Of a stretch of 64,000 bases of DNA, positions 1-64,000 are shown piece by piece. The number at the start of each line of letters is the position of its first letter. The stretch's first letter is position 1. Position numbers and translations under genes: made by a program. This DNA is from Cyclobacteriaceae bacterium (GTDB taxonomy: Bacteria > Bacteroidota > Bacteroidia > Cytophagales > Cyclobacteriaceae): contig JAHCHY010000017.1 of assembly GCA_026129485.1 (NCBI GenBank), forward strand, positions 32,627 to 96,626, in the 5' to 3' direction. The notes under the pieces were generated by a model that was given only the letters and a program-made list of their open reading frames with translations, searched no databases and was not told the origin of the DNA.

Positions 1-1
1 T

Positions 2-310
2 GCTACGGCTGCTTTCACCAACGTGGATTTAACCGGAGTGAGTTCTATGAGCTTTGTAATAGCGGAAATGGGGAACATGAAAGGCGGTACTATTGATGTA
101 TGGCTGGATTCTACCGATGGTACCAGGTTAGGAACTGTAAGCTTTGCCCATGCACCAAAAATTGAAGTACAGGCAGGCGTGTATATGCGGCCTTCAGGGA
201 TTGGCTTTAAGCCGGTTAACGGCAAGCACAATATCGTGCTGGTGTTCAGGAACGATCAGGCCGGGGAGGATAACCTGTTCTTCTTTAGCCAGGTCACATT
301 GGGTAAATAG
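2..310 (+). CDS. C-terminal end of a secreted protein with a CBM6-like domain (5' truncated)
   Basis: The reading frame is open from the window edge to a TAG at 308-310, so only about 102 residues of the C-terminus are visible. The pattern (GTIDVWLDS, a short loop, then HNIVLVFRN and NLFFFSQVTL) resembles the end of a family 6 carbohydrate-binding module, a beta-sandwich that often closes secreted sugar-active, ThuA-like or sugar dehydrogenase proteins in Bacteroidota. The catalytic part lies outside the window, so the enzyme cannot be named. The next genes on the same strand are a sugar isomerase-like protein and a TonB-dependent receptor, which fits carbohydrate use. A hairpin terminator follows directly. 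Confidence 0.6.
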   Translation, partial: ATAAFTNVDLTGVSSMSFVIAEMGNMKGGTIDVWLDSTDGTRLGTVSFAHAPKIEVQAGVYMRPSGIGFKPVNGKHNIVLVFRNDQAGEDNLFFFSQVTLGK

Positions 311-321
311 AAAAAATATGA

Positions 322-369
322 GGTGTCTGACGGCTGTTTACGTCAGCAATCAAGCCGTCAGACGCCTTT
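322..369 (+). terminator. Hairpin terminator after the CBM6-like gene
   Basis: A 14-bp stem pairs 322-335 (GGTGTCTGACGGCT) with 353-366 (AGCCGTCAGACGCC), including one G-U pair, around a 17-nt loop and followed by a short TTT run. It lies 11 nt past the stop codon and 36 nt before the next start, so it probably ends or weakens transcription between the two genes. The T-run is short, so it may be only partly effective. Confidence 0.6.
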
Positions 370-404
370 ACAACCGATTTTAAAACTCTAAAAGAAAACT
401 TGTT

Positions 405-1256
405 ATGGATAGAAGACGATTCATTCAAAATTCAGCCATAGCCGCAGCCGGTTTGTTAACCATGCCATCGTTGCTGGCAGAAGCAAAAGGTAAAAGTAAG
501 CCGGTAGGCTTGCAGCTTTATACCTTGCGCGATGTGATCGGGAAAGACCCGAAGGGAATTTTAAAATCAGTAGCCTCGTGGGGTTACACCGAAGTAGAAA
601 CTTACGGGTATAATAACGGGCAGCTCTTCGGGATGCCTGTGGCGGAATTTAAGAGTTACCTTGATTCGCTGGGTGTTAAAGTAATAAGCGGCCATTACGG
701 GTTAAACCAGGTAGAAAGCGGTTGGGAACAGGCGTGTGCCGATGCAAAAGCCATCGGGCAAAAATTTGTGGTAGTGCCGTGGATGGACAAAAAATACTAT
801 GCTACGCTGGATGACCTGAAGCGTACCTGCGAAGCCCTCAACAAAGCCGGGGAAACAGCTAAGCAATACAAGCTGAAGATGGCCTATCATAATCACGCAT
901 TTGAGTTTGAGCAGGTAGAAGACAAGGTGATCTTTGATGAAATGCTGACCCTGCTCGACCCTAAGCTGGTGAGCATTGAAATGGATATTTACTGGGTGGT
1001 GCGTGCCGGGCACGACCCTATTGCTTATTTCGAAAAGCACCCGGGGCGTTTTCCGTTGTGGCATGTAAAAGACATGGATAAGGAAAATAAAGACCGCAAT
1101 GCCGATGTGGGTACGGGCTCTATTGATTTTACCAAACTGTTTGCACAAGCAAAAAAAGCAGGGCTAAAGAATTATTTTATCGAACAGGAATCATACCCGG
1201 TCAGCTCCATGCAAAGCGCTGAAAATTCAATCAAATACATTAAGACAATCCGGTAA
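405..1256 (+). CDS. Tat-exported sugar phosphate isomerase/epimerase-like protein (xylose isomerase-like TIM barrel)
   Basis: 283 residues. The N-terminus carries a twin-arginine type signal (DRRRFIQ, then a hydrophobic stretch to about residue 26), so the enzyme is probably exported folded to the periplasm. The rest matches the xylose isomerase-like TIM-barrel family: YTEVETYGY on an early strand, YHNHAFEFE in the middle, IEMDIYW, WHVKDMD and FIEQE near the end. These acidic and His residues usually bind a divalent metal. Members isomerise or epimerise sugars, or act on 3-keto-sugars; the substrate cannot be read from sequence. The TonB-dependent receptor gene starts 11 nt downstream, so the two are probably co-transcribed. 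Confidence 0.85.
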   Translation: MDRRRFIQNSAIAAAGLLTMPSLLAEAKGKSKPVGLQLYTLRDVIGKDPKGILKSVASWGYTEVETYGYNNGQLFGMPVAEFKSYLDSLGVKVISGHYGLNQVESGWEQACADAKAIGQKFVVVPWMDKKYYATLDDLKRTCEALNKAGETAKQYKLKMAYHNHAFEFEQVEDKVIFDEMLTLLDPKLVSIEMDIYWVVRAGHDPIAYFEKHPGRFPLWHVKDMDKENKDRNADVGTGSIDFTKLFAQAKKAGLKNYFIEQESYPVSSMQSAENSIKYIKTIR

Positions 1257-1267
1257 CGAATAAGGAA

Positions 1268-3556
1268 GTGAGAGTTGTTGTATTGTTGGTGTGGTTAGGA
1301 TTGGCAGTCGTTTCACATGCGCAGGAGCTTACAGGAAAAGTAACGGGTAAAGTTCAGGATATTTCAGGCGTAGCGTTGGCCGGGGCAAGCATTGCCGCTT
1401 TTCAGAGTTCGGAAACACCCATAACAGGAGCTGCCGCTGATGAGGCCGGAAGATTTTCACTTCAGCTCGCCCCCGGCCGTTACAAACTCGTTGTCAGCTT
1501 TACCGGCTTTCAATCCCGCGAAAGCGAGCTGCTGGTAATTGCCGGCAAGAGCGGCAACCTGTCGGTTATACTTGATGAAGTACCTACCGAATTGGAAGAA
1601 ATTGTGGTAAGCCCGGAGCCTGTAAGCGGAACAGGTTTAACTTCTGTTTCCATTGAGAAAACCATGCGTGTGCCGGCAAACTTTTTCGACCCGGTACGCA
1701 TGCTTACCTCTTACCCCGGTGTGGTGGCTGCCAATGATCAGGCTAACTCCATCATTGTAAAAGGCTATTCTCCCAATCATGTGCTCTGGCGTGTGGAAGG
1801 ATTGGATATTGCAAATCCCAACCATTTGGCAAATGCCGGAACCATGAGCGATAAGCCAACGGCCAATGGTGGTGGTGTTAGTATTTTAAGCGCACAGGTA
1901 TTGGATCGCACCGATTTCCGTTCGGGGTATTTACCGGCAGGCTACGGCAATGGTTTGGCGGGCATCATGGATATGAAATTGCGTGCGGGCGCTGCTGATA
2001 AAACGCAATACACGGTACAAGCTTCGCTTATTGGTTTGGATCTGGCTGCCGAAGGTCCCATTAACAAAGAGCGGGGAAGTTCATTCTTAGTTAATTACAG
2101 ATACTCTACGGTGGGATTGTTAAGCAGTGTGGGTATTGATTTTGGTGATGAGTCCATCAACTTCCAGGATTTAACTTTTCATGCCAATATGCCGCACAAA
2201 GCTGGTGGCGAGCTATCGGTATTTGGATTTATGGGTTTGAGCAAGAACATATTCAATGCCAAACCCGAAGAAGAGTGGGAGGAAGAGAAAGATCGGTACG
2301 ATATAACTTTTAAAGGGCTGACTTATGGTGCCGGGCTGATTAACCACTTCAAGCCCGGTACGTGGACTTTTGTTGCAGGGCTTTCTTTTTCCGGCCAGGT
2401 TCAGGAACGCGATTCGCGGAGCATAACCGTTCCGTATCCGCATATTTATCGGGAAGCTTACGATTCCTACAACGTAATTTTATCCGGCTTTATTAAAGCC
2501 AATCGCAAGTTGGGCGCTTATGGAAACATGGAAACGGGCGTGCGCCTGAATCATTATCAGCAGTATCTGAAAAACGAAACGAATGCGCAGGCTTACCCCG
2601 ATATTTTTGCTCCTTATGTTCGCGGCAATGTAAATGGCTTGCTGCTGCAACCTTATGCATCGTGGATAAAGTACTTTGGTACATGGCAGGTTAATGCAGG
2701 GTTGCAATATGCCCGCTTCGGCTTTAACAACACCGACTCATGGGAACCTAAGCTCAGCATTACTAAAGCTGGAAAGAAAAATACCATTGCGCTGTCAGCT
2801 GGAACAACCAGCCAGGTACAGCAGGTACAAAACTACCTTGTAACAGGAAGCAGAGGTTTAGGCTTTACACGCAGTCATCAGGCTTTAGCCGAATGGAAAA
2901 CAAAATTGCCGGGCGAACTGAAGTTAACTACTTCAGCTTTTTATCATTGGATTGTTGATGCGCCTGTTGTCAGAGATGCGCCTTTCTACTCAACCCTTAA
3001 CCAGTGGGATGGCTACACCTGGAATGATACGCTTGTAAACAAAGGCAAAGGCCGTAACTACGGTGTGGAAGCAAGCCTCGAAAAACGTTTTTACAATAAT
3101 CTCTACTTTATTTTATCAGGCTCGCGTTACGAAGCAAAGTTTTATAATGGAGCAGCTTACCTGAACAGTCGCTTCAATACGAAGTTCACCAGCAGTTTGC
3201 TTGCCGGTAAGGAGTGGAATAAGAAAAACCGTTCTTTCGGTGTGCATGCGCGGGTACTTTATCTCGGTGGACTGCGTCAGCCTTTGATAGACCTTGCACT
3301 TTCACAACAGGTGGGCACTACCATTTACCAGGAGCAGAGCGGTTATCTGCGATTGCCGGATTACTTCAGAACAGACCTTCGCGTAAGCTGGCGTAAAAAC
3401 AAGCCGGGTTACACGCGCACACTTTCCATCGACATACAGAATGTAACTAACCGGCAGAACACGGCCTTTACCTGCTTTGATAGCTTCCTGCAACGGGAGA
3501 ATACAAAGTACCAGCTTGGAATTATCCCGGTATTGGCCTATCGGGTCGATTTCTGA
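1268..3556 (+). CDS. TonB-dependent outer-membrane receptor with N-terminal carboxypeptidase-like domain
   Basis: 762 residues with a GTG start. The signal peptide runs to about residue 19 (VVSHAQ). Residues about 21-110 form a carboxypeptidase-regulatory-like beta-sandwich (GKVQDISGVALAGASI), standard on Bacteroidota receptors. A plug domain follows (about 125-235, with SIIVKGYSPNHVLWRVEGLD), then a beta-barrel ending in an aromatic residue (YRVDF). The protein should import a ligand, probably a sugar or glycan fragment given the isomerase-like gene just upstream, using TonB energy. No SusD-like partner is beside it, so it is not a classic SusCD pair. The GTG start is taken because the signal peptide begins right there; no in-frame ATG lies near. 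Confidence 0.88.
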   Translation: MRVVVLLVWLGLAVVSHAQELTGKVTGKVQDISGVALAGASIAAFQSSETPITGAAADEAGRFSLQLAPGRYKLVVSFTGFQSRESELLVIAGKSGNLSVILDEVPTELEEIVVSPEPVSGTGLTSVSIEKTMRVPANFFDPVRMLTSYPGVVAANDQANSIIVKGYSPNHVLWRVEGLDIANPNHLANAGTMSDKPTANGGGVSILSAQVLDRTDFRSGYLPAGYGNGLAGIMDMKLRAGAADKTQYTVQASLIGLDLAAEGPINKERGSSFLVNYRYSTVGLLSSVGIDFGDESINFQDLTFHANMPHKAGGELSVFGFMGLSKNIFNAKPEEEWEEEKDRYDITFKGLTYGAGLINHFKPGTWTFVAGLSFSGQVQERDSRSITVPYPHIYREAYDSYNVILSGFIKANRKLGAYGNMETGVRLNHYQQYLKNETNAQAYPDIFAPYVRGNVNGLLLQPYASWIKYFGTWQVNAGLQYARFGFNNTDSWEPKLSITKAGKKNTIALSAGTTSQVQQVQNYLVTGSRGLGFTRSHQALAEWKTKLPGELKLTTSAFYHWIVDAPVVRDAPFYSTLNQWDGYTWNDTLVNKGKGRNYGVEASLEKRFYNNLYFILSGSRYEAKFYNGAAYLNSRFNTKFTSSLLAGKEWNKKNRSFGVHARVLYLGGLRQPLIDLALSQQVGTTIYQEQSGYLRLPDYFRTDLRVSWRKNKPGYTRTLSIDIQNVTNRQNTAFTCFDSFLQRENTKYQLGIIPVLAYRVDF

Positions 3557-3610
3557 TAAAAATCAGCGTTTCAATCGTTTGCAATACTTCATTTTGAGGT
3601 TTTGCCTCAT

Positions 3611-3618
3611 TACATTTG
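3611..3618 (+). promoter_or_regulatory. Bacteroidota-type -7 box for pckG
   Basis: TACATTTG is a perfect match to TAnnTTTG, 22 nt before the ATG at 3641. No well-spaced -33 TTTG is present; the nearest TTG is at 3594-3596, a 14-nt gap. The position supports the ATG at 3641, because transcription would begin after the upstream TTG at 3602. Confidence 0.4.
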
Positions 3619-3640
3619 GGGCATCAAAAACAATACCCCT

Positions 3641-5494
3641 ATGTTAACGCTTGCCCAGGAAAAGACCTATACCGTAAACCATGCGGAGCTTACCGCCTGG
3701 ATAGAAGAAATAGCTGCACTCTGTACTCCCGATCGCATTCGCTGGTGCGATGGCTCCAGGGCCGAATACGATGAGCTGTGCAGCCTGCTGGTGGATAGAG
3801 GTACGTTCATCAGGCTCAATCCGCAGAAGCGCCCCAACAGCTTTGCCTGCTTTTCAGACCCCAGCGATGTAGCGCGGGTAGAAGACCGCACGTTTATTTG
3901 CAGCAAACGAAAAGATGCTGCCGGCCCGACCAACAACTGGGTTGATCCCAAACAAATGAAGCAAACCCTTTTGCCTTTGCTGGAGGGATGCATGAAAGGG
4001 CGAACCATGTATGTGATCCCGTTCAGCATGGGGCCGGTAGGCTCAGACATTGCGCAGGTTGGAATTGAGATCACCGACTCGGAATATGTAGTGGTAAACA
4101 TGCACCTGATGACGCGGGTGGGTACAAAGGTGATTGACGCATTGGGCAGCGATGGCGAGTTTGTAAAATGTTTACATACTGTAGGAGCACCGCTTAAGTC
4201 CGGTGAGCCGGATGCGAAGTGGCCTACCAATGCCACCACGAAATACATTGTTCATTACCCGGAAGAGCGCGCAATCGTATCGTACGGTTCAGGGTATGGC
4301 GGCAATGCCTTGCTGGGTAAGAAATGTTTTGCCTTGCGCATTGCATCGGTAATGGGGCGTGATGAGAACTGGCTGGCCGAACACATGCTGCTGTTGGGTG
4401 TGGAAAGCCCAGATGGCAAAAAGGATTATGTAGCGGCTGCCTTTCCAAGCGCCTGTGGTAAAACAAATTTTGCCATGATTATTCCGCCTAAAGATTTAAA
4501 AGGCTGGAAGGTAACAACGGTTGGTGATGACATTGCGTGGATAAAGCCCGGAAAGGATGGCCGGCTTTACGCGATCAACCCGGAAGCCGGGTATTTTGGT
4601 GTGGCCCCTGGCACGAATGAAAAAACGAATCCCAACGCGATGGCCACCATCTCGCGCGATACGATTTTTACCAACGTGGCCATTACAGAAGATGGCGATG
4701 TATGGTGGGAAGGCATGACCAAAGAGCCGCCCAAAAACCTTACCGACTGGCGCGGACAAAAGTGGGATCCGGCATCGGGTAAGCCTGCTGCACATCCGAA
4801 CAGTCGCTTTACAGTTTCGGCAGCGAATAACCCGGTTATCGATTCGCAGTGGGAAAATCCGAATGGTGTTCCGGTCAGCGCCTTTGTATTTGGCGGAAGA
4901 AGAAGCACCACTATTCCGTTGGTGTATCAGTCCAGCAACTGGGCGTATGGGGTTTACCTCGCATCCACAATGGGTTCAGAAACAACGGCTGCTGCATTTG
5001 GTGAGATCGGTAAGGTAAGACGCGACCCGTTTGCCATGCTGCCTTTCTGCGGGTATCACATGGGCGATTACTTTAATCATTGGTTGCAGTTTGGTCGTGG
5101 CCTGCCGGCACCGCCCCGTATTTTCGGGGTGAACTGGTTCCGCAAAGATGCCGAAGGCAAATTTATCTGGCCGGGCTTTGGCGATAACATGCGCATTCTG
5201 AAATGGATCGTATTGAAAATAAGAGGCGAAGCCAATGCCGTGGAGAGCCCGATCGGCTGGATGCCTACTTATGATGACATTGACTGGTCGGGTCTTGATT
5301 TTACAAACGAACAGTTTGACAGCATTATGGATATTGACTGCGAGGAGTGGAAAGCGGAATTGCTTCAGCATGTAGAGCTGTTTGAAAAGATGTACGACAG
5401 GCTTCCAAAAGAATTTATTTTTATGCGCGAGCTGTTGCTTTCCAGTTTGTGGCGCTCACCGGTTAAATGGAGATTGGAGCCGGAGCGGTTTTGA
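3641..5494 (+). CDS. pckG: Phosphoenolpyruvate carboxykinase (GTP)
   Basis: 617 residues, normal for the GTP-dependent family. The enzyme converts oxaloacetate and GTP to phosphoenolpyruvate, CO2 and GDP in the cytosol, feeding gluconeogenesis. The phosphate-binding loop FPSACGKTN is at residues 268-276 and contains the reactive Cys272 typical of GTP enzymes. Other family blocks include RIRWCDGS near the N-terminus, [14 protein letters not shown], and FGVNWFRKD. An in-frame TTG at 3602 would add 13 residues, but ATG 3641 is preferred because the MLTLAQEK start fits the family and a -7 promoter box lies between the two. The gene stands alone and converges with the araC-type gene. Confidence 0.95.
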
Positions 5495-5538
5495 TAACGG
5501 TTAGCTGCTTTTGATAATTTTTTTGTGCTTTAATACCT

Positions 5539-6435
5539 TCAATTCAAATTCCTGTATTCGTTTGGAGTTACACCTGTTTTCTGCTTGAATAAGCGTGTAA
5601 AATGCTGTTGGTACTTAAAACCTAATTCAGTAGCAATATCATGGATTGTTTTAGAGGCGTCAAACATTCTCAGCTTGGCTTCGTCAATCAGTTTGGATTG
5701 TATGTAGTCCAATGCCGTTGTACCTGTTTCCTTTTTGATAAGGTCGCCAAAGTAATTCGGGGAAAGATGTAATTGCTCCGCACACCAGGTTACAGAAGGT
5801 AACCCCAAGTTTTGTGCCTTTTCAGATTTGAAGTAATCGTTCAATAAATTTTCAAACCGCACTAAAACATCTTTATTAGCATGACTACGGGTGATAAACT
5901 GGCGGTCGTAAAAACGTATACAGTAATTCAGGAACAACTCAATATTTGATACGATCAGCGTTTTGCTGTGCTTGTCAATATTCTGTTCGATTTCGGTAGA
6001 GATTTTTTCAAGACATTCTACAATGGTTTTTCGTTCTTTCTTTGACAAATGCAAGGCTTCGTTTACTTCATAAGAGAAGAACGAATAATCCCTGATTGTT
6101 TTTCCCAACTGCGTACCTGCAATTAAATCCGGGTGGAACAGTAAACCATATCCGGACGGATTAGTATTTACACTATGATTGTCAATCCCGTAAACCTGTC
6201 CGGGTGAAACAAAAACAAGTGTTCCATCCCCATAATCGTAAGGCTTGCCACCGTATAGTATATCACCGCATTTGTTGTCTTTCAAAAACACGGCATAAAT
6301 TCCCATATACCGCCTGAAATTCCGAACAAAGGGAAGCTCACTGAATTTCACCACGCTAACCAACGGATGAAGCGTATCCACTCCTGCGTGATCGTTATAA
6401 TGTTTTACGGTATCTATTCTTTCAACTTGTTCCAT
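5539..6435 (-). CDS. AraC-family transcriptional regulator
   Basis: 298 residues. The C-terminal third is a double helix-turn-helix of the AraC/XylS type: AEQLHLSPNYFGDLIKKETG is the first helix pair and IHDIATELGFKYQQHFTRLF the second. The N-terminal part looks like a small-molecule-sensing cupin domain (GTLVFVSPGQVYGI). It is divergent from the acetyltransferase-cyclophilin-dehydrogenase-hydrolase set starting at 6618 and probably controls that set and itself from the shared 182-bp gap. The DNA is visibly richer in AT than the genes on either side, as in those four genes. The inducer is unknown. Confidence 0.88.
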   Translation of the reverse strand: MEQVERIDTVKHYNDHAGVDTLHPLVSVVKFSELPFVRNFRRYMGIYAVFLKDNKCGDILYGGKPYDYGDGTLVFVSPGQVYGIDNHSVNTNPSGYGLLFHPDLIAGTQLGKTIRDYSFFSYEVNEALHLSKKERKTIVECLEKISTEIEQNIDKHSKTLIVSNIELFLNYCIRFYDRQFITRSHANKDVLVRFENLLNDYFKSEKAQNLGLPSVTWCAEQLHLSPNYFGDLIKKETGTTALDYIQSKLIDEAKLRMFDASKTIHDIATELGFKYQQHFTRLFKQKTGVTPNEYRNLN

Positions 6436-6453
6436 AACAGGTTATTGCGATTG

Positions 6454-6482
6454 CAAATTTAATAAACCTAAACCTTGAACAA
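6454..6482 (-). promoter_or_regulatory. Promoter of the araC-type gene
   Basis: On the minus strand, TAAATTTG (6461 to 6454) is a perfect -7 box, and TTG of TTGTTC (6482 to 6480) lies 18 nt upstream as a -33 element. The box ends 18 nt before the ATG at 6435, giving a leader of about 12 nt. Both elements fit the known Bacteroidota promoter layout. Confidence 0.5.
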
Positions 6483-6617
6483 CAGGCTCTATGCAAAACC
6501 TGTAAAAGTGGTAAAAAGAACTGTATTCTGTATAAACCGCACTCCGTTTATGGTGCCGAAATTTGCATAGGTAAATTGATTAAGTAATAGAGTGAGAGTT
6601 TAGCAAAATAAGCAGTA

Positions 6618-7181
6618 ATGGTTATCGAAAAGGACATTTTTGAACAACTAAAAAACGGAGAAACCATTCCGCCTAACAACCCGCAAGCCTGTAAACTGCG
6701 TGATGCTTCATACGCTACAAAAAAATTACTCGTGCAGATGAACAATTCAACAGATCCGGCAGAAGTAAGAGATTTGTTGAGCCGAATTACCGATAGCGAA
6801 ATTGGCGAAAGCGTTGCCGTTTTTACTCCGCTATACATCAATTACGGAAAGAATACCAAAATCGGTAAAAACGTATTCATCAACTTTGATTGTGTCTTCC
6901 TTGATTTGGGTGGTATTACCATTGAAGATAATGTACTGATTGCGCCAAAAGTTAGTTTGTTGTCAGAAGGACACCCGATAGAACCCGAAAACAGACACGC
7001 ATTAGTACCTAAACCTATCCATATCAAAAAGAACGCCTGGATTGGTGCAAATGCAACTATACTTCCAGGAGTAACCATTGGCGAAAATGCTGTTGTGGCT
7101 TCGGGTGCGGTTGTTTCAAAAGATGTTCCCGATAATACGATTGTAGGCGGTATTCCTGCAAAAATTATTAAACCAGTTTAA
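6618..7181 (+). CDS. Sugar O-acetyltransferase (maltose/galactoside acetyltransferase-like, left-handed beta-helix)
   Basis: 187 residues, the usual size of the LacA/Maa/NodL family, which moves an acetyl group from acetyl-CoA to the 6-hydroxyl of sugars. The N-terminal helical cap (about 1-65) is followed by hexapeptide repeats forming a left-handed beta-helix ([35 protein letters not shown]). The catalytic His sits in [12 protein letters not shown]. The protein ends in [13 protein letters not shown], the common family ending. It is first in a four-gene set divergent from the AraC regulator, with 11 nt to the next gene. Confidence 0.9.
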
Positions 7182-7192
7182 AATTAAAAGAG

Positions 7193-7678
7193 ATGAAGAG
7201 GAAATCTGTGAAACATTCATTTTTAATGATTTTGACTTTTATGTCAATGATCGTATGCAGCGCTTCGTCCTGCAATGAAGACGAGAATAATAACAATACA
7301 GAAAACATCAACAATATGGCAGGTACTAAAATCAACATAAGGGTTAATACACAAACCTTTACAGCTACACTATTGGACAATAATACAGCAAAAGCCTTTG
7401 AAGAAATGTTACCGCTAACAATCAATATGGCAGAGCTGAACGAAAACGAAAAATATTATGATTTGCCAAACAGTCTTCCGGCAAATTCGTCAAACCCGGG
7501 AACGATACAAAACGGAGATTTAATGTTGTACGGCACTCGAACATTGGTGCTGTTTTATAAAACCTTTTCAACATCGTACAGCTACACAAGATTAGGAAAG
7601 GTGGATGACGTAACAGGCTTAGCGTCTGCATTAGGTTCAGGAAATGTAAGCGTAACATTTGAATTGATTGAGGGCTAA
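7193..7678 (+). CDS. Cyclophilin-like fold lipoprotein
   Basis: 161 residues. A lipoprotein-type signal (hydrophobic stretch, then SASSC with Cys27 as the likely lipidated residue, followed by an acidic Asn-rich linker) puts it on the periplasmic side of a membrane. Residues about 42-161 match the small cyclophilin-like domain family: INIRVNTQTFTATLLDN, MLPLTINMAELNENEKYYDLP, then GDLMLYGTRTLVLFYK and a closing SVTFELIE. Family members share the cyclophilin fold but generally lack its proline isomerase active site; their role is unknown. They often lie near AraC regulators and oxidoreductases, as here. Confidence 0.75.
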   Translation: MKRKSVKHSFLMILTFMSMIVCSASSCNEDENNNNTENINNMAGTKINIRVNTQTFTATLLDNNTAKAFEEMLPLTINMAELNENEKYYDLPNSLPANSSNPGTIQNGDLMLYGTRTLVLFYKTFSTSYSYTRLGKVDDVTGLASALGSGNVSVTFELIEG

Positions 7679-7688
7679 TAAAACACTT

Positions 7689-9200
7689 ATGATTAGTAAG
7701 ATAGTTTTTAGACGTATTAGAGGAAACTCTACAAAGATGCTTTGGTCAATCACAGTATTGACTTTGTTTGTCGTGTCATGCAATACCGGTCAGAAATCGG
7801 GAGATAACAATACTATCGGAGCAGCAAATGCTTCCCCATTAAAAAACGGAGCCGTGCTGTATGCGAATAATTGTGCGGGCTGTCATGGACCACAACTTCA
7901 GGGAAGTGCAGGGCCTGCACTTGTAAACACAATTTTCAAGCATGGTGATGATTTTAATTCAATTAGTAAATCCATTCGTGAAGGGATTGCTTCTACCACA
8001 ATGATGGCGTATTCCAATATTCTTTCTGAAAAGCAAATCGAAGACATAACAACTTACATCGTTGAAGCAGGTAAATCTCCTGAACTGATTGTAAGGGATA
8101 ATGTACCCTTAGAAGTTACAACAAAACATTATGAACTGAAAATTGAGCAATTGATTGAGGGAGAGCTTAAAAAACCCTGGGGTTTTGAATTTGTAAATGC
8201 GGACAGCATCCTGGTTACGTTCAATAAAGGAGAACTCCGCTGGCTGGTTAATGGAAAACTCGACCCCAAAGTTATTGACGGCACGCCTAAGACTTATGCA
8301 TCCGATATGTTCGGTGGGATGATGGATTTGGCACTCGACCCGAACTATAAAAAGAACGGTTGGATATACTTAGCTTATAGTTACAATAGCGCCAATGCTA
8401 CGGACAAGCATACACCGGGAACAACCAAGGTCGTGCGTGGAAAAGTGAAAAACTACCGATGGGTGGATGAACAGGTGCTTTTTCAGGCACACGACTCGCT
8501 GTTTGTTGCCGAAGGCATGAGGTGGGGTTGCAGGTTTCTTTTCGATAAGCAAGGATACCTGTATTTTACTATCGGTGAAATGCTGGGGCCTAAAGGCGGT
8601 GGCGGCAGGAGACCACAATTGTTAACAAGGCCGGAAGGCAAAATTTTCCGGATAAACAGCGATGGAACGATACCTAAAGACAACCCGCTTTATGGGAAGA
8701 AAAATGTTCTCCAGGCCATATACGTTTGGGGTACGCGCAATGTGCAGGGAATAGCGATGCATCCCATAACTGGAGAAATCTATTTCAGCGACCACGGCCC
8801 GCAGGGTGGCGATGAGCTTAACAGGCTAAAAAACGGGGCAAACTATGGGTGGCCAGACATCACATACGGAATTGATTATGACGGTAGTGTTATTTCCAAT
8901 AACACACACGCAGACGGAATGGAGCAGCCCATGACTTATTGGACTCCGTCTATTGCGGTTAGTGCAATAGAATTTGTTAGCGGGAACAGATTTCCTGAAT
9001 GGAATAATAATCTTCTGGTAACCGCTTTAAAGTTTGAAGAGGTAAGAAGGTTGGTGATTGAAAACAATGAAGTAAAGGAGCAGGAAATTCTGTTGAAAGG
9101 GTATGGACGTGTAAGAGATATTAAAATTGGGTTGGACGGGGCGATTTATGTTCTTACCAACACGCCCGATGCGCTTTGGCGAATTACTCCTAAACAGTAA
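7689..9200 (+). CDS. Cytochrome c / PQQ-dependent sugar dehydrogenase-like fusion lipoprotein
   Basis: 503 residues. After a lipoprotein-like signal (VLTLFVVSC, Cys31) comes a class I cytochrome c domain with heme motif CAGCH at residues 62-66 and a later Met-rich stretch (STTMMAY) for the second heme ligand. From about residue 140 to the end is a six-bladed propeller like soluble glucose/sorbosone dehydrogenases (KPWGFEFVNADSILVT, RNVQGIAMHP, FSDHGPQGGDELN, NYGWPDITYG). These oxidise sugars with PQQ; the heme would take the electrons. The start could also be ATG 7737, which keeps the lipobox. A TTG at 7668 inside the previous gene is less likely. Substrate and true PQQ use are unproven. Confidence 0.82.
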   Translation: MISKIVFRRIRGNSTKMLWSITVLTLFVVSCNTGQKSGDNNTIGAANASPLKNGAVLYANNCAGCHGPQLQGSAGPALVNTIFKHGDDFNSISKSIREGIASTTMMAYSNILSEKQIEDITTYIVEAGKSPELIVRDNVPLEVTTKHYELKIEQLIEGELKKPWGFEFVNADSILVTFNKGELRWLVNGKLDPKVIDGTPKTYASDMFGGMMDLALDPNYKKNGWIYLAYSYNSANATDKHTPGTTKVVRGKVKNYRWVDEQVLFQAHDSLFVAEGMRWGCRFLFDKQGYLYFTIGEMLGPKGGGGRRPQLLTRPEGKIFRINSDGTIPKDNPLYGKKNVLQAIYVWGTRNVQGIAMHPITGEIYFSDHGPQGGDELNRLKNGANYGWPDITYGIDYDGSVISNNTHADGMEQPMTYWTPSIAVSAIEFVSGNRFPEWNNNLLVTALKFEEVRRLVIENNEVKEQEILLKGYGRVRDIKIGLDGAIYVLTNTPDALWRITPKQ

Positions 9201-9225
9201 AAATGTGTAAACAATCTAAACAGAA

Positions 9226-10317
9226 ATGAAAATGAAGAAAGCATTAATTATAGCAACAGGCATTCTATTAATGTTAGGAGCTTGTCAGCAGAAAGAAGAA
9301 GTTAAAGAGGAAGAACAAACCCAAAAAACAGAAACTATGAATCATACAGAAGAACACTATACTTTTGAGTTGAGCGATAACGTAACACGCCAAAAAGTAA
9401 CTTTCAAAAACCGTTACGGTATTACGCTTACAGGTGATTTATACCTGCCTATCCGGCTGGCAGGCATTCCTAAAAATGCAGAAAATAACCTGCCTGCAAT
9501 TGCCATCAGTGGCCCATTCGGAGCGGTAAAAGAACAATCATCTGGATTGTATGCCAACCAAATGGCCGAACGTGGATTTGTTGCGCTTGCATTTGACCCG
9601 TCCTATACAGGCGAAAGCAGTGGCGAACCTCGTGCCGTAGCTTCACCTGATATTAATACCGAAGATTTCAGTTCAGCAGTAGATTTTCTTGGCATACAGA
9701 AAATTGTTGATAGAAACAAAATAGGCATCATCGGTATTTGCGGTTGGGGAGGTTTTGCATTAAACGCTACCGCCATTGACAAACGAGTAAAAGCCGTTGC
9801 AACAACAAGTATGTACGATATGACAAGAGTAATGTCAAAAGGCTATAATGATGTTGTTACTTTGGAAGAACGTACCAAAATATTAGAGCAATTAGGCGAG
9901 CAACGTTGGAAAGATGCAGAAGCAGGAACTTTCGCTTCGGGTTCAATATTAAACGCTGAAAAACTGAAAGGCGATGAACCACAATTTGTAAAAGAATATT
10001 ACGACTATTACCGTACACCAAGAGGGTTTCACGAACGTTCCCTTAACTCAACAGGAGCGTGGAATGCTACAAATGCCATATCATTTATGAATATGCCGAT
10101 ATTGACTTACCTCAAAGAAATTTCGCCAAGACCAATGTTATTGATTGCAGGAGAAAACGCACATTCTCGTTATTTCAGTGAAGATATTTATAATAATGCT
10201 TTCGAACCAAAAGAATTAATGATTATCCCTAATGCCGTTCACGTTGATTTGTACGACAGGATAGATGTAATTCCTTTCGACAAGTTGGGAACATTCTTTA
10301 AACAACATTTAAAATAG
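9226..10317 (+). CDS. Alpha/beta hydrolase lipoprotein (YcjY/dienelactone hydrolase-like)
   Basis: 363 residues with a lipoprotein signal (LLMLGACQQ, Cys20) and a Lys/Glu-rich linker. The body is an alpha/beta hydrolase: GITLTGDLYLP at the start, GPFGAVKEQSSG, AFDPSYTGESSG, then the nucleophile-elbow GICGWGG, where the usual Ser is a Cys. The late His in NAVHVDLYD is the probable catalytic base. A Cys at the elbow is known in dienelactone hydrolases and in this YcjY-like group. The gene is last in the AraC-linked set, 25 nt after the sugar dehydrogenase. The substrate is unknown. AT-rich codon use matches the rest of the block. Confidence 0.8.
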   Translation: MKMKKALIIATGILLMLGACQQKEEVKEEEQTQKTETMNHTEEHYTFELSDNVTRQKVTFKNRYGITLTGDLYLPIRLAGIPKNAENNLPAIAISGPFGAVKEQSSGLYANQMAERGFVALAFDPSYTGESSGEPRAVASPDINTEDFSSAVDFLGIQKIVDRNKIGIIGICGWGGFALNATAIDKRVKAVATTSMYDMTRVMSKGYNDVVTLEERTKILEQLGEQRWKDAEAGTFASGSILNAEKLKGDEPQFVKEYYDYYRTPRGFHERSLNSTGAWNATNAISFMNMPILTYLKEISPRPMLLIAGENAHSRYFSEDIYNNAFEPKELMIIPNAVHVDLYDRIDVIPFDKLGTFFKQHLK

Positions 10318-10395
10318 CATAGTCTAACGGTAAAACAAGCTCTCTCAGCCCGGATCATATCCGCACGATCCACTGTAAATATCTCTCAAAAGCCA

Positions 10396-10410
10396 TACAA
10401 TTTAATTGTA
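10396..10410. promoter_or_regulatory. Palindrome upstream of the pirin gene
   Basis: TACAAT-TTA-ATTGTA is a perfect 6-bp inverted repeat with a 3-nt centre, 58 nt before the pirin start. TACAATT recurs at 10431-10437. The spacing is suitable for a dimeric repressor or activator, but no cognate regulator is visible, so operator function is a guess. Confidence 0.25.
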
Positions 10411-10468
10411 ACCGAAGTACTACTTTCATTTACAATTCAACTTCACGTTCTTGCGGTAAAAAGAAGTT

Positions 10469-11386
10469 ATGCTTGATCTGGTTATTGAAGCCCGTGCAGC
10501 CGCGCTTGGCGCAGGTATGGAAGTGAAACGCATTCTTCCCTTTCGGTCGCGCAGAATGGTGGGACCGTTTATTTTCATGGATCATGGCGGCCCGGTTAAA
10601 GCTGATCCGCAACAGTTTTCCAATATGGATGTGTTACCGCATCCGCACATCGGGCTGTCAACCGTTTCCTATTTATTTGGCGGACAGATCACGCATCGCG
10701 ACAGCCTGGGCGTTCAGCAAATTATTAAACCCGGAGAAGTAAACTGGATGACGGCCGGCAAAGGCATAGCACACTCCGAACGGTTTGAAGACCCGTCTGT
10801 ATTGGCGGCCGGCAACTTTGAGCTGATTCAAACCTGGGTAGCATTGCCGGAGAAAGATGAAGAATCGGATCCAACTTTTATAAACTACCAGGAGAAAGAG
10901 CTGCCCGTGTTTACCGATAAAGGTGTGTGGATGCGGCTGATTGCCGGGGATGCTTACGGACTTGTCAATAAAGTTAAAACGCACTCACCTTTGTTCTATT
11001 TGCACGTGGCGCTGGAGCAGGGCGCCCGCTTCGGACTGCCGCAAGGTTATACCGAGCGCGCAATTTACCTGGCGAAGGGAAGCGTTGAGGTTGCCGGAAG
11101 AGCTTATGTGGCCGGGCAGATGCTGGTGTTTAACACCGGTGCCGACCCGGTGATTATTGCACGCGAACCGGTTACACTCATGCTTTTAGGTGGCGAGCCG
11201 TTAGGCGAGCGTTTTATCTGGTGGAACTTCGTATCCTCCCGCAAGGAACGGATTGAACAGGCCAAGCACGACTGGAAGGAGGGGAAGATTGTTCTGCCGC
11301 CTAACGATAACCATGAGTTTGTTCCCCTGCCGGAAGATCGCACACGACCGGCCGGATCATCACCCGCACCGCAGGCGTTTTCGTAG
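10469..11386 (+). CDS. Pirin family protein
   Basis: 305 residues with the bicupin layout of pirins. The N-terminal cupin (about 20-130) holds the metal-binding signature HPHIGLSTVSYLF, followed by GEVNWMTAGKGIAHSER, where His and Glu complete the iron site. The C-terminal cupin (about 170-285) includes LYHV-like and LGGEPLGERFIWWNFV stretches. Bacterial pirins are cytosolic iron proteins reported to act as quercetinases or to modulate metabolic enzymes. The gene has its own 151-bp upstream gap and converges with the sodium symporter gene. GC content returns here to that of the main genome, marking the right edge of the AT-rich block. Confidence 0.92.
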   Translation: MLDLVIEARAAALGAGMEVKRILPFRSRRMVGPFIFMDHGGPVKADPQQFSNMDVLPHPHIGLSTVSYLFGGQITHRDSLGVQQIIKPGEVNWMTAGKGIAHSERFEDPSVLAAGNFELIQTWVALPEKDEESDPTFINYQEKELPVFTDKGVWMRLIAGDAYGLVNKVKTHSPLFYLHVALEQGARFGLPQGYTERAIYLAKGSVEVAGRAYVAGQMLVFNTGADPVIIAREPVTLMLLGGEPLGERFIWWNFVSSRKERIEQAKHDWKEGKIVLPPNDNHEFVPLPEDRTRPAGSSPAPQAFS

Positions 11387-11393
11387 CTTAGGC

Positions 11394-12863
11394 TTAGTCA
11401 AAAAATGGTTTCCATTTTTCAGGTGGTGATGGCTTGGTCAGCAGGCTTACAACCATCAGCATAATCAAAGATGCAACCAACGAAGGAATAGCAACATAGT
11501 CTGTATCCACAGGAAGAATACCCAGGGATACTCCGCTTACTTCCAGTAACTTATTTATAACTGGTACTGACATTCCCGCCAGGATGGAAGCCACACCACC
11601 GGCAGCCGTAACACGTTTCCAGAAGAAGCTGGCCAGCAATACCGGGGCCAATGATGCACCAATCATGGTATAGGAAATGAAGGCCATCTCCAGCACCGTT
11701 TCAAATTGAGTAACCAATGCATAGGCCAGCAAGCCCAGTATGACAATGCTGATTTGTTGAATACGAATGATTTTTTTTGAATCGGTCGATTTGAGAAAAT
11801 AAGGTTTAAGAATGTCGTTGCTCAGATTGGTTGAGGTTACCATTAAAAATGTATTTCCGGTTGAAAGAATAATGGCAACACCGGCCGCAAAAAGCATGGA
11901 ACCTATCAGTGCGGGTACCTGCTCAAACCCGATTCTCAGAATAATCTCTTCCGACATGGCCCGGTTTATCGAGCCATCTTCCAGGAAGAACCGGGGATCT
12001 TCAGCATAAATAGCAAAGCCCACCACAGCAATTGCGCACATCACAAACTCAATAAATACAACACCGGCCAACATGCCAATTACTGCCTTGCGGGCCGAAG
12101 CTGAATCTTTGGCGGAAGCAAATTTTTGATAAATGCTACTCTCACTCATCAACAATAAGAAGGTGGGTAAAATCACCCCCAAAATCCACCAGGCATCATG
12201 TCCTTCAAACAGGGAAAGGTATTCGGGTTTGGTGCTTTCAATGGTTTGTACAACGGCATCCACACCGCCATGTGCTGAAATAGCGAATGGCAGGGTAAGA
12301 GCCATTGCAATTAACATAACAATACCATTAAAAATGTCAATCGACACAATGGAAACCATGCCGGCAAGAGCGGTAAATGCAATAACAACCACACACGTAA
12401 TTAAAGCTCCGGTCTCCAGGCTTATCTGTCCGTTGGAAAGGATGGAAATGAAACGTCCACCGCCTTTAAATTGGTACCCCGCAATAACCAGGTAAGCAAC
12501 AATAATGGTAACGGTACCCAGAATTCTGGCGGTATGATTGTAGCGTTGCTCCAGTAAATCAGTTAATGTAATCTTGGCGATTTTTCTTACCCGCTCGGCA
12601 ATAAAGTAAATCACTACTATACCGATCCACGCACCGGCCGAGAACCAGAGCTCGCCAAAACCCGAACGAAAACTTAACCCTGCAGTACCGAACAAACTAC
12701 CGGAACCAATCCATGTGCATATTAATGTGCCAACCAGCAAGTACACCGGCACGCCTCTTCCGGCCACCGTAAAATCCTCCTCATTCTTTACCGATTTGCT
12801 TTTGTAAATGATTATACCAATCAATAAAACAAGGTAGGCAATGCTTACAATGGAATAAATCAT
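11394..12863 (-). CDS. Sodium:solute symporter family transporter
   Basis: 489 residues, almost all in hydrophobic segments, consistent with about 13 membrane helices of the SSS family (LeuT fold). Recognisable parts are GTLICTWIGSGSLFGTAGLSF in the first unwound helix region, the LTDLLEQRYN loop, and ATVTSTN-like sodium-site residues in FLMVTSTNLSNDIL. It should use the sodium gradient to import a small solute; the closest named groups take up proline, pantothenate or sugars, and the substrate cannot be chosen from sequence. It is divergent from the OPT transporter gene across 86 bp; both may serve peptide or amino-acid uptake. Confidence 0.88.
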   Translation of the reverse strand: MIYSIVSIAYLVLLIGIIIYKSKSVKNEEDFTVAGRGVPVYLLVGTLICTWIGSGSLFGTAGLSFRSGFGELWFSAGAWIGIVVIYFIAERVRKIAKITLTDLLEQRYNHTARILGTVTIIVAYLVIAGYQFKGGGRFISILSNGQISLETGALITCVVVIAFTALAGMVSIVSIDIFNGIVMLIAMALTLPFAISAHGGVDAVVQTIESTKPEYLSLFEGHDAWWILGVILPTFLLLMSESSIYQKFASAKDSASARKAVIGMLAGVVFIEFVMCAIAVVGFAIYAEDPRFFLEDGSINRAMSEEIILRIGFEQVPALIGSMLFAAGVAIILSTGNTFLMVTSTNLSNDILKPYFLKSTDSKKIIRIQQISIVILGLLAYALVTQFETVLEMAFISYTMIGASLAPVLLASFFWKRVTAAGGVASILAGMSVPVINKLLEVSGVSLGILPVDTDYVAIPSLVASLIMLMVVSLLTKPSPPEKWKPFFD

Positions 12864-12887
12864 ACAATAGTGGGTTACCGGAAAGTT

Positions 12888-12895
12888 TAAAAGTA
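12888..12895 (-). promoter_or_regulatory. Near-consensus -7 box for the sodium symporter gene
   Basis: On the minus strand TACTTTTA matches TAnnTTTG in all but the last base and ends 24 nt before the ATG at 12863. The same short gap must also hold the promoter of the divergent OPT transporter gene, for which no clear box was found. Confidence 0.25.
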
Positions 12896-12949
12896 AGGAT
12901 TTTTTTATAAGTTGAAACCTGAAATTATTTTACTAAACCGATCCAACCC

Positions 12950-14995
12950 ATGGAGAATACCCATAAGTTTAAACCCTACATTGCTCCCGAACAAAACGTG
13001 GCCGAGTTCACTGTAAAGTCAGTCGTATTTGGTTCGTTGTTCGGAATTCTGTTTGGTTGCTCCACCGTGTATCTTGCCTTAAAGGCAGGGCTTACCGTAT
13101 CGGCATCCATACCCATCGCGGTAATTGCCATTACGCTGGGGCGGAAGTTTCTGAAAACAACCATTCTCGAAAACAATATTATTCAAACAACGGGCTCGGC
13201 CGGTGAATCCATCGCGGCCGGGGTAGTGTTTACCTTACCGGGGTTTTTATTTCTATCGCCCGGTGCCAACGGTGATGCCTTCTTTAACTATTTAACCATT
13301 CTCATCCTGGCATCGTTTGGCGGTATGCTGGGCACGCTTATGATGATCCCGCTCAGGCGATCATTGATCGTGAAAGAGCACGGCACACTTCCATATCCGG
13401 AAGGCACCGCGTGCGCATCGGTATTACAGGCAGGCGAGAGAGGCGGAGCGTTTGCCAGGACTGCCTTTCTGGGAATGGGTGTTGCGCTGGCGTATGCCAT
13501 ACTCCAAAAAGTATTTCATGTAATTGCGGAAGCGCCTGCATTCGTAACCAAGCAGGTAAACAAATTCTGGCCTTCGGCTACTATCAACGGAGAGATCACG
13601 CCTGAGTATCTGGGTGTGGGGTATATCATCGGCCCTAAGATATCGGGTGTGCTGGTAGCAGGCTCGGTACTGGCGTGGTGGGCAATGATTCCATTGATGG
13701 CTACTCTTGTAGCGCCCGATACCATTGCCTTGCAGTTGGTGAAGCTGGGATACTTAACGGACATTAACACGGCAGGAGGCCCGGGCGGTTGGGATCCGGC
13801 TGCACATACTTTCGGGAATTATTCCTCGGCTATCTACCGGGCATACATCCGCCAGATTGGTGCGGGAGCGGTAGCGGCCGGTGGTTTTATTACCTTAATG
13901 AAAACCATTCCCACTATTATCAGCTCGTTCCGCGAAAGCATCGGCTCATTAAGAGAAAAATCGGAAGCCGGTGTATCACGCACGGAGAATGATCTTTCCT
14001 TCAAAGTGGTGATTGTGGGCAGCATTATCCTCATCGCGATAATTGCTGTTCTGCCCAGCCAGATTATTCCGGGCGATGGAATTCTTCAAAAACTATTGAT
14101 TGGTATTCTCATTATCATCTTCGGATTTTTCTTTGTTACGGTAGCCAGCCGTATTGTGGGCCTGGTAGGCTCCAGCAATAGCCCGATTTCAGGAATGACC
14201 ATCGCCACGCTGATGGGCACGTGCCTGATCTTTACATCGGTGGGATGGAGCGGCCGGTTTTTTGAGCCGCTTGCTTTGGTAGTGGGCGGTATGATCTGCA
14301 TTGCGGCCGCCAATGCCGGTGCAACCTCACAGGATTTAAAAACCGGCTTTATTGTGGGAGCCACACCGCGCTATCAGCAATTAGCCTTGTTTATTGGAGC
14401 CATAGTATCGTCCATAGCGATTGGCTATGTGGTTATTTTGCTGGATACACCTACACCCGATATGCGTGCGATGGGTATTGAACATGCCATTGGCAGCGAA
14501 CGTTATTCGGCACCGCAGGCCACATTAATGGCCACGTTGGCAAAAGGTATTTTATCGTTCAACCTCGACTGGCAGTTTGTAATGGTAGGTGTGTTTATTG
14601 CCGTAATGATTGAGCTGTGCGGCATTAAAGCGCTGGCTTTCGCAATTGGTTTGTACCTGCCGCTTTCTACAACGCTGCCCATTGCCATTGGTGGTGGAAT
14701 AAAGGGTTTGATTGATTGGCGGGCTGAGCGTAGAAAAGAAGCTAAAGCCGATGATGACCTGGGTAAGGGTAGTCTTTTTGCAACCGGTTTGATTGCAGGT
14801 GGCGCATTGGCCGGTGTTATTGTAGCCCTGCTTTCAGTAAATGATTCCTTCTATGAAAGCTTGAAAGACATCAGCGCTGAGCACGGCATAGCAAAAGCAC
14901 TTGGCGAAGGAGGTTACCACATTTTGGGGGTATTGTTCTTTGCAGCGATGGCATTCATGCTGTACCGGGTGGCGATCAGGAAGAATGAGGAATAA
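12950..14995 (+). CDS. OPT family oligopeptide transporter
   Basis: 681 residues with about 15 hydrophobic helices. The N-terminal block EFTVKSVVFGSLFGILFG and GLTVSASIPIAV, then NIIQTTGSAGESIAAG and LPYPEGTACASVL, are hallmarks of the OPT family (bacterial oligopeptide / metal-chelate branch). The protein moves short peptides or metal chelates across the inner membrane, driven by protons. A soluble loop of about 40 residues lies near the middle (SFRESIGSLREKSEAG). The divergent SSS transporter and convergent TerB-like gene give no further hint of substrate. Confidence 0.93.
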   Translation: MENTHKFKPYIAPEQNVAEFTVKSVVFGSLFGILFGCSTVYLALKAGLTVSASIPIAVIAITLGRKFLKTTILENNIIQTTGSAGESIAAGVVFTLPGFLFLSPGANGDAFFNYLTILILASFGGMLGTLMMIPLRRSLIVKEHGTLPYPEGTACASVLQAGERGGAFARTAFLGMGVALAYAILQKVFHVIAEAPAFVTKQVNKFWPSATINGEITPEYLGVGYIIGPKISGVLVAGSVLAWWAMIPLMATLVAPDTIALQLVKLGYLTDINTAGGPGGWDPAAHTFGNYSSAIYRAYIRQIGAGAVAAGGFITLMKTIPTIISSFRESIGSLREKSEAGVSRTENDLSFKVVIVGSIILIAIIAVLPSQIIPGDGILQKLLIGILIIIFGFFFVTVASRIVGLVGSSNSPISGMTIATLMGTCLIFTSVGWSGRFFEPLALVVGGMICIAAANAGATSQDLKTGFIVGATPRYQQLALFIGAIVSSIAIGYVVILLDTPTPDMRAMGIEHAIGSERYSAPQATLMATLAKGILSFNLDWQFVMVGVFIAVMIELCGIKALAFAIGLYLPLSTTLPIAIGGGIKGLIDWRAERRKEAKADDDLGKGSLFATGLIAGGALAGVIVALLSVNDSFYESLKDISAEHGIAKALGEGGYHILGVLFFAAMAFMLYRVAIRKNEE

Positions 14996-15001
14996 GGCAG
15001 G

Positions 15002-15370
15002 TTAATTGTTCAGCAAATCAATAATCTCCTTCAGCTCATTCACCGCTTTGGTTTCTGATTCTTCTACTTTGCCATCGGCATGAATAATGTCGTACATATC
15101 GGCATAGATTTTATACCGTTGCGAAAACTTGATGTGATCGAAATGCTGAAATGAAGACCTGATAACCTGGTGATGCTGGCCTTTGTCAATTTTCAGGTAT
15201 TCTTTGGCAAGCTGCTCTAACCTGACTGCATGGTCGCCTTCAATAGGGAAGTGGCGGTTCATTTTTTCATGGATCACACGCGCTTCGTCTGCGTGCAGCT
15301 CGCCATCGGCATACGCAATATGAATGTACAGGTAGAGTACAAAATCGCTGAACGTTTTATGAATGACCAT
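15002..15370 (-). CDS. TerB-like small protein
   Basis: 122 residues, all-helical, with two copies of a short acidic motif: IAYADGELHADEARVIH near residue 20 and IIHADGKVEESETKAVNEL near residue 95. This is the pattern of the TerB/DjlA fold, in which the two acidic loops can bind metal. TerB domains occur in tellurite resistance and stress or envelope signalling systems, but no ter genes are nearby, so the role is unknown. It converges with the OPT transporter gene (6 nt between stops) and lies downstream of the groEL terminator. Confidence 0.7.
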   Translation of the reverse strand: MVIHKTFSDFVLYLYIHIAYADGELHADEARVIHEKMNRHFPIEGDHAVRLEQLAKEYLKIDKGQHHQVIRSSFQHFDHIKFSQRYKIYADMYDIIHADGKVEESETKAVNELKEIIDLLNN

Positions 15371-15404
15371 AAGGCGCTGTGTTGGTTACCTGAGTTAAAG
15401 GTAA

Positions 15405-15433
15405 CAAAAAAGGCCACGCGAACAGCGTGGCCT
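15405..15433 (-). terminator. Rho-independent terminator of groES-groEL
   Basis: A 9-bp perfect stem, AGGCCACGC (15411-15419) with GCGTGGCCT (15425-15433), surrounds a 5-nt loop. On the minus strand it is followed by six T residues (15410-15405). It begins 22 nt after the groEL stop and should end the chaperonin transcript before the TerB-like gene. Confidence 0.85.
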
Positions 15434-15455
15434 TTCTTTAATCCGCATGAATTTA

Positions 15456-17111
<1,656 letters not shown>

Positions 17112-17119
17112 TTAAAAAA

Positions 17120-17398
17120 TTAAACTGTTCCGAAAATGTCGGAGTTGCGCATAATAAGGTACTCCTTGCCATCAATGTTGATCTCGGTGCCGGAATACTT
17201 GCCATACAGGATCTGGTCGCCAACTTTAACAGTAACAGGCTTGTCTTTCAGGCCCTCACCAACAGCTACTACTTTGCCTTTCTGAGGCTTTTCTTTTGCG
17301 GTGTCAGGGATGATGATTCCCGATGCGGTTTTTTGTTCTGCTGCCGCAGGCTCAACGAGCACGCGGTCTTCGTTAGGTTTAAAGTTGATTTTTGCCAT
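17120..17398 (-). CDS. groES: Co-chaperonin GroES
   Basis: 92 residues. Heptameric lid for GroEL. The mobile loop ([17 protein letters not shown]) that docks onto GroEL is clear, as are the N-terminal strand [12 protein letters not shown] and the C-terminal [13 protein letters not shown]. It is the first gene of the groES-groEL operon. No CIRCE element (TTAGCACTC and inverted copy) is visible in the 226-bp upstream gap, so control is not by the HrcA-CIRCE route as far as can be seen; a near-match -7 box (TAAATTTT on the minus strand at 17417-17410) is only 11 nt before the start. Confidence 0.97.
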
Positions 17399-17533
17399 AT
17401 GGATTAAATAAAATTTAGTTGAACAAGTTTTAAGATAACTGTCAGTGCGCCCCTGAAACCATTTTTATGCCAGTCCGCCTTTTTATGATTTTTTGACACA
17501 TTTTTCGCTCCGGGGCAGCAAAGATGAAAAAAA

Positions 17534-17580
17534 ATGACAGACTCCCCAGTCCGTTGGCTTTCAAAATGGCAGTTTGTCAT
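17534..17580. promoter_or_regulatory. Long-spaced inverted repeat between groES and the divergent gene
   Basis: ATGACAGACT (17534-17543) and AGTTTGTCAT (17571-17580) match as an inverted repeat at 9 of 10 bases, with a 27-nt spacer. It sits in the divergent gap between groES and the unknown gene at 17625. It could be a two-site operator; nothing else ties it to heat-shock control. Confidence 0.25.
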
Positions 17581-17624
17581 AAAAACGCGAATTTTTGTAT
17601 TATTAATGGAAAAATGGGGGCGCT

Positions 17625-18341
17625 ATGGAGAAACTTCAGAACAATTGGTTGACGGAGGGCTTGATTGACTTTGAGTATAAGAAGTACCAATTGCTGGCCT
17701 ATTTCAAACGTGTAAAGGATTCGTTTAACCGGGTAGAGCTTTACCCGTTTCTCTCAGACCTGGTATTTCATTACCGTAACCTGCTACAGCTGAGGGATAA
17801 CCATTCGCTTCTGCGCGATTCATTTCCGAAGGAGATTTCCCCGGAAGGGTTAAGGAACCTGGAATTGAATTATAAACGTATGATCGAGGACGATGCCGTG
17901 ATGCAGGAGCTGGAGTCGATCATGGAATTTGCCCTGCCGCAGTTTAAATCCTCTTTGGACGAAGGGGCGTTTATCTATGATTACGTGGAGTCACGTTGTG
18001 AAATCCTGCCTGTAGGGCTTACATCGCTATATGCCAACGAGGGGTACCTGTTTGTTAGCCAGCCGCCTGAAGATGAAACGAACGTGTACCGCTACCAGGT
18101 TACTTTTTTTGAGCAAAGCTCAGAGCCCATGCGCGGTATTCATACCCAATACCTGCTTACTGCACCCCGCAGCATCAGCAATACGTATGAGCATATTAAG
18201 CTTACGCTGATCCGGCAATATGCCGAGCTGCCTAATCCTTCGGTTTACTTAGTCTTGTCGAAGCTGAAATTCCCGTATGAAAAAACCCTGATGCCTGTTG
18301 CCAGGCGATTGCTGGTAAAGCAGATTTCCAAAGCGGCATAA
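17625..18341 (+). CDS. Conserved hypothetical protein, probably cytosolic
   Basis: 238 residues, not recognised as a named family. There is no signal peptide or membrane segment. The first 130 residues look helical and charged (FEYKKYQLLAYFKRVKDSFN, LYPFLSDLVFHYRNL); the second half alternates strands and helices (YRYQVTFFEQS, YEHIKLTLIRQY). The fluent, ungapped reading frame and codon use like its neighbours support a real gene. It starts 226 bp from the divergent groES and ends just before a long palindrome. I infer a lineage-specific housekeeping protein; no function can be assigned. Confidence 0.75.
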   Translation: MEKLQNNWLTEGLIDFEYKKYQLLAYFKRVKDSFNRVELYPFLSDLVFHYRNLLQLRDNHSLLRDSFPKEISPEGLRNLELNYKRMIEDDAVMQELESIMEFALPQFKSSLDEGAFIYDYVESRCEILPVGLTSLYANEGYLFVSQPPEDETNVYRYQVTFFEQSSEPMRGIHTQYLLTAPRSISNTYEHIKLTLIRQYAELPNPSVYLVLSKLKFPYEKTLMPVARRLLVKQISKAA

Positions 18342-18357
18342 AATGAAAAAGAAACTG

Positions 18358-18424
18358 TGTCAGGTTGAGCTTGTCGAAACCGATTTTCTGTGGCGAAATT
18401 GCCTTCGACAAGCTCAGGCTGACA
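18358..18424. repeat. Extragenic palindromic element
   Basis: Two 21-nt arms, 18358-18378 (TGTCAGGTTGAGCTTGTCGA and one more A) and 18404-18424, are inverted copies at 19 of 21 bases around a 25-nt loop. The core is TTCGACAAGCTCA. It lies between two convergent genes, the unknown gene and secG. The length and lack of a T-tract fit a REP-like extragenic palindrome better than a simple terminator, although it could also slow or stop read-through from both sides. Confidence 0.65.
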
Positions 18425-18460
18425 TGTGTAACTTGACTTTTGAAACAGCCTCTTTTGTTT

Positions 18461-18796
18461 TTATCTGGTTGAATCGGCTGGCGTAGCCGGTTGCTCTGTC
18501 TGGTTCAGGTTCACACCGCCACCCTGTTCGCGGGCACGCTGCAGAATTTCGCTTTCCCTGCTGGCATTTGGCGTAGTAAAGTTAGTCGCCATAGCAATTA
18601 CCATAATGGCAATAGCCAGTCCCCAGGTTGTTCGCTCAAGAAAATCACCGGTTTTTTTAACACCAATCAGGTTGCTGGCGCCAGAGCCTCCAAACTGGTT
18701 GGAAAGACCGCCACCTTTTGAGTTTTGGGCCAAAACAACTAATACTAAAAGTACGGAGCAGAAAATGGCTAAGCCGATCAACAGGGAGTAATACAT
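18461..18796 (-). CDS. secG: Preprotein translocase subunit SecG
   Basis: 111 residues with two membrane helices (about 3-23 and 55-74) joined by the family's conserved loop, AQNSKGGGLSNQFGGSGASN. SecG joins SecY and SecE in the inner-membrane channel and helps SecA-driven export. The C-terminal tail is Gln/Thr-rich and variable, as usual. It is the last gene of a minus-strand run starting at miaB; only 3 nt separate it from the gene upstream. Confidence 0.93.
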   Translation of the reverse strand: MYYSLLIGLAIFCSVLLVLVVLAQNSKGGGLSNQFGGSGASNLIGVKKTGDFLERTTWGLAIAIMVIAMATNFTTPNASRESEILQRAREQGGGVNLNQTEQPATPADSTR

Positions 18797-18799
18797 ACG

Positions 18800-19654
18800 C
18801 TACTTTTTCAGTTCTTCAATTCGAGCCGCAAAGTAAGCCTTTTTTTGGGGAAACTTCCAAATCAGCTTTTTAAGCACTTCCACGGCTTTATCCTTCTTTC
18901 CCTGCTTCAGCAGGATTTCAACTAATGTTTCCGATACGACATTGTCGCTGTAGGTTGCGCTTGATTCAGCCAGGTCGCCTTTAGCTTCGTTCTCGTCAGC
19001 CTTGGCTTTGGGCATGGAAGGCTGGGCTTTGATAAACTGGTCGATAATTTCGATCTGTGCCTTTTGTTTGGAGCCTTCCGGCTTAATTTTTTTCTTCTGC
19101 GATTTGATTTCGCTCAGCAGCCCGTCTTCGGGATCTGAGATCTTTGATTTCCGGGGCTTTGTTTCATCCGAAACCGGGAGGCCTTTCCCCAGGTTATTCA
19201 CGACTTTCTCAAACCGGGCTTTGTTTTTTCGCAGGGTTTCAATGTCGTGCATCACTTCGTTATACAATTCATCGCCACTAAGTTTGCTGGGCGCTGTAAT
19301 AAGGTCAGGTTCATTGTTCGTTTCGGCAGCAGGGGTTTCAGTAGCAGAAACGGATTGTGCTTTGCTTTCCACCCGTACAGGTTGCTTCCTGACCTGGACT
19401 TCGGCAACTATACGCGGTTGCTGCAGGGCCGTCATGATCGATTTGAGCACCGCACGATCGGTGCTGTATATGGCGCTCATGTGTAGCTGATGCTCCTGGT
19501 CGTTCAGGTTATTATCCCGTGTGGCCCGCGCGGCTAATCCATGCAGCACCTGGCTATAGGGAAAATCGCGTTGCAGGTCAAGAACTACCTTTGCTTCTTC
19601 TTCAGAAAGAGCGGTGTAGTTTGCCAGTAGCTGATGAAACTTTTCTTTTTCCAC
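18800..19654 (-). CDS. TPR-like hypothetical protein between lptE and secG
   Basis: 284 residues, no signal peptide. The N-terminus is helical (LLANYTALSEEEAKVVLDLQ, FPYSQVLHGLAAR). The middle (about 80-225) is a Lys/Glu/Ser-rich, probably disordered linker. The last 45 residues look like one TPR helix pair (ETLVEILLKQGKKDKAVEVL, then KKLIWKFPQKKAYFAARIEE). It probably binds another protein, but no partner is known. The place between lptE and secG, with 54 nt and 3 nt gaps, suggests co-transcription with envelope and export genes. Confidence 0.75.
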   Translation of the reverse strand: MEKEKFHQLLANYTALSEEEAKVVLDLQRDFPYSQVLHGLAARATRDNNLNDQEHQLHMSAIYSTDRAVLKSIMTALQQPRIVAEVQVRKQPVRVESKAQSVSATETPAAETNNEPDLITAPSKLSGDELYNEVMHDIETLRKNKARFEKVVNNLGKGLPVSDETKPRKSKISDPEDGLLSEIKSQKKKIKPEGSKQKAQIEIIDQFIKAQPSMPKAKADENEAKGDLAESSATYSDNVVSETLVEILLKQGKKDKAVEVLKKLIWKFPQKKAYFAARIEELKK

Positions 19655-19658
19655 AATA

Positions 19659-19702
19659 CAATAAGCCGTGAAGGTAAATGTAATTGAAATTGCGGCTTAT
19701 TG
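19659..19702 (-). promoter_or_regulatory. Hairpin in the lptE / TPR-like intergenic gap
   Basis: CAATAAGCCG (19659-19668) and CGGCTTATTG (19693-19702) form a perfect 10-bp stem with a 24-nt loop, filling most of the 54-nt gap. On the minus strand no T-run follows, so it is more likely an RNA-processing or partial attenuation element than a true terminator. It ends 5 nt before the ATG of the downstream gene and may cover its ribosome site. Confidence 0.4.
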
Positions 19703-19708
19703 CAACCT

Positions 19709-20236
19709 TTACCAGTTGGCTATTGTGGCATTAAAGATATCAATGAAGATCTGGTCAAAGATTTTTCGTTCCAGGCTCTCCTGTACGGAGCCCAGATCCT
19801 GGGCGCTGGGAAAATCCTGGTAGAAACTGAAAGTCTTATCCTTAAAGCTGTTCTTGGGCTCTTTGGTATCTACATAATTTACGCGCACGGCAATTGTAAG
19901 GCGGGTTAAAGCCGCAGGATCGCCCAACCGGTTACTGGCCGCGCCCGATACCGGGGCCACCGGGGTAACGGCATATTGGGTAAGGGTTCCTTCAATCTGC
20001 AGCTCACCATTTTCCTTTGTTACACGCAGGCTGGAGTTTTGCTGAAAGTATTCCTTTAGCCGGTTGGTAAAGGTTTGCCCCAGGTTAGCCGGGCCCAGGT
20101 CGGTGTTGTTAAAGAAGTCATCCACCTGGATGGTTTCGGCCAGGGTTGATGCCCCGGTAAACGAATAGCTGATGCAGCTTTCCAGGAAGGGGATGGACAC
20201 CAGCAGGATAAGGGCTAAAATCCGGTTACTCTTCAA
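19709..20236 (-). CDS. lptE: LptE-like LPS-assembly lipoprotein
   Basis: 175 residues from a TTG start. The start is chosen because the signal peptide MKSNRILALILLVSIPFLES begins exactly there and ends at a lipobox Cys (LESC); the longer frame would put 21 extra residues before it. The mature part fits the LptE family: SYSFTGAS at the start, ANLGQTFTNRLKEYFQQNSS, then VTKENGELQIEGTLTQYAV. LptE plugs the LptD barrel and delivers lipopolysaccharide to the outer surface. The start overlaps the 3' end of the sigma-54 activator gene by 11 nt, so translation is probably coupled. Confidence 0.85.
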   Translation of the reverse strand: MKSNRILALILLVSIPFLESCISYSFTGASTLAETIQVDDFFNNTDLGPANLGQTFTNRLKEYFQQNSSLRVTKENGELQIEGTLTQYAVTPVAPVSGAASNRLGDPAALTRLTIAVRVNYVDTKEPKNSFKDKTFSFYQDFPSAQDLGSVQESLERKIFDQIFIDIFNATIANW

Positions 20237-21476
20237 GTTCGTATTCTTTGATTTTACGATATAAGGTACGTTCGGATATACCCAAATCCCGTGCCGCATA
20301 TTTGCGTTTGTTGTTGTTCTTACGCAATGCCCGCATAATTAATTCTTTTTCTTTTTTCACGATAGAAAGGGAATCATCTTCGGCTTCGTGTGTAATGTCC
20401 TGTACTTCTTCTTCTGGTTCGGATTGGACAGCCGGAGGGCCCAGGTAGGTAACCTGCTCCGCTACCGGGCTTACCGTTTCATGTATGCCTTCAAATAAGC
20501 CGGCATGCTCTTTTACCAATTGCGCAGCGTGTGCAGGATTATTGGCGCCTTCCAGCACAATCTTTTTCAGATCGTTCATGTCCTTACGCAGGTCGAACAG
20601 GATCTTATACAGGATTTCCCGCTCCGAAATATTGTCGGCCCCGTTGTGGTCTTTGTGGATCAAAGCCGGCAAGCTGGTTTCTTTCGGAATATAATGGTTC
20701 AGCGTTTCGGATGTAATTTCGGTATTGTCTGATGAGAGCACAGAAATCTGCTCCACTAAGTTTTTTAACTGCCTGATGTTTCCGGGAAACCGGTACTTAA
20801 GCAGCACATGCTTGGCGTCTTCCGTAAGGGAAATAGGTTTTACCTTGTACTTCTCCGCAAAATCGGTAGCAAATTTTCTGAACAGCAGCTCTACATCCTT
20901 GCCGCGTTCGCGAAGCGGTGGAACATAAATGGGAACGGTGCTTAAACGATAGTACAAATCTTCGCGGAACTTGCCTTGCTCTACTTTAACCAGCAGGTTT
21001 ACATTCGTGGCAGCGACTACACGCACATCGGTTTTCTGCACTTTCGATGAGCCCACTTTAATGAATTCGCCATTCTCTAATACTCTTAATAAACGGGCTT
21101 GCGTACCCAATGGCATTTCTCCTATTTCATCTAAAAAAATGGTACCGCCATTCGTTACTTCAAAATATCCTTTGCGGGCTTCATGCGCCCCGGTAAATGA
21201 TCCTTTCTCATGCCCGAATAATTCAGAGTCAATCGTGCCTTCCGGAATAGAGCCGCAGTTAATGGCAATAAACTGCCCGTGCTTGCGCGCGCTTAAATGA
21301 TGAATGATTTTGGAAAAGGATTCCTTACCGCTTCCGCTCTCCCCGGTTATCAATACCGACATGTCGGTAGGGGCTACCTGCATAGCAACCCGCACGGCAT
21401 TATTCAGCAGGGGTGAGCTGCCAATTATACCAAACCGTTGCTTTACACGCTGTATGTCTGCTTCTGTAATCGCCAT
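20226..21476 (-). CDS. Sigma-54-dependent transcriptional activator without receiver domain
   Basis: 416 residues. A central AAA+ domain begins almost at once: Walker A GESGSGKE, the sigma-54 contact loop as GSFTGA (usually GAFTGA), Walker B GGTIFLDEIGEMP and the arginine region VPPLRERGKD. The C-terminus has a Fis-type helix-turn-helix (YAARDLGISERTLYRKIKEY). Between them is a charged linker of about 90 residues. No N-terminal sensory domain is present, so it may be constitutively active or controlled through partners. ATG 21476 is preferred over 21518 because it starts 2 nt after the miaB stop. Gene order miaB-activator-lptE suggests envelope-linked control. Confidence 0.9.
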   Translation of the reverse strand: MAITEADIQRVKQRFGIIGSSPLLNNAVRVAMQVAPTDMSVLITGESGSGKESFSKIIHHLSARKHGQFIAINCGSIPEGTIDSELFGHEKGSFTGAHEARKGYFEVTNGGTIFLDEIGEMPLGTQARLLRVLENGEFIKVGSSKVQKTDVRVVAATNVNLLVKVEQGKFREDLYYRLSTVPIYVPPLRERGKDVELLFRKFATDFAEKYKVKPISLTEDAKHVLLKYRFPGNIRQLKNLVEQISVLSSDNTEITSETLNHYIPKETSLPALIHKDHNGADNISEREILYKILFDLRKDMNDLKKIVLEGANNPAHAAQLVKEHAGLFEGIHETVSPVAEQVTYLGPPAVQSEPEEEVQDITHEAEDDSLSIVKKEKELIMRALRKNNNKRKYAARDLGISERTLYRKIKEYELEE

Positions 21477-21478
21477 CT

Positions 21479-22939
21479 TTATGCTACAATTCGTCCCAAC
21501 AATGTGCCACCGGTACAATCCTCTATTAAAACATTGACGTACTCGCCTTTGCTTTTATTTCCTGCTTTTGCAAAAACCGCTACCCGGTTTGCTGAAGTTC
21601 TTCCCTGCCAGTGTGCATCGCTTCTGCGCGAGTTACCTTCAATGAGTATACGCTGAACGGTTCCCAAGTCCTGCTGATTGCGCAGCAGGGAATGTTCCCG
21701 TTGCTTATTAATAATTTCTTCCAGCCTGCGTGCTTTTATATCATTCGGAATATCATCGGCAAGCTTTTTGGCTGCAGGTGTGCCGGGGCGCTCGGAATAA
21801 ATGAACATGTAGGCATAATCGTACTGCACGGCATCCATCAGCGTAAGCGTATCTTCATGCTCAGCCTCAGTTTCGCTGCAGAACCCGGCAATCATATCCG
21901 AAGAAATGGCGCACTGCGGCCCGAGAATTTCGCGTATGCGATTTACTTTTTCCAAATACCACTCGCGGGTATAACCCCGGTTCATCAGCTCCAGCACGCG
22001 GGTGTTTCCGCTTTGCACGGGCAGGTGTATGTATTTGCAGATGTTCTCATACTTAGCCATCACGTGCAAAACATCATCGGTAATGTCTTTGGGGTGCGAT
22101 GTGGAAAAGCGAACGCGCAGATCAGGGTTTACCAGCGCCACCATTTCGAGCAGCCTGGCGAAGGTTACAATTTCCGTTGAGCCATTCTTTTCCAGCCGGG
22201 CTTTGTTATTTTCCGCTTCACTCCATTTGTACGAATCTACATTTTGCCCCAGCAGGGTTACTTCACGGTATCCTTTGCTGAACAGGTCTTTGGCCTCGGC
22301 CACTACAGAGTGCGGATCGCGGCTGCGCTCGCGCCCGCGGGTATAGGGCACCACGCAGAACGAGCACATGTTATCGCAACCCCGCATGATGGATATGAAT
22401 GCCGTAACGCCATTTGAACCAAGACGCACCGGGGTTATATCGCCATACGTTTCCTCACGCGAAAGGAACGTGTTAACGGCTTTATCGCCTTCGTCCACCA
22501 GCGCGACCAGCTTGGGCAGATCACGGTAAGCATCCGGCCCTGCCACCAGGTCTACGATTTTCTCTTCTTCCAAAAGCTTGGTTTTCAAACGCTCGGCCAT
22601 ACATCCTAAAACGCCTACCAGCATTTCAGGCTTCTTTTTCTTGAACGATTGAATCTGCTGCAGGCGGTTACGAACAGTTTGCTCGGCCTTTTCGCGTATA
22701 GAACAGGTATTCAGGAACACAAGATCGGCCTGTGCCAGGTCGGAAGTAGTATCAAAACCTTCTTTTTGGAGTATGGAGGCTACGATTTCGCTATCCGAAA
22801 AGTTCATCTGGCAGCCATAGCTTTCTATGTACAGCTTGCGGCTCTTTCCCGTACTGGAAGATTCAATAACTTTTACGGTTTCGCATGCCTCGGCCGGAGC
22901 CGGCCCCAACACCTCAATATCTTCAATCAGGTTCTTCAT
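21479..22939 (-). CDS. miaB: tRNA-2-methylthio-N6-dimethylallyladenosine synthase MiaB
   Basis: 486 residues. MiaB is a radical-SAM enzyme that adds a methylthio group to i6A37 of tRNAs reading UNN codons. The N-terminal domain has [11 protein letters not shown] with the first cluster Cys, further Cys at [11 protein letters not shown] and GCMAERL. The radical-SAM triad is in [28 protein letters not shown]-binding domain ends the protein (about 420-486). The N-terminal extension of about 35 residues is longer than in E. coli. It heads the minus-strand run miaB, sigma-54 activator, lptE, TPR-like, secG. Confidence 0.96.
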
Positions 22940-22957
22940 TTTCGCAGAATCGAATCA

Positions 22958-22965
22958 CAAAATTA
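22958..22965 (-). promoter_or_regulatory. -7 box of miaB
   Basis: TAATTTTG on the minus strand is a perfect TAnnTTTG, ending 18 nt before the miaB ATG. No clear -33 element at the usual spacing was found. It faces the divergent carbonic anhydrase promoter about 60 bp away. Confidence 0.4.
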
Positions 22966-22999
22966 AATAATTCCCAAGTTTTTATGACATCTTGGCAGG

Positions 23000-23030
23000 T
23001 TTAAAACATTCATTTAAACAATTAGTTTTG
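23000..23030 (+). promoter_or_regulatory. Promoter of the gamma-carbonic anhydrase gene
   Basis: TAGTTTTG (23023-23030) is a perfect -7 box 19 nt before the ATG. TTTA at 23000-23003 lies 19 nt upstream and is a one-mismatch -33 element. Confidence 0.45.
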
Positions 23031-23049
23031 AGGTCTTAGCATATTTCAA

Positions 23050-23565
23050 ATGGCCATAGTTAGAGAAGTAAGAGGTTTTACACCCCGTTTCGGTTCCAAT
23101 TGTTTTCTGGCCGAAACAGCCGTAGTAGTGGGAGAAGTTACCATGGGCGATAATTGTACGGTATGGTTTAATGCCGTGGTGCGGGGCGATGTGCACTCCA
23201 TTACCATTGGCAATAACACCAACATTCAGGATGGGGCTGTTATTCACTGCACCTACCAAAAAGCCAAAACCATTATTGGCCATAATGTTTCCATTGCCCA
23301 TAACGCTATTGTTCACGGATGTACCATTGAAGATAATGTGCTGATAGGCATGGGTGCGATTGTTATGGATGATGCCGTAGTGGGAACCGGATCGGTAATA
23401 GCAGCCGGTGCGGTGGTATTACCCAAAACCATTATTGAGCCCGGCAGCATCTATGCCGGTATGCCCGCTAAAAAAGTGAAGGATATTGGCGATGAAATGA
23501 AAGCGGTAATTGAACGCACCGCCCGCAATTACCCGATGTATGCCGAATGGTTTAAACAAAAGTAG
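23050..23565 (+). CDS. Gamma-class carbonic anhydrase-like hexapeptide protein
   Basis: 171 residues with hexapeptide repeats of a left-handed beta-helix. The three metal-binding His of gamma-carbonic anhydrases can be placed at AVIHCTYQ, SIAHNAIVHG (two His), and the family's conserved Arg/Asp/Gln are in VRGDVHSITIG and NIQDGAV. The YrdA/PaaY/CaiE group binds zinc and some members hydrate CO2; others act as thioesterases. It is cytosolic and probably trimeric. The next gene begins 1 nt after its stop codon, so both share one transcript. Confidence 0.9.
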   Translation: MAIVREVRGFTPRFGSNCFLAETAVVVGEVTMGDNCTVWFNAVVRGDVHSITIGNNTNIQDGAVIHCTYQKAKTIIGHNVSIAHNAIVHGCTIEDNVLIGMGAIVMDDAVVGTGSVIAAGAVVLPKTIIEPGSIYAGMPAKKVKDIGDEMKAVIERTARNYPMYAEWFKQK

Positions 23566-23566
23566 G

Positions 23567-24085
23567 ATGGAAGCACAAAAGGATCAGGAACAGGTTACCC
23601 GTATCAGGCAAAAGTTGGGTGATGAGCTGTTCTGCTTTGACGAGGAAGATGAACCTGCCGAGGAATGCGTGCACTTTTATTTTTTGGGTAACCATGAAGG
23701 ACAGGAAGTACTGTTTGACTGTGTGTTATATACCCTGCGTCTTCACCACGAAGGCGAAATGCACGAAGTGGCCGAAGCCCGTGCGGCAAAAAAGCTGGAC
23801 GAATACATGAAGGCAAAAGATTCGCAAGCTCAGCAGGAAGAAGAGCTGGGTATGCTGATGGCCGAGATTTTAATTGAGCTGGAGGAGGAAGAGGCTGTAA
23901 AGGTTCGGGAGCATGTAGAGCTTGATCCGGAAAACCCGGTGGGCGTGGGCATAGATGCAGGCTTGAATGTACCGGTTATCTCGAACGATGTGATCCGAAA
24001 GTTTATTGCTGAGTTTAAGGCCGGCACGTTGAAGCTTGACGAGGCGCTTTATTCATTTCAGGGCAGCACGGATTTCGAACCCTGA
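23567..24085 (+). CDS. Acidic conserved hypothetical protein
   Basis: 172 residues, starting at ATG 23567 right after the stop of the carbonic anhydrase gene (a 1-nt gap). The earlier start at 23510 would overlap that gene by 56 nt and is not needed. The protein is very acidic, with Glu runs (IELEEEEAVKV) and no signal or membrane segment. Segments ECVHFYFLGNHEGQEVLFDC and EVAEARAAKKLDEYMKAKD are probably a small beta-sheet then helix. I do not recognise the family. Close coupling to the carbonic anhydrase suggests a shared role, unproven. Confidence 0.7.
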   Translation: MEAQKDQEQVTRIRQKLGDELFCFDEEDEPAEECVHFYFLGNHEGQEVLFDCVLYTLRLHHEGEMHEVAEARAAKKLDEYMKAKDSQAQQEEELGMLMAEILIELEEEEAVKVREHVELDPENPVGVGIDAGLNVPVISNDVIRKFIAEFKAGTLKLDEALYSFQGSTDFEP

Positions 24086-24125
24086 AAATATTAGTCTAAT
24101 GCTCACCGTTTTAAGGGGCTTTGGC

Positions 24126-24133
24126 TATATTTG
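24126..24133 (+). promoter_or_regulatory. -7 box of the OmpH/Skp-like gene
   Basis: TATATTTG is a perfect TAnnTTTG, 19 nt before the ATG at 24153. No good -33 match at the expected spacing was seen. Confidence 0.4.
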
Positions 24134-24152
24134 CCGCCCTAACTAATATTCA

Positions 24153-24782
24153 ATGAAAAACGTTTCTCTTGCCCTTAACGGGATACTGGTATTGGCTGTA
24201 GCCGTTTTGTATTACCTGCATTTTTCTTCCGGAAGCAAACCTGCAGGCATTGCTTCCGAGAGCAGCGGTATCCCAACCGATATTAAAATAGCCTATATCA
24301 ATTCTGATACGGTTTTGAAATACTACGATTTCTTTAAAGTGAATATTGAAAAGCTGGAGGCCAAAGGCAGGAAGCTGGATCAGGATTTGCAAAGCCGGGC
24401 GCAAAGTTTGCAGAACGACATCGCTGCGTACCAACGCAATTATGGAAGCATGACTATCGGCCAGGCCAAAGCCGTTGAAGAAGACCTGGGTAAGAAGCGC
24501 CAGAACCTGGATCTTTACCAGCGCAGTCTGGAGCAGCAACTAATGGAAGAGCAAGCCAAAGTAAATGAAGAGCTTTACCTGAAGGTTACGGATTACCTGA
24601 AAGAGTTCGCTAAAGAAAAAGACATCCAGGTTGTGCTGAAGTACAGCTCAAACAGTGATTTGCTCTACGGAGGTTCCGCTATCGATATTACACAGGATGT
24701 AATTAAAGGTTTGAATGACCAATACAAGCTGGATGTTGCAGCACCTAAAGCCAAGCCTGATACAACCAAGACCAAGAAGTAA
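24153..24782 (+). CDS. OmpH/Skp-like periplasmic chaperone
   Basis: 209 residues. A hydrophobic N-terminal segment (about 5-24) acts as a signal or membrane anchor. The rest fits the Skp/OmpH family: IKIAYINSDTVLKYYDFFK starts the small beta core, a long charged coiled coil follows (about 65-150), and the core closes with DIQVVLKYSSNSDLLYGG and AIDITQDVIKGLN. Skp-like proteins hold unfolded outer-membrane proteins in the periplasm. The Lys/Thr tail (PDTTKTKK) is a usual variable end. A strong terminator lies just downstream, so it is a single-gene unit. Confidence 0.88.
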   Translation: MKNVSLALNGILVLAVAVLYYLHFSSGSKPAGIASESSGIPTDIKIAYINSDTVLKYYDFFKVNIEKLEAKGRKLDQDLQSRAQSLQNDIAAYQRNYGSMTIGQAKAVEEDLGKKRQNLDLYQRSLEQQLMEEQAKVNEELYLKVTDYLKEFAKEKDIQVVLKYSSNSDLLYGGSAIDITQDVIKGLNDQYKLDVAAPKAKPDTTKTKK

Positions 24783-24810
24783 ATTCATACGGCAGGGATT
24801 ATTAAAGAGG

Positions 24811-24842
24811 CCACGGAAGCAGCACACTTCCGTGGCTTTTTT
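24811..24842 (+). terminator. Rho-independent terminator after the OmpH/Skp-like gene
   Basis: A perfect 10-bp stem GCCACGGAAG (24811-24820) with CTTCCGTGGC (24828-24837), a 7-nt loop, and then T-rich sequence. It separates the chaperone gene from the large membrane protein downstream. Confidence 0.9.
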
Positions 24843-24887
24843 GTGTAGTCTTTGATTTTAGCTTAATTTGAAATCGTGAAAAGAAAT

Positions 24888-27800
24888 ATGTTGGCTTTTC
24901 TGGGCGTTAAGCCTGAGGAACAGGGGCAGGTCTGGCTCATGTTGGCCACGGGTTTCTTTATCGGTATTTTCATAGCTACCTACCAGGTAACGGCCGAATC
25001 ACTCTTCCTCAACAAGCTAAGCGATCAGTTAGACCGGGCTTTTCTTGTATCGGGTGTGCTGGGTATTGTATCCACCATTCTCTTTACGTTTTTTCAGAAC
25101 CGGATAAAGTTTGTAACGCTTACCATCAGCAGTATAGTGCTGATCATTATTGCCACCTTTTCCATCTACTATTTCTATCACTTTGCAGATGAAAAGATTC
25201 AGAACACTACTCTTTTTGTCATGTATTGCCTGGTTGGCCCTATTACAGCCATCCTGCTCTTATGCTATTGGGGTATTTTCGGAAGGCTGTTCAACTTTAA
25301 GCAGTCCAAGCGGATAATCGGCTGGATTGACACGGGGCAACTGATTGCCATTATCCTGGCCAACTTCCTTATCCCGTTTACGGCTGCCTGGTTTCCGGAT
25401 ACATCCAATTACCTGATCGTATGCAATATAAGCATCATAGGTTCATTGGCTTGCCTGATTGTGATTGCGTCTAAGTACACCCTGGCCCGCCTTAGTACCG
25501 ATATTGAGGTAAGGGCCCAGACGCGGTTTGGAAAAATATTTAATGACCGTTACATCAGGTTGCTTTCCGTGTTCCTGATTATTTCAATGGTGATGTTCAG
25601 CTTGAATCAATTCACCTTTCAGACTTTATTAAATAAGCAATATCCCGATCAGCGCGACCTTACAGACTTCCTGGCTTACTTCAATGGTACTATCTACGCG
25701 CTAAGCCTGCTCATGCAGTTGTTTGTTAACGACCGCATCCTGGGAACTTACGGCATCCGAATTTCGCTGTTTATATTACCCATTGTAGTTGCCATTCTTT
25801 CCGCGGGCTCTGTATTTGCGGGAATCTTCCTCGGGTACGATGTAGAGCTCAGCCCGCAAACCTACATTTACTTTTTCCTGTTCGTTGCTGTTACAAGGCT
25901 TTTCAACACCATGCTTAAAGACTCGCTCGAAAGCCCTATTTACAAGCTGTTATTTATCCCGCTGGATAGCCGGGTACGCTTTAATATTCAGGCTAAGGTA
26001 GAGGGAGTGGTTAACGAGTCCGGCCGTTTTATGGCCGGGTTGCTGATTTTCCTGTTTGCCATGGTGCCCTTCTTTAAAATTATCTGGATACCCATAATTG
26101 TACTTGGGTTAATTTTAGCATACTACCGTGTTATTCAGAACCTGTACCAGGAATACAAGGAGAAGATCAAATCGAAGCTTGAGTTTGGGGGCGAAAGGCA
26201 AGACAGGCTTGAGGTAGGGTACAAGGAGGTTACCACCCGGCTGGAATCGAATCTTCAGGATGACGATTCCGCCAGGGCTGTGTTCTCGTTTAAGTTGCTG
26301 GAAAAGATCGACCCCGGTAAGGTGAGTGCGTGGATAAATGTGCTGATGAAAAATTCCCAGGAAACCACGCGGGATTATGCGCAGCGCAAGATGAACGAGC
26401 TGAAAGGTTTGTCTGTATCGGATCACTATGTGATCCGGTTAGATAAAAGCAGGATTTCTGATGATAAGAATGTGCTCTCCCGAAATGAATTGGACCTGAT
26501 TCTCAACAGCGGGGGGGATATCCAGAAGTCCCGTATACAGCGCCTGGCCAGGTCTACCGATGTTAACGACAGGCATTATTGTGCGGAGCTGTTGTTGCAT
26601 TCACAAAATCGCGAGAACATCTCGTTCCTCATAGAATTGCTGAATGATAGCAATAATAAGGTTAGAAGTGCCGCAATCAAAACCGCTGTAAAGCGACATG
26701 ATAACGAAGTAACATCTGCCCTGATTGAAAACCTGGGGCAACCGGAATACGCCAACGAGGCAATGAATGCGCTGATCCAGGTGGGCGAGTCAGCGTTGCC
26801 CCTGCTGGACAATGCATTCTACAGGCCGGGGCAAAGCTCACCCATCATGTTAAAGCTGGTGCAGATAATCGGTGTGATAGGAGGCAGCAAGGCAAAAGAA
26901 ATCCTTTGGAACAAAATCGATTATCCTGATAAGGTAATTGTATCGCAGGTATTGCTGTCATTGGGGGAGTCTGGATTTAAAGCGGGAATGTCGCAGATCA
27001 GCCGGATCAAGTATGCCATAGAATCAGATATCGGGGCCATTGCCTGGAACCTGGGTGCGCTTACCGAGGTGGGTGATGGTGAGCATTCGCGTGTGGTACG
27101 AAGAGCGCTGAACCGCGAGATCAAAAATGACATTGAGCATATCTATATGTTGCTGGCCATGTTGTACGATACGCGCTCCATTCAGTTGGTAAAGGAGAAT
27201 ATTGATAGCGGTACTTCCGAAGGCATTACCTATGCTATTGAATTGCTGGATGTGTTTCTTTCCGAGCAACTGAAAATGCGGGTGTTGCCCGTGCTGGACG
27301 ACCTGAACATTAATGAAAAGCTGAAGCGGCTGGAGATATTTTATCCCCGCGTTCCCCTGGATGAAAAGCTTGTCCTTAAATTTTTGATAAACCGGGATTT
27401 TACACAGAGCAACCGGTGGACAAAAGCGGCTGTGCTTCACCAGATCGGGGAGCAACGGATAGCCGCGTTTAATCTCGACCTGATAGCCCAATTGTTCAAC
27501 CCGGATCTTCTTATTCGCGAAACGGCTGCATGGGCATTAAACCAGGTTGATCCGGAGCTGTATGAAACGCATGTTTCCCGTTTGGGCCCGGAAGTTAAGC
27601 GTTTGCTGGATAAATCAGTGCTTGGAAAAGGAGCGGATGCTAACCTGATGTTGTATGACAAGGTTTTGTTTTATCAGCAAACCGACTTGTTTGAAGGCGT
27701 GCCTGGTGTGGTTCTTTCCGACCTGGCCGATATAACCCGAACCATTAACCTCGACAAAGACAGCCTGGTTGTTGATGAAACAAGCAGTACTGATTTTTAT

Positions 27801-28025
27801 ATCGTTTATAAGGGTGAGGTTGATTACTATGAACGTCATCAGGGCAAAATAACTTACCAGCCCGGACAATTTGTAGGCGAGCGCCTGTCAGCGCCCGGGT
27901 ATATTAACAGTCATGTTTTAAAGGCAAAGGAAAAGTCAATCCTGCTGAAGGTTAACAAAGATCAGTTCTACGAGCTTTTGTCCGAGCATGTTCAGATGGC
28001 TGACAAGTTTTTGGAATATATCTGA
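24888..28025 (+). CDS. ATP/ADP translocase-like membrane protein fused to HEAT repeats and a cyclic-nucleotide-binding-like domain
   Basis: 1045 residues. Residues about 1-415 contain roughly 12 membrane helices resembling the plastid/parasite ATP:ADP translocase family within the MFS. A charged stretch follows, then HEAT-type helical repeats (about 540-905; e.g. DSNNKVRSAAIKTAVKR, IRETAAWALNQV). The end (about 930-1045) has the shape of a cyclic-nucleotide-binding domain (FYIVYKGEVDYYERH, GQFVGERLSAPG), but the phosphate-binding Arg-Ala is replaced by HVLKA. ATG 24888 is preferred over GTG 24876: a near -7 box (TTAATTTG) ends 17 nt before it. It may be a sensor or scaffold rather than a nucleotide exchanger. 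The STAND NTPase gene follows after 137 nt. Confidence 0.8.
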   Translation: MLAFLGVKPEEQGQVWLMLATGFFIGIFIATYQVTAESLFLNKLSDQLDRAFLVSGVLGIVSTILFTFFQNRIKFVTLTISSIVLIIIATFSIYYFYHFADEKIQNTTLFVMYCLVGPITAILLLCYWGIFGRLFNFKQSKRIIGWIDTGQLIAIILANFLIPFTAAWFPDTSNYLIVCNISIIGSLACLIVIASKYTLARLSTDIEVRAQTRFGKIFNDRYIRLLSVFLIISMVMFSLNQFTFQTLLNKQYPDQRDLTDFLAYFNGTIYALSLLMQLFVNDRILGTYGIRISLFILPIVVAILSAGSVFAGIFLGYDVELSPQTYIYFFLFVAVTRLFNTMLKDSLESPIYKLLFIPLDSRVRFNIQAKVEGVVNESGRFMAGLLIFLFAMVPFFKIIWIPIIVLGLILAYYRVIQNLYQEYKEKIKSKLEFGGERQDRLEVGYKEVTTRLESNLQDDDSARAVFSFKLLEKIDPGKVSAWINVLMKNSQETTRDYAQRKMNELKGLSVSDHYVIRLDKSRISDDKNVLSRNELDLILNSGGDIQKSRIQRLARSTDVNDRHYCAELLLHSQNRENISFLIELLNDSNNKVRSAAIKTAVKRHDNEVTSALIENLGQPEYANEAMNALIQVGESALPLLDNAFYRPGQSSPIMLKLVQIIGVIGGSKAKEILWNKIDYPDKVIVSQVLLSLGESGFKAGMSQISRIKYAIESDIGAIAWNLGALTEVGDGEHSRVVRRALNREIKNDIEHIYMLLAMLYDTRSIQLVKENIDSGTSEGITYAIELLDVFLSEQLKMRVLPVLDDLNINEKLKRLEIFYPRVPLDEKLVLKFLINRDFTQSNRWTKAAVLHQIGEQRIAAFNLDLIAQLFNPDLLIRETAAWALNQVDPELYETHVSRLGPEVKRLLDKSVLGKGADANLMLYDKVLFYQQTDLFEGVPGVVLSDLADITRTINLDKDSLVVDETSSTDFYIVYKGEVDYYERHQGKITYQPGQFVGERLSAPGYINSHVLKAKEKSILLKVNKDQFYELLSEHVQMADKFLEYI

Positions 28026-28132
28026 GAATCTTCTAAATTTCACAGATTTTTTAAGCTTAGATAGGGGTAAAGTCTATTTTTTAAACTCTTTGTTATTTCC
28101 TTAATGAATATTCTGTTACCCCCGGATTTTAG

Positions 28133-28140
28133 TAAATTTC
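28133..28140 (+). promoter_or_regulatory. Near-consensus -7 box upstream of the STAND NTPase operon
   Basis: TAAATTTC differs from TAnnTTTG only in the last base and ends 22 nt before the ATG at 28163. A separate GGGGTAA / TTACCCC inverted pair (28064-28070, 28116-28122) lies in the same gap. Promoter function is likely but unproven. Confidence 0.3.
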
Positions 28141-28162
28141 AGTCTAACAGGTCTATAGCAGG

Positions 28163-31100
28163 ATGTTAAACTATTCTGTAGAGGTTGGCGATTTGAATGA
28201 ACCATCACCGGATTCCAAGCATTCCGGGGAGAAGGTTGGTGCTAACCCGTTTCCCGGGCTCAGACCTTTTACGCTTGCCGATAGCCACCTGTTTTTTGGT
28301 CGTGAAGGCCAGGTAGATGAAATCCTGCTCAAGCTTTATAAGAACCGGTCGGTAACCATAATGGGTTACTCGGGTAGCGGTAAATCAAGCCTGGTGAATT
28401 GCGGCTTAATACCCGTGCTGTATGGTGGCTTCATGACCGAAACGGGGCCGCATTGGAAGATTATTACTATTCGTCCGGGCAATTCACCAATCGATAATCT
28501 TGCACAGGCAACCGTAAATTTCCTCGTAGAAGAGGGGAGGATTGCACGGGAAGATAAGCGCATTCATAAGGCAATCATTAATTCTGTGCTGCGAAACAGC
28601 CCGCAAGGGCTGATTGAGCTGGCACGTTATATTCAGGTTCATACACACGAGAATGTCTTTTTCCTGATCGATCAGTTCGAAGAGCTTTTCCGGTTCAAAC
28701 ACTCCGATCCGGAAAATATAGACGAGGCGATGGCCTATGTAAATATGATGCTGACGGCCGTAGCCCAACGGGAAACATCCGTTTATATGGCCATTAATAT
28801 GCGGTCGGACTTTATCGGTGAATGTGCAGCATTTCCGGGCCTTACACAATTGATTAATACCAGCAATTATCTGGTGCCCCAGATGTCGCGCGAGCAGAAG
28901 CGTATGGCTATTGAAGGCCCGGTGGCTGTCGGTGGAGGCAGAATATCTACCAGGTTAATCAAGCGGTTGCTTTCTGATGTGGGCGACAATCAGGATCAGC
29001 TCCCGATTTTACAGCATGCGTTAATGCGTACATGGGATTACTGGGTAGCTAACCGCGAGCCCGGTGAGCCGATGGACACCAGGCATTATAACGCAATCGG
29101 ACGTATCGGGCAGGCATTATCACTCCACGCAAATGAAGCTTATGATGAGCTGAGCGCCCAGGAAAAACATATTGCTGAAGTCTTGTTTAAAACCCTTACC
29201 GAGAAGAACGCGGAAGGGCTTGAAATGCGCAGGCCGGCTAAAGTGGCAAATGTGGCAGAGCTGGCCCAGGCCACGGATGACCAGGTAATTGCCGTAGTTG
29301 AACAATTCCGGAAACCGGGCCGCTCGTTTTTGATGCCGGGCATGCACGTGGATCTGAAGTCCACTACCCAGGTCGAGTTGTCGCACGAGAGCTTAATGCG
29401 TATCTGGACAAGGCTTGCCACGTGGGTAAACGAAGAGTACGAGTCGGCACAGATGTACAGGCGTGTATCCGATGCTGCAGCCATGTACCAGATTGGTAAA
29501 ACCAGCTTGTGGCGTCCGCCCGATCTGCAACTGGCGCTTAACTGGCAAAAGAAACAGAACCCTACGCGACAATGGGCCCAGCGTTATGATATAGCGTTTG
29601 AACGGGCCATTGTTTTTCTGGATACCAGCCGCATAACCTATGAGGCTGAATTAAAGAACCAGGAGATGCTGCAGCGCAGAATGTTGCGCAGGGCACGGAT
29701 AACCAACCTGATTTTGGGTTTGCTGCTATTGGTAGCAACCGGATTCTTTGTTTATGGATTTTTCCAGAGAATAGAGGCGGAAAGGCAGAGCCTGTTGGCT
29801 CAGGCTAAACAAATAGAGGCTGAAGCGGCATCTGAGGAAGCGAATATTCAAAGGCAGAAAGCAGTTGATGCACTTCAAGTAGTCGAACAACAGAAAGAAG
29901 AACTTGATAGACAATACACTGCGTTGAAGGAATCGGCTGAAAAACTTCGACTTGCACTATTAGAGGCGGAAATACAAAGAAATAGAGCAGAGGCAAATGC
30001 CAATGAGGCCCTCGTTCAACGCGATAGTGCACGCTTAGCCCGGGATCTTGCTGACAAAAACTTTAAACTGGCACAAGAGAATTATGACAATGCCTTCAGG
30101 TTACTAATGCTCCAGAAAGCCCAATCGTTGGCCGCTAAATCCGAAGGAATTGATGAGCCTCAGCTTGCCGGATTGACGGCTATGCAAGGCTATTTGTTCC
30201 ATACAAAATACCAGGGCAAGCAATACGATCCTTATATCTTCCGCGGGCTGTATTATGCTATCGCAAAACTCCAGGGGTATAACTACAATGCTGTTAAAAT
30301 GCCTGGTGGGTTAAGGAACAGGATGTACGCAGTTGCGGTATCTAATCAGAGTTCTGCTTTCTACACCACAGGTAATGATGGCCGGATTTATAAGGCCGAT
30401 TACAAAAATCAAGCTGCTCCGCAAGTTATTTACGAGAACAAAGGATTCCCGAATCGCGTTCTTGCCCTGAGCAAGGATGACAAATACCTGGTAAATGCCA
30501 GCGACTCAAGCTACTTAGAGATTATTAACCTGGTAACAGGAGGAAAGCCCCTGGTTGTAACCGGGCATACCCGCATGGTTACCGATATGAAATTCCTGCC
30601 GGATAATTCCGGGTTTATAACAACGTCATCGGACAAAACACTAAGGATTACTAATGCCGTAAATGGTCAGGGCCGGAAGATCGTTACCCTTCCTTACGAG
30701 CTGAAAGCAATTGATATAAGCCCTGATGGTAAGCAGGTAGCCGGGGTTTCTGTTTCCGGTAAAGTACTGCTGATAGATGTGGCCGGTGGCAGCTATAAAG
30801 AAATCTGGACCGATGAAAATGTGATCAGGACCAGCGATTCAACTAAAACGGTTAAAGTGGCCAACCGCATTATTTCCGTGGCCTGGCATCCGCAAAGGAA
30901 CCTGATTGGTTTTGGAGTAGAAGTATTGAATGATAAGCGAAACCAGGTTTTGCGCGGGGTGGTTAAACTCCTTGATTTAAGAACCAACAGGGTAAAAGAG
31001 CTTTCAGGACATAAAGCCGGTATTTCTGATCTGAAGTTTAGCCCGGATGGCCTATTACTGGCCAGTGCCGGCCTGGACAGCAAGCTCCAGATGTGGGTGA

Positions 31101-31366
31101 TTGATCATGAAGAAGATTTGCCGATCGTGATGGATAACAACAACGGATCAGTATGGGACATTGGCTTTACACCGGATTCCAATTACCTGGTCGCTTCGTG
31201 TAACAATGGTGAGGTACGTGTCTGGCCAACCGATACGCGAATGCTGGCCGAGCAGGTTTGTCCTAAAATGCAACGTAATATGACCCAGGAAGAGTGGCAT
31301 AGCTATGTAGGTCCGGATGTTGACTATGAGTCTACGTGCAGGAGTCTTTTAATCAAGAGTTTTTAA
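28163..31366 (+). CDS. Membrane-anchored nSTAND1-type NTPase with coiled coil and WD40 repeats
   Basis: 1067 residues. The N-terminal NTPase has the nSTAND1 entry signature NPFPGLRPF and FFGREGQVDEI, Walker A GYSGSGKS (68-75) and Walker B VFFLIDQFEE (165-174). A winged-helix part follows (QLPILQHALMRTW). One membrane helix at about 515-536 (NLILGLLLLVATGFFVYGF) leads to a long charged coiled coil (about 540-650). The last 350 residues are WD40-like repeats (GHTRMVTDMKFLPD, SGHKAGISDLKFSPDGLLLASA). With a single helix, NTPase and propeller should lie on opposite membrane sides. STAND proteins are ATP-driven switches that assemble on a trigger. The barrel gene's ATG overlaps its TAA, so translation is coupled. 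Confidence 0.88.
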   Translation: MLNYSVEVGDLNEPSPDSKHSGEKVGANPFPGLRPFTLADSHLFFGREGQVDEILLKLYKNRSVTIMGYSGSGKSSLVNCGLIPVLYGGFMTETGPHWKIITIRPGNSPIDNLAQATVNFLVEEGRIAREDKRIHKAIINSVLRNSPQGLIELARYIQVHTHENVFFLIDQFEELFRFKHSDPENIDEAMAYVNMMLTAVAQRETSVYMAINMRSDFIGECAAFPGLTQLINTSNYLVPQMSREQKRMAIEGPVAVGGGRISTRLIKRLLSDVGDNQDQLPILQHALMRTWDYWVANREPGEPMDTRHYNAIGRIGQALSLHANEAYDELSAQEKHIAEVLFKTLTEKNAEGLEMRRPAKVANVAELAQATDDQVIAVVEQFRKPGRSFLMPGMHVDLKSTTQVELSHESLMRIWTRLATWVNEEYESAQMYRRVSDAAAMYQIGKTSLWRPPDLQLALNWQKKQNPTRQWAQRYDIAFERAIVFLDTSRITYEAELKNQEMLQRRMLRRARITNLILGLLLLVATGFFVYGFFQRIEAERQSLLAQAKQIEAEAASEEANIQRQKAVDALQVVEQQKEELDRQYTALKESAEKLRLALLEAEIQRNRAEANANEALVQRDSARLARDLADKNFKLAQENYDNAFRLLMLQKAQSLAAKSEGIDEPQLAGLTAMQGYLFHTKYQGKQYDPYIFRGLYYAIAKLQGYNYNAVKMPGGLRNRMYAVAVSNQSSAFYTTGNDGRIYKADYKNQAAPQVIYENKGFPNRVLALSKDDKYLVNASDSSYLEIINLVTGGKPLVVTGHTRMVTDMKFLPDNSGFITTSSDKTLRITNAVNGQGRKIVTLPYELKAIDISPDGKQVAGVSVSGKVLLIDVAGGSYKEIWTDENVIRTSDSTKTVKVANRIISVAWHPQRNLIGFGVEVLNDKRNQVLRGVVKLLDLRTNRVKELSGHKAGISDLKFSPDGLLLASAGLDSKLQMWVIDHEEDLPIVMDNNNGSVWDIGFTPDSNYLVASCNNGEVRVWPTDTRMLAEQVCPKMQRNMTQEEWHSYVGPDVDYESTCRSLLIKSF

Positions 31367-32478
31367 TGAGCTGGCGTATTCTCATTTTTTTGGTTACCCT
31401 TAATCACCTTGTATTTGCCCAGGGGTTTGATCCGGAGCCGGTTTTGCTACAGGCGGGAGAAGAATTTAATGCCGGTCGTTACTACGGGTTGCCAGCGTTA
31501 TTGAAACCCGTTATCGAAAATTCCAAGACCACCAACGAACAATTAGTCAGGGCATACTTGCTGTTAACCCAGGCGTATCTTATCCTCGATGATCCGGCTG
31601 CAGCAGAAGACAGTTATCTTAAGCTGTTAAAAGCCGACCCGGAGTATGTGGCCAATCCTGCCCGTGATCCGATTGATGTGTACTACCTGAGCAAAAAGTT
31701 TACATCCACACCAATTATTACGCCTCATATCCGGGCGGGATTTAACACCTCTGTACCACGCATCATTCATGAGCTTACAGTTAGCGGCACCGCCATTGAT
31801 ACTCGTAATGTATTAAAGATAGGAGTACAGTTGGGTATGGGATTCGACCTTAACCTGACGAATAAGATCAGCATTTGTGCAGAAGGAAACTATGCGAACA
31901 AAGCATTTAAGCGAAATACCGCTAAGGGCAGTAACAAGTACTTCGGGGCCGATAATCTCTCCACAGTAGAGCGGCAAAACTGGTTTGATGTGCCGCTGTA
32001 TATAAAATATTCAGCTGACTCAGGTAAAATCCGGCCCTTCGGATATGCCGGGTTTGCATTTAACTTCTTGTTTTCATCGCGCGGCAATAACTGGGAATTC
32101 AGAAATGAATCTTCCGATGGAAATGTAAGGGAAGCGACCGGCCCTGCTGAGCAGCTCACCTACAAGCGAAATTTTTTGAATCGTTCGCTGGTGTTGGGTG
32201 GTGGCGCCAAATATAAAGTCGGAAAGAATTTTTTGTATGCCGATTTACGCTACATGGTGGGGTTATCGAACCTTACCCGCGAAGAGAATATTTATTATCT
32301 CAAAGAGGGTGGCTTCGATCCTTCTGTGGTGAAATTTGCGGAAGTAAGTGATTTTTTCAGGCTGGATAATTTATCCGTTTCGATAGGATTTATACGCCCG
32401 ATCTATAACCCCAGGAAGAAATCGAAATCGCCATTCGAATTCTTAAAACGTAAGCATACAGTTCCTACCGATAATTAA
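31366..32478 (+). CDS. PorT-like outer-membrane beta-barrel with N-terminal helical-repeat segment
   Basis: 370 residues from ATG 31366, which overlaps the upstream TAA (TAATG). The signal peptide ends near LVFAQG (residue 19). Residues about 25-110 look like two TPR-type helix pairs (EQLVRAYLLLTQAYLILD, AAAEDSYLKLLKADPEYV). From about 120 the sequence alternates as an eight-stranded barrel of the PorT/OMP_b-brl family (VLKIGVQLGMGFDLNL, LYIKYSADSGKIRPFGYAG, LVLGGGAKYKVGKNFLYADL) and closes with LSVSIGFIRPIY. It probably sits in the outer membrane with the helical part in the periplasm, within reach of the WD40 end of the upstream NTPase. Its own gene end overlaps the next start. Confidence 0.82.
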   Translation: MSWRILIFLVTLNHLVFAQGFDPEPVLLQAGEEFNAGRYYGLPALLKPVIENSKTTNEQLVRAYLLLTQAYLILDDPAAAEDSYLKLLKADPEYVANPARDPIDVYYLSKKFTSTPIITPHIRAGFNTSVPRIIHELTVSGTAIDTRNVLKIGVQLGMGFDLNLTNKISICAEGNYANKAFKRNTAKGSNKYFGADNLSTVERQNWFDVPLYIKYSADSGKIRPFGYAGFAFNFLFSSRGNNWEFRNESSDGNVREATGPAEQLTYKRNFLNRSLVLGGGAKYKVGKNFLYADLRYMVGLSNLTREENIYYLKEGGFDPSVVKFAEVSDFFRLDNLSVSIGFIRPIYNPRKKSKSPFEFLKRKHTVPTDN

Positions 32479-33779
32479 TGACAAGATTAGGTTGCATATT
32501 GTTGATAGCGTTCATGTTTTCCTGCGATACGGAGCGTAATGTACCCGTTCTGGATGACAATACGTTTGTTAAATTTTATGGCAACGATGGCGAGCAAACC
32601 GGTGTTGATTTTGTTTTAACAGCCGATGGATCGATTGTAATGGTAGGTAACAGCGCATTACCCGGGCGCACTTCCATGATTTACGTGGTAAAGGTCGATT
32701 TGAAGGGTAATGTAATATGGGAAAATTTCATTGGGCTTTCTGATAAGCCCAACTATGTAAAGGATATTGAGTTGCACCCGGATGGAAGATTGATTATTGC
32801 CGGGGAAACGGAGATTACTCCGGGAAATCGCGATATATTTTTAAAAATAATGAGCGGCAGTGGAGCTGAATTGGATAGTACAAGGTATAGTTTAACCGCC
32901 ACCAGCGATGAAGAGGTCAATTCGGTAACGATTATAGGTGGAGGGGTAACAACTACTCAAAGTGGCTTCATCGTTTCGGGCGCCACAACGGCTGTGGATG
33001 ATGTAAAAGGCCCGCGTGATATACGGGATGGCATGCATGTTCGGTTTATTGATGAGCCAACGTTGCCGATTGCACCGTCAGCCTGGCTTAAAACAACGGG
33101 CAAGGATAATTCTGAAGATGTTATTGTCAAGGCAATTCAGATAGATGCAAACAGGATTCATTTCTTTGGTTACACCAATGTTGAATGGGGAGGCTCGGGA
33201 GATTTTAAATACTGGGTGTTTTCACTCAATGATGCAGGTGTTGAATTATATGAAGGAGAAGCGTTGTTCGATATTCTGGGGCAGGCAAATGAAGACGAGA
33301 TATTAAAAGCCGTTATCGATATTGATATTCCTGACCTGTTTGACAGGGGTTTTTTGTTAACGGGTGTGGCCCGGAACAATGCCGGAGTCTGCAGGAGTTA
33401 TGTAGTTAGATTAGACAGAAGTTTACAGTTCAATAACGAGAACCAGTTTTACCCGTCATCATTAGGATCATACCCGGATGCTGAGCTAAGAATGAACGGC
33501 TTCTATAATTCAATCAGTAACGATTTCCTGATCCTTGGCACCCAAAACATAAACTCAAACCTGTTTGAAGACTTTTCACTTTTTAAGCTCGATCGTCAGG
33601 GCTCACCGGTATGGGGCCCGTATGCATTTGGCGGAGAATCTTTTGATGAGGCCGGGGCTGTGCTTCAGCTGGCTGATGGTAAAATTATGGTTATGGGAAC
33701 CATGACGGTCGGGGGGCTTAACGGGCAGAAGAAAATGGCGCTGCTGAAATTGAATTCTGAAGGTAAATTACTTCGCTGA
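32478..33779 (+). CDS. Propeller-like lipoprotein of unknown function
   Basis: 433 residues. The signal peptide ends at a lipobox (LIAFMFSCDT, Cys16), so it is lipid-anchored, probably to the outer membrane. The body repeats a pattern seen in surface beta-propeller proteins: GVDFVLTADGSIVMVGNS, VVKVDLKGNVIWENFIG, IELHPDGRLIIAGET, and finally AGAVLQLADGKIMVMGTMT. Such repeats resemble the delta-60/SBBP-type repeats of secreted proteins. No enzyme motif is seen. Its ATG overlaps the TAA of the barrel gene (TAATG), giving a translationally coupled trio with the STAND NTPase. The giant T9SS protein begins 78 nt further on. Confidence 0.75.
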   Translation: MTRLGCILLIAFMFSCDTERNVPVLDDNTFVKFYGNDGEQTGVDFVLTADGSIVMVGNSALPGRTSMIYVVKVDLKGNVIWENFIGLSDKPNYVKDIELHPDGRLIIAGETEITPGNRDIFLKIMSGSGAELDSTRYSLTATSDEEVNSVTIIGGGVTTTQSGFIVSGATTAVDDVKGPRDIRDGMHVRFIDEPTLPIAPSAWLKTTGKDNSEDVIVKAIQIDANRIHFFGYTNVEWGGSGDFKYWVFSLNDAGVELYEGEALFDILGQANEDEILKAVIDIDIPDLFDRGFLLTGVARNNAGVCRSYVVRLDRSLQFNNENQFYPSSLGSYPDAELRMNGFYNSISNDFLILGTQNINSNLFEDFSLFKLDRQGSPVWGPYAFGGESFDEAGAVLQLADGKIMVMGTMTVGGLNGQKKMALLKLNSEGKLLR

Positions 33780-33857
33780 AGCCTTAAATCAGCCAAAAAT
33801 GGTTACTTTTACTGGGTCTATATTATTTAGAATCTGAAGTTGGCCAATACCGAATCT

Positions 33858-36800
33858 ATGCCCTTGACTTTACGACTGCCTACACGTAAAAATCCGTCAT
33901 CAGCAGTTGGGTTGTTTTCAGATTCCTTTCTTCAGGTATCCCGCTTATTCCTTGTATTCCTGGTAGTTACACTATCTACAAGGGCGTATGCCCAAAAAAC
34001 CTGGTTGCCGGCAACAGGCGGCAGTTGGACAGCAGGCGCCAACTGGAGCGGTGGCACACCACCGGTGGCAGGCGATGTGGTAATCATAAGCTCAGATCAA
34101 TCCGGAAACATTACCAATGTTCCCTCAATTTCATTGAACAGCTTGACCGTAAGCGGTTCTTGTGTTTTGGTTGGAGCCTCAAGCGGAAATACGATTACAG
34201 TTACAAATGTGTTTTCTGTTTCAGCCGGTGAAACTTTAACACTGGGAGGGACGGGAGGCAGGTTAAACTTTACGCTTGGTGCAGCTGCTACGGGTACGGT
34301 TTCGGGTACAGTTTCATTGAACGCAGGAGGGGCAGCGCGTACTTTTTTGGCTAATGGTGATCTTTCTATTCCTGCCGGAGGGTTACTGACAGGTGCTGGC
34401 TCAAGTAATTTTACACTTGGCTCCGGGGCTACCCTTAGGATTGGTTCTGCTGGTGGTATTGCTACTTCAGGCGCTACCGGTAGTGTTCAGGTAAATGGAA
34501 CAAGAAGTTATTCCACCTCGGCCAATTATCATTACATAGGAACTTCCAACCAGAGTGAAGGCACAGGACTTCCTGCAACGGTATCAAATCTTACTATTAA
34601 TAATACCGGGGGGGGTGGTAACAATACGATTACAATGGTCAGTAATGTGGCCATCACGAATTCACTCACCGTATCGAGCGGGGTTTTAGCGCTTGGAGCT
34701 AACAATATTACTTCCGTTTCGGCAATCAATATGACTGGTACTTCTATAACGGGTACAGGCACGATTACTCTTGCCGGAGATATAACAACAAACTTAAGTG
34801 GAACCATCGCTCTAATAAGCGCTCCGATTGCCCTAGGAGCAGTTAATCGTGTGTTCAATATTGCAGATGGGGCAGCAAACCCGGATTTGACAATTTCATC
34901 CGTTATCGGAGGAACCGGTTCTATCACGAAGAATGGTTCAGGAACCCTAACATTATCAGGTTCTAACACATTTACAGGTGGCTTAACCCTTAATACAGGC
35001 ACCGTAAATGCAAATAACACTAACTGTTTTGGTTCAAGTTCGGGTACATTAACAATTAATGGAGGTGCGTTGTCAAACACAACAGGTGGGGCAATAACCC
35101 TTACAAACTATCCTCAAACTTGGAACGGTGATTTTACCTACTTCGGAATCCAAAACTTGGATATGGGATCAGGATTAATCACTTTAACGGATCATAGAAT
35201 TGTTTCAGTTAACTCCAGTACACTTGGTTTAAGTGGAGTCTTGTCGGGTTCTTATGGGTTAACCAAAGATGGGGCAGGTGTTCTAATTTTAGGAGGAAAT
35301 AATACATTTACAGGAGGACTTGGAATAAATGCTGGTAGGGTAACGCTATCCAATCCAAATGCATTAAATTCTGGATCACCCAATGCTATTACTTATGGGC
35401 CTGGTAGTACCGGTACTTTAAGATTAAATGGATTAAGTGTAACGATCTCAGGACTGAACTCAAACGGAACTGTGGGTACACCAGTGGTAGAAAATGCAGG
35501 TGCCGTGTCTGCAACATTAACAATCACTACGTCCGGTTTAAACGACTATGCAGGAACAATTCAGGATTCTGGTTCGGCTCTCTCAATCGTAAAGAATGGT
35601 TCAGGCAGTTTGTCTTTGAGTGGTAGTAACTCCTATACTGGTGGTACAATATTGTCGGCCGGTACGCTTAATATCAATAGCGCCACGGCAATTGGTACAG
35701 GAACATTTACTATTTCGGGAGGAATACTTGATAATTCATCAGCAGGAGCAATTACACTATCGACCAATAACCCGCAAAACTGGAATGGCAATTTTGCCTT
35801 TACTGGAACCCAGAACCTTAATATGGGAACAGGTTCAGTAACGCCCAATGCAAGCAGGCAAGTAACTGTAAACGGAGGGGAGCTAACGATTGGCGGAGTA
35901 ATTGGTGGTGGCGCTATTGGAATCTCAAAGTTAGGTTCCGGAACACTCACCCTTGCTGGAGCTAATACATTTACAGGTGGTTTCACACTTGGCGGAGGAA
36001 CTTTGAATGTTAACCACGCAAATGCATTGGGAACATCAGCGGGTACCTTTACCATCAATGGAGGTATAATTGGTAATGCATCAGGAAGCCCCATTACAAC
36101 TACCAACTACCCTATAGCATGGAATGGCGATTTTGCTTTTAATGGCCCGCAAAATCTGAATCTAAGCACCGGGCCGGTTACACTAACCGCTAATCGCCAG
36201 GTAACAGTCAATTCAAATACGCTTACGGTTGGAGGAGCAATAAGTGCCCCTGCTTTTAATCTCACCAAATCAGGTGCGGGTACGTTTAGCTTTGGTTCGA
36301 ATAATGTTGTCTTAAACGGTTTAACTATAGATGCCGGAACTTTGACATCTACAAGTTCAACACTATTTCTGAATGGTAGCTTATCCAATTCAGGAACATT
36401 TAATCATAATTCAGGAACAGTTCATTACAATGGAGCCTCGACCCAGTTAGTGGGCGCGGTTGTTTATCACAATCTGGTTACATCCGGTGCAGGCCAGAAG
36501 AATGCGGCCGGAGCGATTACGGTTAATAACAACCTCACCAATTCAACTATTCTGGATTTAGGAGCAAATGCGCTTACCGTAACGGGTGTGCTCGATAATA
36601 CAGGCGGTAATCTGCGCTTTACCGGGGCCACTAATGGCATTGCAGTTGCCACCGGAACAGTTACCTATTATGGGGCATCCCAAACTATTGCATCGGGAAC
36701 CTATAACAATCTTGTTATTAACCAATCTTCGGGTCAGGCATCTTTGGGTGGAAATGTTACCGTGAATGGTACGCTCACGCTTACAAATGGAGTACTGAAT

Positions 36801-39800
36801 TTAGCGGGTTTCGATCTTACACTTGGCCCGGCAGCAACAATTTCAATAGCATCGCCTTCTGCCACAAGAATGATTATTGCCAATGGAAGCCGGGTAGTCA
36901 AGACTTTTTCCGGTACGGGTGCATTCCTGTTCCCCATAGGTGATAATACGGGAACAACAGAGTACTCGCCTGTAACAATTAATGTAACAGCAGGTGCCGG
37001 ATTTCCTGCTAATGTGGCTGTTTCGGTTGTAGATGCCAAGCACCCCAACAACATCAGCGCTTCAAATTTTTTAACCCGCTATTGGGAGGTTGACCAGAGT
37101 GGAATAACCGGTTGTACAGCTACCATTACCGCTACCTACCCCAATGCGGACATTACAGGGGCGGAGGGAAGTATTCACGCTGCCCAACTAACGGGAACAT
37201 TTGACCAGGCAGCTAACCCATGGGTTAAGTTTACGACATTAGCCTCAAATACACTAACGGCTGCTAACGCCAGCCTTCCAGCGGGACAGACAAATTATTT
37301 TACGGGTATAAGAGGAGCAAATCCTACAGCCTCCATTGTAGGTGGAGATGTATCCATTTGTACCGGTGGTTCGGTTGCACTTAATACAAATGTTACGGGA
37401 GACGGGCCCTTTACATATTCATGGAGCCCTGTGGCCGGGTTGTCGGCTGCCAATATTGCTAATCCTGTTGCATCTCCTGTTACCACTACCGGCTATACAG
37501 TTACGGTTAAAGATGGCAATGGAATCTCAGCAACTGATAATACAACCATAACCGTTACCCCGATACCATCTGCCCCTATTGTTAGTCCTGCGGGGCCTGT
37601 TACAGTATGTGAGGGTTCGTCAGCAATCATATTAACAAGCGATGCAGCCACCGGCAATCAGTGGTATAAGGATGGTTTTCTACTGGGAGGCGAGACCGGT
37701 ACTACAATAAACATTACAACTAACCCGGCAAACAGCGGTAACTATACTGTTATCAGCACGGTTAGCGGTTGCCCTTCTGCTGTGTCGAATACGGTAGCCG
37801 TAACGATCCATGCTTTACCGCTTAGCACCCCAGTCGTAAGTCCTGCCAATACAACTATATGTAACGGAAGCACTGTTACCGTTACTATTGTTGGCACAGA
37901 ACCGGGAATTAACTATAGGTTGCTTGATGGTGTTACTCCTGTGAGCGTATATGTTGCCGGAACGGGAGGTTCGATAAACCTGGTAAGCTCGCCATTAACA
38001 GCAAGCACTACCTTAACAGTTGAAGCCTATAATCCGGTAACGGGTTGTACCCTGAGTCTGTCAGGCACTACTGCGGTAACGGTTAACGCAAGCATCCCAA
38101 CCCCGGTAATCACACCGGTTGGCCCGGTAATGGCATGTGTGGGAGATCCTGCAGTAATACTTGGCAGCAGTGCGGTTAGTGGAAACCAATGGTACAAGGA
38201 TGGAGTGCTGATTCCCGGAGAAGTAAATCAAACCCTTAGTGTATCAACAGCTGTAGCTAACAGTGGAAGCTATACGGTATATGAGATACAGGCCGGATGT
38301 ACTTCTGCTGTTTCAGCGCCTGTTAATATTATAATCAATTCAATTGCAAGCCCCCCGGTTGCATCAAATCCAGCTCCCATCTGTTTGGGAGGAGCAATAC
38401 CCGCCTTAACAGCTACGGGTACTGATCTGAAATGGTATTCAGATGCAGCACTCACAACTTTGGTAGGAACAGGTAGCCCGTTTACACCGGGCGTTTTCGA
38501 AGTTGATAATATGACACCAGGTACCTATCATCTCTATGTAACTCAAACCATAGATTGTGAGAGTCCCGCTACAACGGTAAGTGTTTTAGTTGATTTTGCT
38601 GTGATAGCAAACGCAGGAGTTAATACAGACCTTTGTGATGGTCAGAGTATTTCCCTGGGTGGAAGTCCATCGGCTTCAGGTGGAAACGGAACATATACGT
38701 ATAACTGGACAAGTTTGCCACCAAGCTTTACAAGTAACCAGTCAAACCCGGTAGTAATACCGGCATTAGGTACAACAACTTATATTTTACAGGTTACGGA
38801 TGCCTTTGGGTGCACTGATACAGATCAAATTGATGTAACGGTTAATGAGATTCCTGTATTTATGATAACAAACAATACAGGAGGTGGAACAGGTCATATT
38901 TGCAGTGGCTCATCAATTTCAATTGCCCTTGCTTCACCTACAGCTGGGTCCACCATCAGCCTGCAACCGGTTAACTATGGCGCATTTATAACCGGGGGAT
39001 TGTATCCTGCCGGGGGAACGTTTGCTGATGGAAATGTTCTTACAGAAGGAGCAGGACTCACCAATACTTCGAATGCACCGGTAAGCATTGTGTACACATT
39101 TAGTGTGGCTACCCCGGATTGTGCTAATCCGGTTACCCAGCAGGCGACCATAGTGGTTAATCCAACACCGGTGCTCAGCATTACAAATAATTCACCTTCT
39201 ATATGCAGTAATTCAGCCGTAGATATTTTGCTGAACAGCGCAACTTCGGGTGCAGTTGTAAGAATTACATCTGTAAATTATGGCTCAGTAACCGGGGGAA
39301 CTTTATCGGCCGGCTCCACATTTACCCCCGGTTCCGGTATCACAGAAACGCTGATCAATTCGGGGAATAATCCTGTTACAGTCCGATATAATCTTGAAGT
39401 GGAAGCGAATGGCTGTACCACTTCCGGGTACTTTACGGATGTGGTAGTAAATCCCAATCCCACTTTTGTGGCGACTAATTTTGCTCCGCAGATTTGTCAT
39501 GGCGATCAAACCAGTATTTTCTTTGGAAGCGTAACAGCCGGACATCAGATTAATGTGGTAGCGGTATTCTATGGTGGTGTAACCGGTGGCACGGTTAACC
39601 CGGGGATAACAACATTCAATAGCGCCACGCCTCTCCAGGAAACTTTGTTCAACACTACCCATGCACCGATAGATGTCGAGTATGTATTTAATGTAACAAC
39701 ACCGGCTACAACCCCGGTTTGTCCACTCGCACCAGCTAACCAGGTGGTTACAGTTCGGGTCTATCCGAATCCGACATTTACGGTTACGAATAACTCAGGA

Positions 39801-42800
39801 GGAGGAACGGGCACGATCTGCAGCGGGCAGCAATCCAGTATTCTTATCAACACACCGATTAGCGGAGGACAAGTACGGTTGGCGAGTGTTACTTACGGAG
39901 CAGTAACAGGATCGTATGCCGCAGGGGCCTTATTTACTAATGGTCAGTCCTTATCTGAAGCATTGATTAATAATACAGGTTCTCCGCTTACTGTGGATTA
40001 CGAGTTTGAGGCTATTGTTGGTTCATGCGGTCCAAGCGCAAGCCAGGTTGTTAGTGTAACCGTAAACCCGGTTCCGAACGTAGTAGCCTTACCCGCCTCA
40101 CAAACCATTTGCAGCGGGACGAATACAAACATCGCCTTAAGCACGACCAACGGAGTTGGAGGCGCAACCTATAGCTGGACGGTAGTCCAGAGTGGGGTAA
40201 GCGGGGCCACATCCGATACGGGTTCAACGATCAGCCAGACATTAACAGCCACGGGCTCGACATCCGGAACCGCTACCTATACGATCACCCCTAATGCAGG
40301 GGGATGCAATGGCGCCCCGGTTACGGTGATAGTAACGGTTAACCCGTTACCGGATGTAGTCGCTACACCTAATACAGAATCGATCTGCAGCGGGGGTACT
40401 ACCAGTATCAACTTAAGTACGACTAATGGAGTAGCAGGCGCAACCTACAGTTGGACGGTAGTGCAAAGTAATGTAAGCGGGGCCACTTCAGGCTTTGGTG
40501 CGAGCATCAATCAAACGTTAACTACCACTACAAGTTCAGCCGGTACGGCTACCTATACGATCACGCCAAGCGCCAGTGGTTGCACTGGCACCCCGGTAGT
40601 AGTGGTGGTAACCGTTAGTCCAACCCCGAACGTAGTAGCCTTACCTGCCTCACAAATCATTTGCAGCGGAACGAACACAAACATTGCCTTAAGTACGACC
40701 AACGGAGTTGGAGGCGTAACCTATAGCTGGACAGTCGTTCAGAATAATGTAAGCGGAGCTACGTCCGGTACAGGTGGTACGATCAGCCAGGTGTTAACGG
40801 CTACTACAAGCAGTTCGGGTACCGCCACGTATACCATTACACCATCATCAGGCGGCTGCAACGGCACCCCGGTTACAGTGATAGTAACGGTAAACCCGTT
40901 ACCGGATGTAATTGCTACCCCGAATACAGAATCTATCTGTAGCGGAGGCACTACCAATATCAGCTTAAGTACGACCAATGGCGTGGCAGGTGCAACGTAT
41001 AGCTGGACAGTAGTGCAGAGCAATGTAAGCGGAGCAACCTCAGGCTTTGGCACGAGCATCAACCAGACATTAACCGCTACTACAAGTTCAGCCGGTACCG
41101 CTACCTATACGATCACACCATCAGCTAATGGCTGTAATGGCACTCCGGTAGTAGTGGTGGTAACGGTTAATCCTGTTCCGAACGTAGTAGCCTTACCTGC
41201 CTCACAAACCATTTGTAGTGGAGCGGATACAAACATCGCCTTAAGCACGACCAACGGAGTTGGGGGCGCAACCTATAGCTGGACGGTAGTTCAGAGCGGG
41301 GTAAGCGGGGCGACATCCGACACGGGTTCAACGATCAGCCAGACATTAACCGCCACAGGCTCGACACCGGGTACAGCTACCTATACGATCACACCTAATG
41401 CAGGCGGCTGTAATGGCACCCCGATAACAGTTATCGTAACGGTTAACCAGCTACCGGATGTAGTAGCCACACCAAATGCGGAAACGATATGTAGTGGCGC
41501 AACTACCAACATTGGTTTAAACACTACCAACGGAGTAACAGGCGCAACCTACAGCTGGACAGTAGTGCAGAGCAATGTAAGCGGAGCAACCTCAGGTTTT
41601 GGTACGAGCATCAATCAAACATTAACGGCCACTACAAGCGCAGCTGGTACCGCTACCTACACGATCACGCCATCAGCCAGTGGCTGCAACGGCACCCCGA
41701 TAGTAGTGGTGATAACGGTAAACCCGGCCCCGAACGTAGTGGCCTTACCCGCCTCACAAACCATTTGCAGTGGAGCGAATACAAACATTGCTTTAAGTAC
41801 CACCAATGGAGTCGGAGGCGCAACATACAGTTGGACAGTGATTCAGAATAACGTAAGCGGAGCCACGTCCGGTACAGGCAGTACGATCAGTCAGGTGTTA
41901 ACGGCTACTACAAGCAGTTCGGGTACCGCCACGTATACCATTACACCATCATCAGGCGGTTGCAATGGCACCCCGATAACAGTTATTGTAACGGTTAATC
42001 CGTTACCGGATGTAGTGGCCTCACCAAACACGGAAACGATATGTAGTGGAGCAACTACCAGTATCAACTTAAGCACCACCAATGGTGTAACAGGCGCTAC
42101 CTACAGTTGGACAGTGGTGCAAAGTAATGTAAGCGGAGCAACCTCAGGTTTTGGTACGAGCATCAATCAAACATTAACTGCCACTACAAGCGCAGCAGGC
42201 ACCGCTACCTACACAATCACACCATCAGCTAATGGTTGCAATGGCACTCCAATAGTAGTGGTGGTAACCGTTAATCCAACCCCGAATGTAGTAGCGTTAC
42301 CCGCCTCACAAACCATTTGCAGTGGAGCGAATACAAACATTGCTTTAAGTACGACAAACGGAGTTGGAAGCGCAACATACAGTTGGACGGTAGTCCAGAG
42401 TGGAGTAAGTGGAGCGACATCCGATACGGGTTCAACGATCAGCCAGACATTAACAGCCACGGGCTCGACATCCGGAACAGCTACGTATACCATCACCCCT
42501 AATGCAGGTGGTTGCAATGGTGCCCCGATAACAGTTATTGTAACGGTAAACCCGTTACCGGATGTAGTGGCTACCCCGAATACAGAATCTATCTGTAGCG
42601 GGGGCACTACCAATATCAGCTTAAGCACCACCAATGGTGTGGCAGGCGCGACCTACAGTTGGACGGTAGCGCAGAGTAATGTAAGCGGGGCCACTCCGGG
42701 CTTTGGTACATCAATCAATCAAACGTTAACCGCTACCACGAGCGTAGCAGGCATAGCGACCTACACGATCACGCCATCAGCTAATGGTTGCACTGGCACC

Positions 42801-45800
42801 CCGGTAGTAGTGGTGGTAACGGTTAATCCTGTTCCGAATGTAGTAGCGTTACCCGCCTCACAAACCATTTGCAGTGGAACAAATACAAACATTGCCTTGA
42901 GTACAACCAATGGAGTAGGTGGCGCAACCTATAGCTGGACGGTGGTTCAGAGCGGAGTAACCGGAGCGACATCCGATACGGGTTCAACGATCAGCCAGAC
43001 TTTAACCGCCACAGGCTCGACAGCCGGAACAGCTACCTATACGATCACACCATCATCAGGCGGTTGCAACGGCACACCGGTTACAGTGATAGTAACAGTA
43101 AGTCCGCTGCCGGATGTAGCGGCTACCCCAAATACAGAATCGATCTGTAGTGGAGCAACTACCAATATCAGCTTAAGCACTACGAATGGCGTAGCAGGCG
43201 CAACGTATAGCTGGACAGTAGTGCAGAGTAATGTAAGCGGGGCTACGACAGGCTTTGGTACATCAATAAACCAAACATTAACCGCTACCACAAGCGCAGC
43301 CGGAACAGCGACCTACACGATCACGCCATCAGCCAGTGGTTGCAACGGTACTCCAATAGTAGTGGTGGTTACCGTTAACCCTGCCCCTGTAGTTACAAGT
43401 GCTCCTTTAACAATTACCCGATGCAGTGGAGCAGGCGCCCTTAATTTTACGCCCGCCTTTAATGTGGCTGGAACAACTTATACCTGGACAAGCTCAATAT
43501 CAGGCCCGGTAACCGGGGCAAGCGTAGCAGCAAGCGGAAGCAGCACAATTTCAGATAATCCAATCAACGTGGGAAGTGTTACCGGTACGGTAACCTATAC
43601 ATTCATACCAACCGGCCCCGGAGGCTGCGTGGGCGCTTCGTTCAATTATGTGGTAACAGTTAACCCGGAACCGGTTGGAGTAAATGATGCGAAGACTGTA
43701 TGTAGTGATGCACCTGTTGCATATAGTTTGTTGTTGAACCTGGCTTCGTTGGGGAATAATGTAGGCAGTACGTTTACATGGGTTGCTGCGGATAATGCGA
43801 ATCCTTTGGTTACAGGTGAGAGCACCACTATTCAATCAGGGCCTTCTATTACCGATGTAATTGTTAATCACACTAATGTAGACCAACTGGTGGTTTATAC
43901 CATTACGCCAACCAGCACCAACGGGTGTGTGGGTGCATCGTTCCAGGTTACGATAACGATTAAGCCAGAGCCTGTGGGGATGTCGGCCCCGGCCCCGGAT
44001 ATCTGTAGCGGATCTGCTGTTGGATATGACCTTCAGAACAATGTCAATACGTTAGGCAACTCGTTGGCGTCTAATTTCACCTGGACTGCTTTACCTCACC
44101 CGGATGTAACCGGGGAAACATCTTCATTGAAATCGGGCTCAATCATTGATGATGTGCTTATAAACAATTCGGGTGTAAACCAGGTGGTAACGTACACCAT
44201 TACACCCACTTCACAAGCGGGCGGTTGTTTAGGCGATTCATTCACCGTTTTAGTGAATGTAAATCCGAAAGCTATTTTTACCGCAGGGCCTGATCTTGCC
44301 GTGTGCGTAGATCAAAACGATATTGAAATTCAGGGTTCTGTTACATTCGCACCTTCAACTTATTCCTGGTCGGGGGGTACGGGTACGTTTGATAATAATT
44401 CTATTGAAAACCCACGGTATATTTTAAGCGCAGCTGATAAAGCGATTGCTTCACCAACGGTAAGGGTGCTTACACTTACTATTGCAGCCTCAGGAGTCTG
44501 CCCGACCGAGTTTGACACCATGAACCTTACGCTTAATCCTTTGCCAAATGCTTCGTTCATTGGCATTCCTGCACCACCTGATGTTCCTGAAAATGGAATT
44601 AACCTGGAATTGAATGCGTTCCAAACCGGTGGATTATTTACCATAATACCAGGCTCGGGGTTAACAGCTACATCAATTGATCCGGATACCGGATTTGATC
44701 GTACTTTCCTTACCCCGGCTGATGCTACACTTTATGACGGTACGCCTGAATCTGTTAATACTATTACCTATACCTATACGAATGCCAATGGATGCACGAA
44801 CTCGACCTCGCAAAACCTGAGGGTTAACCCGCTTACTGTAGTTGACTTTGCAGTTCAGGGTGCATCAACAGATGGTGATGGCGATTTCCGGGTTTGTGCA
44901 GATACAGGAGAGATCTTATTGATTCCGCTTGATGGTGGAAACCCCGGCCTTGCGCAAAGCTTTACAAGCTTAACACCCGGATTAACCCTAAGTACTTCCG
45001 GATCACAATATTTTATCCCGACCAACAACCTTACATCGGGTATTTATACGATCCAGTTTACTTATACCAATGTAGCGAACGTAACATCATTCAAGACGCG
45101 GAATGTTAAGGTTCAGGCCAGCCCGGTCGCTTTGTTCAGCTCATCAGGAAATTGTATCGATAGCCCGACTGTATTTGCAGATGGCTCTACCATTAAACCT
45201 TCAAATGTGAATACTCCTTTTGCGCCAGTCATCAGCTTGTATGAATGGAATTTTGGAGATTTCAATACTGTAGTCGGTGCTCCGGGTATGCCCATACCAA
45301 TGGGCACTAACTCCGGAAAAACCACTGGTACATATGATAACCCAAGTCATACCTACGGTAATGCCAGCAGCTTTACTGTTTCATTGAAGGTTACAACCAG
45401 CCAGGGCTGCTCCAATACTTATGTTAATCCAACATCCGTTATTGTAGGCACTATCCCTGTTGTTAATTTCGATTACTTTGCGATCTGTAATAATGACAGT
45501 ACAAGATTTAAAGCAATTATCACCAACCTGGGCTCAAGCACGATAGCACAATACAATTGGAATTTTGATGATGGCGATGTTCTGAGCGGCTTCGGTACGA
45601 TTACACCTCCGGCTAACAGTGGCAGAACAATCGGAACTTACAGTGACCCTATTCATAAATATGTGAGCACAGGTTCGTATAACCCTACATTATCCGTAAT
45701 AACCAACCTGGGTTGCTCAAGCTTGCCCAGAACCAGGCCGGTAACCATTGCCCCATACGTAACCGTGATTGCTGCTTCCGGTAATCCCCCTGAGAATTTT

Positions 45801-47381
45801 AATACACCAGCCGGCTGGTTTATTGAAAACCTGGTAGATACGGACGACAATACGCTTGTAAGCTGGAAGCACGGTGTACCTTCAGGAGAAGAAATAACGG
45901 CCGCAAGCAGTGCCGGTAATGTATGGTGGACGGGTAATAATAGCAATGCATATTTCCCTAATGAGAAATCCGTGGTTAACAGTCCATGTTACGATCTGGA
46001 TAATCTTCAGCGGCCCATGTTTGCCCTGGATTATTTCTCTGACCTGGAAACCAGCCTGGATGGTGTAGTGCTGCAATATTCAATTGACGGAGGTGCAACA
46101 TGGGAACTGGTTGGCCCTGCCGTAACCGAACCGCGCGATCAGGGAATTAACTGGTTTAATGGTCAGGGTATTCCTTCTAATCCGGGTAACCAGCTTTTAG
46201 GACAGTATGGCTGGACGGGTGAGCAACATGGTTGGAAGAATGCACGCTTCAACCTGGATATGATTCCTAAGCTGAACGATGAAAGAAAGCAGGTGCGTTT
46301 CAGGCTGGCATTGGCGAGCAACGGTACCAATGCGCCAGGCACTACCTTCGATGGCTTTGCATTCGACAACGTATATGTAGGGGAGAAGCAGCGAAACGTA
46401 CTGGTTGAGCATTTTACTACCTCTCAGCTTGGTATCAGTGTAATAGCAGATAACCACCTGAATGGGTTGTACCAGGCACAGCTTACAGACCGGGGATTCT
46501 CTGATTTCGACCAGGTTCAATATCATGTGAACTTTAACGGAGTTGATCCGCTCAACCGCGATAACCCGGAAGACCCTGCCGCCCGTGCGTTGCGCTACAG
46601 GGTTTCACAACCTCCGTACACGATTATGGATGGTAAGCTGGAACCCGGCAAGTTTACCGGTATTTATACGGAGATCAACAAAATTGAAATTGACCGCAGG
46701 GCTTTGGTTGATCCTGTATTTGACCTGGAAGTTGAGGATTTGCCAACCGCTGTGAACACCAAAATGAGTGTGCGCCTCACGCTTACTGCAAGGCAAGCTT
46801 ATACACGGCCTATATTGATCAATGTGGCCTTGCTTGAAAAGGATGTGAATGGTAACAAGAATGTGTTGCGTAAGAATTTGTTTACTCCTGCCGGGCTGGT
46901 GGTGGAGTTGCCATTTACATCCGGTCAGGTTTTGATACGCGAGGCGCTGGATGTAGTGCTGGATGTTCCGATTGTTGACCCGAACGGCTTAATGCTGATA
47001 GGCTATGTGCAGGATTTACAGTCCAACGAGATTTTGCAGTCTGTTGTAATGCGCACGGGTGTTGCGCCTAAGGTTACCGATCCGATTACGGCTGTAGATG
47101 ATACACCTGCTTTGGTTGCGATCAAGGCCATACAAATGTACCCTAACCCGGCAAGCCTTGAGTTTAACTTTGGATTACCTGCCGAAGTTGCACCGGGTAC
47201 ATCATGGAAAATTTTGGATCAACGTGGCATTACGGTATTGAGTGGAGATTTTGAAGGAGCAAGCAATGGCATACAACCAGTGGATGTCTCGGGCCTGGCA
47301 AATGCCGTGTACTATGTAGTAATATCTTCACCACAGGGAGCAACCGTACACAGGAAGCTGGTGGTGGTTAACCGGAACTAA
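33858..47381 (+). CDS. Giant T9SS-secreted repeat protein (4507 residues), probable surface adhesin
   Basis: A long-n-region signal peptide ends near TRAYAQ. Residues about 350-830 hold five autotransporter-type beta repeats (consensus KxGSGTLTLSGSNTFTGG). Ig/PKD-like domains follow from about 1234. Residues 2073-3176 are twelve 92-residue PKD-like units, each with two Cys (ICSG and GCxG). Divergent units follow, then PKD domains near 3795 and 3900 (YEWNFGD, YNWNFDDGD), a jelly-roll region near 3982-4175 and an Omp28-like region (about 4175-4410). The last 80 residues are a type A T9SS sorting domain (MYPNPAS at about 4427). The protein should cross the outer membrane by T9SS and be surface-anchored. 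ATG 33858 is preferred to the TTG at 33840. Confidence 0.9.
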   Translation: MPLTLRLPTRKNPSSAVGLFSDSFLQVSRLFLVFLVVTLSTRAYAQKTWLPATGGSWTAGANWSGGTPPVAGDVVIISSDQSGNITNVPSISLNSLTVSGSCVLVGASSGNTITVTNVFSVSAGETLTLGGTGGRLNFTLGAAATGTVSGTVSLNAGGAARTFLANGDLSIPAGGLLTGAGSSNFTLGSGATLRIGSAGGIATSGATGSVQVNGTRSYSTSANYHYIGTSNQSEGTGLPATVSNLTINNTGGGGNNTITMVSNVAITNSLTVSSGVLALGANNITSVSAINMTGTSITGTGTITLAGDITTNLSGTIALISAPIALGAVNRVFNIADGAANPDLTISSVIGGTGSITKNGSGTLTLSGSNTFTGGLTLNTGTVNANNTNCFGSSSGTLTINGGALSNTTGGAITLTNYPQTWNGDFTYFGIQNLDMGSGLITLTDHRIVSVNSSTLGLSGVLSGSYGLTKDGAGVLILGGNNTFTGGLGINAGRVTLSNPNALNSGSPNAITYGPGSTGTLRLNGLSVTISGLNSNGTVGTPVVENAGAVSATLTITTSGLNDYAGTIQDSGSALSIVKNGSGSLSLSGSNSYTGGTILSAGTLNINSATAIGTGTFTISGGILDNSSAGAITLSTNNPQNWNGNFAFTGTQNLNMGTGSVTPNASRQVTVNGGELTIGGVIGGGAIGISKLGSGTLTLAGANTFTGGFTLGGGTLNVNHANALGTSAGTFTINGGIIGNASGSPITTTNYPIAWNGDFAFNGPQNLNLSTGPVTLTANRQVTVNSNTLTVGGAISAPAFNLTKSGAGTFSFGSNNVVLNGLTIDAGTLTSTSSTLFLNGSLSNSGTFNHNSGTVHYNGASTQLVGAVVYHNLVTSGAGQKNAAGAITVNNNLTNSTILDLGANALTVTGVLDNTGGNLRFTGATNGIAVATGTVTYYGASQTIASGTYNNLVINQSSGQASLGGNVTVNGTLTLTNGVLNLAGFDLTLGPAATISIASPSATRMIIANGSRVVKTFSGTGAFLFPIGDNTGTTEYSPVTINVTAGAGFPANVAVSVVDAKHPNNISASNFLTRYWEVDQSGITGCTATITATYPNADITGAEGSIHAAQLTGTFDQAANPWVKFTTLASNTLTAANASLPAGQTNYFTGIRGANPTASIVGGDVSICTGGSVALNTNVTGDGPFTYSWSPVAGLSAANIANPVASPVTTTGYTVTVKDGNGISATDNTTITVTPIPSAPIVSPAGPVTVCEGSSAIILTSDAATGNQWYKDGFLLGGETGTTINITTNPANSGNYTVISTVSGCPSAVSNTVAVTIHALPLSTPVVSPANTTICNGSTVTVTIVGTEPGINYRLLDGVTPVSVYVAGTGGSINLVSSPLTASTTLTVEAYNPVTGCTLSLSGTTAVTVNASIPTPVITPVGPVMACVGDPAVILGSSAVSGNQWYKDGVLIPGEVNQTLSVSTAVANSGSYTVYEIQAGCTSAVSAPVNIIINSIASPPVASNPAPICLGGAIPALTATGTDLKWYSDAALTTLVGTGSPFTPGVFEVDNMTPGTYHLYVTQTIDCESPATTVSVLVDFAVIANAGVNTDLCDGQSISLGGSPSASGGNGTYTYNWTSLPPSFTSNQSNPVVIPALGTTTYILQVTDAFGCTDTDQIDVTVNEIPVFMITNNTGGGTGHICSGSSISIALASPTAGSTISLQPVNYGAFITGGLYPAGGTFADGNVLTEGAGLTNTSNAPVSIVYTFSVATPDCANPVTQQATIVVNPTPVLSITNNSPSICSNSAVDILLNSATSGAVVRITSVNYGSVTGGTLSAGSTFTPGSGITETLINSGNNPVTVRYNLEVEANGCTTSGYFTDVVVNPNPTFVATNFAPQICHGDQTSIFFGSVTAGHQINVVAVFYGGVTGGTVNPGITTFNSATPLQETLFNTTHAPIDVEYVFNVTTPATTPVCPLAPANQVVTVRVYPNPTFTVTNNSGGGTGTICSGQQSSILINTPISGGQVRLASVTYGAVTGSYAAGALFTNGQSLSEALINNTGSPLTVDYEFEAIVGSCGPSASQVVSVTVNPVPNVVALPASQTICSGTNTNIALSTTNGVGGATYSWTVVQSGVSGATSDTGSTISQTLTATGSTSGTATYTITPNAGGCNGAPVTVIVTVNPLPDVVATPNTESICSGGTTSINLSTTNGVAGATYSWTVVQSNVSGATSGFGASINQTLTTTTSSAGTATYTITPSASGCTGTPVVVVVTVSPTPNVVALPASQIICSGTNTNIALSTTNGVGGVTYSWTVVQNNVSGATSGTGGTISQVLTATTSSSGTATYTITPSSGGCNGTPVTVIVTVNPLPDVIATPNTESICSGGTTNISLSTTNGVAGATYSWTVVQSNVSGATSGFGTSINQTLTATTSSAGTATYTITPSANGCNGTPVVVVVTVNPVPNVVALPASQTICSGADTNIALSTTNGVGGATYSWTVVQSGVSGATSDTGSTISQTLTATGSTPGTATYTITPNAGGCNGTPITVIVTVNQLPDVVATPNAETICSGATTNIGLNTTNGVTGATYSWTVVQSNVSGATSGFGTSINQTLTATTSAAGTATYTITPSASGCNGTPIVVVITVNPAPNVVALPASQTICSGANTNIALSTTNGVGGATYSWTVIQNNVSGATSGTGSTISQVLTATTSSSGTATYTITPSSGGCNGTPITVIVTVNPLPDVVASPNTETICSGATTSINLSTTNGVTGATYSWTVVQSNVSGATSGFGTSINQTLTATTSAAGTATYTITPSANGCNGTPIVVVVTVNPTPNVVALPASQTICSGANTNIALSTTNGVGSATYSWTVVQSGVSGATSDTGSTISQTLTATGSTSGTATYTITPNAGGCNGAPITVIVTVNPLPDVVATPNTESICSGGTTNISLSTTNGVAGATYSWTVAQSNVSGATPGFGTSINQTLTATTSVAGIATYTITPSANGCTGTPVVVVVTVNPVPNVVALPASQTICSGTNTNIALSTTNGVGGATYSWTVVQSGVTGATSDTGSTISQTLTATGSTAGTATYTITPSSGGCNGTPVTVIVTVSPLPDVAATPNTESICSGATTNISLSTTNGVAGATYSWTVVQSNVSGATTGFGTSINQTLTATTSAAGTATYTITPSASGCNGTPIVVVVTVNPAPVVTSAPLTITRCSGAGALNFTPAFNVAGTTYTWTSSISGPVTGASVAASGSSTISDNPINVGSVTGTVTYTFIPTGPGGCVGASFNYVVTVNPEPVGVNDAKTVCSDAPVAYSLLLNLASLGNNVGSTFTWVAADNANPLVTGESTTIQSGPSITDVIVNHTNVDQLVVYTITPTSTNGCVGASFQVTITIKPEPVGMSAPAPDICSGSAVGYDLQNNVNTLGNSLASNFTWTALPHPDVTGETSSLKSGSIIDDVLINNSGVNQVVTYTITPTSQAGGCLGDSFTVLVNVNPKAIFTAGPDLAVCVDQNDIEIQGSVTFAPSTYSWSGGTGTFDNNSIENPRYILSAADKAIASPTVRVLTLTIAASGVCPTEFDTMNLTLNPLPNASFIGIPAPPDVPENGINLELNAFQTGGLFTIIPGSGLTATSIDPDTGFDRTFLTPADATLYDGTPESVNTITYTYTNANGCTNSTSQNLRVNPLTVVDFAVQGASTDGDGDFRVCADTGEILLIPLDGGNPGLAQSFTSLTPGLTLSTSGSQYFIPTNNLTSGIYTIQFTYTNVANVTSFKTRNVKVQASPVALFSSSGNCIDSPTVFADGSTIKPSNVNTPFAPVISLYEWNFGDFNTVVGAPGMPIPMGTNSGKTTGTYDNPSHTYGNASSFTVSLKVTTSQGCSNTYVNPTSVIVGTIPVVNFDYFAICNNDSTRFKAIITNLGSSTIAQYNWNFDDGDVLSGFGTITPPANSGRTIGTYSDPIHKYVSTGSYNPTLSVITNLGCSSLPRTRPVTIAPYVTVIAASGNPPENFNTPAGWFIENLVDTDDNTLVSWKHGVPSGEEITAASSAGNVWWTGNNSNAYFPNEKSVVNSPCYDLDNLQRPMFALDYFSDLETSLDGVVLQYSIDGGATWELVGPAVTEPRDQGINWFNGQGIPSNPGNQLLGQYGWTGEQHGWKNARFNLDMIPKLNDERKQVRFRLALASNGTNAPGTTFDGFAFDNVYVGEKQRNVLVEHFTTSQLGISVIADNHLNGLYQAQLTDRGFSDFDQVQYHVNFNGVDPLNRDNPEDPAARALRYRVSQPPYTIMDGKLEPGKFTGIYTEINKIEIDRRALVDPVFDLEVEDLPTAVNTKMSVRLTLTARQAYTRPILINVALLEKDVNGNKNVLRKNLFTPAGLVVELPFTSGQVLIREALDVVLDVPIVDPNGLMLIGYVQDLQSNEILQSVVMRTGVAPKVTDPITAVDDTPALVAIKAIQMYPNPASLEFNFGLPAEVAPGTSWKILDQRGITVLSGDFEGASNGIQPVDVSGLANAVYYVVISSPQGATVHRKLVVVNRN
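40074..43385 (+). repeat. Twelve in-frame 276-bp tandem repeats, alternating types A and B
   Basis: The unit is 92 codons. A units begin PNVVALPASQ and B units PDVVATPNTE; they alternate ABAB through six pairs (552-bp period). Two A subtypes exist: one with SDTGSTISQTLTATGST (A1, A3, A5, A6) and one with SGTGxTISQVLTATTSSS (A2, A4). Near-identical DNA between distant units points to recent expansion or gene conversion. No frame break occurs. It encodes stacked PKD-like domains. Confidence 0.95.
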
Positions 47382-49294
47382 GCCTTCACGCGGAGCGATT
47401 CAATCACCCGGCTCAGGGTAGAGGATACATCATCGGCAAGCGTTTTTGACTGCTGCGACCCCGGGTTGGTCTTGGCCTCATTTTCAAGTAATGCAATTTT
47501 ATCTTTCAGAGAATGAATTCCCATTAAAGTTATAGTGGGCTTAATCTTGTGCACTATTTTAGCTACCTGTTCCCAATTTCCACTTGATGAGTTTTGATTG
47601 ATCTCACTGATGCTATTGGGCATGGAGTCCAGGAATGTGCCTATAATTTCATTGATAAAATCCTGGTTATTGTTTGACATTTTACGGAGGTAACTCAAAT
47701 CCACCAATGTGTTTTGTGGTTTTGAGATGCCATTACCATTTTCTTTTTTCAGCGATGGTTTTCGGCCCAGGTGTTTGTTCAGGATATTGAACAAGTCCTG
47801 TTGTGTGAAGGGCTTGGTGATACAATCGTTCATTCCTGCATCCAGGCATTTTTGGTAATCCTGTTGGGTGGCATTAGCCGTAAGCGCTATAATCAGCACA
47901 TTTCTTTTTTTAAGATCGCCTTGCCGGATTGCCTTGGTTGTTTCCAATCCATCCATTACCGGCATCTGAACGTCCATCAGGATAGCGTCAAAAGAATGGT
48001 TCCGGATTTTTTCGAGCGCAACTACACCGTTCTCGGCAGTTTCAAAATGGCAGCCCCACATTTTAAGAATGCTGCTTGCATAGAGCCGGTTAATATCATT
48101 GTCTTCTACCAGCAAAATGGAGTGGTATTTAAAAGGTTCTTTGCTCTTGGGTTGATACGTGTTGGGCTTAATCGATTTAGTAGCCGTTTTGCCTGCCTTG
48201 TATGGCAGGTAAAACGTAAAAGTTGAGCCTGTATTTTCTTTACTTGAAACGAATATGGAACCACCCTGCAGCTCCACCAGCTGTTTTACAATGGTAAGCC
48301 CCAGGCCTGTTCCTCCATATTTGCGGGTAACGCTTGCATCGGCCTGGCTAAAGCTCTCAAAAATGGTTTGAAGCTTGTCTTTCGGGATACCAATGCCCGT
48401 ATCAGAAATATCAAACCTGAGCTTGTAGTAATCGGCCTTTTGCTTTTGCGCCTGCACCCGGATTTGAATCGACCCGGCATGTGTAAATTTTACAGCATTG
48501 CTGATCAGATTAATCAGGATTTGATTTAACCGAACCGGATCGCCAGTAAAAACCCGGTTAGCTTCTTTCTCTAAAGAATAGGTAAGGTTGATTTGTTTTT
48601 CTTTAGCCTGCATGCTGAATGTATCAATCAATGAATGAAGCAGATCGTTCAGGTTGAACCCTATTTTTTCCAGTTGCAGTTTTCCGGATTCGATCGAAGC
48701 CAGGTCAAGAATGTCGTTGATAATTACTTTAAGATTGTCTGCTGCGCTTTTAATCGCGTTCAGGTATGTTTTTCGTTCTTCATGCGAGGGGTTTTGGCTG
48801 AGCAGCCCGGCCATGCCGGCAATACCATTAATGGGCGTTCGGATTTCGTGACTGATGTTGGCCAGGAATTGCTCTTTGGCTTTTTGAGCACGCAACAATT
48901 CCTCTGCATCTTTCTTGCGCTGGGTAATGTCGCGGCAATCCAGGATCAGGCCTTTGATGCCCTCTTTTTTATTCAGGTTAATGGAGTTGAACTCCAGGTA
49001 CTTGTAGCTCTTGTCTTTGCACCTAAACTGAAATTCTATTCCCTTGTTATACGTTTTTCGGGTGCTGAGCTTGAATTGTTTCCTGAAATAAGGCAAAACG
49101 TGGGGCGGAATGTAGTCGAAAAAATTTTTACCGATAAGGCTATTGTAACGGTAGCCTAACGTTTCGCGCACCGAACGATTTTGATACAACACGTGGCCGT
49201 CATAATCAACGATGAATATGATGTCAGAGCCATCTTCAACTACCGATTTATAGAACAGACCTTTTCGTACGTAGGTTTGCAAGGTTAACTTCAT
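47378..49294 (-). CDS. Hybrid histidine kinase (PAS-HisKA-HATPase-REC-HPt)
   Basis: 638 residues, no membrane segments. A PAS domain (about 15-130; SDIIFIVDYDGHVLYQN) is followed by HisKA with His149 in ANISHEIRTPING, a HATPase with DTGIGIPKDKL and GGTGLGLTIVKQL, a receiver with phospho-acceptor Asp441 in LMDVQMPVMDG, and an HPt domain with His582 in IVHKIKPTI. This is a complete internal His-Asp-His phosphorelay. The partner is probably the NtrC-type regulator whose gene ends 29 nt upstream on the same strand. The 3' end overlaps the giant adhesin gene by 4 nt, tail to tail. The signal sensed is unknown; it is probably cytosolic. Confidence 0.92.
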   Translation of the reverse strand: MKLTLQTYVRKGLFYKSVVEDGSDIIFIVDYDGHVLYQNRSVRETLGYRYNSLIGKNFFDYIPPHVLPYFRKQFKLSTRKTYNKGIEFQFRCKDKSYKYLEFNSINLNKKEGIKGLILDCRDITQRKKDAEELLRAQKAKEQFLANISHEIRTPINGIAGMAGLLSQNPSHEERKTYLNAIKSAADNLKVIINDILDLASIESGKLQLEKIGFNLNDLLHSLIDTFSMQAKEKQINLTYSLEKEANRVFTGDPVRLNQILINLISNAVKFTHAGSIQIRVQAQKQKADYYKLRFDISDTGIGIPKDKLQTIFESFSQADASVTRKYGGTGLGLTIVKQLVELQGGSIFVSSKENTGSTFTFYLPYKAGKTATKSIKPNTYQPKSKEPFKYHSILLVEDNDINRLYASSILKMWGCHFETAENGVVALEKIRNHSFDAILMDVQMPVMDGLETTKAIRQGDLKKRNVLIIALTANATQQDYQKCLDAGMNDCITKPFTQQDLFNILNKHLGRKPSLKKENGNGISKPQNTLVDLSYLRKMSNNNQDFINEIIGTFLDSMPNSISEINQNSSSGNWEQVAKIVHKIKPTITLMGIHSLKDKIALLENEAKTNPGSQQSKTLADDVSSTLSRVIESLRVKA

Positions 49295-49323
49295 TCGGGG
49301 GGCGGGGGTTTGGTGGTTTAGGT

Positions 49324-50685
49324 TCAGATGCCAAGCTCTTCCATCTCTTTCAGGTAGCGGTATATCGATGATTTACCAATGTCCAGCCTGCGGGCTACAT
49401 CAAGCACGTTGTTATTATATTTGTTCAGGTAGTTTCGGATGATGTGATAAGTGTATGCCTGCAAGGTCATTTCTTTTAGCATAAGCGAATCATCGCGCAG
49501 GGGAGTGGTGAACGAGATATCTTTCTCATGAATTTCGTTTTCGGTTGCCATTACAGCGGCCAGCTCAATTACCGATTTCAGCTCACGAACATTTCCCGGA
49601 AACGGATATTGCAGCAACTTATCCTGTGCCTGCGATGAAAGCTTGATTTTCTTCAGGTCGTTTTCTTTGGCAAACTGATCCAGGAAATGCCGGGCCAGCA
49701 ATAATATATCCTGACCCCGTTCGCGCAAAGGCGGCAAATGAATTGGCAGACCAAGCAAACGGTAATACAAATCTTCACGAAAACGGCCTGCCCGGACTTC
49801 TTCCTGCAGGTTGCGATGGGTAGCCACGATTACGCGCACATCCAGCTTTATTACCTGGTTGCCGCCAATGCGGGTTAGCTCCTTCTCCTGCAGAACCCGT
49901 AATAATTTGGATTGCAGTGAAAGCTCCATTTCACCAATTTCATCTAAGAAAATGGTACCGCCTTCGGCTTCTTCAAACTTTCCGATCCTGCGGCTGGCAG
50001 CGCCCGTAAAAGCCCCCTTTTCGTGCCCGAACAATTCGCTTTCGATTAACTCCTTCGGGATAGCAGCCACGTTAACAGCCACCAGCGATTTGCTTTTGCG
50101 CTTCGAGTTATAATGGATGGCTTTGGCAATAAGCTCTTTACCGGTTCCGGTTTCTCCGGTTATGGAAACGGTTATCTGTGTTTTAACCGCTTTCTCGATC
50201 AAATCGAAAATCTTTTTAATGGCCGGGCTTGAGCCAATAATGCTTTTCTCAAACTCGTACTTGGTGGTGATCTCGTGCTTAAGCCGGTCAATCTCCCGGA
50301 TAAGCGATGTTTTATTCCGGGCGTTCTTAATCGAATTCAGAATCCGGTCTTTGGCATCTTCATCTTTGGTAATGTAATCAAAAGCCCCTGCTTTGAGCAG
50401 CTCCACGGCTGTACCTATTTTTTCCTGGGCAGAAACTATAATCACACTGATGTCAGGGTCAAACTCCCGTATCGATTTTAATACTTTTTCGCCCTCCATA
50501 TCAGGCAACGAATAATCCAGCGTTACGATGGACGGTTTTTTATGAAGCTGGTCTATGCAGTCCTTTCCGGATGTAAAGAATTCCGGCTCAAAATCGGGGT
50601 TTAAGCCCAATACGTATTTCAGGAATTTCGTGTAGGCCGGATCGTCCTCCACAACAAATATTCTTACCTGGTCATTTTCGTACAT
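49324..50685 (-). CDS. NtrC-type sigma-54-dependent response regulator
   Basis: 453 residues from ATG 50685 (a GTG at 50694 would add three). The receiver (about 7-120) has acidic pocket EDD at 13-15 and phospho-acceptor Asp57 in TLDYSLPD. The AAA+ domain has Walker A GETGTGKE, the sigma-54 contact loop GAFTGA, Walker B GGTIFLDEIGEME and VPPL-like LPPLRERGQD. The C-terminal Fis-type helix-turn-helix is DVARRLDIGKSSIYRYLKEM. It heads a two-gene operon with the hybrid kinase, which should phosphorylate it through HPt. Its targets are unknown; the convergent giant adhesin gene is a possible one. Confidence 0.94.
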   Translation of the reverse strand: MYENDQVRIFVVEDDPAYTKFLKYVLGLNPDFEPEFFTSGKDCIDQLHKKPSIVTLDYSLPDMEGEKVLKSIREFDPDISVIIVSAQEKIGTAVELLKAGAFDYITKDEDAKDRILNSIKNARNKTSLIREIDRLKHEITTKYEFEKSIIGSSPAIKKIFDLIEKAVKTQITVSITGETGTGKELIAKAIHYNSKRKSKSLVAVNVAAIPKELIESELFGHEKGAFTGAASRRIGKFEEAEGGTIFLDEIGEMELSLQSKLLRVLQEKELTRIGGNQVIKLDVRVIVATHRNLQEEVRAGRFREDLYYRLLGLPIHLPPLRERGQDILLLARHFLDQFAKENDLKKIKLSSQAQDKLLQYPFPGNVRELKSVIELAAVMATENEIHEKDISFTTPLRDDSLMLKEMTLQAYTYHIIRNYLNKYNNNVLDVARRLDIGKSSIYRYLKEMEELGI

Positions 50686-50725
50686 GCGTAACACTTTATC
50701 TTTATACTTCCCACCGGAATGCTGT

Positions 50726-50733
50726 TACTTTTG
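50726..50733 (+). promoter_or_regulatory. Candidate -7 box of the TerB-like/rhomboid/holA operon
   Basis: TACTTTTG is a perfect TAnnTTTG, but it ends 60 nt before the ATG at 50794, further than in other genes here. It lies in the 108-bp divergent gap with the response regulator gene. Confidence 0.3.
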
Positions 50734-50793
50734 GCTAAAATATTTGAAATTTACAGTAATTCCAGCACGTAAGAAAAACATGCCCAAGAAAAC

Positions 50794-51261
50794 ATGATTA
50801 AGGAATTTGAAAAGCTTACTTCAGCCGAAATGGAGCTCTTGCATAAGGCCCCGGTGCTTGTTTCCATTTTGATTGCAGGGGCCGATGGTAATATTGATAA
50901 TAAAGAAGTAAGACGGGCCATATCGCTTACAGAAGCAAAGCAGAAAAATTCAGGGGCCAGCCTGGTGGAATTTTATACTGAAGTAGGAACGGATTTTGAA
51001 GACAAGATCAAAATTGTGATTCAATCCTTACCTTCAAAAGTAGATAAGCGTACTGCTGAAATCTCAGCACTGCTTGCTCAGCTTGAGCCTGTTTTTGGAA
51101 AGATAAATCGCCAGGTGGCAGTAGAATTTTATCAAAGCCTTCGTGAAATAGCAACCGAAATCGCCCAGTCATCGGGTGGGGTATTGGGAATGAAAACGAT
51201 AGGAGATGAAGAAGCGATGCTGGTGAACCTGCCCATGATTAAAGATCCGGCCGCGTTCTGA
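50794..51261 (+). CDS. TerB-like hypothetical protein
   Basis: 155 residues, mainly helical, without signal or membrane segment. The stretch APVLVSILIAGADGNIDNKE resembles the first acidic loop of TerB-like domains (compare IAYADGELHADE in the protein encoded at 15002-15370). The rest (DKIKIVIQSLPSKVDKRTAE, VAVEFYQSLREIATEIAQ) also fits a helical bundle. The identification is by pattern only. It is first of three close genes: the rhomboid gene starts 1 nt after its stop. A link to the membrane protease is possible but unproven. Confidence 0.65.
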   Translation: MIKEFEKLTSAEMELLHKAPVLVSILIAGADGNIDNKEVRRAISLTEAKQKNSGASLVEFYTEVGTDFEDKIKIVIQSLPSKVDKRTAEISALLAQLEPVFGKINRQVAVEFYQSLREIATEIAQSSGGVLGMKTIGDEEAMLVNLPMIKDPAAF

Positions 51262-51262
51262 C

Positions 51263-51829
51263 ATGGCATCTGCTTCTAAGTATTTCAACAGCTCGGTTGT
51301 TCCATTCAGGCTGGTGTTTATTATGTGGCTGGCCTATTCCATCCAGTTTTTTTATCACATCAACTTGGGGTTTTTAGGCATTAAGCCGCGCAGCCTGGAA
51401 GGGCTTATCGGCATAGCCACCGCACCAATGATTCATGGAAGCTACATGCACCTGATCTCCAATACATTTCCCCTGCTGTTTTTGGGGGCAGTCCTGTATT
51501 TTTTCTACGAACGCATCGGGGGCATTGTTTTTTTCAGGTGTTACTTCATTACCAATATGCTGGTGTGGCTGTTTAGCCCGCGCCCGTCTTATCATATCGG
51601 GGCCAGCGGGCTGGTGTATGGCCTTGCCGCATTCCTGATCTTTTATGGATTTCTCCGGCAGGAATTCATGTCATTGCTCATCAGCATGATCATCTTCCTG
51701 GTCTATGGCGGTATATTTTACGGAGTGTTACCCGGAGATCCGCTCATCTCCTGGGAGTCGCACCTGGCAGGGGCGTTGGTAGGTATCTATACAGCATTTA
51801 ATTTAGCGCAAAAGAGAAAATATGGATAG
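51263..51829 (+). CDS. Rhomboid-family intramembrane serine protease
   Basis: 188 residues with about six membrane helices, the bacterial minimal form. The catalytic Ser115 sits in the classic GASGLVYG motif and His167 in ESHLAGALVG; the conserved HGSYMHLISN loop is at about residue 52-62. It cleaves membrane-spanning segments of partner proteins inside the inner membrane. It is sandwiched between the TerB-like gene (1-nt gap) and holA (8-nt overlap), so all three are translated from one message. The substrate is unknown. Confidence 0.93.
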   Translation: MASASKYFNSSVVPFRLVFIMWLAYSIQFFYHINLGFLGIKPRSLEGLIGIATAPMIHGSYMHLISNTFPLLFLGAVLYFFYERIGGIVFFRCYFITNMLVWLFSPRPSYHIGASGLVYGLAAFLIFYGFLRQEFMSLLISMIIFLVYGGIFYGVLPGDPLISWESHLAGALVGIYTAFNLAQKRKYG

Positions 51830-52844
51830 TGCAGCCCGGAAGATCCTGGACAAATTGAAATCAAAAAAGTATGACCCGGTGTATGTATTGCAGGGCGAGG
51901 AAACTTACTATATCGATTTGATATCCAACTATATAGAAAGCAATGTCTTAACCGATGCTGAAAAGAGCTTTAACCAGGTAGTGGTGTATGGAAAAGATGT
52001 AAATGTTAACGCCATCCTTACACATGCCAGGCGTTTTCCCATGATGGCCGAGCGGCAGGTGGTGATCGTAAAAGAGGCGCAGGATATCCTGGATCTTCAG
52101 AAGGAAGCAGGAGCAAAGCAATTGCTGGATTATCTTCAGCGGCCTGTTCCTTCAACTTTGCTGGTGTTTTGTCATAAGCATAAGTCGTTCGATAAGCGGA
52201 AAGAGCTTGGAAAGAAAATAGAGCAGCTTACCGTAGCGGCTACATTTAAAAAGCCTTACGATACCCAATTAGGAGAATTCATTTACGAATACATTGCCGG
52301 TAAGAACTATAAAATGGATGACAGGGCCGTCCAGGTGTTGGCGGAATATGTAGGCAATGATTTAAACCGGCTGGCCAACGAGATTGATAAAGTGGTGATT
52401 AACACACAGCCCGGCCAAACCATTACGGCCGATATGGTGATGGCTCACGTGGGCATCAGCAAGGAGTATAATATTTTTGAGCTGCAGAAAGCCCTGATCA
52501 GGAAAGACCGGCTGCAGGTTGCCAAAATTGTGAACTACTTTGAAGCCAATACAAAAAAGAACCCGGCTATTCCGCTTGTTGCATTTCTGTATTCCTTTTT
52601 CAGCAAGTTGCTGATCGCGCATAGCGCTTCGGATAAAAGTGAAAAAGGATTGGTTACTGCGCTAAAAATCAGTCCGTTTATTGCCCGCGATTACAGCTCT
52701 GCTTTGAGAAGCTACTCGCTTGTGCAAGTGGTGGCCTCCATTACTTTGCTGAAACAGACCGACCTTAAGCTGAAAGGTGTGGATTCGGGAGATGCAAGTG
52801 AAGGGCAGTTGCTTCGGGAGTTAGCGCTGCGGCTGATGATGTAA
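51822..52844 (+). CDS. holA: DNA polymerase III subunit delta
   Basis: 340 residues, the usual length. The delta subunit of the clamp loader opens the beta sliding clamp during replication. Family features are the N-terminal YVLQGEETYYIDLISNYIES, MMAERQVVIVKEAQ in the first domain, LLVFCHKHKSFDKRKELGKK, and the third-domain segment LNRLANEIDKVVI. It overlaps the rhomboid gene by 8 nt, which implies translational coupling and not a functional link. A 222-bp gap follows. Confidence 0.93.
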   Translation: MDSAARKILDKLKSKKYDPVYVLQGEETYYIDLISNYIESNVLTDAEKSFNQVVVYGKDVNVNAILTHARRFPMMAERQVVIVKEAQDILDLQKEAGAKQLLDYLQRPVPSTLLVFCHKHKSFDKRKELGKKIEQLTVAATFKKPYDTQLGEFIYEYIAGKNYKMDDRAVQVLAEYVGNDLNRLANEIDKVVINTQPGQTITADMVMAHVGISKEYNIFELQKALIRKDRLQVAKIVNYFEANTKKNPAIPLVAFLYSFFSKLLIAHSASDKSEKGLVTALKISPFIARDYSSALRSYSLVQVVASITLLKQTDLKLKGVDSGDASEGQLLRELALRLMM

Positions 52845-52957
52845 AACATCTGTTGATCTTACCCGTATTAAGGTTTAACCTGATTGAACCAAGGGTGGAA
52901 TAATTCTTGCCTGTAATCATTTGGGTTAGCCATGATGATGATTTCATTTAGAATTAG

Positions 52958-52965
52958 TAGTTTTG
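52958..52965 (+). promoter_or_regulatory. Candidate -7 box upstream of the TPR protein gene
   Basis: TAGTTTTG matches TAnnTTTG in the 222-bp gap 52845-53066, ending 101 nt before the ATG at 53067. No spaced -33 element is seen, so this is tentative. The gap shows nothing else clear. Confidence 0.25.
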
Positions 52966-53066
52966 AGTCCATGCATTCATGTTTTGAATTTTTTGCATGG
53001 GGCTTATTTTTTAAACTGAAGTCTGCAATATTTTTGGCCGCAGCCTGTTTTACGAAAAAACTTTCC

Positions 53067-56000
53067 ATGAGGAAACTCCTGATTTTTACCGGGGCTTGGC
53101 TTTTTGTTTCATTCGCACACGCGCAGAATATTTTATCACAACAGCAAGCCGAGCGGCTTTTCAATTCGGGTGTTGACCTGGTTAATCACAGCCAGTACGG
53201 TGCCGCACGCGAAGTGTTTGGCGAGTACCTGGCCGTAGCCGTACCAACCGATACCAGGCGGGCTGATGCCGAATACTACAAAGCGTTTTGTTCGCTTAAC
53301 CTGTACCACTCCGATGCCGAGAAGCAGATCGAGTCTTTTATAGCTAAAAATCCAACACACCCGCGCGCGGGCACAGCTAACTATGACCTGGCTAATTTTT
53401 ATTATGCCGAAAAGAATTATAAAAAAGCCGCTTCATTTTACAGCAGGATAGAATTTGGCGCTTTGGCCCAGGACCAGCAACGTACAGCCCGCTTCCGCTG
53501 GGGGTACAGTTTGTTTAACCAGCGCTTTCTGAAAGAAGCATTGGATCAGTTCAATTATAATAAAGCGTTGGGAGGCGAGTTCGGCCCGGCATCAAGCTAT
53601 TATGCGGGTTTTATTGAATACAGCCAGGGCGATTATGCCAATGCATTGACAGACCTGAAACGCGCGGGGCAGAACGAAGCTTATGGCAAGATTGTACCCT
53701 ACATGATCGCCAACGTGTATTACCGCCAGAAGAGCTACGATGAGCTTATTACTTATGCCAATGAAGTTTCTTCGCGCGAAGGGATTACCAATAAAGAAGA
53801 GATTGCATTACTGTCGGCAGAGGCCTATTATAAAAAGGGGGATTATAAAAATGCTTATGCCGGGTATCAGCAGTACCTGGATGGCAGAGAGGCTAAAGCC
53901 GATAAAGGTGTATTGCTGCGTGCCGGGTATTCGGCTTATACATTGGGAGAGGATAACCCCGCTATGAAGTATTTGAAGCTATCCTTTGCAGATACCGATT
54001 CAATCGGGTTTTATTCCGCTTACTATCTCGGTTCACTCTATCTTAAGCAGAACCAGAAGCCGATGGCTCAAACGGCATTCGACATTGCCCGAAAGTTCAG
54101 GCCCGATCCGAAGCTGGTAGAAGAAAGCACGTACCTGTTTGCCAAAGTTTCGTACGATATGGGGCAGCCCGACAAAGCTATTGCAGAGTTCGAGAAGTTG
54201 TTGGTAACGTATCCCAACAGCGCCCATGCCGAAGAAATAAAAGAATTGCTGGGGCAGGCTTATGTCAATGCGTCCAATTATAATAAAGCCATTGAGTATA
54301 TCGAGGCGATGAAAACCCGGAGCCCGGCAGTGGACAGGGCTTTTCAGAAGGCCACTTTATTAAAGGGTATGGAATACTTTAATAAAGATGATTATGCGAA
54401 TGCGGTTCAGTTGTTCGAAAAATCCTTACGCTACCCGGTTGAGCCGGATTATGTAGCCGAGGCAAGCTTCTGGAGTGGCGAAGCCTACTCATTAGGTCGC
54501 AGGTATGAACAGGCTGCGGAACAATACCTGCGCATTATTTCATTACCGGGTTACAGCAACAACGAGCTATTGGTGAAAACACGGTATGGTTTGGGCTATG
54601 CGTATTTCAACCTGAAACAGTACGACCGGGCTCTGTTCTCGTTTAAGGAGTTTGTGAACAAAGCTCCGCGTAACCAGCCTAACCTGGCCGATGGTACGTT
54701 GCGCCTGGCCGATTGTTATTATGTATCGAAGGCTTATGCCGATGCCCTGGTGAATTACCGGAAAGCTGCGCAGATGCGTTCAGCCGATGAAGACTATGCG
54801 CATTTGCAGGCTGGCGTGGTGCTGGCTACCATGAGCAAGTACGATGAAGCTGCCGCAGAGCTCGAAACAGTAATCCGCAATTTCAGTCAGTCCAGCTTTT
54901 TGGACAAGGCCATGTATGAACGTGCCGAGATTGAATTTGAGCAAGGCAACTATGCCAACGCGGTTGCAGGCTACACATCCTTGATTCAGACCAAGCCCAC
55001 TTCGCAATATATTCCCTACGCTTATACGCGCAGGGCTGCATCCAATTTCAACCTGAAAGAATACGGCAAAACGGCTAACGATTATATAGCGGTAATTGAA
55101 AATTTCCCGGGCCACCCGGCCAGCAGCGATGTGCTTATTCCGCTGCAGGAAGCATTGAACCTGAGTGGCCGCTCCGGTGAGTTTGATAAATACTTAGCCA
55201 GCTACAAAACCGCGCACCCGGATGCAAAAGGCATTGAATCGGTTGAGTACGAAGCGGCCAAGAACCTGTACTTCAACCAGAACTATCAAAAGGCCATTAC
55301 CGCGTTGGGCAATTACTTAGTTTCTTACCCGCAAAGTGCCAACCGGTCAGAAGCAAAATACTACCAGGCGGAATCATACTACAGGCTTAAAGACTGGAAC
55401 AAGGCGCTTGCCATCTATCAGGACATAGTGCAGGACAGGAATTTTCTTTTTGCAGGAAAAGTTGTGGGTCGCCTGGCAGAGCTGGAATACAGGCAGGCGA
55501 ACTATACAAAAGCAATTACGCACTTTCATCAACTGGTAAAAGTTGCTGCCAACAAGAAAGAACAATACACGGCCTGGTCGGGGTTGATGGAGTCGCATTA
55601 CCTGCTGGCGCAGTATGATTCGGCTGAACGTTATGCCCGCATTATCCTGGAGAAAGGAAACATAAATGCAGGCGCTCAAAACAAAGCTTCGCTTTTTCTG
55701 GGCAAGGCAGCTATGGCGCGGGGCGATTATGAACTGGCGCAGGATGAATTCCTGACCACACTTAACTCCGCACGGGATGAAAATGGCGCGGAGGCCAAGT
55801 ACCTGCTTGGCGAAATACAATACCTCTCCAAACAGCATAAACAGTGTTACGAAACATTAGTGAGCCTGAACACCGACTTTGCAGCATACCCGGAGTGGGT
55901 GGGAAGGTCGTTCCTGCTGCTTGCCGACAATTACCTTGCTATGGGCGATGCGTTCCAGGCAAAAGGAACATTGCGTTCGCTTGAAGCATTTCCATTGGAA

Positions 56001-56096
56001 AACATAAAAGGAATGGCCCGCGAAAAGCTGAAGAAGATTGAAGCGGACGAGCTGAAAAAGAAAGCGGAAGCAAAACCAGATTCATTAGACAACTGA
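53067..56096 (+). CDS. Large periplasmic tetratricopeptide-repeat protein
   Basis: 1009 residues. ATG 53067 is chosen because a clean signal peptide (MRKLLIFTGAWLFVSFAHAQ) starts there; the open frame extends upstream without need. The mature protein is a chain of TPR-type helix pairs from end to end (e.g. DAEYYKAFCSLNLYHSDAEK, AIAEFEKLLVTYPNSAHAEE, NYANAVAGYTSLIQTKP), with the periodicity of about 34-36 residues seen in Tol-linked and outer-membrane assembly TPR proteins. It ends in a Lys-rich helix. It precedes an outer-membrane barrel gene by 4 nt and leads to the ExbB/ExbD/TonB genes, so it is probably a periplasmic scaffold of one envelope complex. Confidence 0.85.
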   Translation: MRKLLIFTGAWLFVSFAHAQNILSQQQAERLFNSGVDLVNHSQYGAAREVFGEYLAVAVPTDTRRADAEYYKAFCSLNLYHSDAEKQIESFIAKNPTHPRAGTANYDLANFYYAEKNYKKAASFYSRIEFGALAQDQQRTARFRWGYSLFNQRFLKEALDQFNYNKALGGEFGPASSYYAGFIEYSQGDYANALTDLKRAGQNEAYGKIVPYMIANVYYRQKSYDELITYANEVSSREGITNKEEIALLSAEAYYKKGDYKNAYAGYQQYLDGREAKADKGVLLRAGYSAYTLGEDNPAMKYLKLSFADTDSIGFYSAYYLGSLYLKQNQKPMAQTAFDIARKFRPDPKLVEESTYLFAKVSYDMGQPDKAIAEFEKLLVTYPNSAHAEEIKELLGQAYVNASNYNKAIEYIEAMKTRSPAVDRAFQKATLLKGMEYFNKDDYANAVQLFEKSLRYPVEPDYVAEASFWSGEAYSLGRRYEQAAEQYLRIISLPGYSNNELLVKTRYGLGYAYFNLKQYDRALFSFKEFVNKAPRNQPNLADGTLRLADCYYVSKAYADALVNYRKAAQMRSADEDYAHLQAGVVLATMSKYDEAAAELETVIRNFSQSSFLDKAMYERAEIEFEQGNYANAVAGYTSLIQTKPTSQYIPYAYTRRAASNFNLKEYGKTANDYIAVIENFPGHPASSDVLIPLQEALNLSGRSGEFDKYLASYKTAHPDAKGIESVEYEAAKNLYFNQNYQKAITALGNYLVSYPQSANRSEAKYYQAESYYRLKDWNKALAIYQDIVQDRNFLFAGKVVGRLAELEYRQANYTKAITHFHQLVKVAANKKEQYTAWSGLMESHYLLAQYDSAERYARIILEKGNINAGAQNKASLFLGKAAMARGDYELAQDEFLTTLNSARDENGAEAKYLLGEIQYLSKQHKQCYETLVSLNTDFAAYPEWVGRSFLLLADNYLAMGDAFQAKGTLRSLEAFPLENIKGMAREKLKKIEADELKKKAEAKPDSLDN

Positions 56097-56100
56097 TTTT

Positions 56101-57780
56101 ATGCACAATATCAGGTTACAACTTTTAGCATCAGGTTTAGGAATCAGTCTAACGATACCTTTACAGGCGCAGCCCCCTGAAAAGTGGAGTGAAGGCGAGA
56201 TTGAAAAAGTGGAGATCCAGATCACGAAAGAGAAGCAGATTACGCTGCCTCAGGCTAATCGCTTCTTTGAGAAAATACCACCGCGCCCGGCTGAACCGAT
56301 CAAGCCTGCCATTACGTACAATTTTAAGAATCTCAGCTTCAATACACCCGATTATAACCCCGCTATCCGGCCGTTGCGTTTGCAGAACGAGCCGATCTCA
56401 AAAATCTATGGCAACTATGTGAGTGCGGCTTTCGGCAACTATGCGTCTGCCTTTATTGATGCCTATGCCACAACCAAACGCGATAAGGATAAGTTTTACG
56501 GATTTAAGGTTTCCCATTTAGGTTTTGGCCGTGGCCCGGTTGACGGAAACAATTCGGCAGCATCCAACTCGCAGTTGCGCTTGTTTGGCAAAGGCTTTGG
56601 CAGGCAGGTAACAACCGGAGGCTACCTGGATTATGAACGCATCGGCACACATTTCTACGGCTATGCACCGGGTACCGATATCAACCGCGAATTGATCCGC
56701 CAGGTATATAACATAGTTGGCGTTGGCGGGGAAATTGAAAATACGGCTTCAGGCAAGCTCAATTATAAAGTAAAGGGAGCATTCAGCTACCTCGATGACC
56801 ATTACCGGGCTAAGGAAAGCGAAGTAAATGTCGGCTTTACCGGTGATTATGAGTTATCGAAAACAAGCAAGATGGTGTTTGGAACGGATTACTACTTAGT
56901 TACGCGCAAAGATGCTGCCATTGAAGCCAAGCCGCGCCATTTGTTTAAGGCGAAGGGCGCTTACCAGTTTTACCTGGTTGACGACCTGCTGTTCAGCGCA
57001 GGCGCTACCATTGCTTTTGAGAATGATACATTAGGCAAAGCGAAAGACCTGCATCTTTATCCCGATTTCAGGGCAAGCTATCCGCTAAGCCCTTCGGTAG
57101 AAGTTTATGCAACCCTTACGGGTGATATGGATAAGGTTTCGTTACACACGCTCGCACGCGAAAATGCGTGGATCAATGCGAATGTGGGAACGTATCATAC
57201 CAACAGAACGGTTGAGTTCCTGGGAGGCATAAGAGGCAAGCTTGGCAGCAAGGTTTCCTACGCTACCGGGTTATCATTTGCCAACCTGAAAAACTGGTAT
57301 TTCTATATCAATGATGATACCGATCCATCAAAGTTTAATGTGGCGTATGATGAGGGTAACACCAAGCGGACTAACTTTTTTGGCGAGCTGAGCTTTGCCC
57401 ATGCTGAAACGGCACGTGTTTCCTTGCGGGGCGATTACTTCGGATACGGTACGGGCGATTTGTCTGAGGCGTGGCACCGGCCAAAATACCGGTTGGGTGT
57501 AACTACTGCCTTTAACCTGTATTCGAAGTTATTGTTTAATGTTGATGCGCTGGCACAGGGTGGGGCAAAAGCCCGGGTTTATGATGGAGATGCAGCCATA
57601 TATTTAACCACCACGCTGCCGGCTGCATTTGATCTTAATGCCAAGCTGAGTTACCTGTTCTCGAAGCAGTTCTCGATGTTTGTAAAAGGAAATAACCTGC
57701 TTTCGAACGAGTACCCGATTTATCTGAACTATCCGGTGCGCGGGTTGAATGTGATGGGGGGAATTACCTGGGTATTTTGA
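56101..57780 (+). CDS. TonB-dependent receptor-like outer-membrane barrel without plug
   Basis: 559 residues with a signal peptide ending near PLQAQP. A Pro-rich segment (about 50-75; FEKIPPRPAEPIKPAITYNF) is followed by about 450 residues alternating like a large outer-membrane barrel (FYGFKVSHLGFGRG, VGFTGDYELSKTSKMVFGTD, ARVSLRGDYFGYGTGD), ending GLNVMGGITWVF with the terminal Phe typical of such barrels. No plug domain or TonB box is evident, unlike true receptors. It starts 4 nt after the TPR gene, so the two are co-translated and probably work together in the outer membrane. The role (assembly, transport or anchoring) is unknown. Confidence 0.78.
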   Translation: MHNIRLQLLASGLGISLTIPLQAQPPEKWSEGEIEKVEIQITKEKQITLPQANRFFEKIPPRPAEPIKPAITYNFKNLSFNTPDYNPAIRPLRLQNEPISKIYGNYVSAAFGNYASAFIDAYATTKRDKDKFYGFKVSHLGFGRGPVDGNNSAASNSQLRLFGKGFGRQVTTGGYLDYERIGTHFYGYAPGTDINRELIRQVYNIVGVGGEIENTASGKLNYKVKGAFSYLDDHYRAKESEVNVGFTGDYELSKTSKMVFGTDYYLVTRKDAAIEAKPRHLFKAKGAYQFYLVDDLLFSAGATIAFENDTLGKAKDLHLYPDFRASYPLSPSVEVYATLTGDMDKVSLHTLARENAWINANVGTYHTNRTVEFLGGIRGKLGSKVSYATGLSFANLKNWYFYINDDTDPSKFNVAYDEGNTKRTNFFGELSFAHAETARVSLRGDYFGYGTGDLSEAWHRPKYRLGVTTAFNLYSKLLFNVDALAQGGAKARVYDGDAAIYLTTTLPAAFDLNAKLSYLFSKQFSMFVKGNNLLSNEYPIYLNYPVRGLNVMGGITWVF

Positions 57781-57807
57781 TAATAGCTTAATTTGATGAA
57801 ATTGCGT

Positions 57808-57815
57808 TAATTTTG
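57808..57815 (+). promoter_or_regulatory. -7 box before the SPOR-ExbB-ExbD-TonB genes
   Basis: TAATTTTG is a perfect TAnnTTTG, 28 nt before the SPOR gene ATG at 57844. No correctly spaced -33 element was seen. It would let the four genes be transcribed apart from the TPR and barrel genes. Confidence 0.4.
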
Positions 57816-57843
57816 TGATAATACCCAGATAAACCAAAACCAA

Positions 57844-58533
57844 ATGGCAAAGCGTAAAGACAAAAACGAATCGGATCTGAATAACGAAAACAGCTCAGAA
57901 GACAACTTCGGTTTGCCCGATATCGAGTACAAACCATTGGAAACGGAAACAACGGTACAGCCGGAATCCGAACAGGAACCTGTGGAAGAACCGGTTCGTC
58001 AATCTTACACCTATACACCAGAGGAAGAGCCCAGGTCTAATGCCCCCATCATCATTGCCGTAATTATCGGTTTGGTTTTGGTTGTGGGCGGGTTCCTGCT
58101 CTATCAATATGTATATATGCCTCAAAAGGAGAAAGAAAAACGAGAGCTTGCTGCCAAACAGGATGCGGAGAAGAAGCGCAGGGAAGAAGAAGCACGCCTG
58201 GCCCGCGAGAAAGAGGAAGAAGAACGCAGAAGGCGTGAGGAGGAAGCCGCAAATGCCGTAGTCAAGCCAACGACAGGAACGATCGAAACCTTAAGCAGCC
58301 GCACCAACCGCTACTATGTAGTAATAGCCAGCGCGGTAGATGGCGATCTGCTGATGGATCAGGCTAAAAAGTTAAGTACCGGGGGAGTAAGCACTAAAAT
58401 CATTCCGCCTTTTGGCAAGTGGAAGTTTTACAGGCTTACCATTAGTGATTTTGATTCCTTTGCAGCAGCGCAGACTAATGCAGATTCTTCCAAGCCGGAG
58501 TTTGGCGAAGGAGCCTGGGTTATCCGGTATTAA
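57844..58533 (+). CDS. SPOR-domain membrane protein
   Basis: 229 residues. An acidic cytosolic N-terminus (1-64) leads to one membrane helix (about 67-90; NAPIIIAVIIGLVLVVGGFL), a charged coiled coil rich in Lys/Arg/Glu (about 93-137), and a C-terminal SPOR fold (about 152-229; RYYVVIASAVDGDLLMDQAK, FGKWKFYRLTISDFDSFAAA). SPOR domains bind denuded septal peptidoglycan, so the protein probably sits at division or cell-wall sites with its SPOR end in the periplasm. It lies 53 nt before the ExbB gene and forms a four-gene run with the energy module. Confidence 0.85.
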   Translation: MAKRKDKNESDLNNENSSEDNFGLPDIEYKPLETETTVQPESEQEPVEEPVRQSYTYTPEEEPRSNAPIIIAVIIGLVLVVGGFLLYQYVYMPQKEKEKRELAAKQDAEKKRREEEARLAREKEEEERRRREEEAANAVVKPTTGTIETLSSRTNRYYVVIASAVDGDLLMDQAKKLSTGGVSTKIIPPFGKWKFYRLTISDFDSFAAAQTNADSSKPEFGEGAWVIRY

Positions 58534-58586
58534 ACCGGGCTAACCCGATACTTTTTAAACAGAAACTGAGTTAATTTTTTAAACGT

Positions 58587-59261
58587 ATGATCATAGCTCA
58601 AATTGTAACCGGTGCCCAGGATGCTGCTACGGCAGCAGATCAGTCCATCTCTTTAATGAGTTTGGTATTGGCAGGAGGCCCGTTGATGATTCCATTGGCC
58701 ATCTGTTCGGTTATTGCCATTTACATTTTTGTAGAACGTGTGCTTACCGTTAATAAGGCCAATGTAAGCTCCGATGTATTTATGGGCCGCATTAAGGAGC
58801 TGGTGCTTAAGGGCGATATTAACGGAGCAAAAGTTTTGTGTGCGCAGCACGATACGCCCGTAGCCCGGATGATTGAAAAGGGAGTATCCCGGATAGGCAG
58901 CCCTTTAAAAACCATCGAAGCTTCCATCGAAAACGTGGGTAAGATTGAGGTTTTCCGGTTAGAGAAAAACCTTTCGGTACTGGCCACTGTTGCCGGTGCA
59001 GCGCCCATGATCGGGTTCCTGGGAACGGTAATGGGTATGGTTAGCGCATTCATTGCCATTGCGCAGGAGGAAGGTTCGGTTAGCCCCAAGCTGCTGGCCG
59101 ATGGTATTTACACCGCTATGGTAACAACCGTTGCTGGATTGATTGTGGGGATTATTGCCTACCTCGGCTATAACTACCTGGTAACTCGTGTTTCCAAGGT
59201 AATTCATAAGATGGAATACTCTTCCATCGAGTTTATCGACCTGTTGCAGGAACCCCGTTAA
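58587..59261 (+). CDS. MotA/TolQ/ExbB family proton channel subunit
   Basis: 224 residues with three membrane helices (about 25-50, 130-155, 170-200). The family signature occurs as APMIGFLGTVMGMVSAF and DGIYTAMVTTVAGLIVGIIA. Together with the next two genes it forms the proton-driven motor that powers an outer-membrane process through TonB or TolA. ExbB and TolQ cannot be told apart from sequence alone; no tolB or pal is seen here. The stop codon is 2 nt before the ExbD/TolR start. Confidence 0.92.
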   Translation: MIIAQIVTGAQDAATAADQSISLMSLVLAGGPLMIPLAICSVIAIYIFVERVLTVNKANVSSDVFMGRIKELVLKGDINGAKVLCAQHDTPVARMIEKGVSRIGSPLKTIEASIENVGKIEVFRLEKNLSVLATVAGAAPMIGFLGTVMGMVSAFIAIAQEEGSVSPKLLADGIYTAMVTTVAGLIVGIIAYLGYNYLVTRVSKVIHKMEYSSIEFIDLLQEPR

Positions 59262-59263
59262 AT

Positions 59264-59656
59264 ATGAATCTGCAATCACGAAATAAAGTTGACCCGGCTT
59301 TCAGCATGGCTTCCATGACTGACCTGATCTTTTTGTTGCTGATCTTCTTTATGCTCACCTCTTCATTTGTAACGCCTTCGGGTTTGCCGGTTAACCTGCC
59401 TACCAGCGTGCAGAGTACGATTGAGGTGCAAAAAGTTTCGGTTACGGTAACCAAAGACCTCCAGATTTTCGTTAATGATAAGAAGGTAACCAAATCTACC
59501 CTTGAAGGTGAGCTGAAAAGTAAGCTGGGTGGCCCCAAAGGCGTAGTGGTGCTGCATATAGATGAAAGTGTGCCGACACGCGAAATGGTTTACGTGGCGG
59601 GTGTGGCAACCAAATTAGAAGCAAAGGTTTCAATAGCGACCAAGCCGGGTAATTAA
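59264..59656 (+). CDS. ExbD/TolR family proton-channel partner
   Basis: 130 residues with a single N-terminal membrane helix (about 20-42). The essential membrane Asp is Asp20 in SMTDLIFLLLIFFML, the equivalent of ExbD Asp25. The periplasmic part is the usual small domain (VTVTKDLQIFVNDKKVT, GVVVLHIDESVPTREMVYVA). It should couple proton flow to TonB/TolA movement with the ExbB partner. It sits 2 nt after the ExbB gene and 17 nt before the TonB-like gene. Confidence 0.93.
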   Translation: MNLQSRNKVDPAFSMASMTDLIFLLLIFFMLTSSFVTPSGLPVNLPTSVQSTIEVQKVSVTVTKDLQIFVNDKKVTKSTLEGELKSKLGGPKGVVVLHIDESVPTREMVYVAGVATKLEAKVSIATKPGN

Positions 59657-59673
59657 CTTAATCTTCGATTGTT

Positions 59674-60555
59674 ATGACCGCACAGCAGGAACAGAAGAAT
59701 AAACGGATAGCCCTGGTGGTTTCCATCGGGTTTCATGCTGTTCTCTTAATTGCATTTTTGTTGCTGATGGCCTGGCGGGCACCCAATCCACCGTACCCGG
59801 AATATGGTATTGAATTGAACTTCGGATTAGACCGGCAGGGAGGCGGTGAAGTGCAACCTGAAAAATCTCCGGGCACACAAGAAAGTAATCCCGATCCCCG
59901 GGAGGAAAAAGTTCAGGAAACATCCCAGGAGCAGCCTGCATCTGAGCCCGAACCCGAAAAAATATCGGAGCCTATTGTTTCCAAGCTGGAAAGCCCGGTG
60001 GTTGAAAAAGAAGTGAAGAAGGAAGCCGCCAAAGAGCCTGTTAAAGAAAATAAAACAGAAACGAAAAAGGTTACACCCAAAGAGGAAGCTAAAAAAGAAG
60101 AAGAAGTAAAGAGGAAAGTAGAAACAGAATACAAACCGGATACAAAGCCTGTAGATAAGAAAGGCGAAGGCGGAACCAGCCACGGAGATGATGCCGGCAA
60201 GACAGGTGATAAAGGAAATCCTGAAGGAAAGCTGGATGCCAAGACGCTTTATGGTCAGCAAGGTGGCGGTGGCGGAGGAGATGGATTTGGGTTGTCGATG
60301 GCCGGTTGGGCGTGGGCGAGTGAACCTAAAATTCCTGATCTGCCGGATAACCAGGATGGCCGTATAGAATTTGAAATTGAGTGCGATGAAGATGGTGAAA
60401 TCGTGGGTATTACAACACTTCATAGAGGACTAAGCGCACGTGCCGAGCAATTATTAAAAGAAGAGATCCGAAAGAATTCACTCATGAAAACCTCGGCCGG
60501 TCAGGCTCCTGAACGTTCAAAAGGTAGGGTAATCTTTATCCTTAAAACCAGGTAA
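59674..60555 (+). CDS. TonB/TolA-like energy transducer
   Basis: 293 residues. One N-terminal membrane helix (about 12-33) carries Ser17-xxx-His21 (SIGFH), the motif TonB and TolA use to contact the motor. The middle (about 50-175) is a long Lys/Glu/Pro-rich periplasm-spanning rod. A Gly-rich hinge (QGGGGGGDGFG) leads to a C-terminal domain (about 215-293; GRIEFEIECDEDGEIVGITT, ending GRVIFILKTR) like TonB_C. It should pass motor energy to the outer membrane, possibly to the barrel encoded upstream. It closes the operon; a 153-bp gap follows. Confidence 0.88.
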   Translation: MTAQQEQKNKRIALVVSIGFHAVLLIAFLLLMAWRAPNPPYPEYGIELNFGLDRQGGGEVQPEKSPGTQESNPDPREEKVQETSQEQPASEPEPEKISEPIVSKLESPVVEKEVKKEAAKEPVKENKTETKKVTPKEEAKKEEEVKRKVETEYKPDTKPVDKKGEGGTSHGDDAGKTGDKGNPEGKLDAKTLYGQQGGGGGGDGFGLSMAGWAWASEPKIPDLPDNQDGRIEFEIECDEDGEIVGITTLHRGLSARAEQLLKEEIRKNSLMKTSAGQAPERSKGRVIFILKTR

Positions 60556-60669
60556 TCTGCCCCTGTTTATTTTTTTCCTGTTGATCTGAAATCCCGTTTA
60601 TCGCTGCTTTTGCCGCTTTGGCTTCGCTATTGGCCGGTTAACTCCTTATCATGAAAGAAGCTTAAATCT

Positions 60670-60692
60670 ATTATCAATATTGTACTGATAAT
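60670..60692. promoter_or_regulatory. Operator-like palindrome before the MASE1 kinase gene
   Basis: ATTATCA (60670-60676) and TGATAAT (60686-60692) are perfect inverted 7-bp arms with a 9-nt centre, 16 nt before the ATG. The position suits repression, but no cognate regulator is visible and the surrounding DNA is AT-rich, so chance is possible. Confidence 0.3.
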
Positions 60693-60708
60693 GAGATAAT
60701 TATTTATA

Positions 60709-62418
60709 ATGCCTAAACCCCTGCTTAAATACTCCACAGATTTAAAAATAGGCATTGCAGCCCTGCTTTATTTCGCATCGGCCTGGCTGGGGCAAGCGTT
60801 GGCTTTTAGCGGAACAACGGCACTTGCCGTGTGGCCGCCATCAGGAATGGCTTTTGCGTTGCTCGTATTGTTAGGCCGGCAGGTATGGCCCGGCATTACC
60901 ATCGGGGCATTAGCTGCCAACCTGCTTGCTTTCTGGAACCATGAAGGGTTGAGCCAGCAAGGCCTGATTGCTATTTCGGTTTGCATTGCATTAGGCCAAA
61001 CCGGTGAAGCGATTACGGGGCGCATCTTGCTAACCCGCTGGATAAAGGACAGCTATCCATTCAGCCGTACGCGCGATACCTTTCGTTTTTTGTTTGCTTC
61101 GTTGTTCATGTGTGTAATTGGTTCCGGGACTGCCAGCCTCAGCCTGTGGGCTTCCGGTGTAATCGACATGCCCGGGTTTTCGGATTACTTTGTTCATGCC
61201 TGGATAAGCAACGTGGTTGGCATTTTGCTACTTACGCCACTCATCTTAGCTGTTGCCCGGATACGAACAATCAAATGGGAGCAGGGTAAATTACTGGAGG
61301 GCGGAGCATGCGCAGCCGGTTTGCTGGGATTGTCCATGCTGGTGCGTTATGGTTATTTCAATAACACCCTTATCGACTCGCTCCCTTACCTGCTCATACC
61401 GTTTTTACTGTGGCTGGCATTCCGTTTCGACCTGGTAGCCGCTATGACGGTTGCGCTTGTAGCCTCGCTTACGGCCATCTATTTTACCGTACAGCAGGCA
61501 GGACCATTTGTGCAACCGCAGCCGCTTGAGTCGATGCTGTTCGTTCAGGTGTTTATCGGTGTCATCAGCATATCCACTATTGTACTTTCAGCTACGGTGT
61601 CAGAACGGGCACAGGCGCAGGATCAGCTAAAAAAGTTTAATACAAACCTGGAAGCCATGGTGCAGGAACGTACCCAGGCATTGAACGAAGAGATTGTTAC
61701 GCGCAAGACAACGGAACAAAAGCTGATGCAGACCAATCGCGAATTAAGCAAGCGAAATACCGAGCTGGATAATTTTGTGTACAGCGTATCGCACGATTTA
61801 CGTGCACCGATTGCCTCTGTCCTCGGCCTGATCAACCTGGCGCGGAAAGACAATGACCCGGCCATGAAGAATGAATACCTGGATCGCATTAACCATAGCG
61901 CCTTGCAACAGGACGATTTTATTCGTGAAATCCTGGATCAATCGCGCAATGCACGGCTGGATATCAAGAAAGAAGAAGTTTTCTTTGAGCCTTTAATTGA
62001 AGAAACTTTTAACCAGCTAAAGTTTGCTACCCCGACTTCTGCCTTAGAGAAGATTGTAAGCATAAAGCAGACCGGGGCGTTTCACAGCGACCGGTGGCGG
62101 CTAAAGGTTGTCCTGAACAATATTATTTCGAACGCTATTCGCTACCGGAATGGCCGTGATCCTGTAATCCGTGTAAACGTGGCCATAGACAGGCGAAAAG
62201 CTTTGATTGAAGTAGAGGATAATGGCAGGGGAATAGCGCGTGAGCATCTGAACCGGGTGTACGAAATGTTTTACCGGGCTACCGATGACGGGGCCGGCTC
62301 GGGCCTGGGGCTTTATATTGTAAAGGAAACTCTTGATAAGTTGCAGGGACAAATCCGTATTGAATCAGAGTTAGGCAAGGGTACGCTCGTCCGGCTTGAA
62401 ATCCCTGAAGTAGCCTAA
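60709..62418 (+). CDS. Membrane histidine kinase with MASE1 sensor
   Basis: 569 residues. Residues 1-300 form a MASE1-type integral membrane sensor with about eight helices (ALAVWPPSGMAFALLVLLG, WISNVVGILLLTPLI). A coiled-coil linker (about 305-350) leads to HisKA with His362 in YSVSHDLRAPIAS and a HATPase with NNIISNAIRYRN, EDNGRGIAREH and GSGLGLYIVKE. It is an orphan kinase: no response regulator gene lies beside it. The MASE1 ligand is unknown in general. It may pair with a regulator elsewhere in the genome. Confidence 0.92.
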   Translation: MPKPLLKYSTDLKIGIAALLYFASAWLGQALAFSGTTALAVWPPSGMAFALLVLLGRQVWPGITIGALAANLLAFWNHEGLSQQGLIAISVCIALGQTGEAITGRILLTRWIKDSYPFSRTRDTFRFLFASLFMCVIGSGTASLSLWASGVIDMPGFSDYFVHAWISNVVGILLLTPLILAVARIRTIKWEQGKLLEGGACAAGLLGLSMLVRYGYFNNTLIDSLPYLLIPFLLWLAFRFDLVAAMTVALVASLTAIYFTVQQAGPFVQPQPLESMLFVQVFIGVISISTIVLSATVSERAQAQDQLKKFNTNLEAMVQERTQALNEEIVTRKTTEQKLMQTNRELSKRNTELDNFVYSVSHDLRAPIASVLGLINLARKDNDPAMKNEYLDRINHSALQQDDFIREILDQSRNARLDIKKEEVFFEPLIEETFNQLKFATPTSALEKIVSIKQTGAFHSDRWRLKVVLNNIISNAIRYRNGRDPVIRVNVAIDRRKALIEVEDNGRGIAREHLNRVYEMFYRATDDGAGSGLGLYIVKETLDKLQGQIRIESELGKGTLVRLEIPEVA

Positions 62419-62453
62419 TGACGTCCTGGCTTCAAAAGTCTTATCAAAATTCG

Positions 62454-62485
62454 TTGTTCAGGTAAATCATTTTAGGTTAGATTCG
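62454..62485 (+). promoter_or_regulatory. Possible promoter of the GH20 gene
   Basis: TTG of TTGTTC (62454-62456) and TAGATTCG (62478-62485, one mismatch to TAnnTTTG) are 21 nt apart and end 23 nt before the ATG at 62509. The same TTGTTC hexamer is at the -33 position of the araC-type promoter. Confidence 0.3.
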
Positions 62486-62508
62486 CATTTCTACCTAACA
62501 GATTTATC

Positions 62509-64000
62509 ATGAGAATAACGATCCGGCTGGCGCTGTTTAGTATTGCAGTTGCCGGCATCATCTCCTGTACAGAAAAGACACCCACCAATCTTGCTGCCGA
62601 AAGCCTGATTCCAAAGCCTGTTTCGGTTACGGCTACCGGAAAAGCTTTTGAGCTGACTTCTGAAACCGTTATTGTGGTGGATGAACAATATAAGAGCCTG
62701 GGCGATTCACTGGCTGCGGCTACAGGGTTCTCATTTCAAGCAGAGAGTGAAGGGATTTTCAAACCTGCTATCTATTTTAAGATAGATTCAACAGATAGCG
62801 AATTAGCTGACGAAGGTTACGAGCTAACCATTGAGCCGGGTAAAATCACCCTTAAGGCAGGTAAGCCCGCAGGATTGTTTTACGGAACACAAACCCTGCT
62901 TCAGCTTGTTACAAAGCCACGGGTAGATAATGCATTACTTATTCCCACAGGCACCATTCGCGATTACCCGGCCTATGCATGGCGCGGTTCCATGCTGGAT
63001 GTATCGCGTCATTTTTTTAGTGTAGCGGATGTAAAACGATACATTGACCTGATCAGTCATTATAAAATGAATGTGTTACACTTGCATTTAACCGATGACC
63101 AGGGGTGGCGTATTGAGATCAAATCGTGGCCCAATCTTGCCGTGCATGGCGGTACAACTCAGGTAGGTGGAGGAAAGGGCGGTGCCTACACGCAAGAGCA
63201 GTACAAAGAGATTGTGGCGCATGCGGCTTCACGATTTGTAACCATCGTTCCGGAAATTGATATGCCGAGCCATATCAATGCAGCATTAGCTGCATATGGT
63301 TCGCTGAACAATCCTGATACAAAATTTCCTAAAAGCGGTAACTATACCGGGCCACCCGAAACGCGCGGTGTGGCGGATGGTAACACTAAACCAACGGATC
63401 TATACACGGGTATTGAAGTAGGTTGGAGCACTCTTAGTCTTACTAAACCAGCGACTTTAAAATTTGTAAACGATGTAATTCGCGAGCTTGCAGAAATAAC
63501 TCCGGGATCATACCTGCATATAGGAGGCGATGAAGCCCACGTAACCAAGAAAGAAGACTACATTAAGTTTATCAATCATTTCAGTGATATCGTAAAGGCT
63601 AACAACAAGCAAATGATTGGCTGGGAAGAAATTGCCCAGGCTGATATAGATGGTAATTCGATCGCCCAGCATTGGGCATCGGAAGAACATGCTGCTGAAG
63701 CGGCCGCCAAGGGGGCGAAGATCATCATGTCGCCATCCAAAAAAGTGTACCTTGATATGCAGTACGATTCAACCACACGTATAGGCCTGCATTGGGCTGC
63801 TTACATAGAAGTGGATGATGCTTATAATTGGGATCCGGCTACACGGGTTAAAGGCATTGCCCGCGATAACATCCTGGGGGTAGAAGCGCCACTGTGGTCA
63901 GAAACGGTGATTAATATGACTGATATTGAATATATGGCATTTCCGCGTTTGATTGGTGTGGCAGAGATTGGATGGTCGCCCGCAGCAGGTCGCAGTTGGG
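62509..64000 (+). CDS. Beta-N-acetylhexosaminidase, GH20 (3' truncated by window end)
   Basis: The first 497 codons are present; the frame is still open at the window edge. The signal is lipoprotein-like (AVAGIISC, Cys20). The N-terminal GH20b domain (about 35-145) precedes the TIM barrel: YAWRGSMLDVSRHFFS, MNVLHLHLTDDQGWRIEIKS, and VTIVPEIDMPSHINAAL. The catalytic pair Asp341-Glu342 is in HIGGDEAH, used in substrate-assisted removal of terminal GlcNAc or GalNAc. It is probably anchored in the outer membrane or periplasm and acts on chitin-like, peptidoglycan or host glycan fragments. It follows the kinase gene after 90 nt. Confidence 0.95.
   Translation, partial: MRITIRLALFSIAVAGIISCTEKTPTNLAAESLIPKPVSVTATGKAFELTSETVIVVDEQYKSLGDSLAAATGFSFQAESEGIFKPAIYFKIDSTDSELADEGYELTIEPGKITLKAGKPAGLFYGTQTLLQLVTKPRVDNALLIPTGTIRDYPAYAWRGSMLDVSRHFFSVADVKRYIDLISHYKMNVLHLHLTDDQGWRIEIKSWPNLAVHGGTTQVGGGKGGAYTQEQYKEIVAHAASRFVTIVPEIDMPSHINAALAAYGSLNNPDTKFPKSGNYTGPPETRGVADGNTKPTDLYTGIEVGWSTLSLTKPATLKFVNDVIRELAEITPGSYLHIGGDEAHVTKKEDYIKFINHFSDIVKANNKQMIGWEEIAQADIDGNSIAQHWASEEHAAEAAAKGAKIIMSPSKKVYLDMQYDSTTRIGLHWAAYIEVDDAYNWDPATRVKGIARDNILGVEAPLWSETVINMTDIEYMAFPRLIGVAEIGWSPAAGRSW

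Follow-up and report, generated by a model that had tools for sequence, protein, structure and literature searches.

Genes and domains of the cassette

The window (the whole 64,000-nucleotide stretch of DNA that was analysed) carries a row of forward-strand genes around a STAND NTPase, with the following features:

24876..28025, + strand: NTT-type transporter (ADP/ATP carrier fold) fused to HEAT repeats plus a cyclic-nucleotide-binding-like domain; opens the conserved cassette
28163..31366, + strand: nSTAND1 NTPase of 1067 aa with one transmembrane helix, a long stalk and a C-terminal WD40 propeller (PF20703, WD40)
28247..29494, + strand: nSTAND1 domain, residues 29-444, predicted cytosolic (Pfam, topology prediction)
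29708..29764, + strand: single transmembrane helix, residues 516-534, with RRMLRRAR just before it (hydropathy)
29765..30169, + strand: Ala-heptad stalk, predicted helical, from the transmembrane helix to the region before the propeller (period-7 Ala)
30317..31306, + strand: WD40 propeller region, about residues 719-1048, predicted periplasmic (Pfam, alignment, topology)
31364..31368, + strand: TAATG stop/start overlap between the STAND and barrel genes
31366..32478, + strand: outer-membrane barrel with a signal peptide, 370 aa from the ATG (PF13568)
31420-31701, + strand: N-terminal periplasmic TPR-like domain of the barrel, residues 19-112 (profile common with TonB receptors)
32476..32480, + strand: TAATG stop/start overlap between the barrel and lipoprotein genes
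32478..33779, + strand: delta-60/DUF5122 propeller lipoprotein, Cys16, 433 aa (PF17164 above cut-off)
33840..47381, + strand: giant repeat surface protein with a T9SS C-terminal sorting domain; start codon uncertain (Pfam)
45780..47381, + strand: C-terminal region of the giant protein, residues 3981-4513, common to the giants of A- and B-type cassettes (phmmer)

A check of ORFs and sequence verified the TAATG overlaps at 31364-31368 and 32476-32480 that an earlier note had described, and the products were as claimed there: an nSTAND1 NTPase that ends in WD40 and has a single membrane helix, a barrel that carries a TPR-like domain at its N-terminus, and a propeller lipoprotein. However, the three-gene boundary drawn in that note was rejected because the transporter and the giant protein recur in the same positions, so that the conserved cassette adds 24876-28025 upstream and 33840-47381 downstream. 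Its conserved order is NTT-HEAT-cNBD transporter, SpoIIE phosphatase and TIR-DUF4062 protein (these two in some cassettes), STAND, TPR-barrel, lipoprotein and giant T9SS-tailed protein.

Pfam analysis of the STAND protein identified nSTAND1 (PF20703) at residues 29-444 with 313.7 bits against a cut-off of 27.1, and WD40 with 87 bits against a cut-off of 27. The Walker A (GxSGxGKSS) and Walker B (DQFEE) motifs were invariant in 18 aligned STAND proteins, including that of the window. Hydropathy and charge counts, from which the topology was predicted, placed one helix at residues 450-640 in all 116 distinct full-length STAND proteins, with no other helix in 112 of them, and Lys+Arg was higher on the NTPase side, before the helix, than after it in 115 of the 116. 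A single helix with a positive-inside bias indicated that the WD40 end should be periplasmic, as the earlier note had expected. The stalk comprises about 135 residues, with a period-7 Ala power of 0.83 (0.16 when permuted); among 116 relatives, the 98 with a recognisable end motif had stalks of 124-162 aa. Moreover, a conserved Cys1033 lies inside the WD40 region and Cys1059 just after it. In the alignment, both members of the C-terminal Cys pair were present in 105 of the 116 STAND proteins, the pair was absent in 9 and one Cys stood alone in 2, as expected of a disulfide. A defence-island reading of the locus was also tried and rejected, as PADLOC gave nothing useful: its models matched the STAND protein weakly at best (14.3 bits, on the stalk) and the transporter with up to 18.9 bits.

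The barrel matched PF13568 (OMP_b-brl_2) with 50.1 bits (cut-off 27), its TPR matches fell under the cut-off, and no PorP/SprF match was obtained. PDB sequence searches with the barrel returned no match, and a profile search returned one weak match (1k24, E 0.02). In the lipoprotein, Cys16 sits in ...FMFSC, and the lipobox pattern occurred in 98 of 112 relatives, a count that includes copies from overlapping loci. The DUF5122 propeller repeat (PF17164) scored 30.1 bits against a cut-off of 27, with TIGR02608 below cut-off.

In the giant protein, Pfam identified PF19406 in 16 stretches, plus PF19081 and PF12951, and the T9SS tail PF18962 with 35.8 bits (cut-off 27); there was no match to a gliding-type tail. 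Its C-terminal region matched 23 ORFs in a phmmer search of 317 ORFs of more than 900 aa, one gene being present twice, at full-sequence E values from 6e-110 to 7e-36. The same genome has a second cassette with its own giant, which matched this region at E 2.5e-48, as well as two STAND matches of the family, a T9SS (SprA_N, 501.6 bits) and 31 T9SS-tail matches above cut-off. For the transporter, the window protein alone gave no Pfam transporter match, HEAT_2 at 55.8 bits and cNMP_binding at 27.0 bits, just under the cut-off of 27.5. The family profile A4 matched ADP,ATP carriers (PDB 9j3j, E 5e-18; 9j3n, E 2.7e-17), and the family profile matched solved cNBDs with E down to 1.5e-27.

Spacing and co-inheritance

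Spacing was evaluated in 41 sources (40 loci picked for a STAND match, and the window), using longest-ORF starts, so that overlaps are approximate. In 36 sources the barrel came -32 to +83 bp after STAND, and in 35 the lipoprotein came -20 to +31 bp after the barrel, an arrangement beyond chance. The spacing stays tight, but the exact TAATG form is not conserved. In 21 sources, the window among them, the transporter lay 86-144 bp ahead of STAND and on its strand. Counting against the relay, 5 of 113 STAND genes having a downstream neighbour lacked a barrel there, and the gene after the barrel was not the lipoprotein in 8 of 107 distinct cases, L060 and L061 included.

Co-occurrence was scored with thresholds of at least 850 bits for STAND, at least 170 bits for the barrel, E<=1e-100 for the transporter and E<=1e-30 for the lipoprotein. 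Among the 194 genomes of the order, 53 had both STAND and barrel, 2 STAND only, 1 the barrel only and 138 neither. Matches also show the cassette in non-pathogenic bacteria such as Dawidia soli, Parachryseolinea silvisoli and Fulvivirga. The profile searches scored the top few candidates of each genome and may have missed additional weaker copies; the barrel matches in this comparison were those down to 125 bits, and presence/absence p-values ignore the shared ancestry of the genomes. The transporter was found in 52 genomes of the order, all 52 with STAND; in G450, G411, G359 and G386, which belong to one genus, it shares a contig with STAND at a distance of over 400 kb. The co-occurrence of the three genes proposed earlier therefore held for the barrel (53 of the 55 STAND genomes), but was looser for the lipoprotein, found in 44 of the 55 and missing in 11 (E<=1e-30), which counts against a common relay.

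According to the earlier note, its proposal would fail if the WD40 end were cytosolic or if homologous NTPases were routinely found without the barrel and lipoprotein genes. The topology prediction speaks against the first. As for the second, the barrel lay directly downstream in 52 of the 54 STAND matches of at least 1100 bits, and in 57 of the 66 of at least 850 bits. Of the nine exceptions among the latter, one STAND (G443) is near a contig end, one (G502) has the TonB-receptor version, and the other seven have barrel matches on other contigs (G053, G384, G488, G409, G471, G496 and G448; the STAND contig of G496 stops 287 bp past the gene, and the G471 contig was counted from the search list alone). 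Several f15 genomes have other genes after STAND (L170, L175, L176, L177), and in f15 the barrel, lipoprotein and giant lie together elsewhere (L171 and L172 of G409; L174 of G496). Weaker STAND matches (508-702 bits) had the barrel directly downstream in 0 of 11 cases, a result that counts against the relay; two genomes among them keep a barrel 13-14 kb away, and one has a TonB variant.

Exchange of the barrel and neighbouring genes

In one clade of six STAND proteins (support 1.0 in a tree rooted from the A-type), a TonB-dependent receptor replaces the small barrel and the TPR is kept before the plug. A TPR-only profile matched the N-terminus of all six STAND-following receptors (E 7e-15 to 4e-20). 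Outside these and the barrel family, it matched none of the 1483 ORFs of the loci, overlapping loci counted, at E<1. The barrel-only profile, in contrast, matched none of the six. The TPR match fell within residues 26-139 and the plug started at 132-162. Four of the six variants were first spotted through the barrel profile and two by eye, and the loci examined gave no case of a TonB receptor lacking the TPR part after a STAND. The six showed Plug and TonB_dep_Rec only, with no STN domain (E<=1e-3 or 0.1). Directly after them there was no lipoprotein-profile match and no giant, which counts against the relay.

Signalling-type genes were found next to several of these loci. A TIR_2/DUF4062 protein stands beside STAND in B-type loci, HAMP-SpoIIE is present in L056, two other SpoIIE proteins adjoin STAND (L170, L175), and STAS and HATPase_c_2 adjoin a TonB variant. 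No TIR or SpoIIE gene adjoins the A-type cassette of the window, which counts against the relay where its output is concerned. In the A-type clade as a whole (support 1.0; 45 tips tagged, 8 untagged, none of TIR type) no TIR neighbour of STAND was seen. The Glu of the CxxE position, which we take to be the catalytic Glu in TIR, varies in 12 aligned TIR proteins of B-type loci, some of which have Glu. Furthermore, G450 has a contractile-injection cluster (tape measure, baseplate J, gp25, PAAR and tube genes by Pfam scan) that contains both a STAND-WD40 (702 bits) and, about 13 kb from it, a TPR-barrel (185 bits); a cluster in G411 looks alike gene by gene.

A candidate relay across two membranes

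On balance, we lean towards a trans-envelope relay centred on the STAND ATPase, whose WD40 would read the TPR of an exchangeable outer-membrane head. The nSTAND1 domain would be cytosolic, with one helix through the inner membrane and the Ala-heptad stalk of about 135 residues spanning the periplasm, so that the WD40 propeller at its end would meet the periplasmic TPR domain of the outer-membrane barrel. The barrel and propeller lipoprotein would hold or monitor the giant T9SS-exported surface protein. A surface change would alter the TPR-WD40 contact and lead to nucleotide exchange and oligomerisation of STAND. From there the signal would pass to cytosolic partners encoded in the operon: the TIR-DUF4062 scaffold, a SpoIIE phosphatase in cassettes that have one, and the transporter through its HEAT/cNBD part, although the transporter may be a bystander in the cassette. 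We infer the WD40-TPR contact, the outside-to-inside direction, the oligomerisation and the output; gene order, co-inheritance, domains, the single helix with its charge bias and the retained TPR are read from sequence. Likewise, the three products might act as one sensor or complex, as first proposed.

Several known systems share parts of this arrangement. In FecA-FecR-FecI, a receptor in the outer membrane, whose N-terminal domain is periplasmic, signals to a protein that crosses the inner membrane once and has its C-terminal part in the periplasm. The TonB variants carry their TPR before the plug, where the FecA signalling domain sits; however, the domain here is TPR rather than STN, the partner is a STAND ATPase with WD40 rather than a FecR anti-sigma protein, and the window type has a small barrel plus a giant protein. 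No FecR or ECF sigma was among the Pfam matches of the seven window proteins scanned, and no STN was found on the window barrel, which showed PF13568 and weak TPR. SprB/SprF pairs a giant T9SS adhesin with an outer-membrane barrel, and in the window cassette a giant T9SS protein likewise adjoins such a barrel, but one without a PorP/SprF match, and the giant's tail is PF18962, not gliding-type. The T9SS lipoprotein PG1058, also called PorE, is a further parallel. It places TPR and a propeller at the periplasmic outer-membrane face of a T9SS organism, but, as described in the part of PMC5053529 available, it joins them with CRD and OmpA_C in one lipoprotein and has no NTPase, whereas TPR and propeller here are on separate proteins. 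NTT-HEAT-cNBD fusions have the domain order of the first cassette gene, and the available part of PMC5381601 gives no link to STAND or barrel genes.

Alternatively, STAND could work from the inside out: with ATP and its stalk it would govern how the giant T9SS protein, or in other genomes a contractile injector, is assembled, displayed or released, and sensing would not be its job. The giant's T9SS tail and shared C-terminal region fit such an actuator, as do the STAND-WD40 and TPR-barrel inside the G450 cluster and the similar-looking one of G411; the periplasm is without ATP, and energy could reach it from an ATPase in the cytosol through a stalk long enough to span it. However, known STAND proteins are switches rather than motors, and the TIR, SpoIIE, STAS and anti-sigma-like neighbours point to signalling. 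Moreover, the genome has 31 T9SS tails but only two STAND matches of the family, and STAND is therefore not needed for T9SS export in general. We consider this explanation unlikely.

Surface-triggered immunity, in which the barrel, TonB receptor or giant is bait for a phage or competitor and STAND with TIR-DUF4062 executes abortive infection, appears quite improbable. The family is patchy outside the order (14 of 296 genomes), as might suit a defence gene, but A-type STAND occurs in 34 of the 36 genomes of the genus, no TIR gene adjoins STAND in the A-type clade, the presumed catalytic Glu position varies in the 12 aligned TIR proteins, and PADLOC gave no strong match. In the available parts of the sources, nSTAND1 was named from predicted conflict systems (PMC8195603), whose nSTAND1/STAND sensors are also treated in PMC10907252 and PMC7159879; PMC13174449 reports DUF4062 proteins to be TIR-like NADases that act against phages, and human TEP1 to combine DUF4062 with NACHT and WD40. 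Judged from those parts, the STAND protein resembles the conflict sensors in its clade (PF20703), its WD40 as presumed sensor and its TIR partner in B-type loci, and differs in being membrane-spanning, with WD40 predicted periplasmic, genus-wide inheritance, linked outer-membrane proteins and a TIR partner without a conserved Glu at the presumed catalytic position. Similarly, Swarozyc (DUF4062 NADase defence) and TEP1 have DUF4062 beside a STAND-type NTPase and WD40 in the available part of PMC13174449, whereas here DUF4062 is in a separate TIR protein within a membrane STAND operon, and none is in the window cassette.

Finally, the set could be co-regulated only, with the NTPase, barrel and lipoprotein all working for one surface protein but not as a single structure. 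Operons do often gather genes of one process whose products never touch, and the lipoprotein is not next after the barrel in 8 of 107 cases, but this reading is very improbable and would hardly explain the co-retention of unlinked genes and the TPR-preserving barrel swap.

Returning to the relay, the combination of an ATP-binding switch, barrel, lipoprotein and giant looks like an undescribed surface-to-interior relay in many Bacteroidota; literature searches returned no description of such a relay, only related families. More tentatively, and with doubt prevailing, it may be a categorically new way of signalling across two membranes: a STAND switch driven by ATP, with its sensor on a periplasm-long stalk, would read the TPR adaptor of exchangeable heads (a small barrel together with a giant T9SS protein, a TonB receptor, or a contractile injector's envelope part), and cytosolic output would run through TIR/DUF4062, SpoIIE/STAS and the NTT-HEAT-cNBD transporter. 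That barrels are swapped behind one TPR adaptor predicts directly, and in testable form, where the contact surface lies. The STAND ATPases known so far are cytosolic sensors of the apoptosis and immunity type; if the relay is true, this would be a STAND switch turned outwards, watching the cell surface through two membranes. It would add another solution, beside FecA-FecR and TonB/Tol-type coupling, to signalling across an outer membrane that lacks ATP, and it would assign a pathway to the unstudied giant proteins and NTT-HEAT-cNBD fusions.

A conserved cassette around the NTPase

The earlier note described a translationally coupled STAND NTPase, barrel and lipoprotein; its three open reading frames (ORFs) and both TAATG overlaps (31364-31368 and 32476-32480) were confirmed, and its domain assignments were supported by Pfam. 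The trio does recur together in relatives, but the conserved cassette is larger, with a transporter upstream and a giant surface protein downstream. In the window, with one flanking entry at each end, the genes are:

24153-24782, OmpH/Skp-like gene
24876-28025, + strand, transporter: NTT-type transporter, HEAT repeats and a cyclic-nucleotide-binding-like domain (cNBD) in one fusion protein
28163-31366, + strand, STAND: nSTAND1 NTPase (PF20703, 313.7 bits) with WD40 end
31366-32478, + strand, barrel (PF13568)
32478-33779, + strand, lipoprotein with DUF5122 propeller and Cys16 of lipobox type
33840-47381, + strand, giant with 16 PKD_5 stretches, passenger-type repeats and a T9SS sorting domain
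47378-50694, - strand, hybrid histidine kinase (PAS, HisKA, HATPase, receiver, Hpt) and sigma-54-type response regulator (Pfam), adjoining the 3' end of the giant

Gene clustering of 40 relatives' neighbourhoods, and annotation of 80 named loci with profiles, defined the order as transporter, SpoIIE phosphatase (some loci), TIR-DUF4062 protein (B-type loci), STAND, TPR-barrel, propeller lipoprotein and giant; A-type loci, including that of the window, have no TIR gene. The transporter was assigned to the NTT type because its family profile matches ADP,ATP carriers of solved structure and because of HEAT and cNBD hits. Fusions of this type have been reported by Major et al., 2017 (PMC5381601). 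Among 41 sources (40 loci chosen for holding a STAND match and the window), the gap was -32 to +83 bp from STAND to barrel (36 sources), -20 to +31 bp from barrel to lipoprotein (35) and -29 to +89 bp from TIR to STAND (16), and in A-type loci the transporter ended 86-144 bp 5' of STAND (21). The lipoprotein is the next gene past the barrel in 99 of 107 distinct cases. It is followed by a same-strand ORF of at least 900 aa in 58 of these 99, the rest being shorter and cut by the stretch end (28), shorter and complete (6), on the opposite strand (4) or lacking any gene (3).

The giant's last 533 residues, the region compared, matched 23 ORFs, from 317 longer than 900 aa that were searched (one gene is present twice), in both A- and B-type loci, as well as the second giant of the same genome. 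For the T9SS, SprA and 31 sorting domains above cut-off were found in that genome. Ten closely similar copies of a PKD-like repeat within the giant (about 40107-43143, motif count) are likely prone to recombination or misassembly. An OmpH/Skp-like gene also lies immediately 5' of the transporter in many A-type loci, and gene clustering showed none there in B-type loci. Some cassettes contain split genes, which are pseudogenes or assembly errors: one genome (G023/SSA6) has the lipoprotein and giant broken into several ORFs (L034/L075) and a split barrel (L068), and another (G031, L038) has a STAND broken near the end of its gene.

Inheritance and linkage

The window's genome carries a second cassette, of B-type, whose STAND is 42% identical to the window's and which includes separate TIR, barrel and lipoprotein genes and a giant of 1936 aa. 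Within the genus, by our own count, an A-type STAND (at least 57% identity) is carried by 34 of 36 genomes, all except G016 and the 76%-complete G012. A tree built from 116 distinct STANDs places every one of the 45 A-tagged tips in a single clade (support 1.0), which also holds eight untagged tips and no TIR-type or TonB-type tip; this pattern reads as one putative loss of the TIR gene.

Co-occurrence, the check proposed in the earlier note, was scored across 194 genomes of the order with cut-offs of at least 850 bits (STAND), at least 170 bits (barrel), E<=1e-100 (transporter) and E<=1e-30 (lipoprotein): STAND was found in 55, the barrel in 54 and both in 53. All 52 genomes with the transporter and 44 of the 46 with the lipoprotein also had STAND. 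Fisher p values for these associations lie at about 1e-29 to 1e-44 and ignore phylogeny. The barrel was directly adjacent to 52/54 STANDs scoring at least 1100 bits, 5/12 at 850-1100 and 0/11 below 850. A downstream neighbour was present for 113 of the 116 distinct STANDs, and in 108 of these it was a TPR-barrel or TPR-TonB protein. Several genomes of group f15 are informative: unrelated genes follow STAND (L170, L175, L176 and L177), and the barrel, lipoprotein and giant are clustered at another site, twice in G409 (L171, L172), which has one STAND among the matches listed, and once in G496 (L174, fetched stretches only). Contig breaks limit these linkage counts: the G496 STAND contig (L173) ends 287 bp past the gene, and G471 was left out. 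In four genomes of one genus (G450, G411, G359 and G386) the transporter is >400 kb from STAND on the same contig. In the phylum sample, 14/296 genomes had a STAND match at E<=1e-120, and the system is therefore patchy outside the order.

STAND topology and the retained TPR domain

One hydrophobic helix was found at residues 450-640 in all 116 STANDs, with no other helix in 112, and the mean Lys+Arg count in 15 residues was 5.6 before vs. 2.3 after it (before > after in 115/116). Therefore, the NTPase is predicted to be cytosolic and the WD40 end periplasmic, in agreement with the earlier proposal. A C-terminal Cys pair is invariant in an 18-member alignment; among the 116 STANDs, 105 have both, nine neither and two one alone. 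The linker from helix to pre-propeller motif, which shows strong Ala heptad periodicity, spans 124-162 residues in the 98/116 STANDs where the motif was found and 135-139 in 71 of those. A helix rises 0.15 nm per residue; 135 residues as a single helix would be about 20 nm, roughly a periplasm's width.

At six loci (L066, L067, L178, L183, L184 and L185), whose STANDs form one clade (support 1.0), the gene after STAND encodes a TonB-dependent receptor (PF07715, PF00593). A TPR-only profile from small barrels matched the N-terminus of six of six receptors (E 7e-15 to 4e-20), a count partly by construction, as L066 and L067 were spotted by eye and the other four labelled via the barrel profile; a barrel-only profile matched 0/6. 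Of 1483 ORFs (overlapping loci counted), none outside the barrel family and those six matched the TPR-only profile at E<1, and the loci showed no case of a TonB receptor lacking the TPR part after a STAND. The TPR domain kept through the swap is the obvious candidate for STAND contact. Exactly two Cys occur within residues 16-120 in 77/118 barrels and none in eight (copies counted); the window's barrel has none. With that barrel excepted, these counts also fit a periplasmic domain.

Among the TonB variants, STAS and HATPase_c_2 genes lie immediately 5' of STAND in L178 (Pfam) and L066 (likeness), a large sensor with Reg_prop/Y_Y_Y follows the transporter in L066, and the corresponding sensor of L193 seems by eye to end like a SpoIIE phosphatase. 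A distant relative (G090, L186:5396-11714) encodes a TIR protein, a 1401-aa nSTAND1 with one TM helix and a PF13568 barrel with no TPR-profile match.

Cytosolic partners and a proposed relay

SpoIIE was identified by Pfam in L056 (with HAMP), L170 and L175, and six loci (L134, L137, L138, L143, L144 and L146) have in that slot a 653-694-aa protein with similar ends, a putative SpoIIE. In B-type TIR proteins, the Glu at what we take to be the catalytic position is present in some and not conserved; this variation favours a possible scaffold role. In G450 (L179:824-19649), a single gene cluster for contractile injection (tape measure, baseplate J, gp25, PAAR and tube by Pfam) contains both a more distant STAND-WD40 and a TPR-barrel, some 13 kb from each other, and G411 (L180:84-19790) seems to be arranged similarly, by likeness only.

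A relay is the most probable account: it would link surface protein and lipoprotein with the barrel and its TPR domain, and these, by way of WD40 and stalk, with STAND and its cytosolic partners, and it may run in either direction. The SpoIIE, STAS and HATPase_c_2 neighbours favour inward signalling, and the injector cluster would fit an outward direction as well. No description of this operon was found among the open-licence PMC papers searched, those retrieved dealing with related families. Trans-envelope signalling, in which an outer-membrane protein acts on an inner-membrane protein with a single membrane pass, is a known kind of system. The STAND-based cassette would be one form of it, and there is a fair chance that it is a kind of its own.
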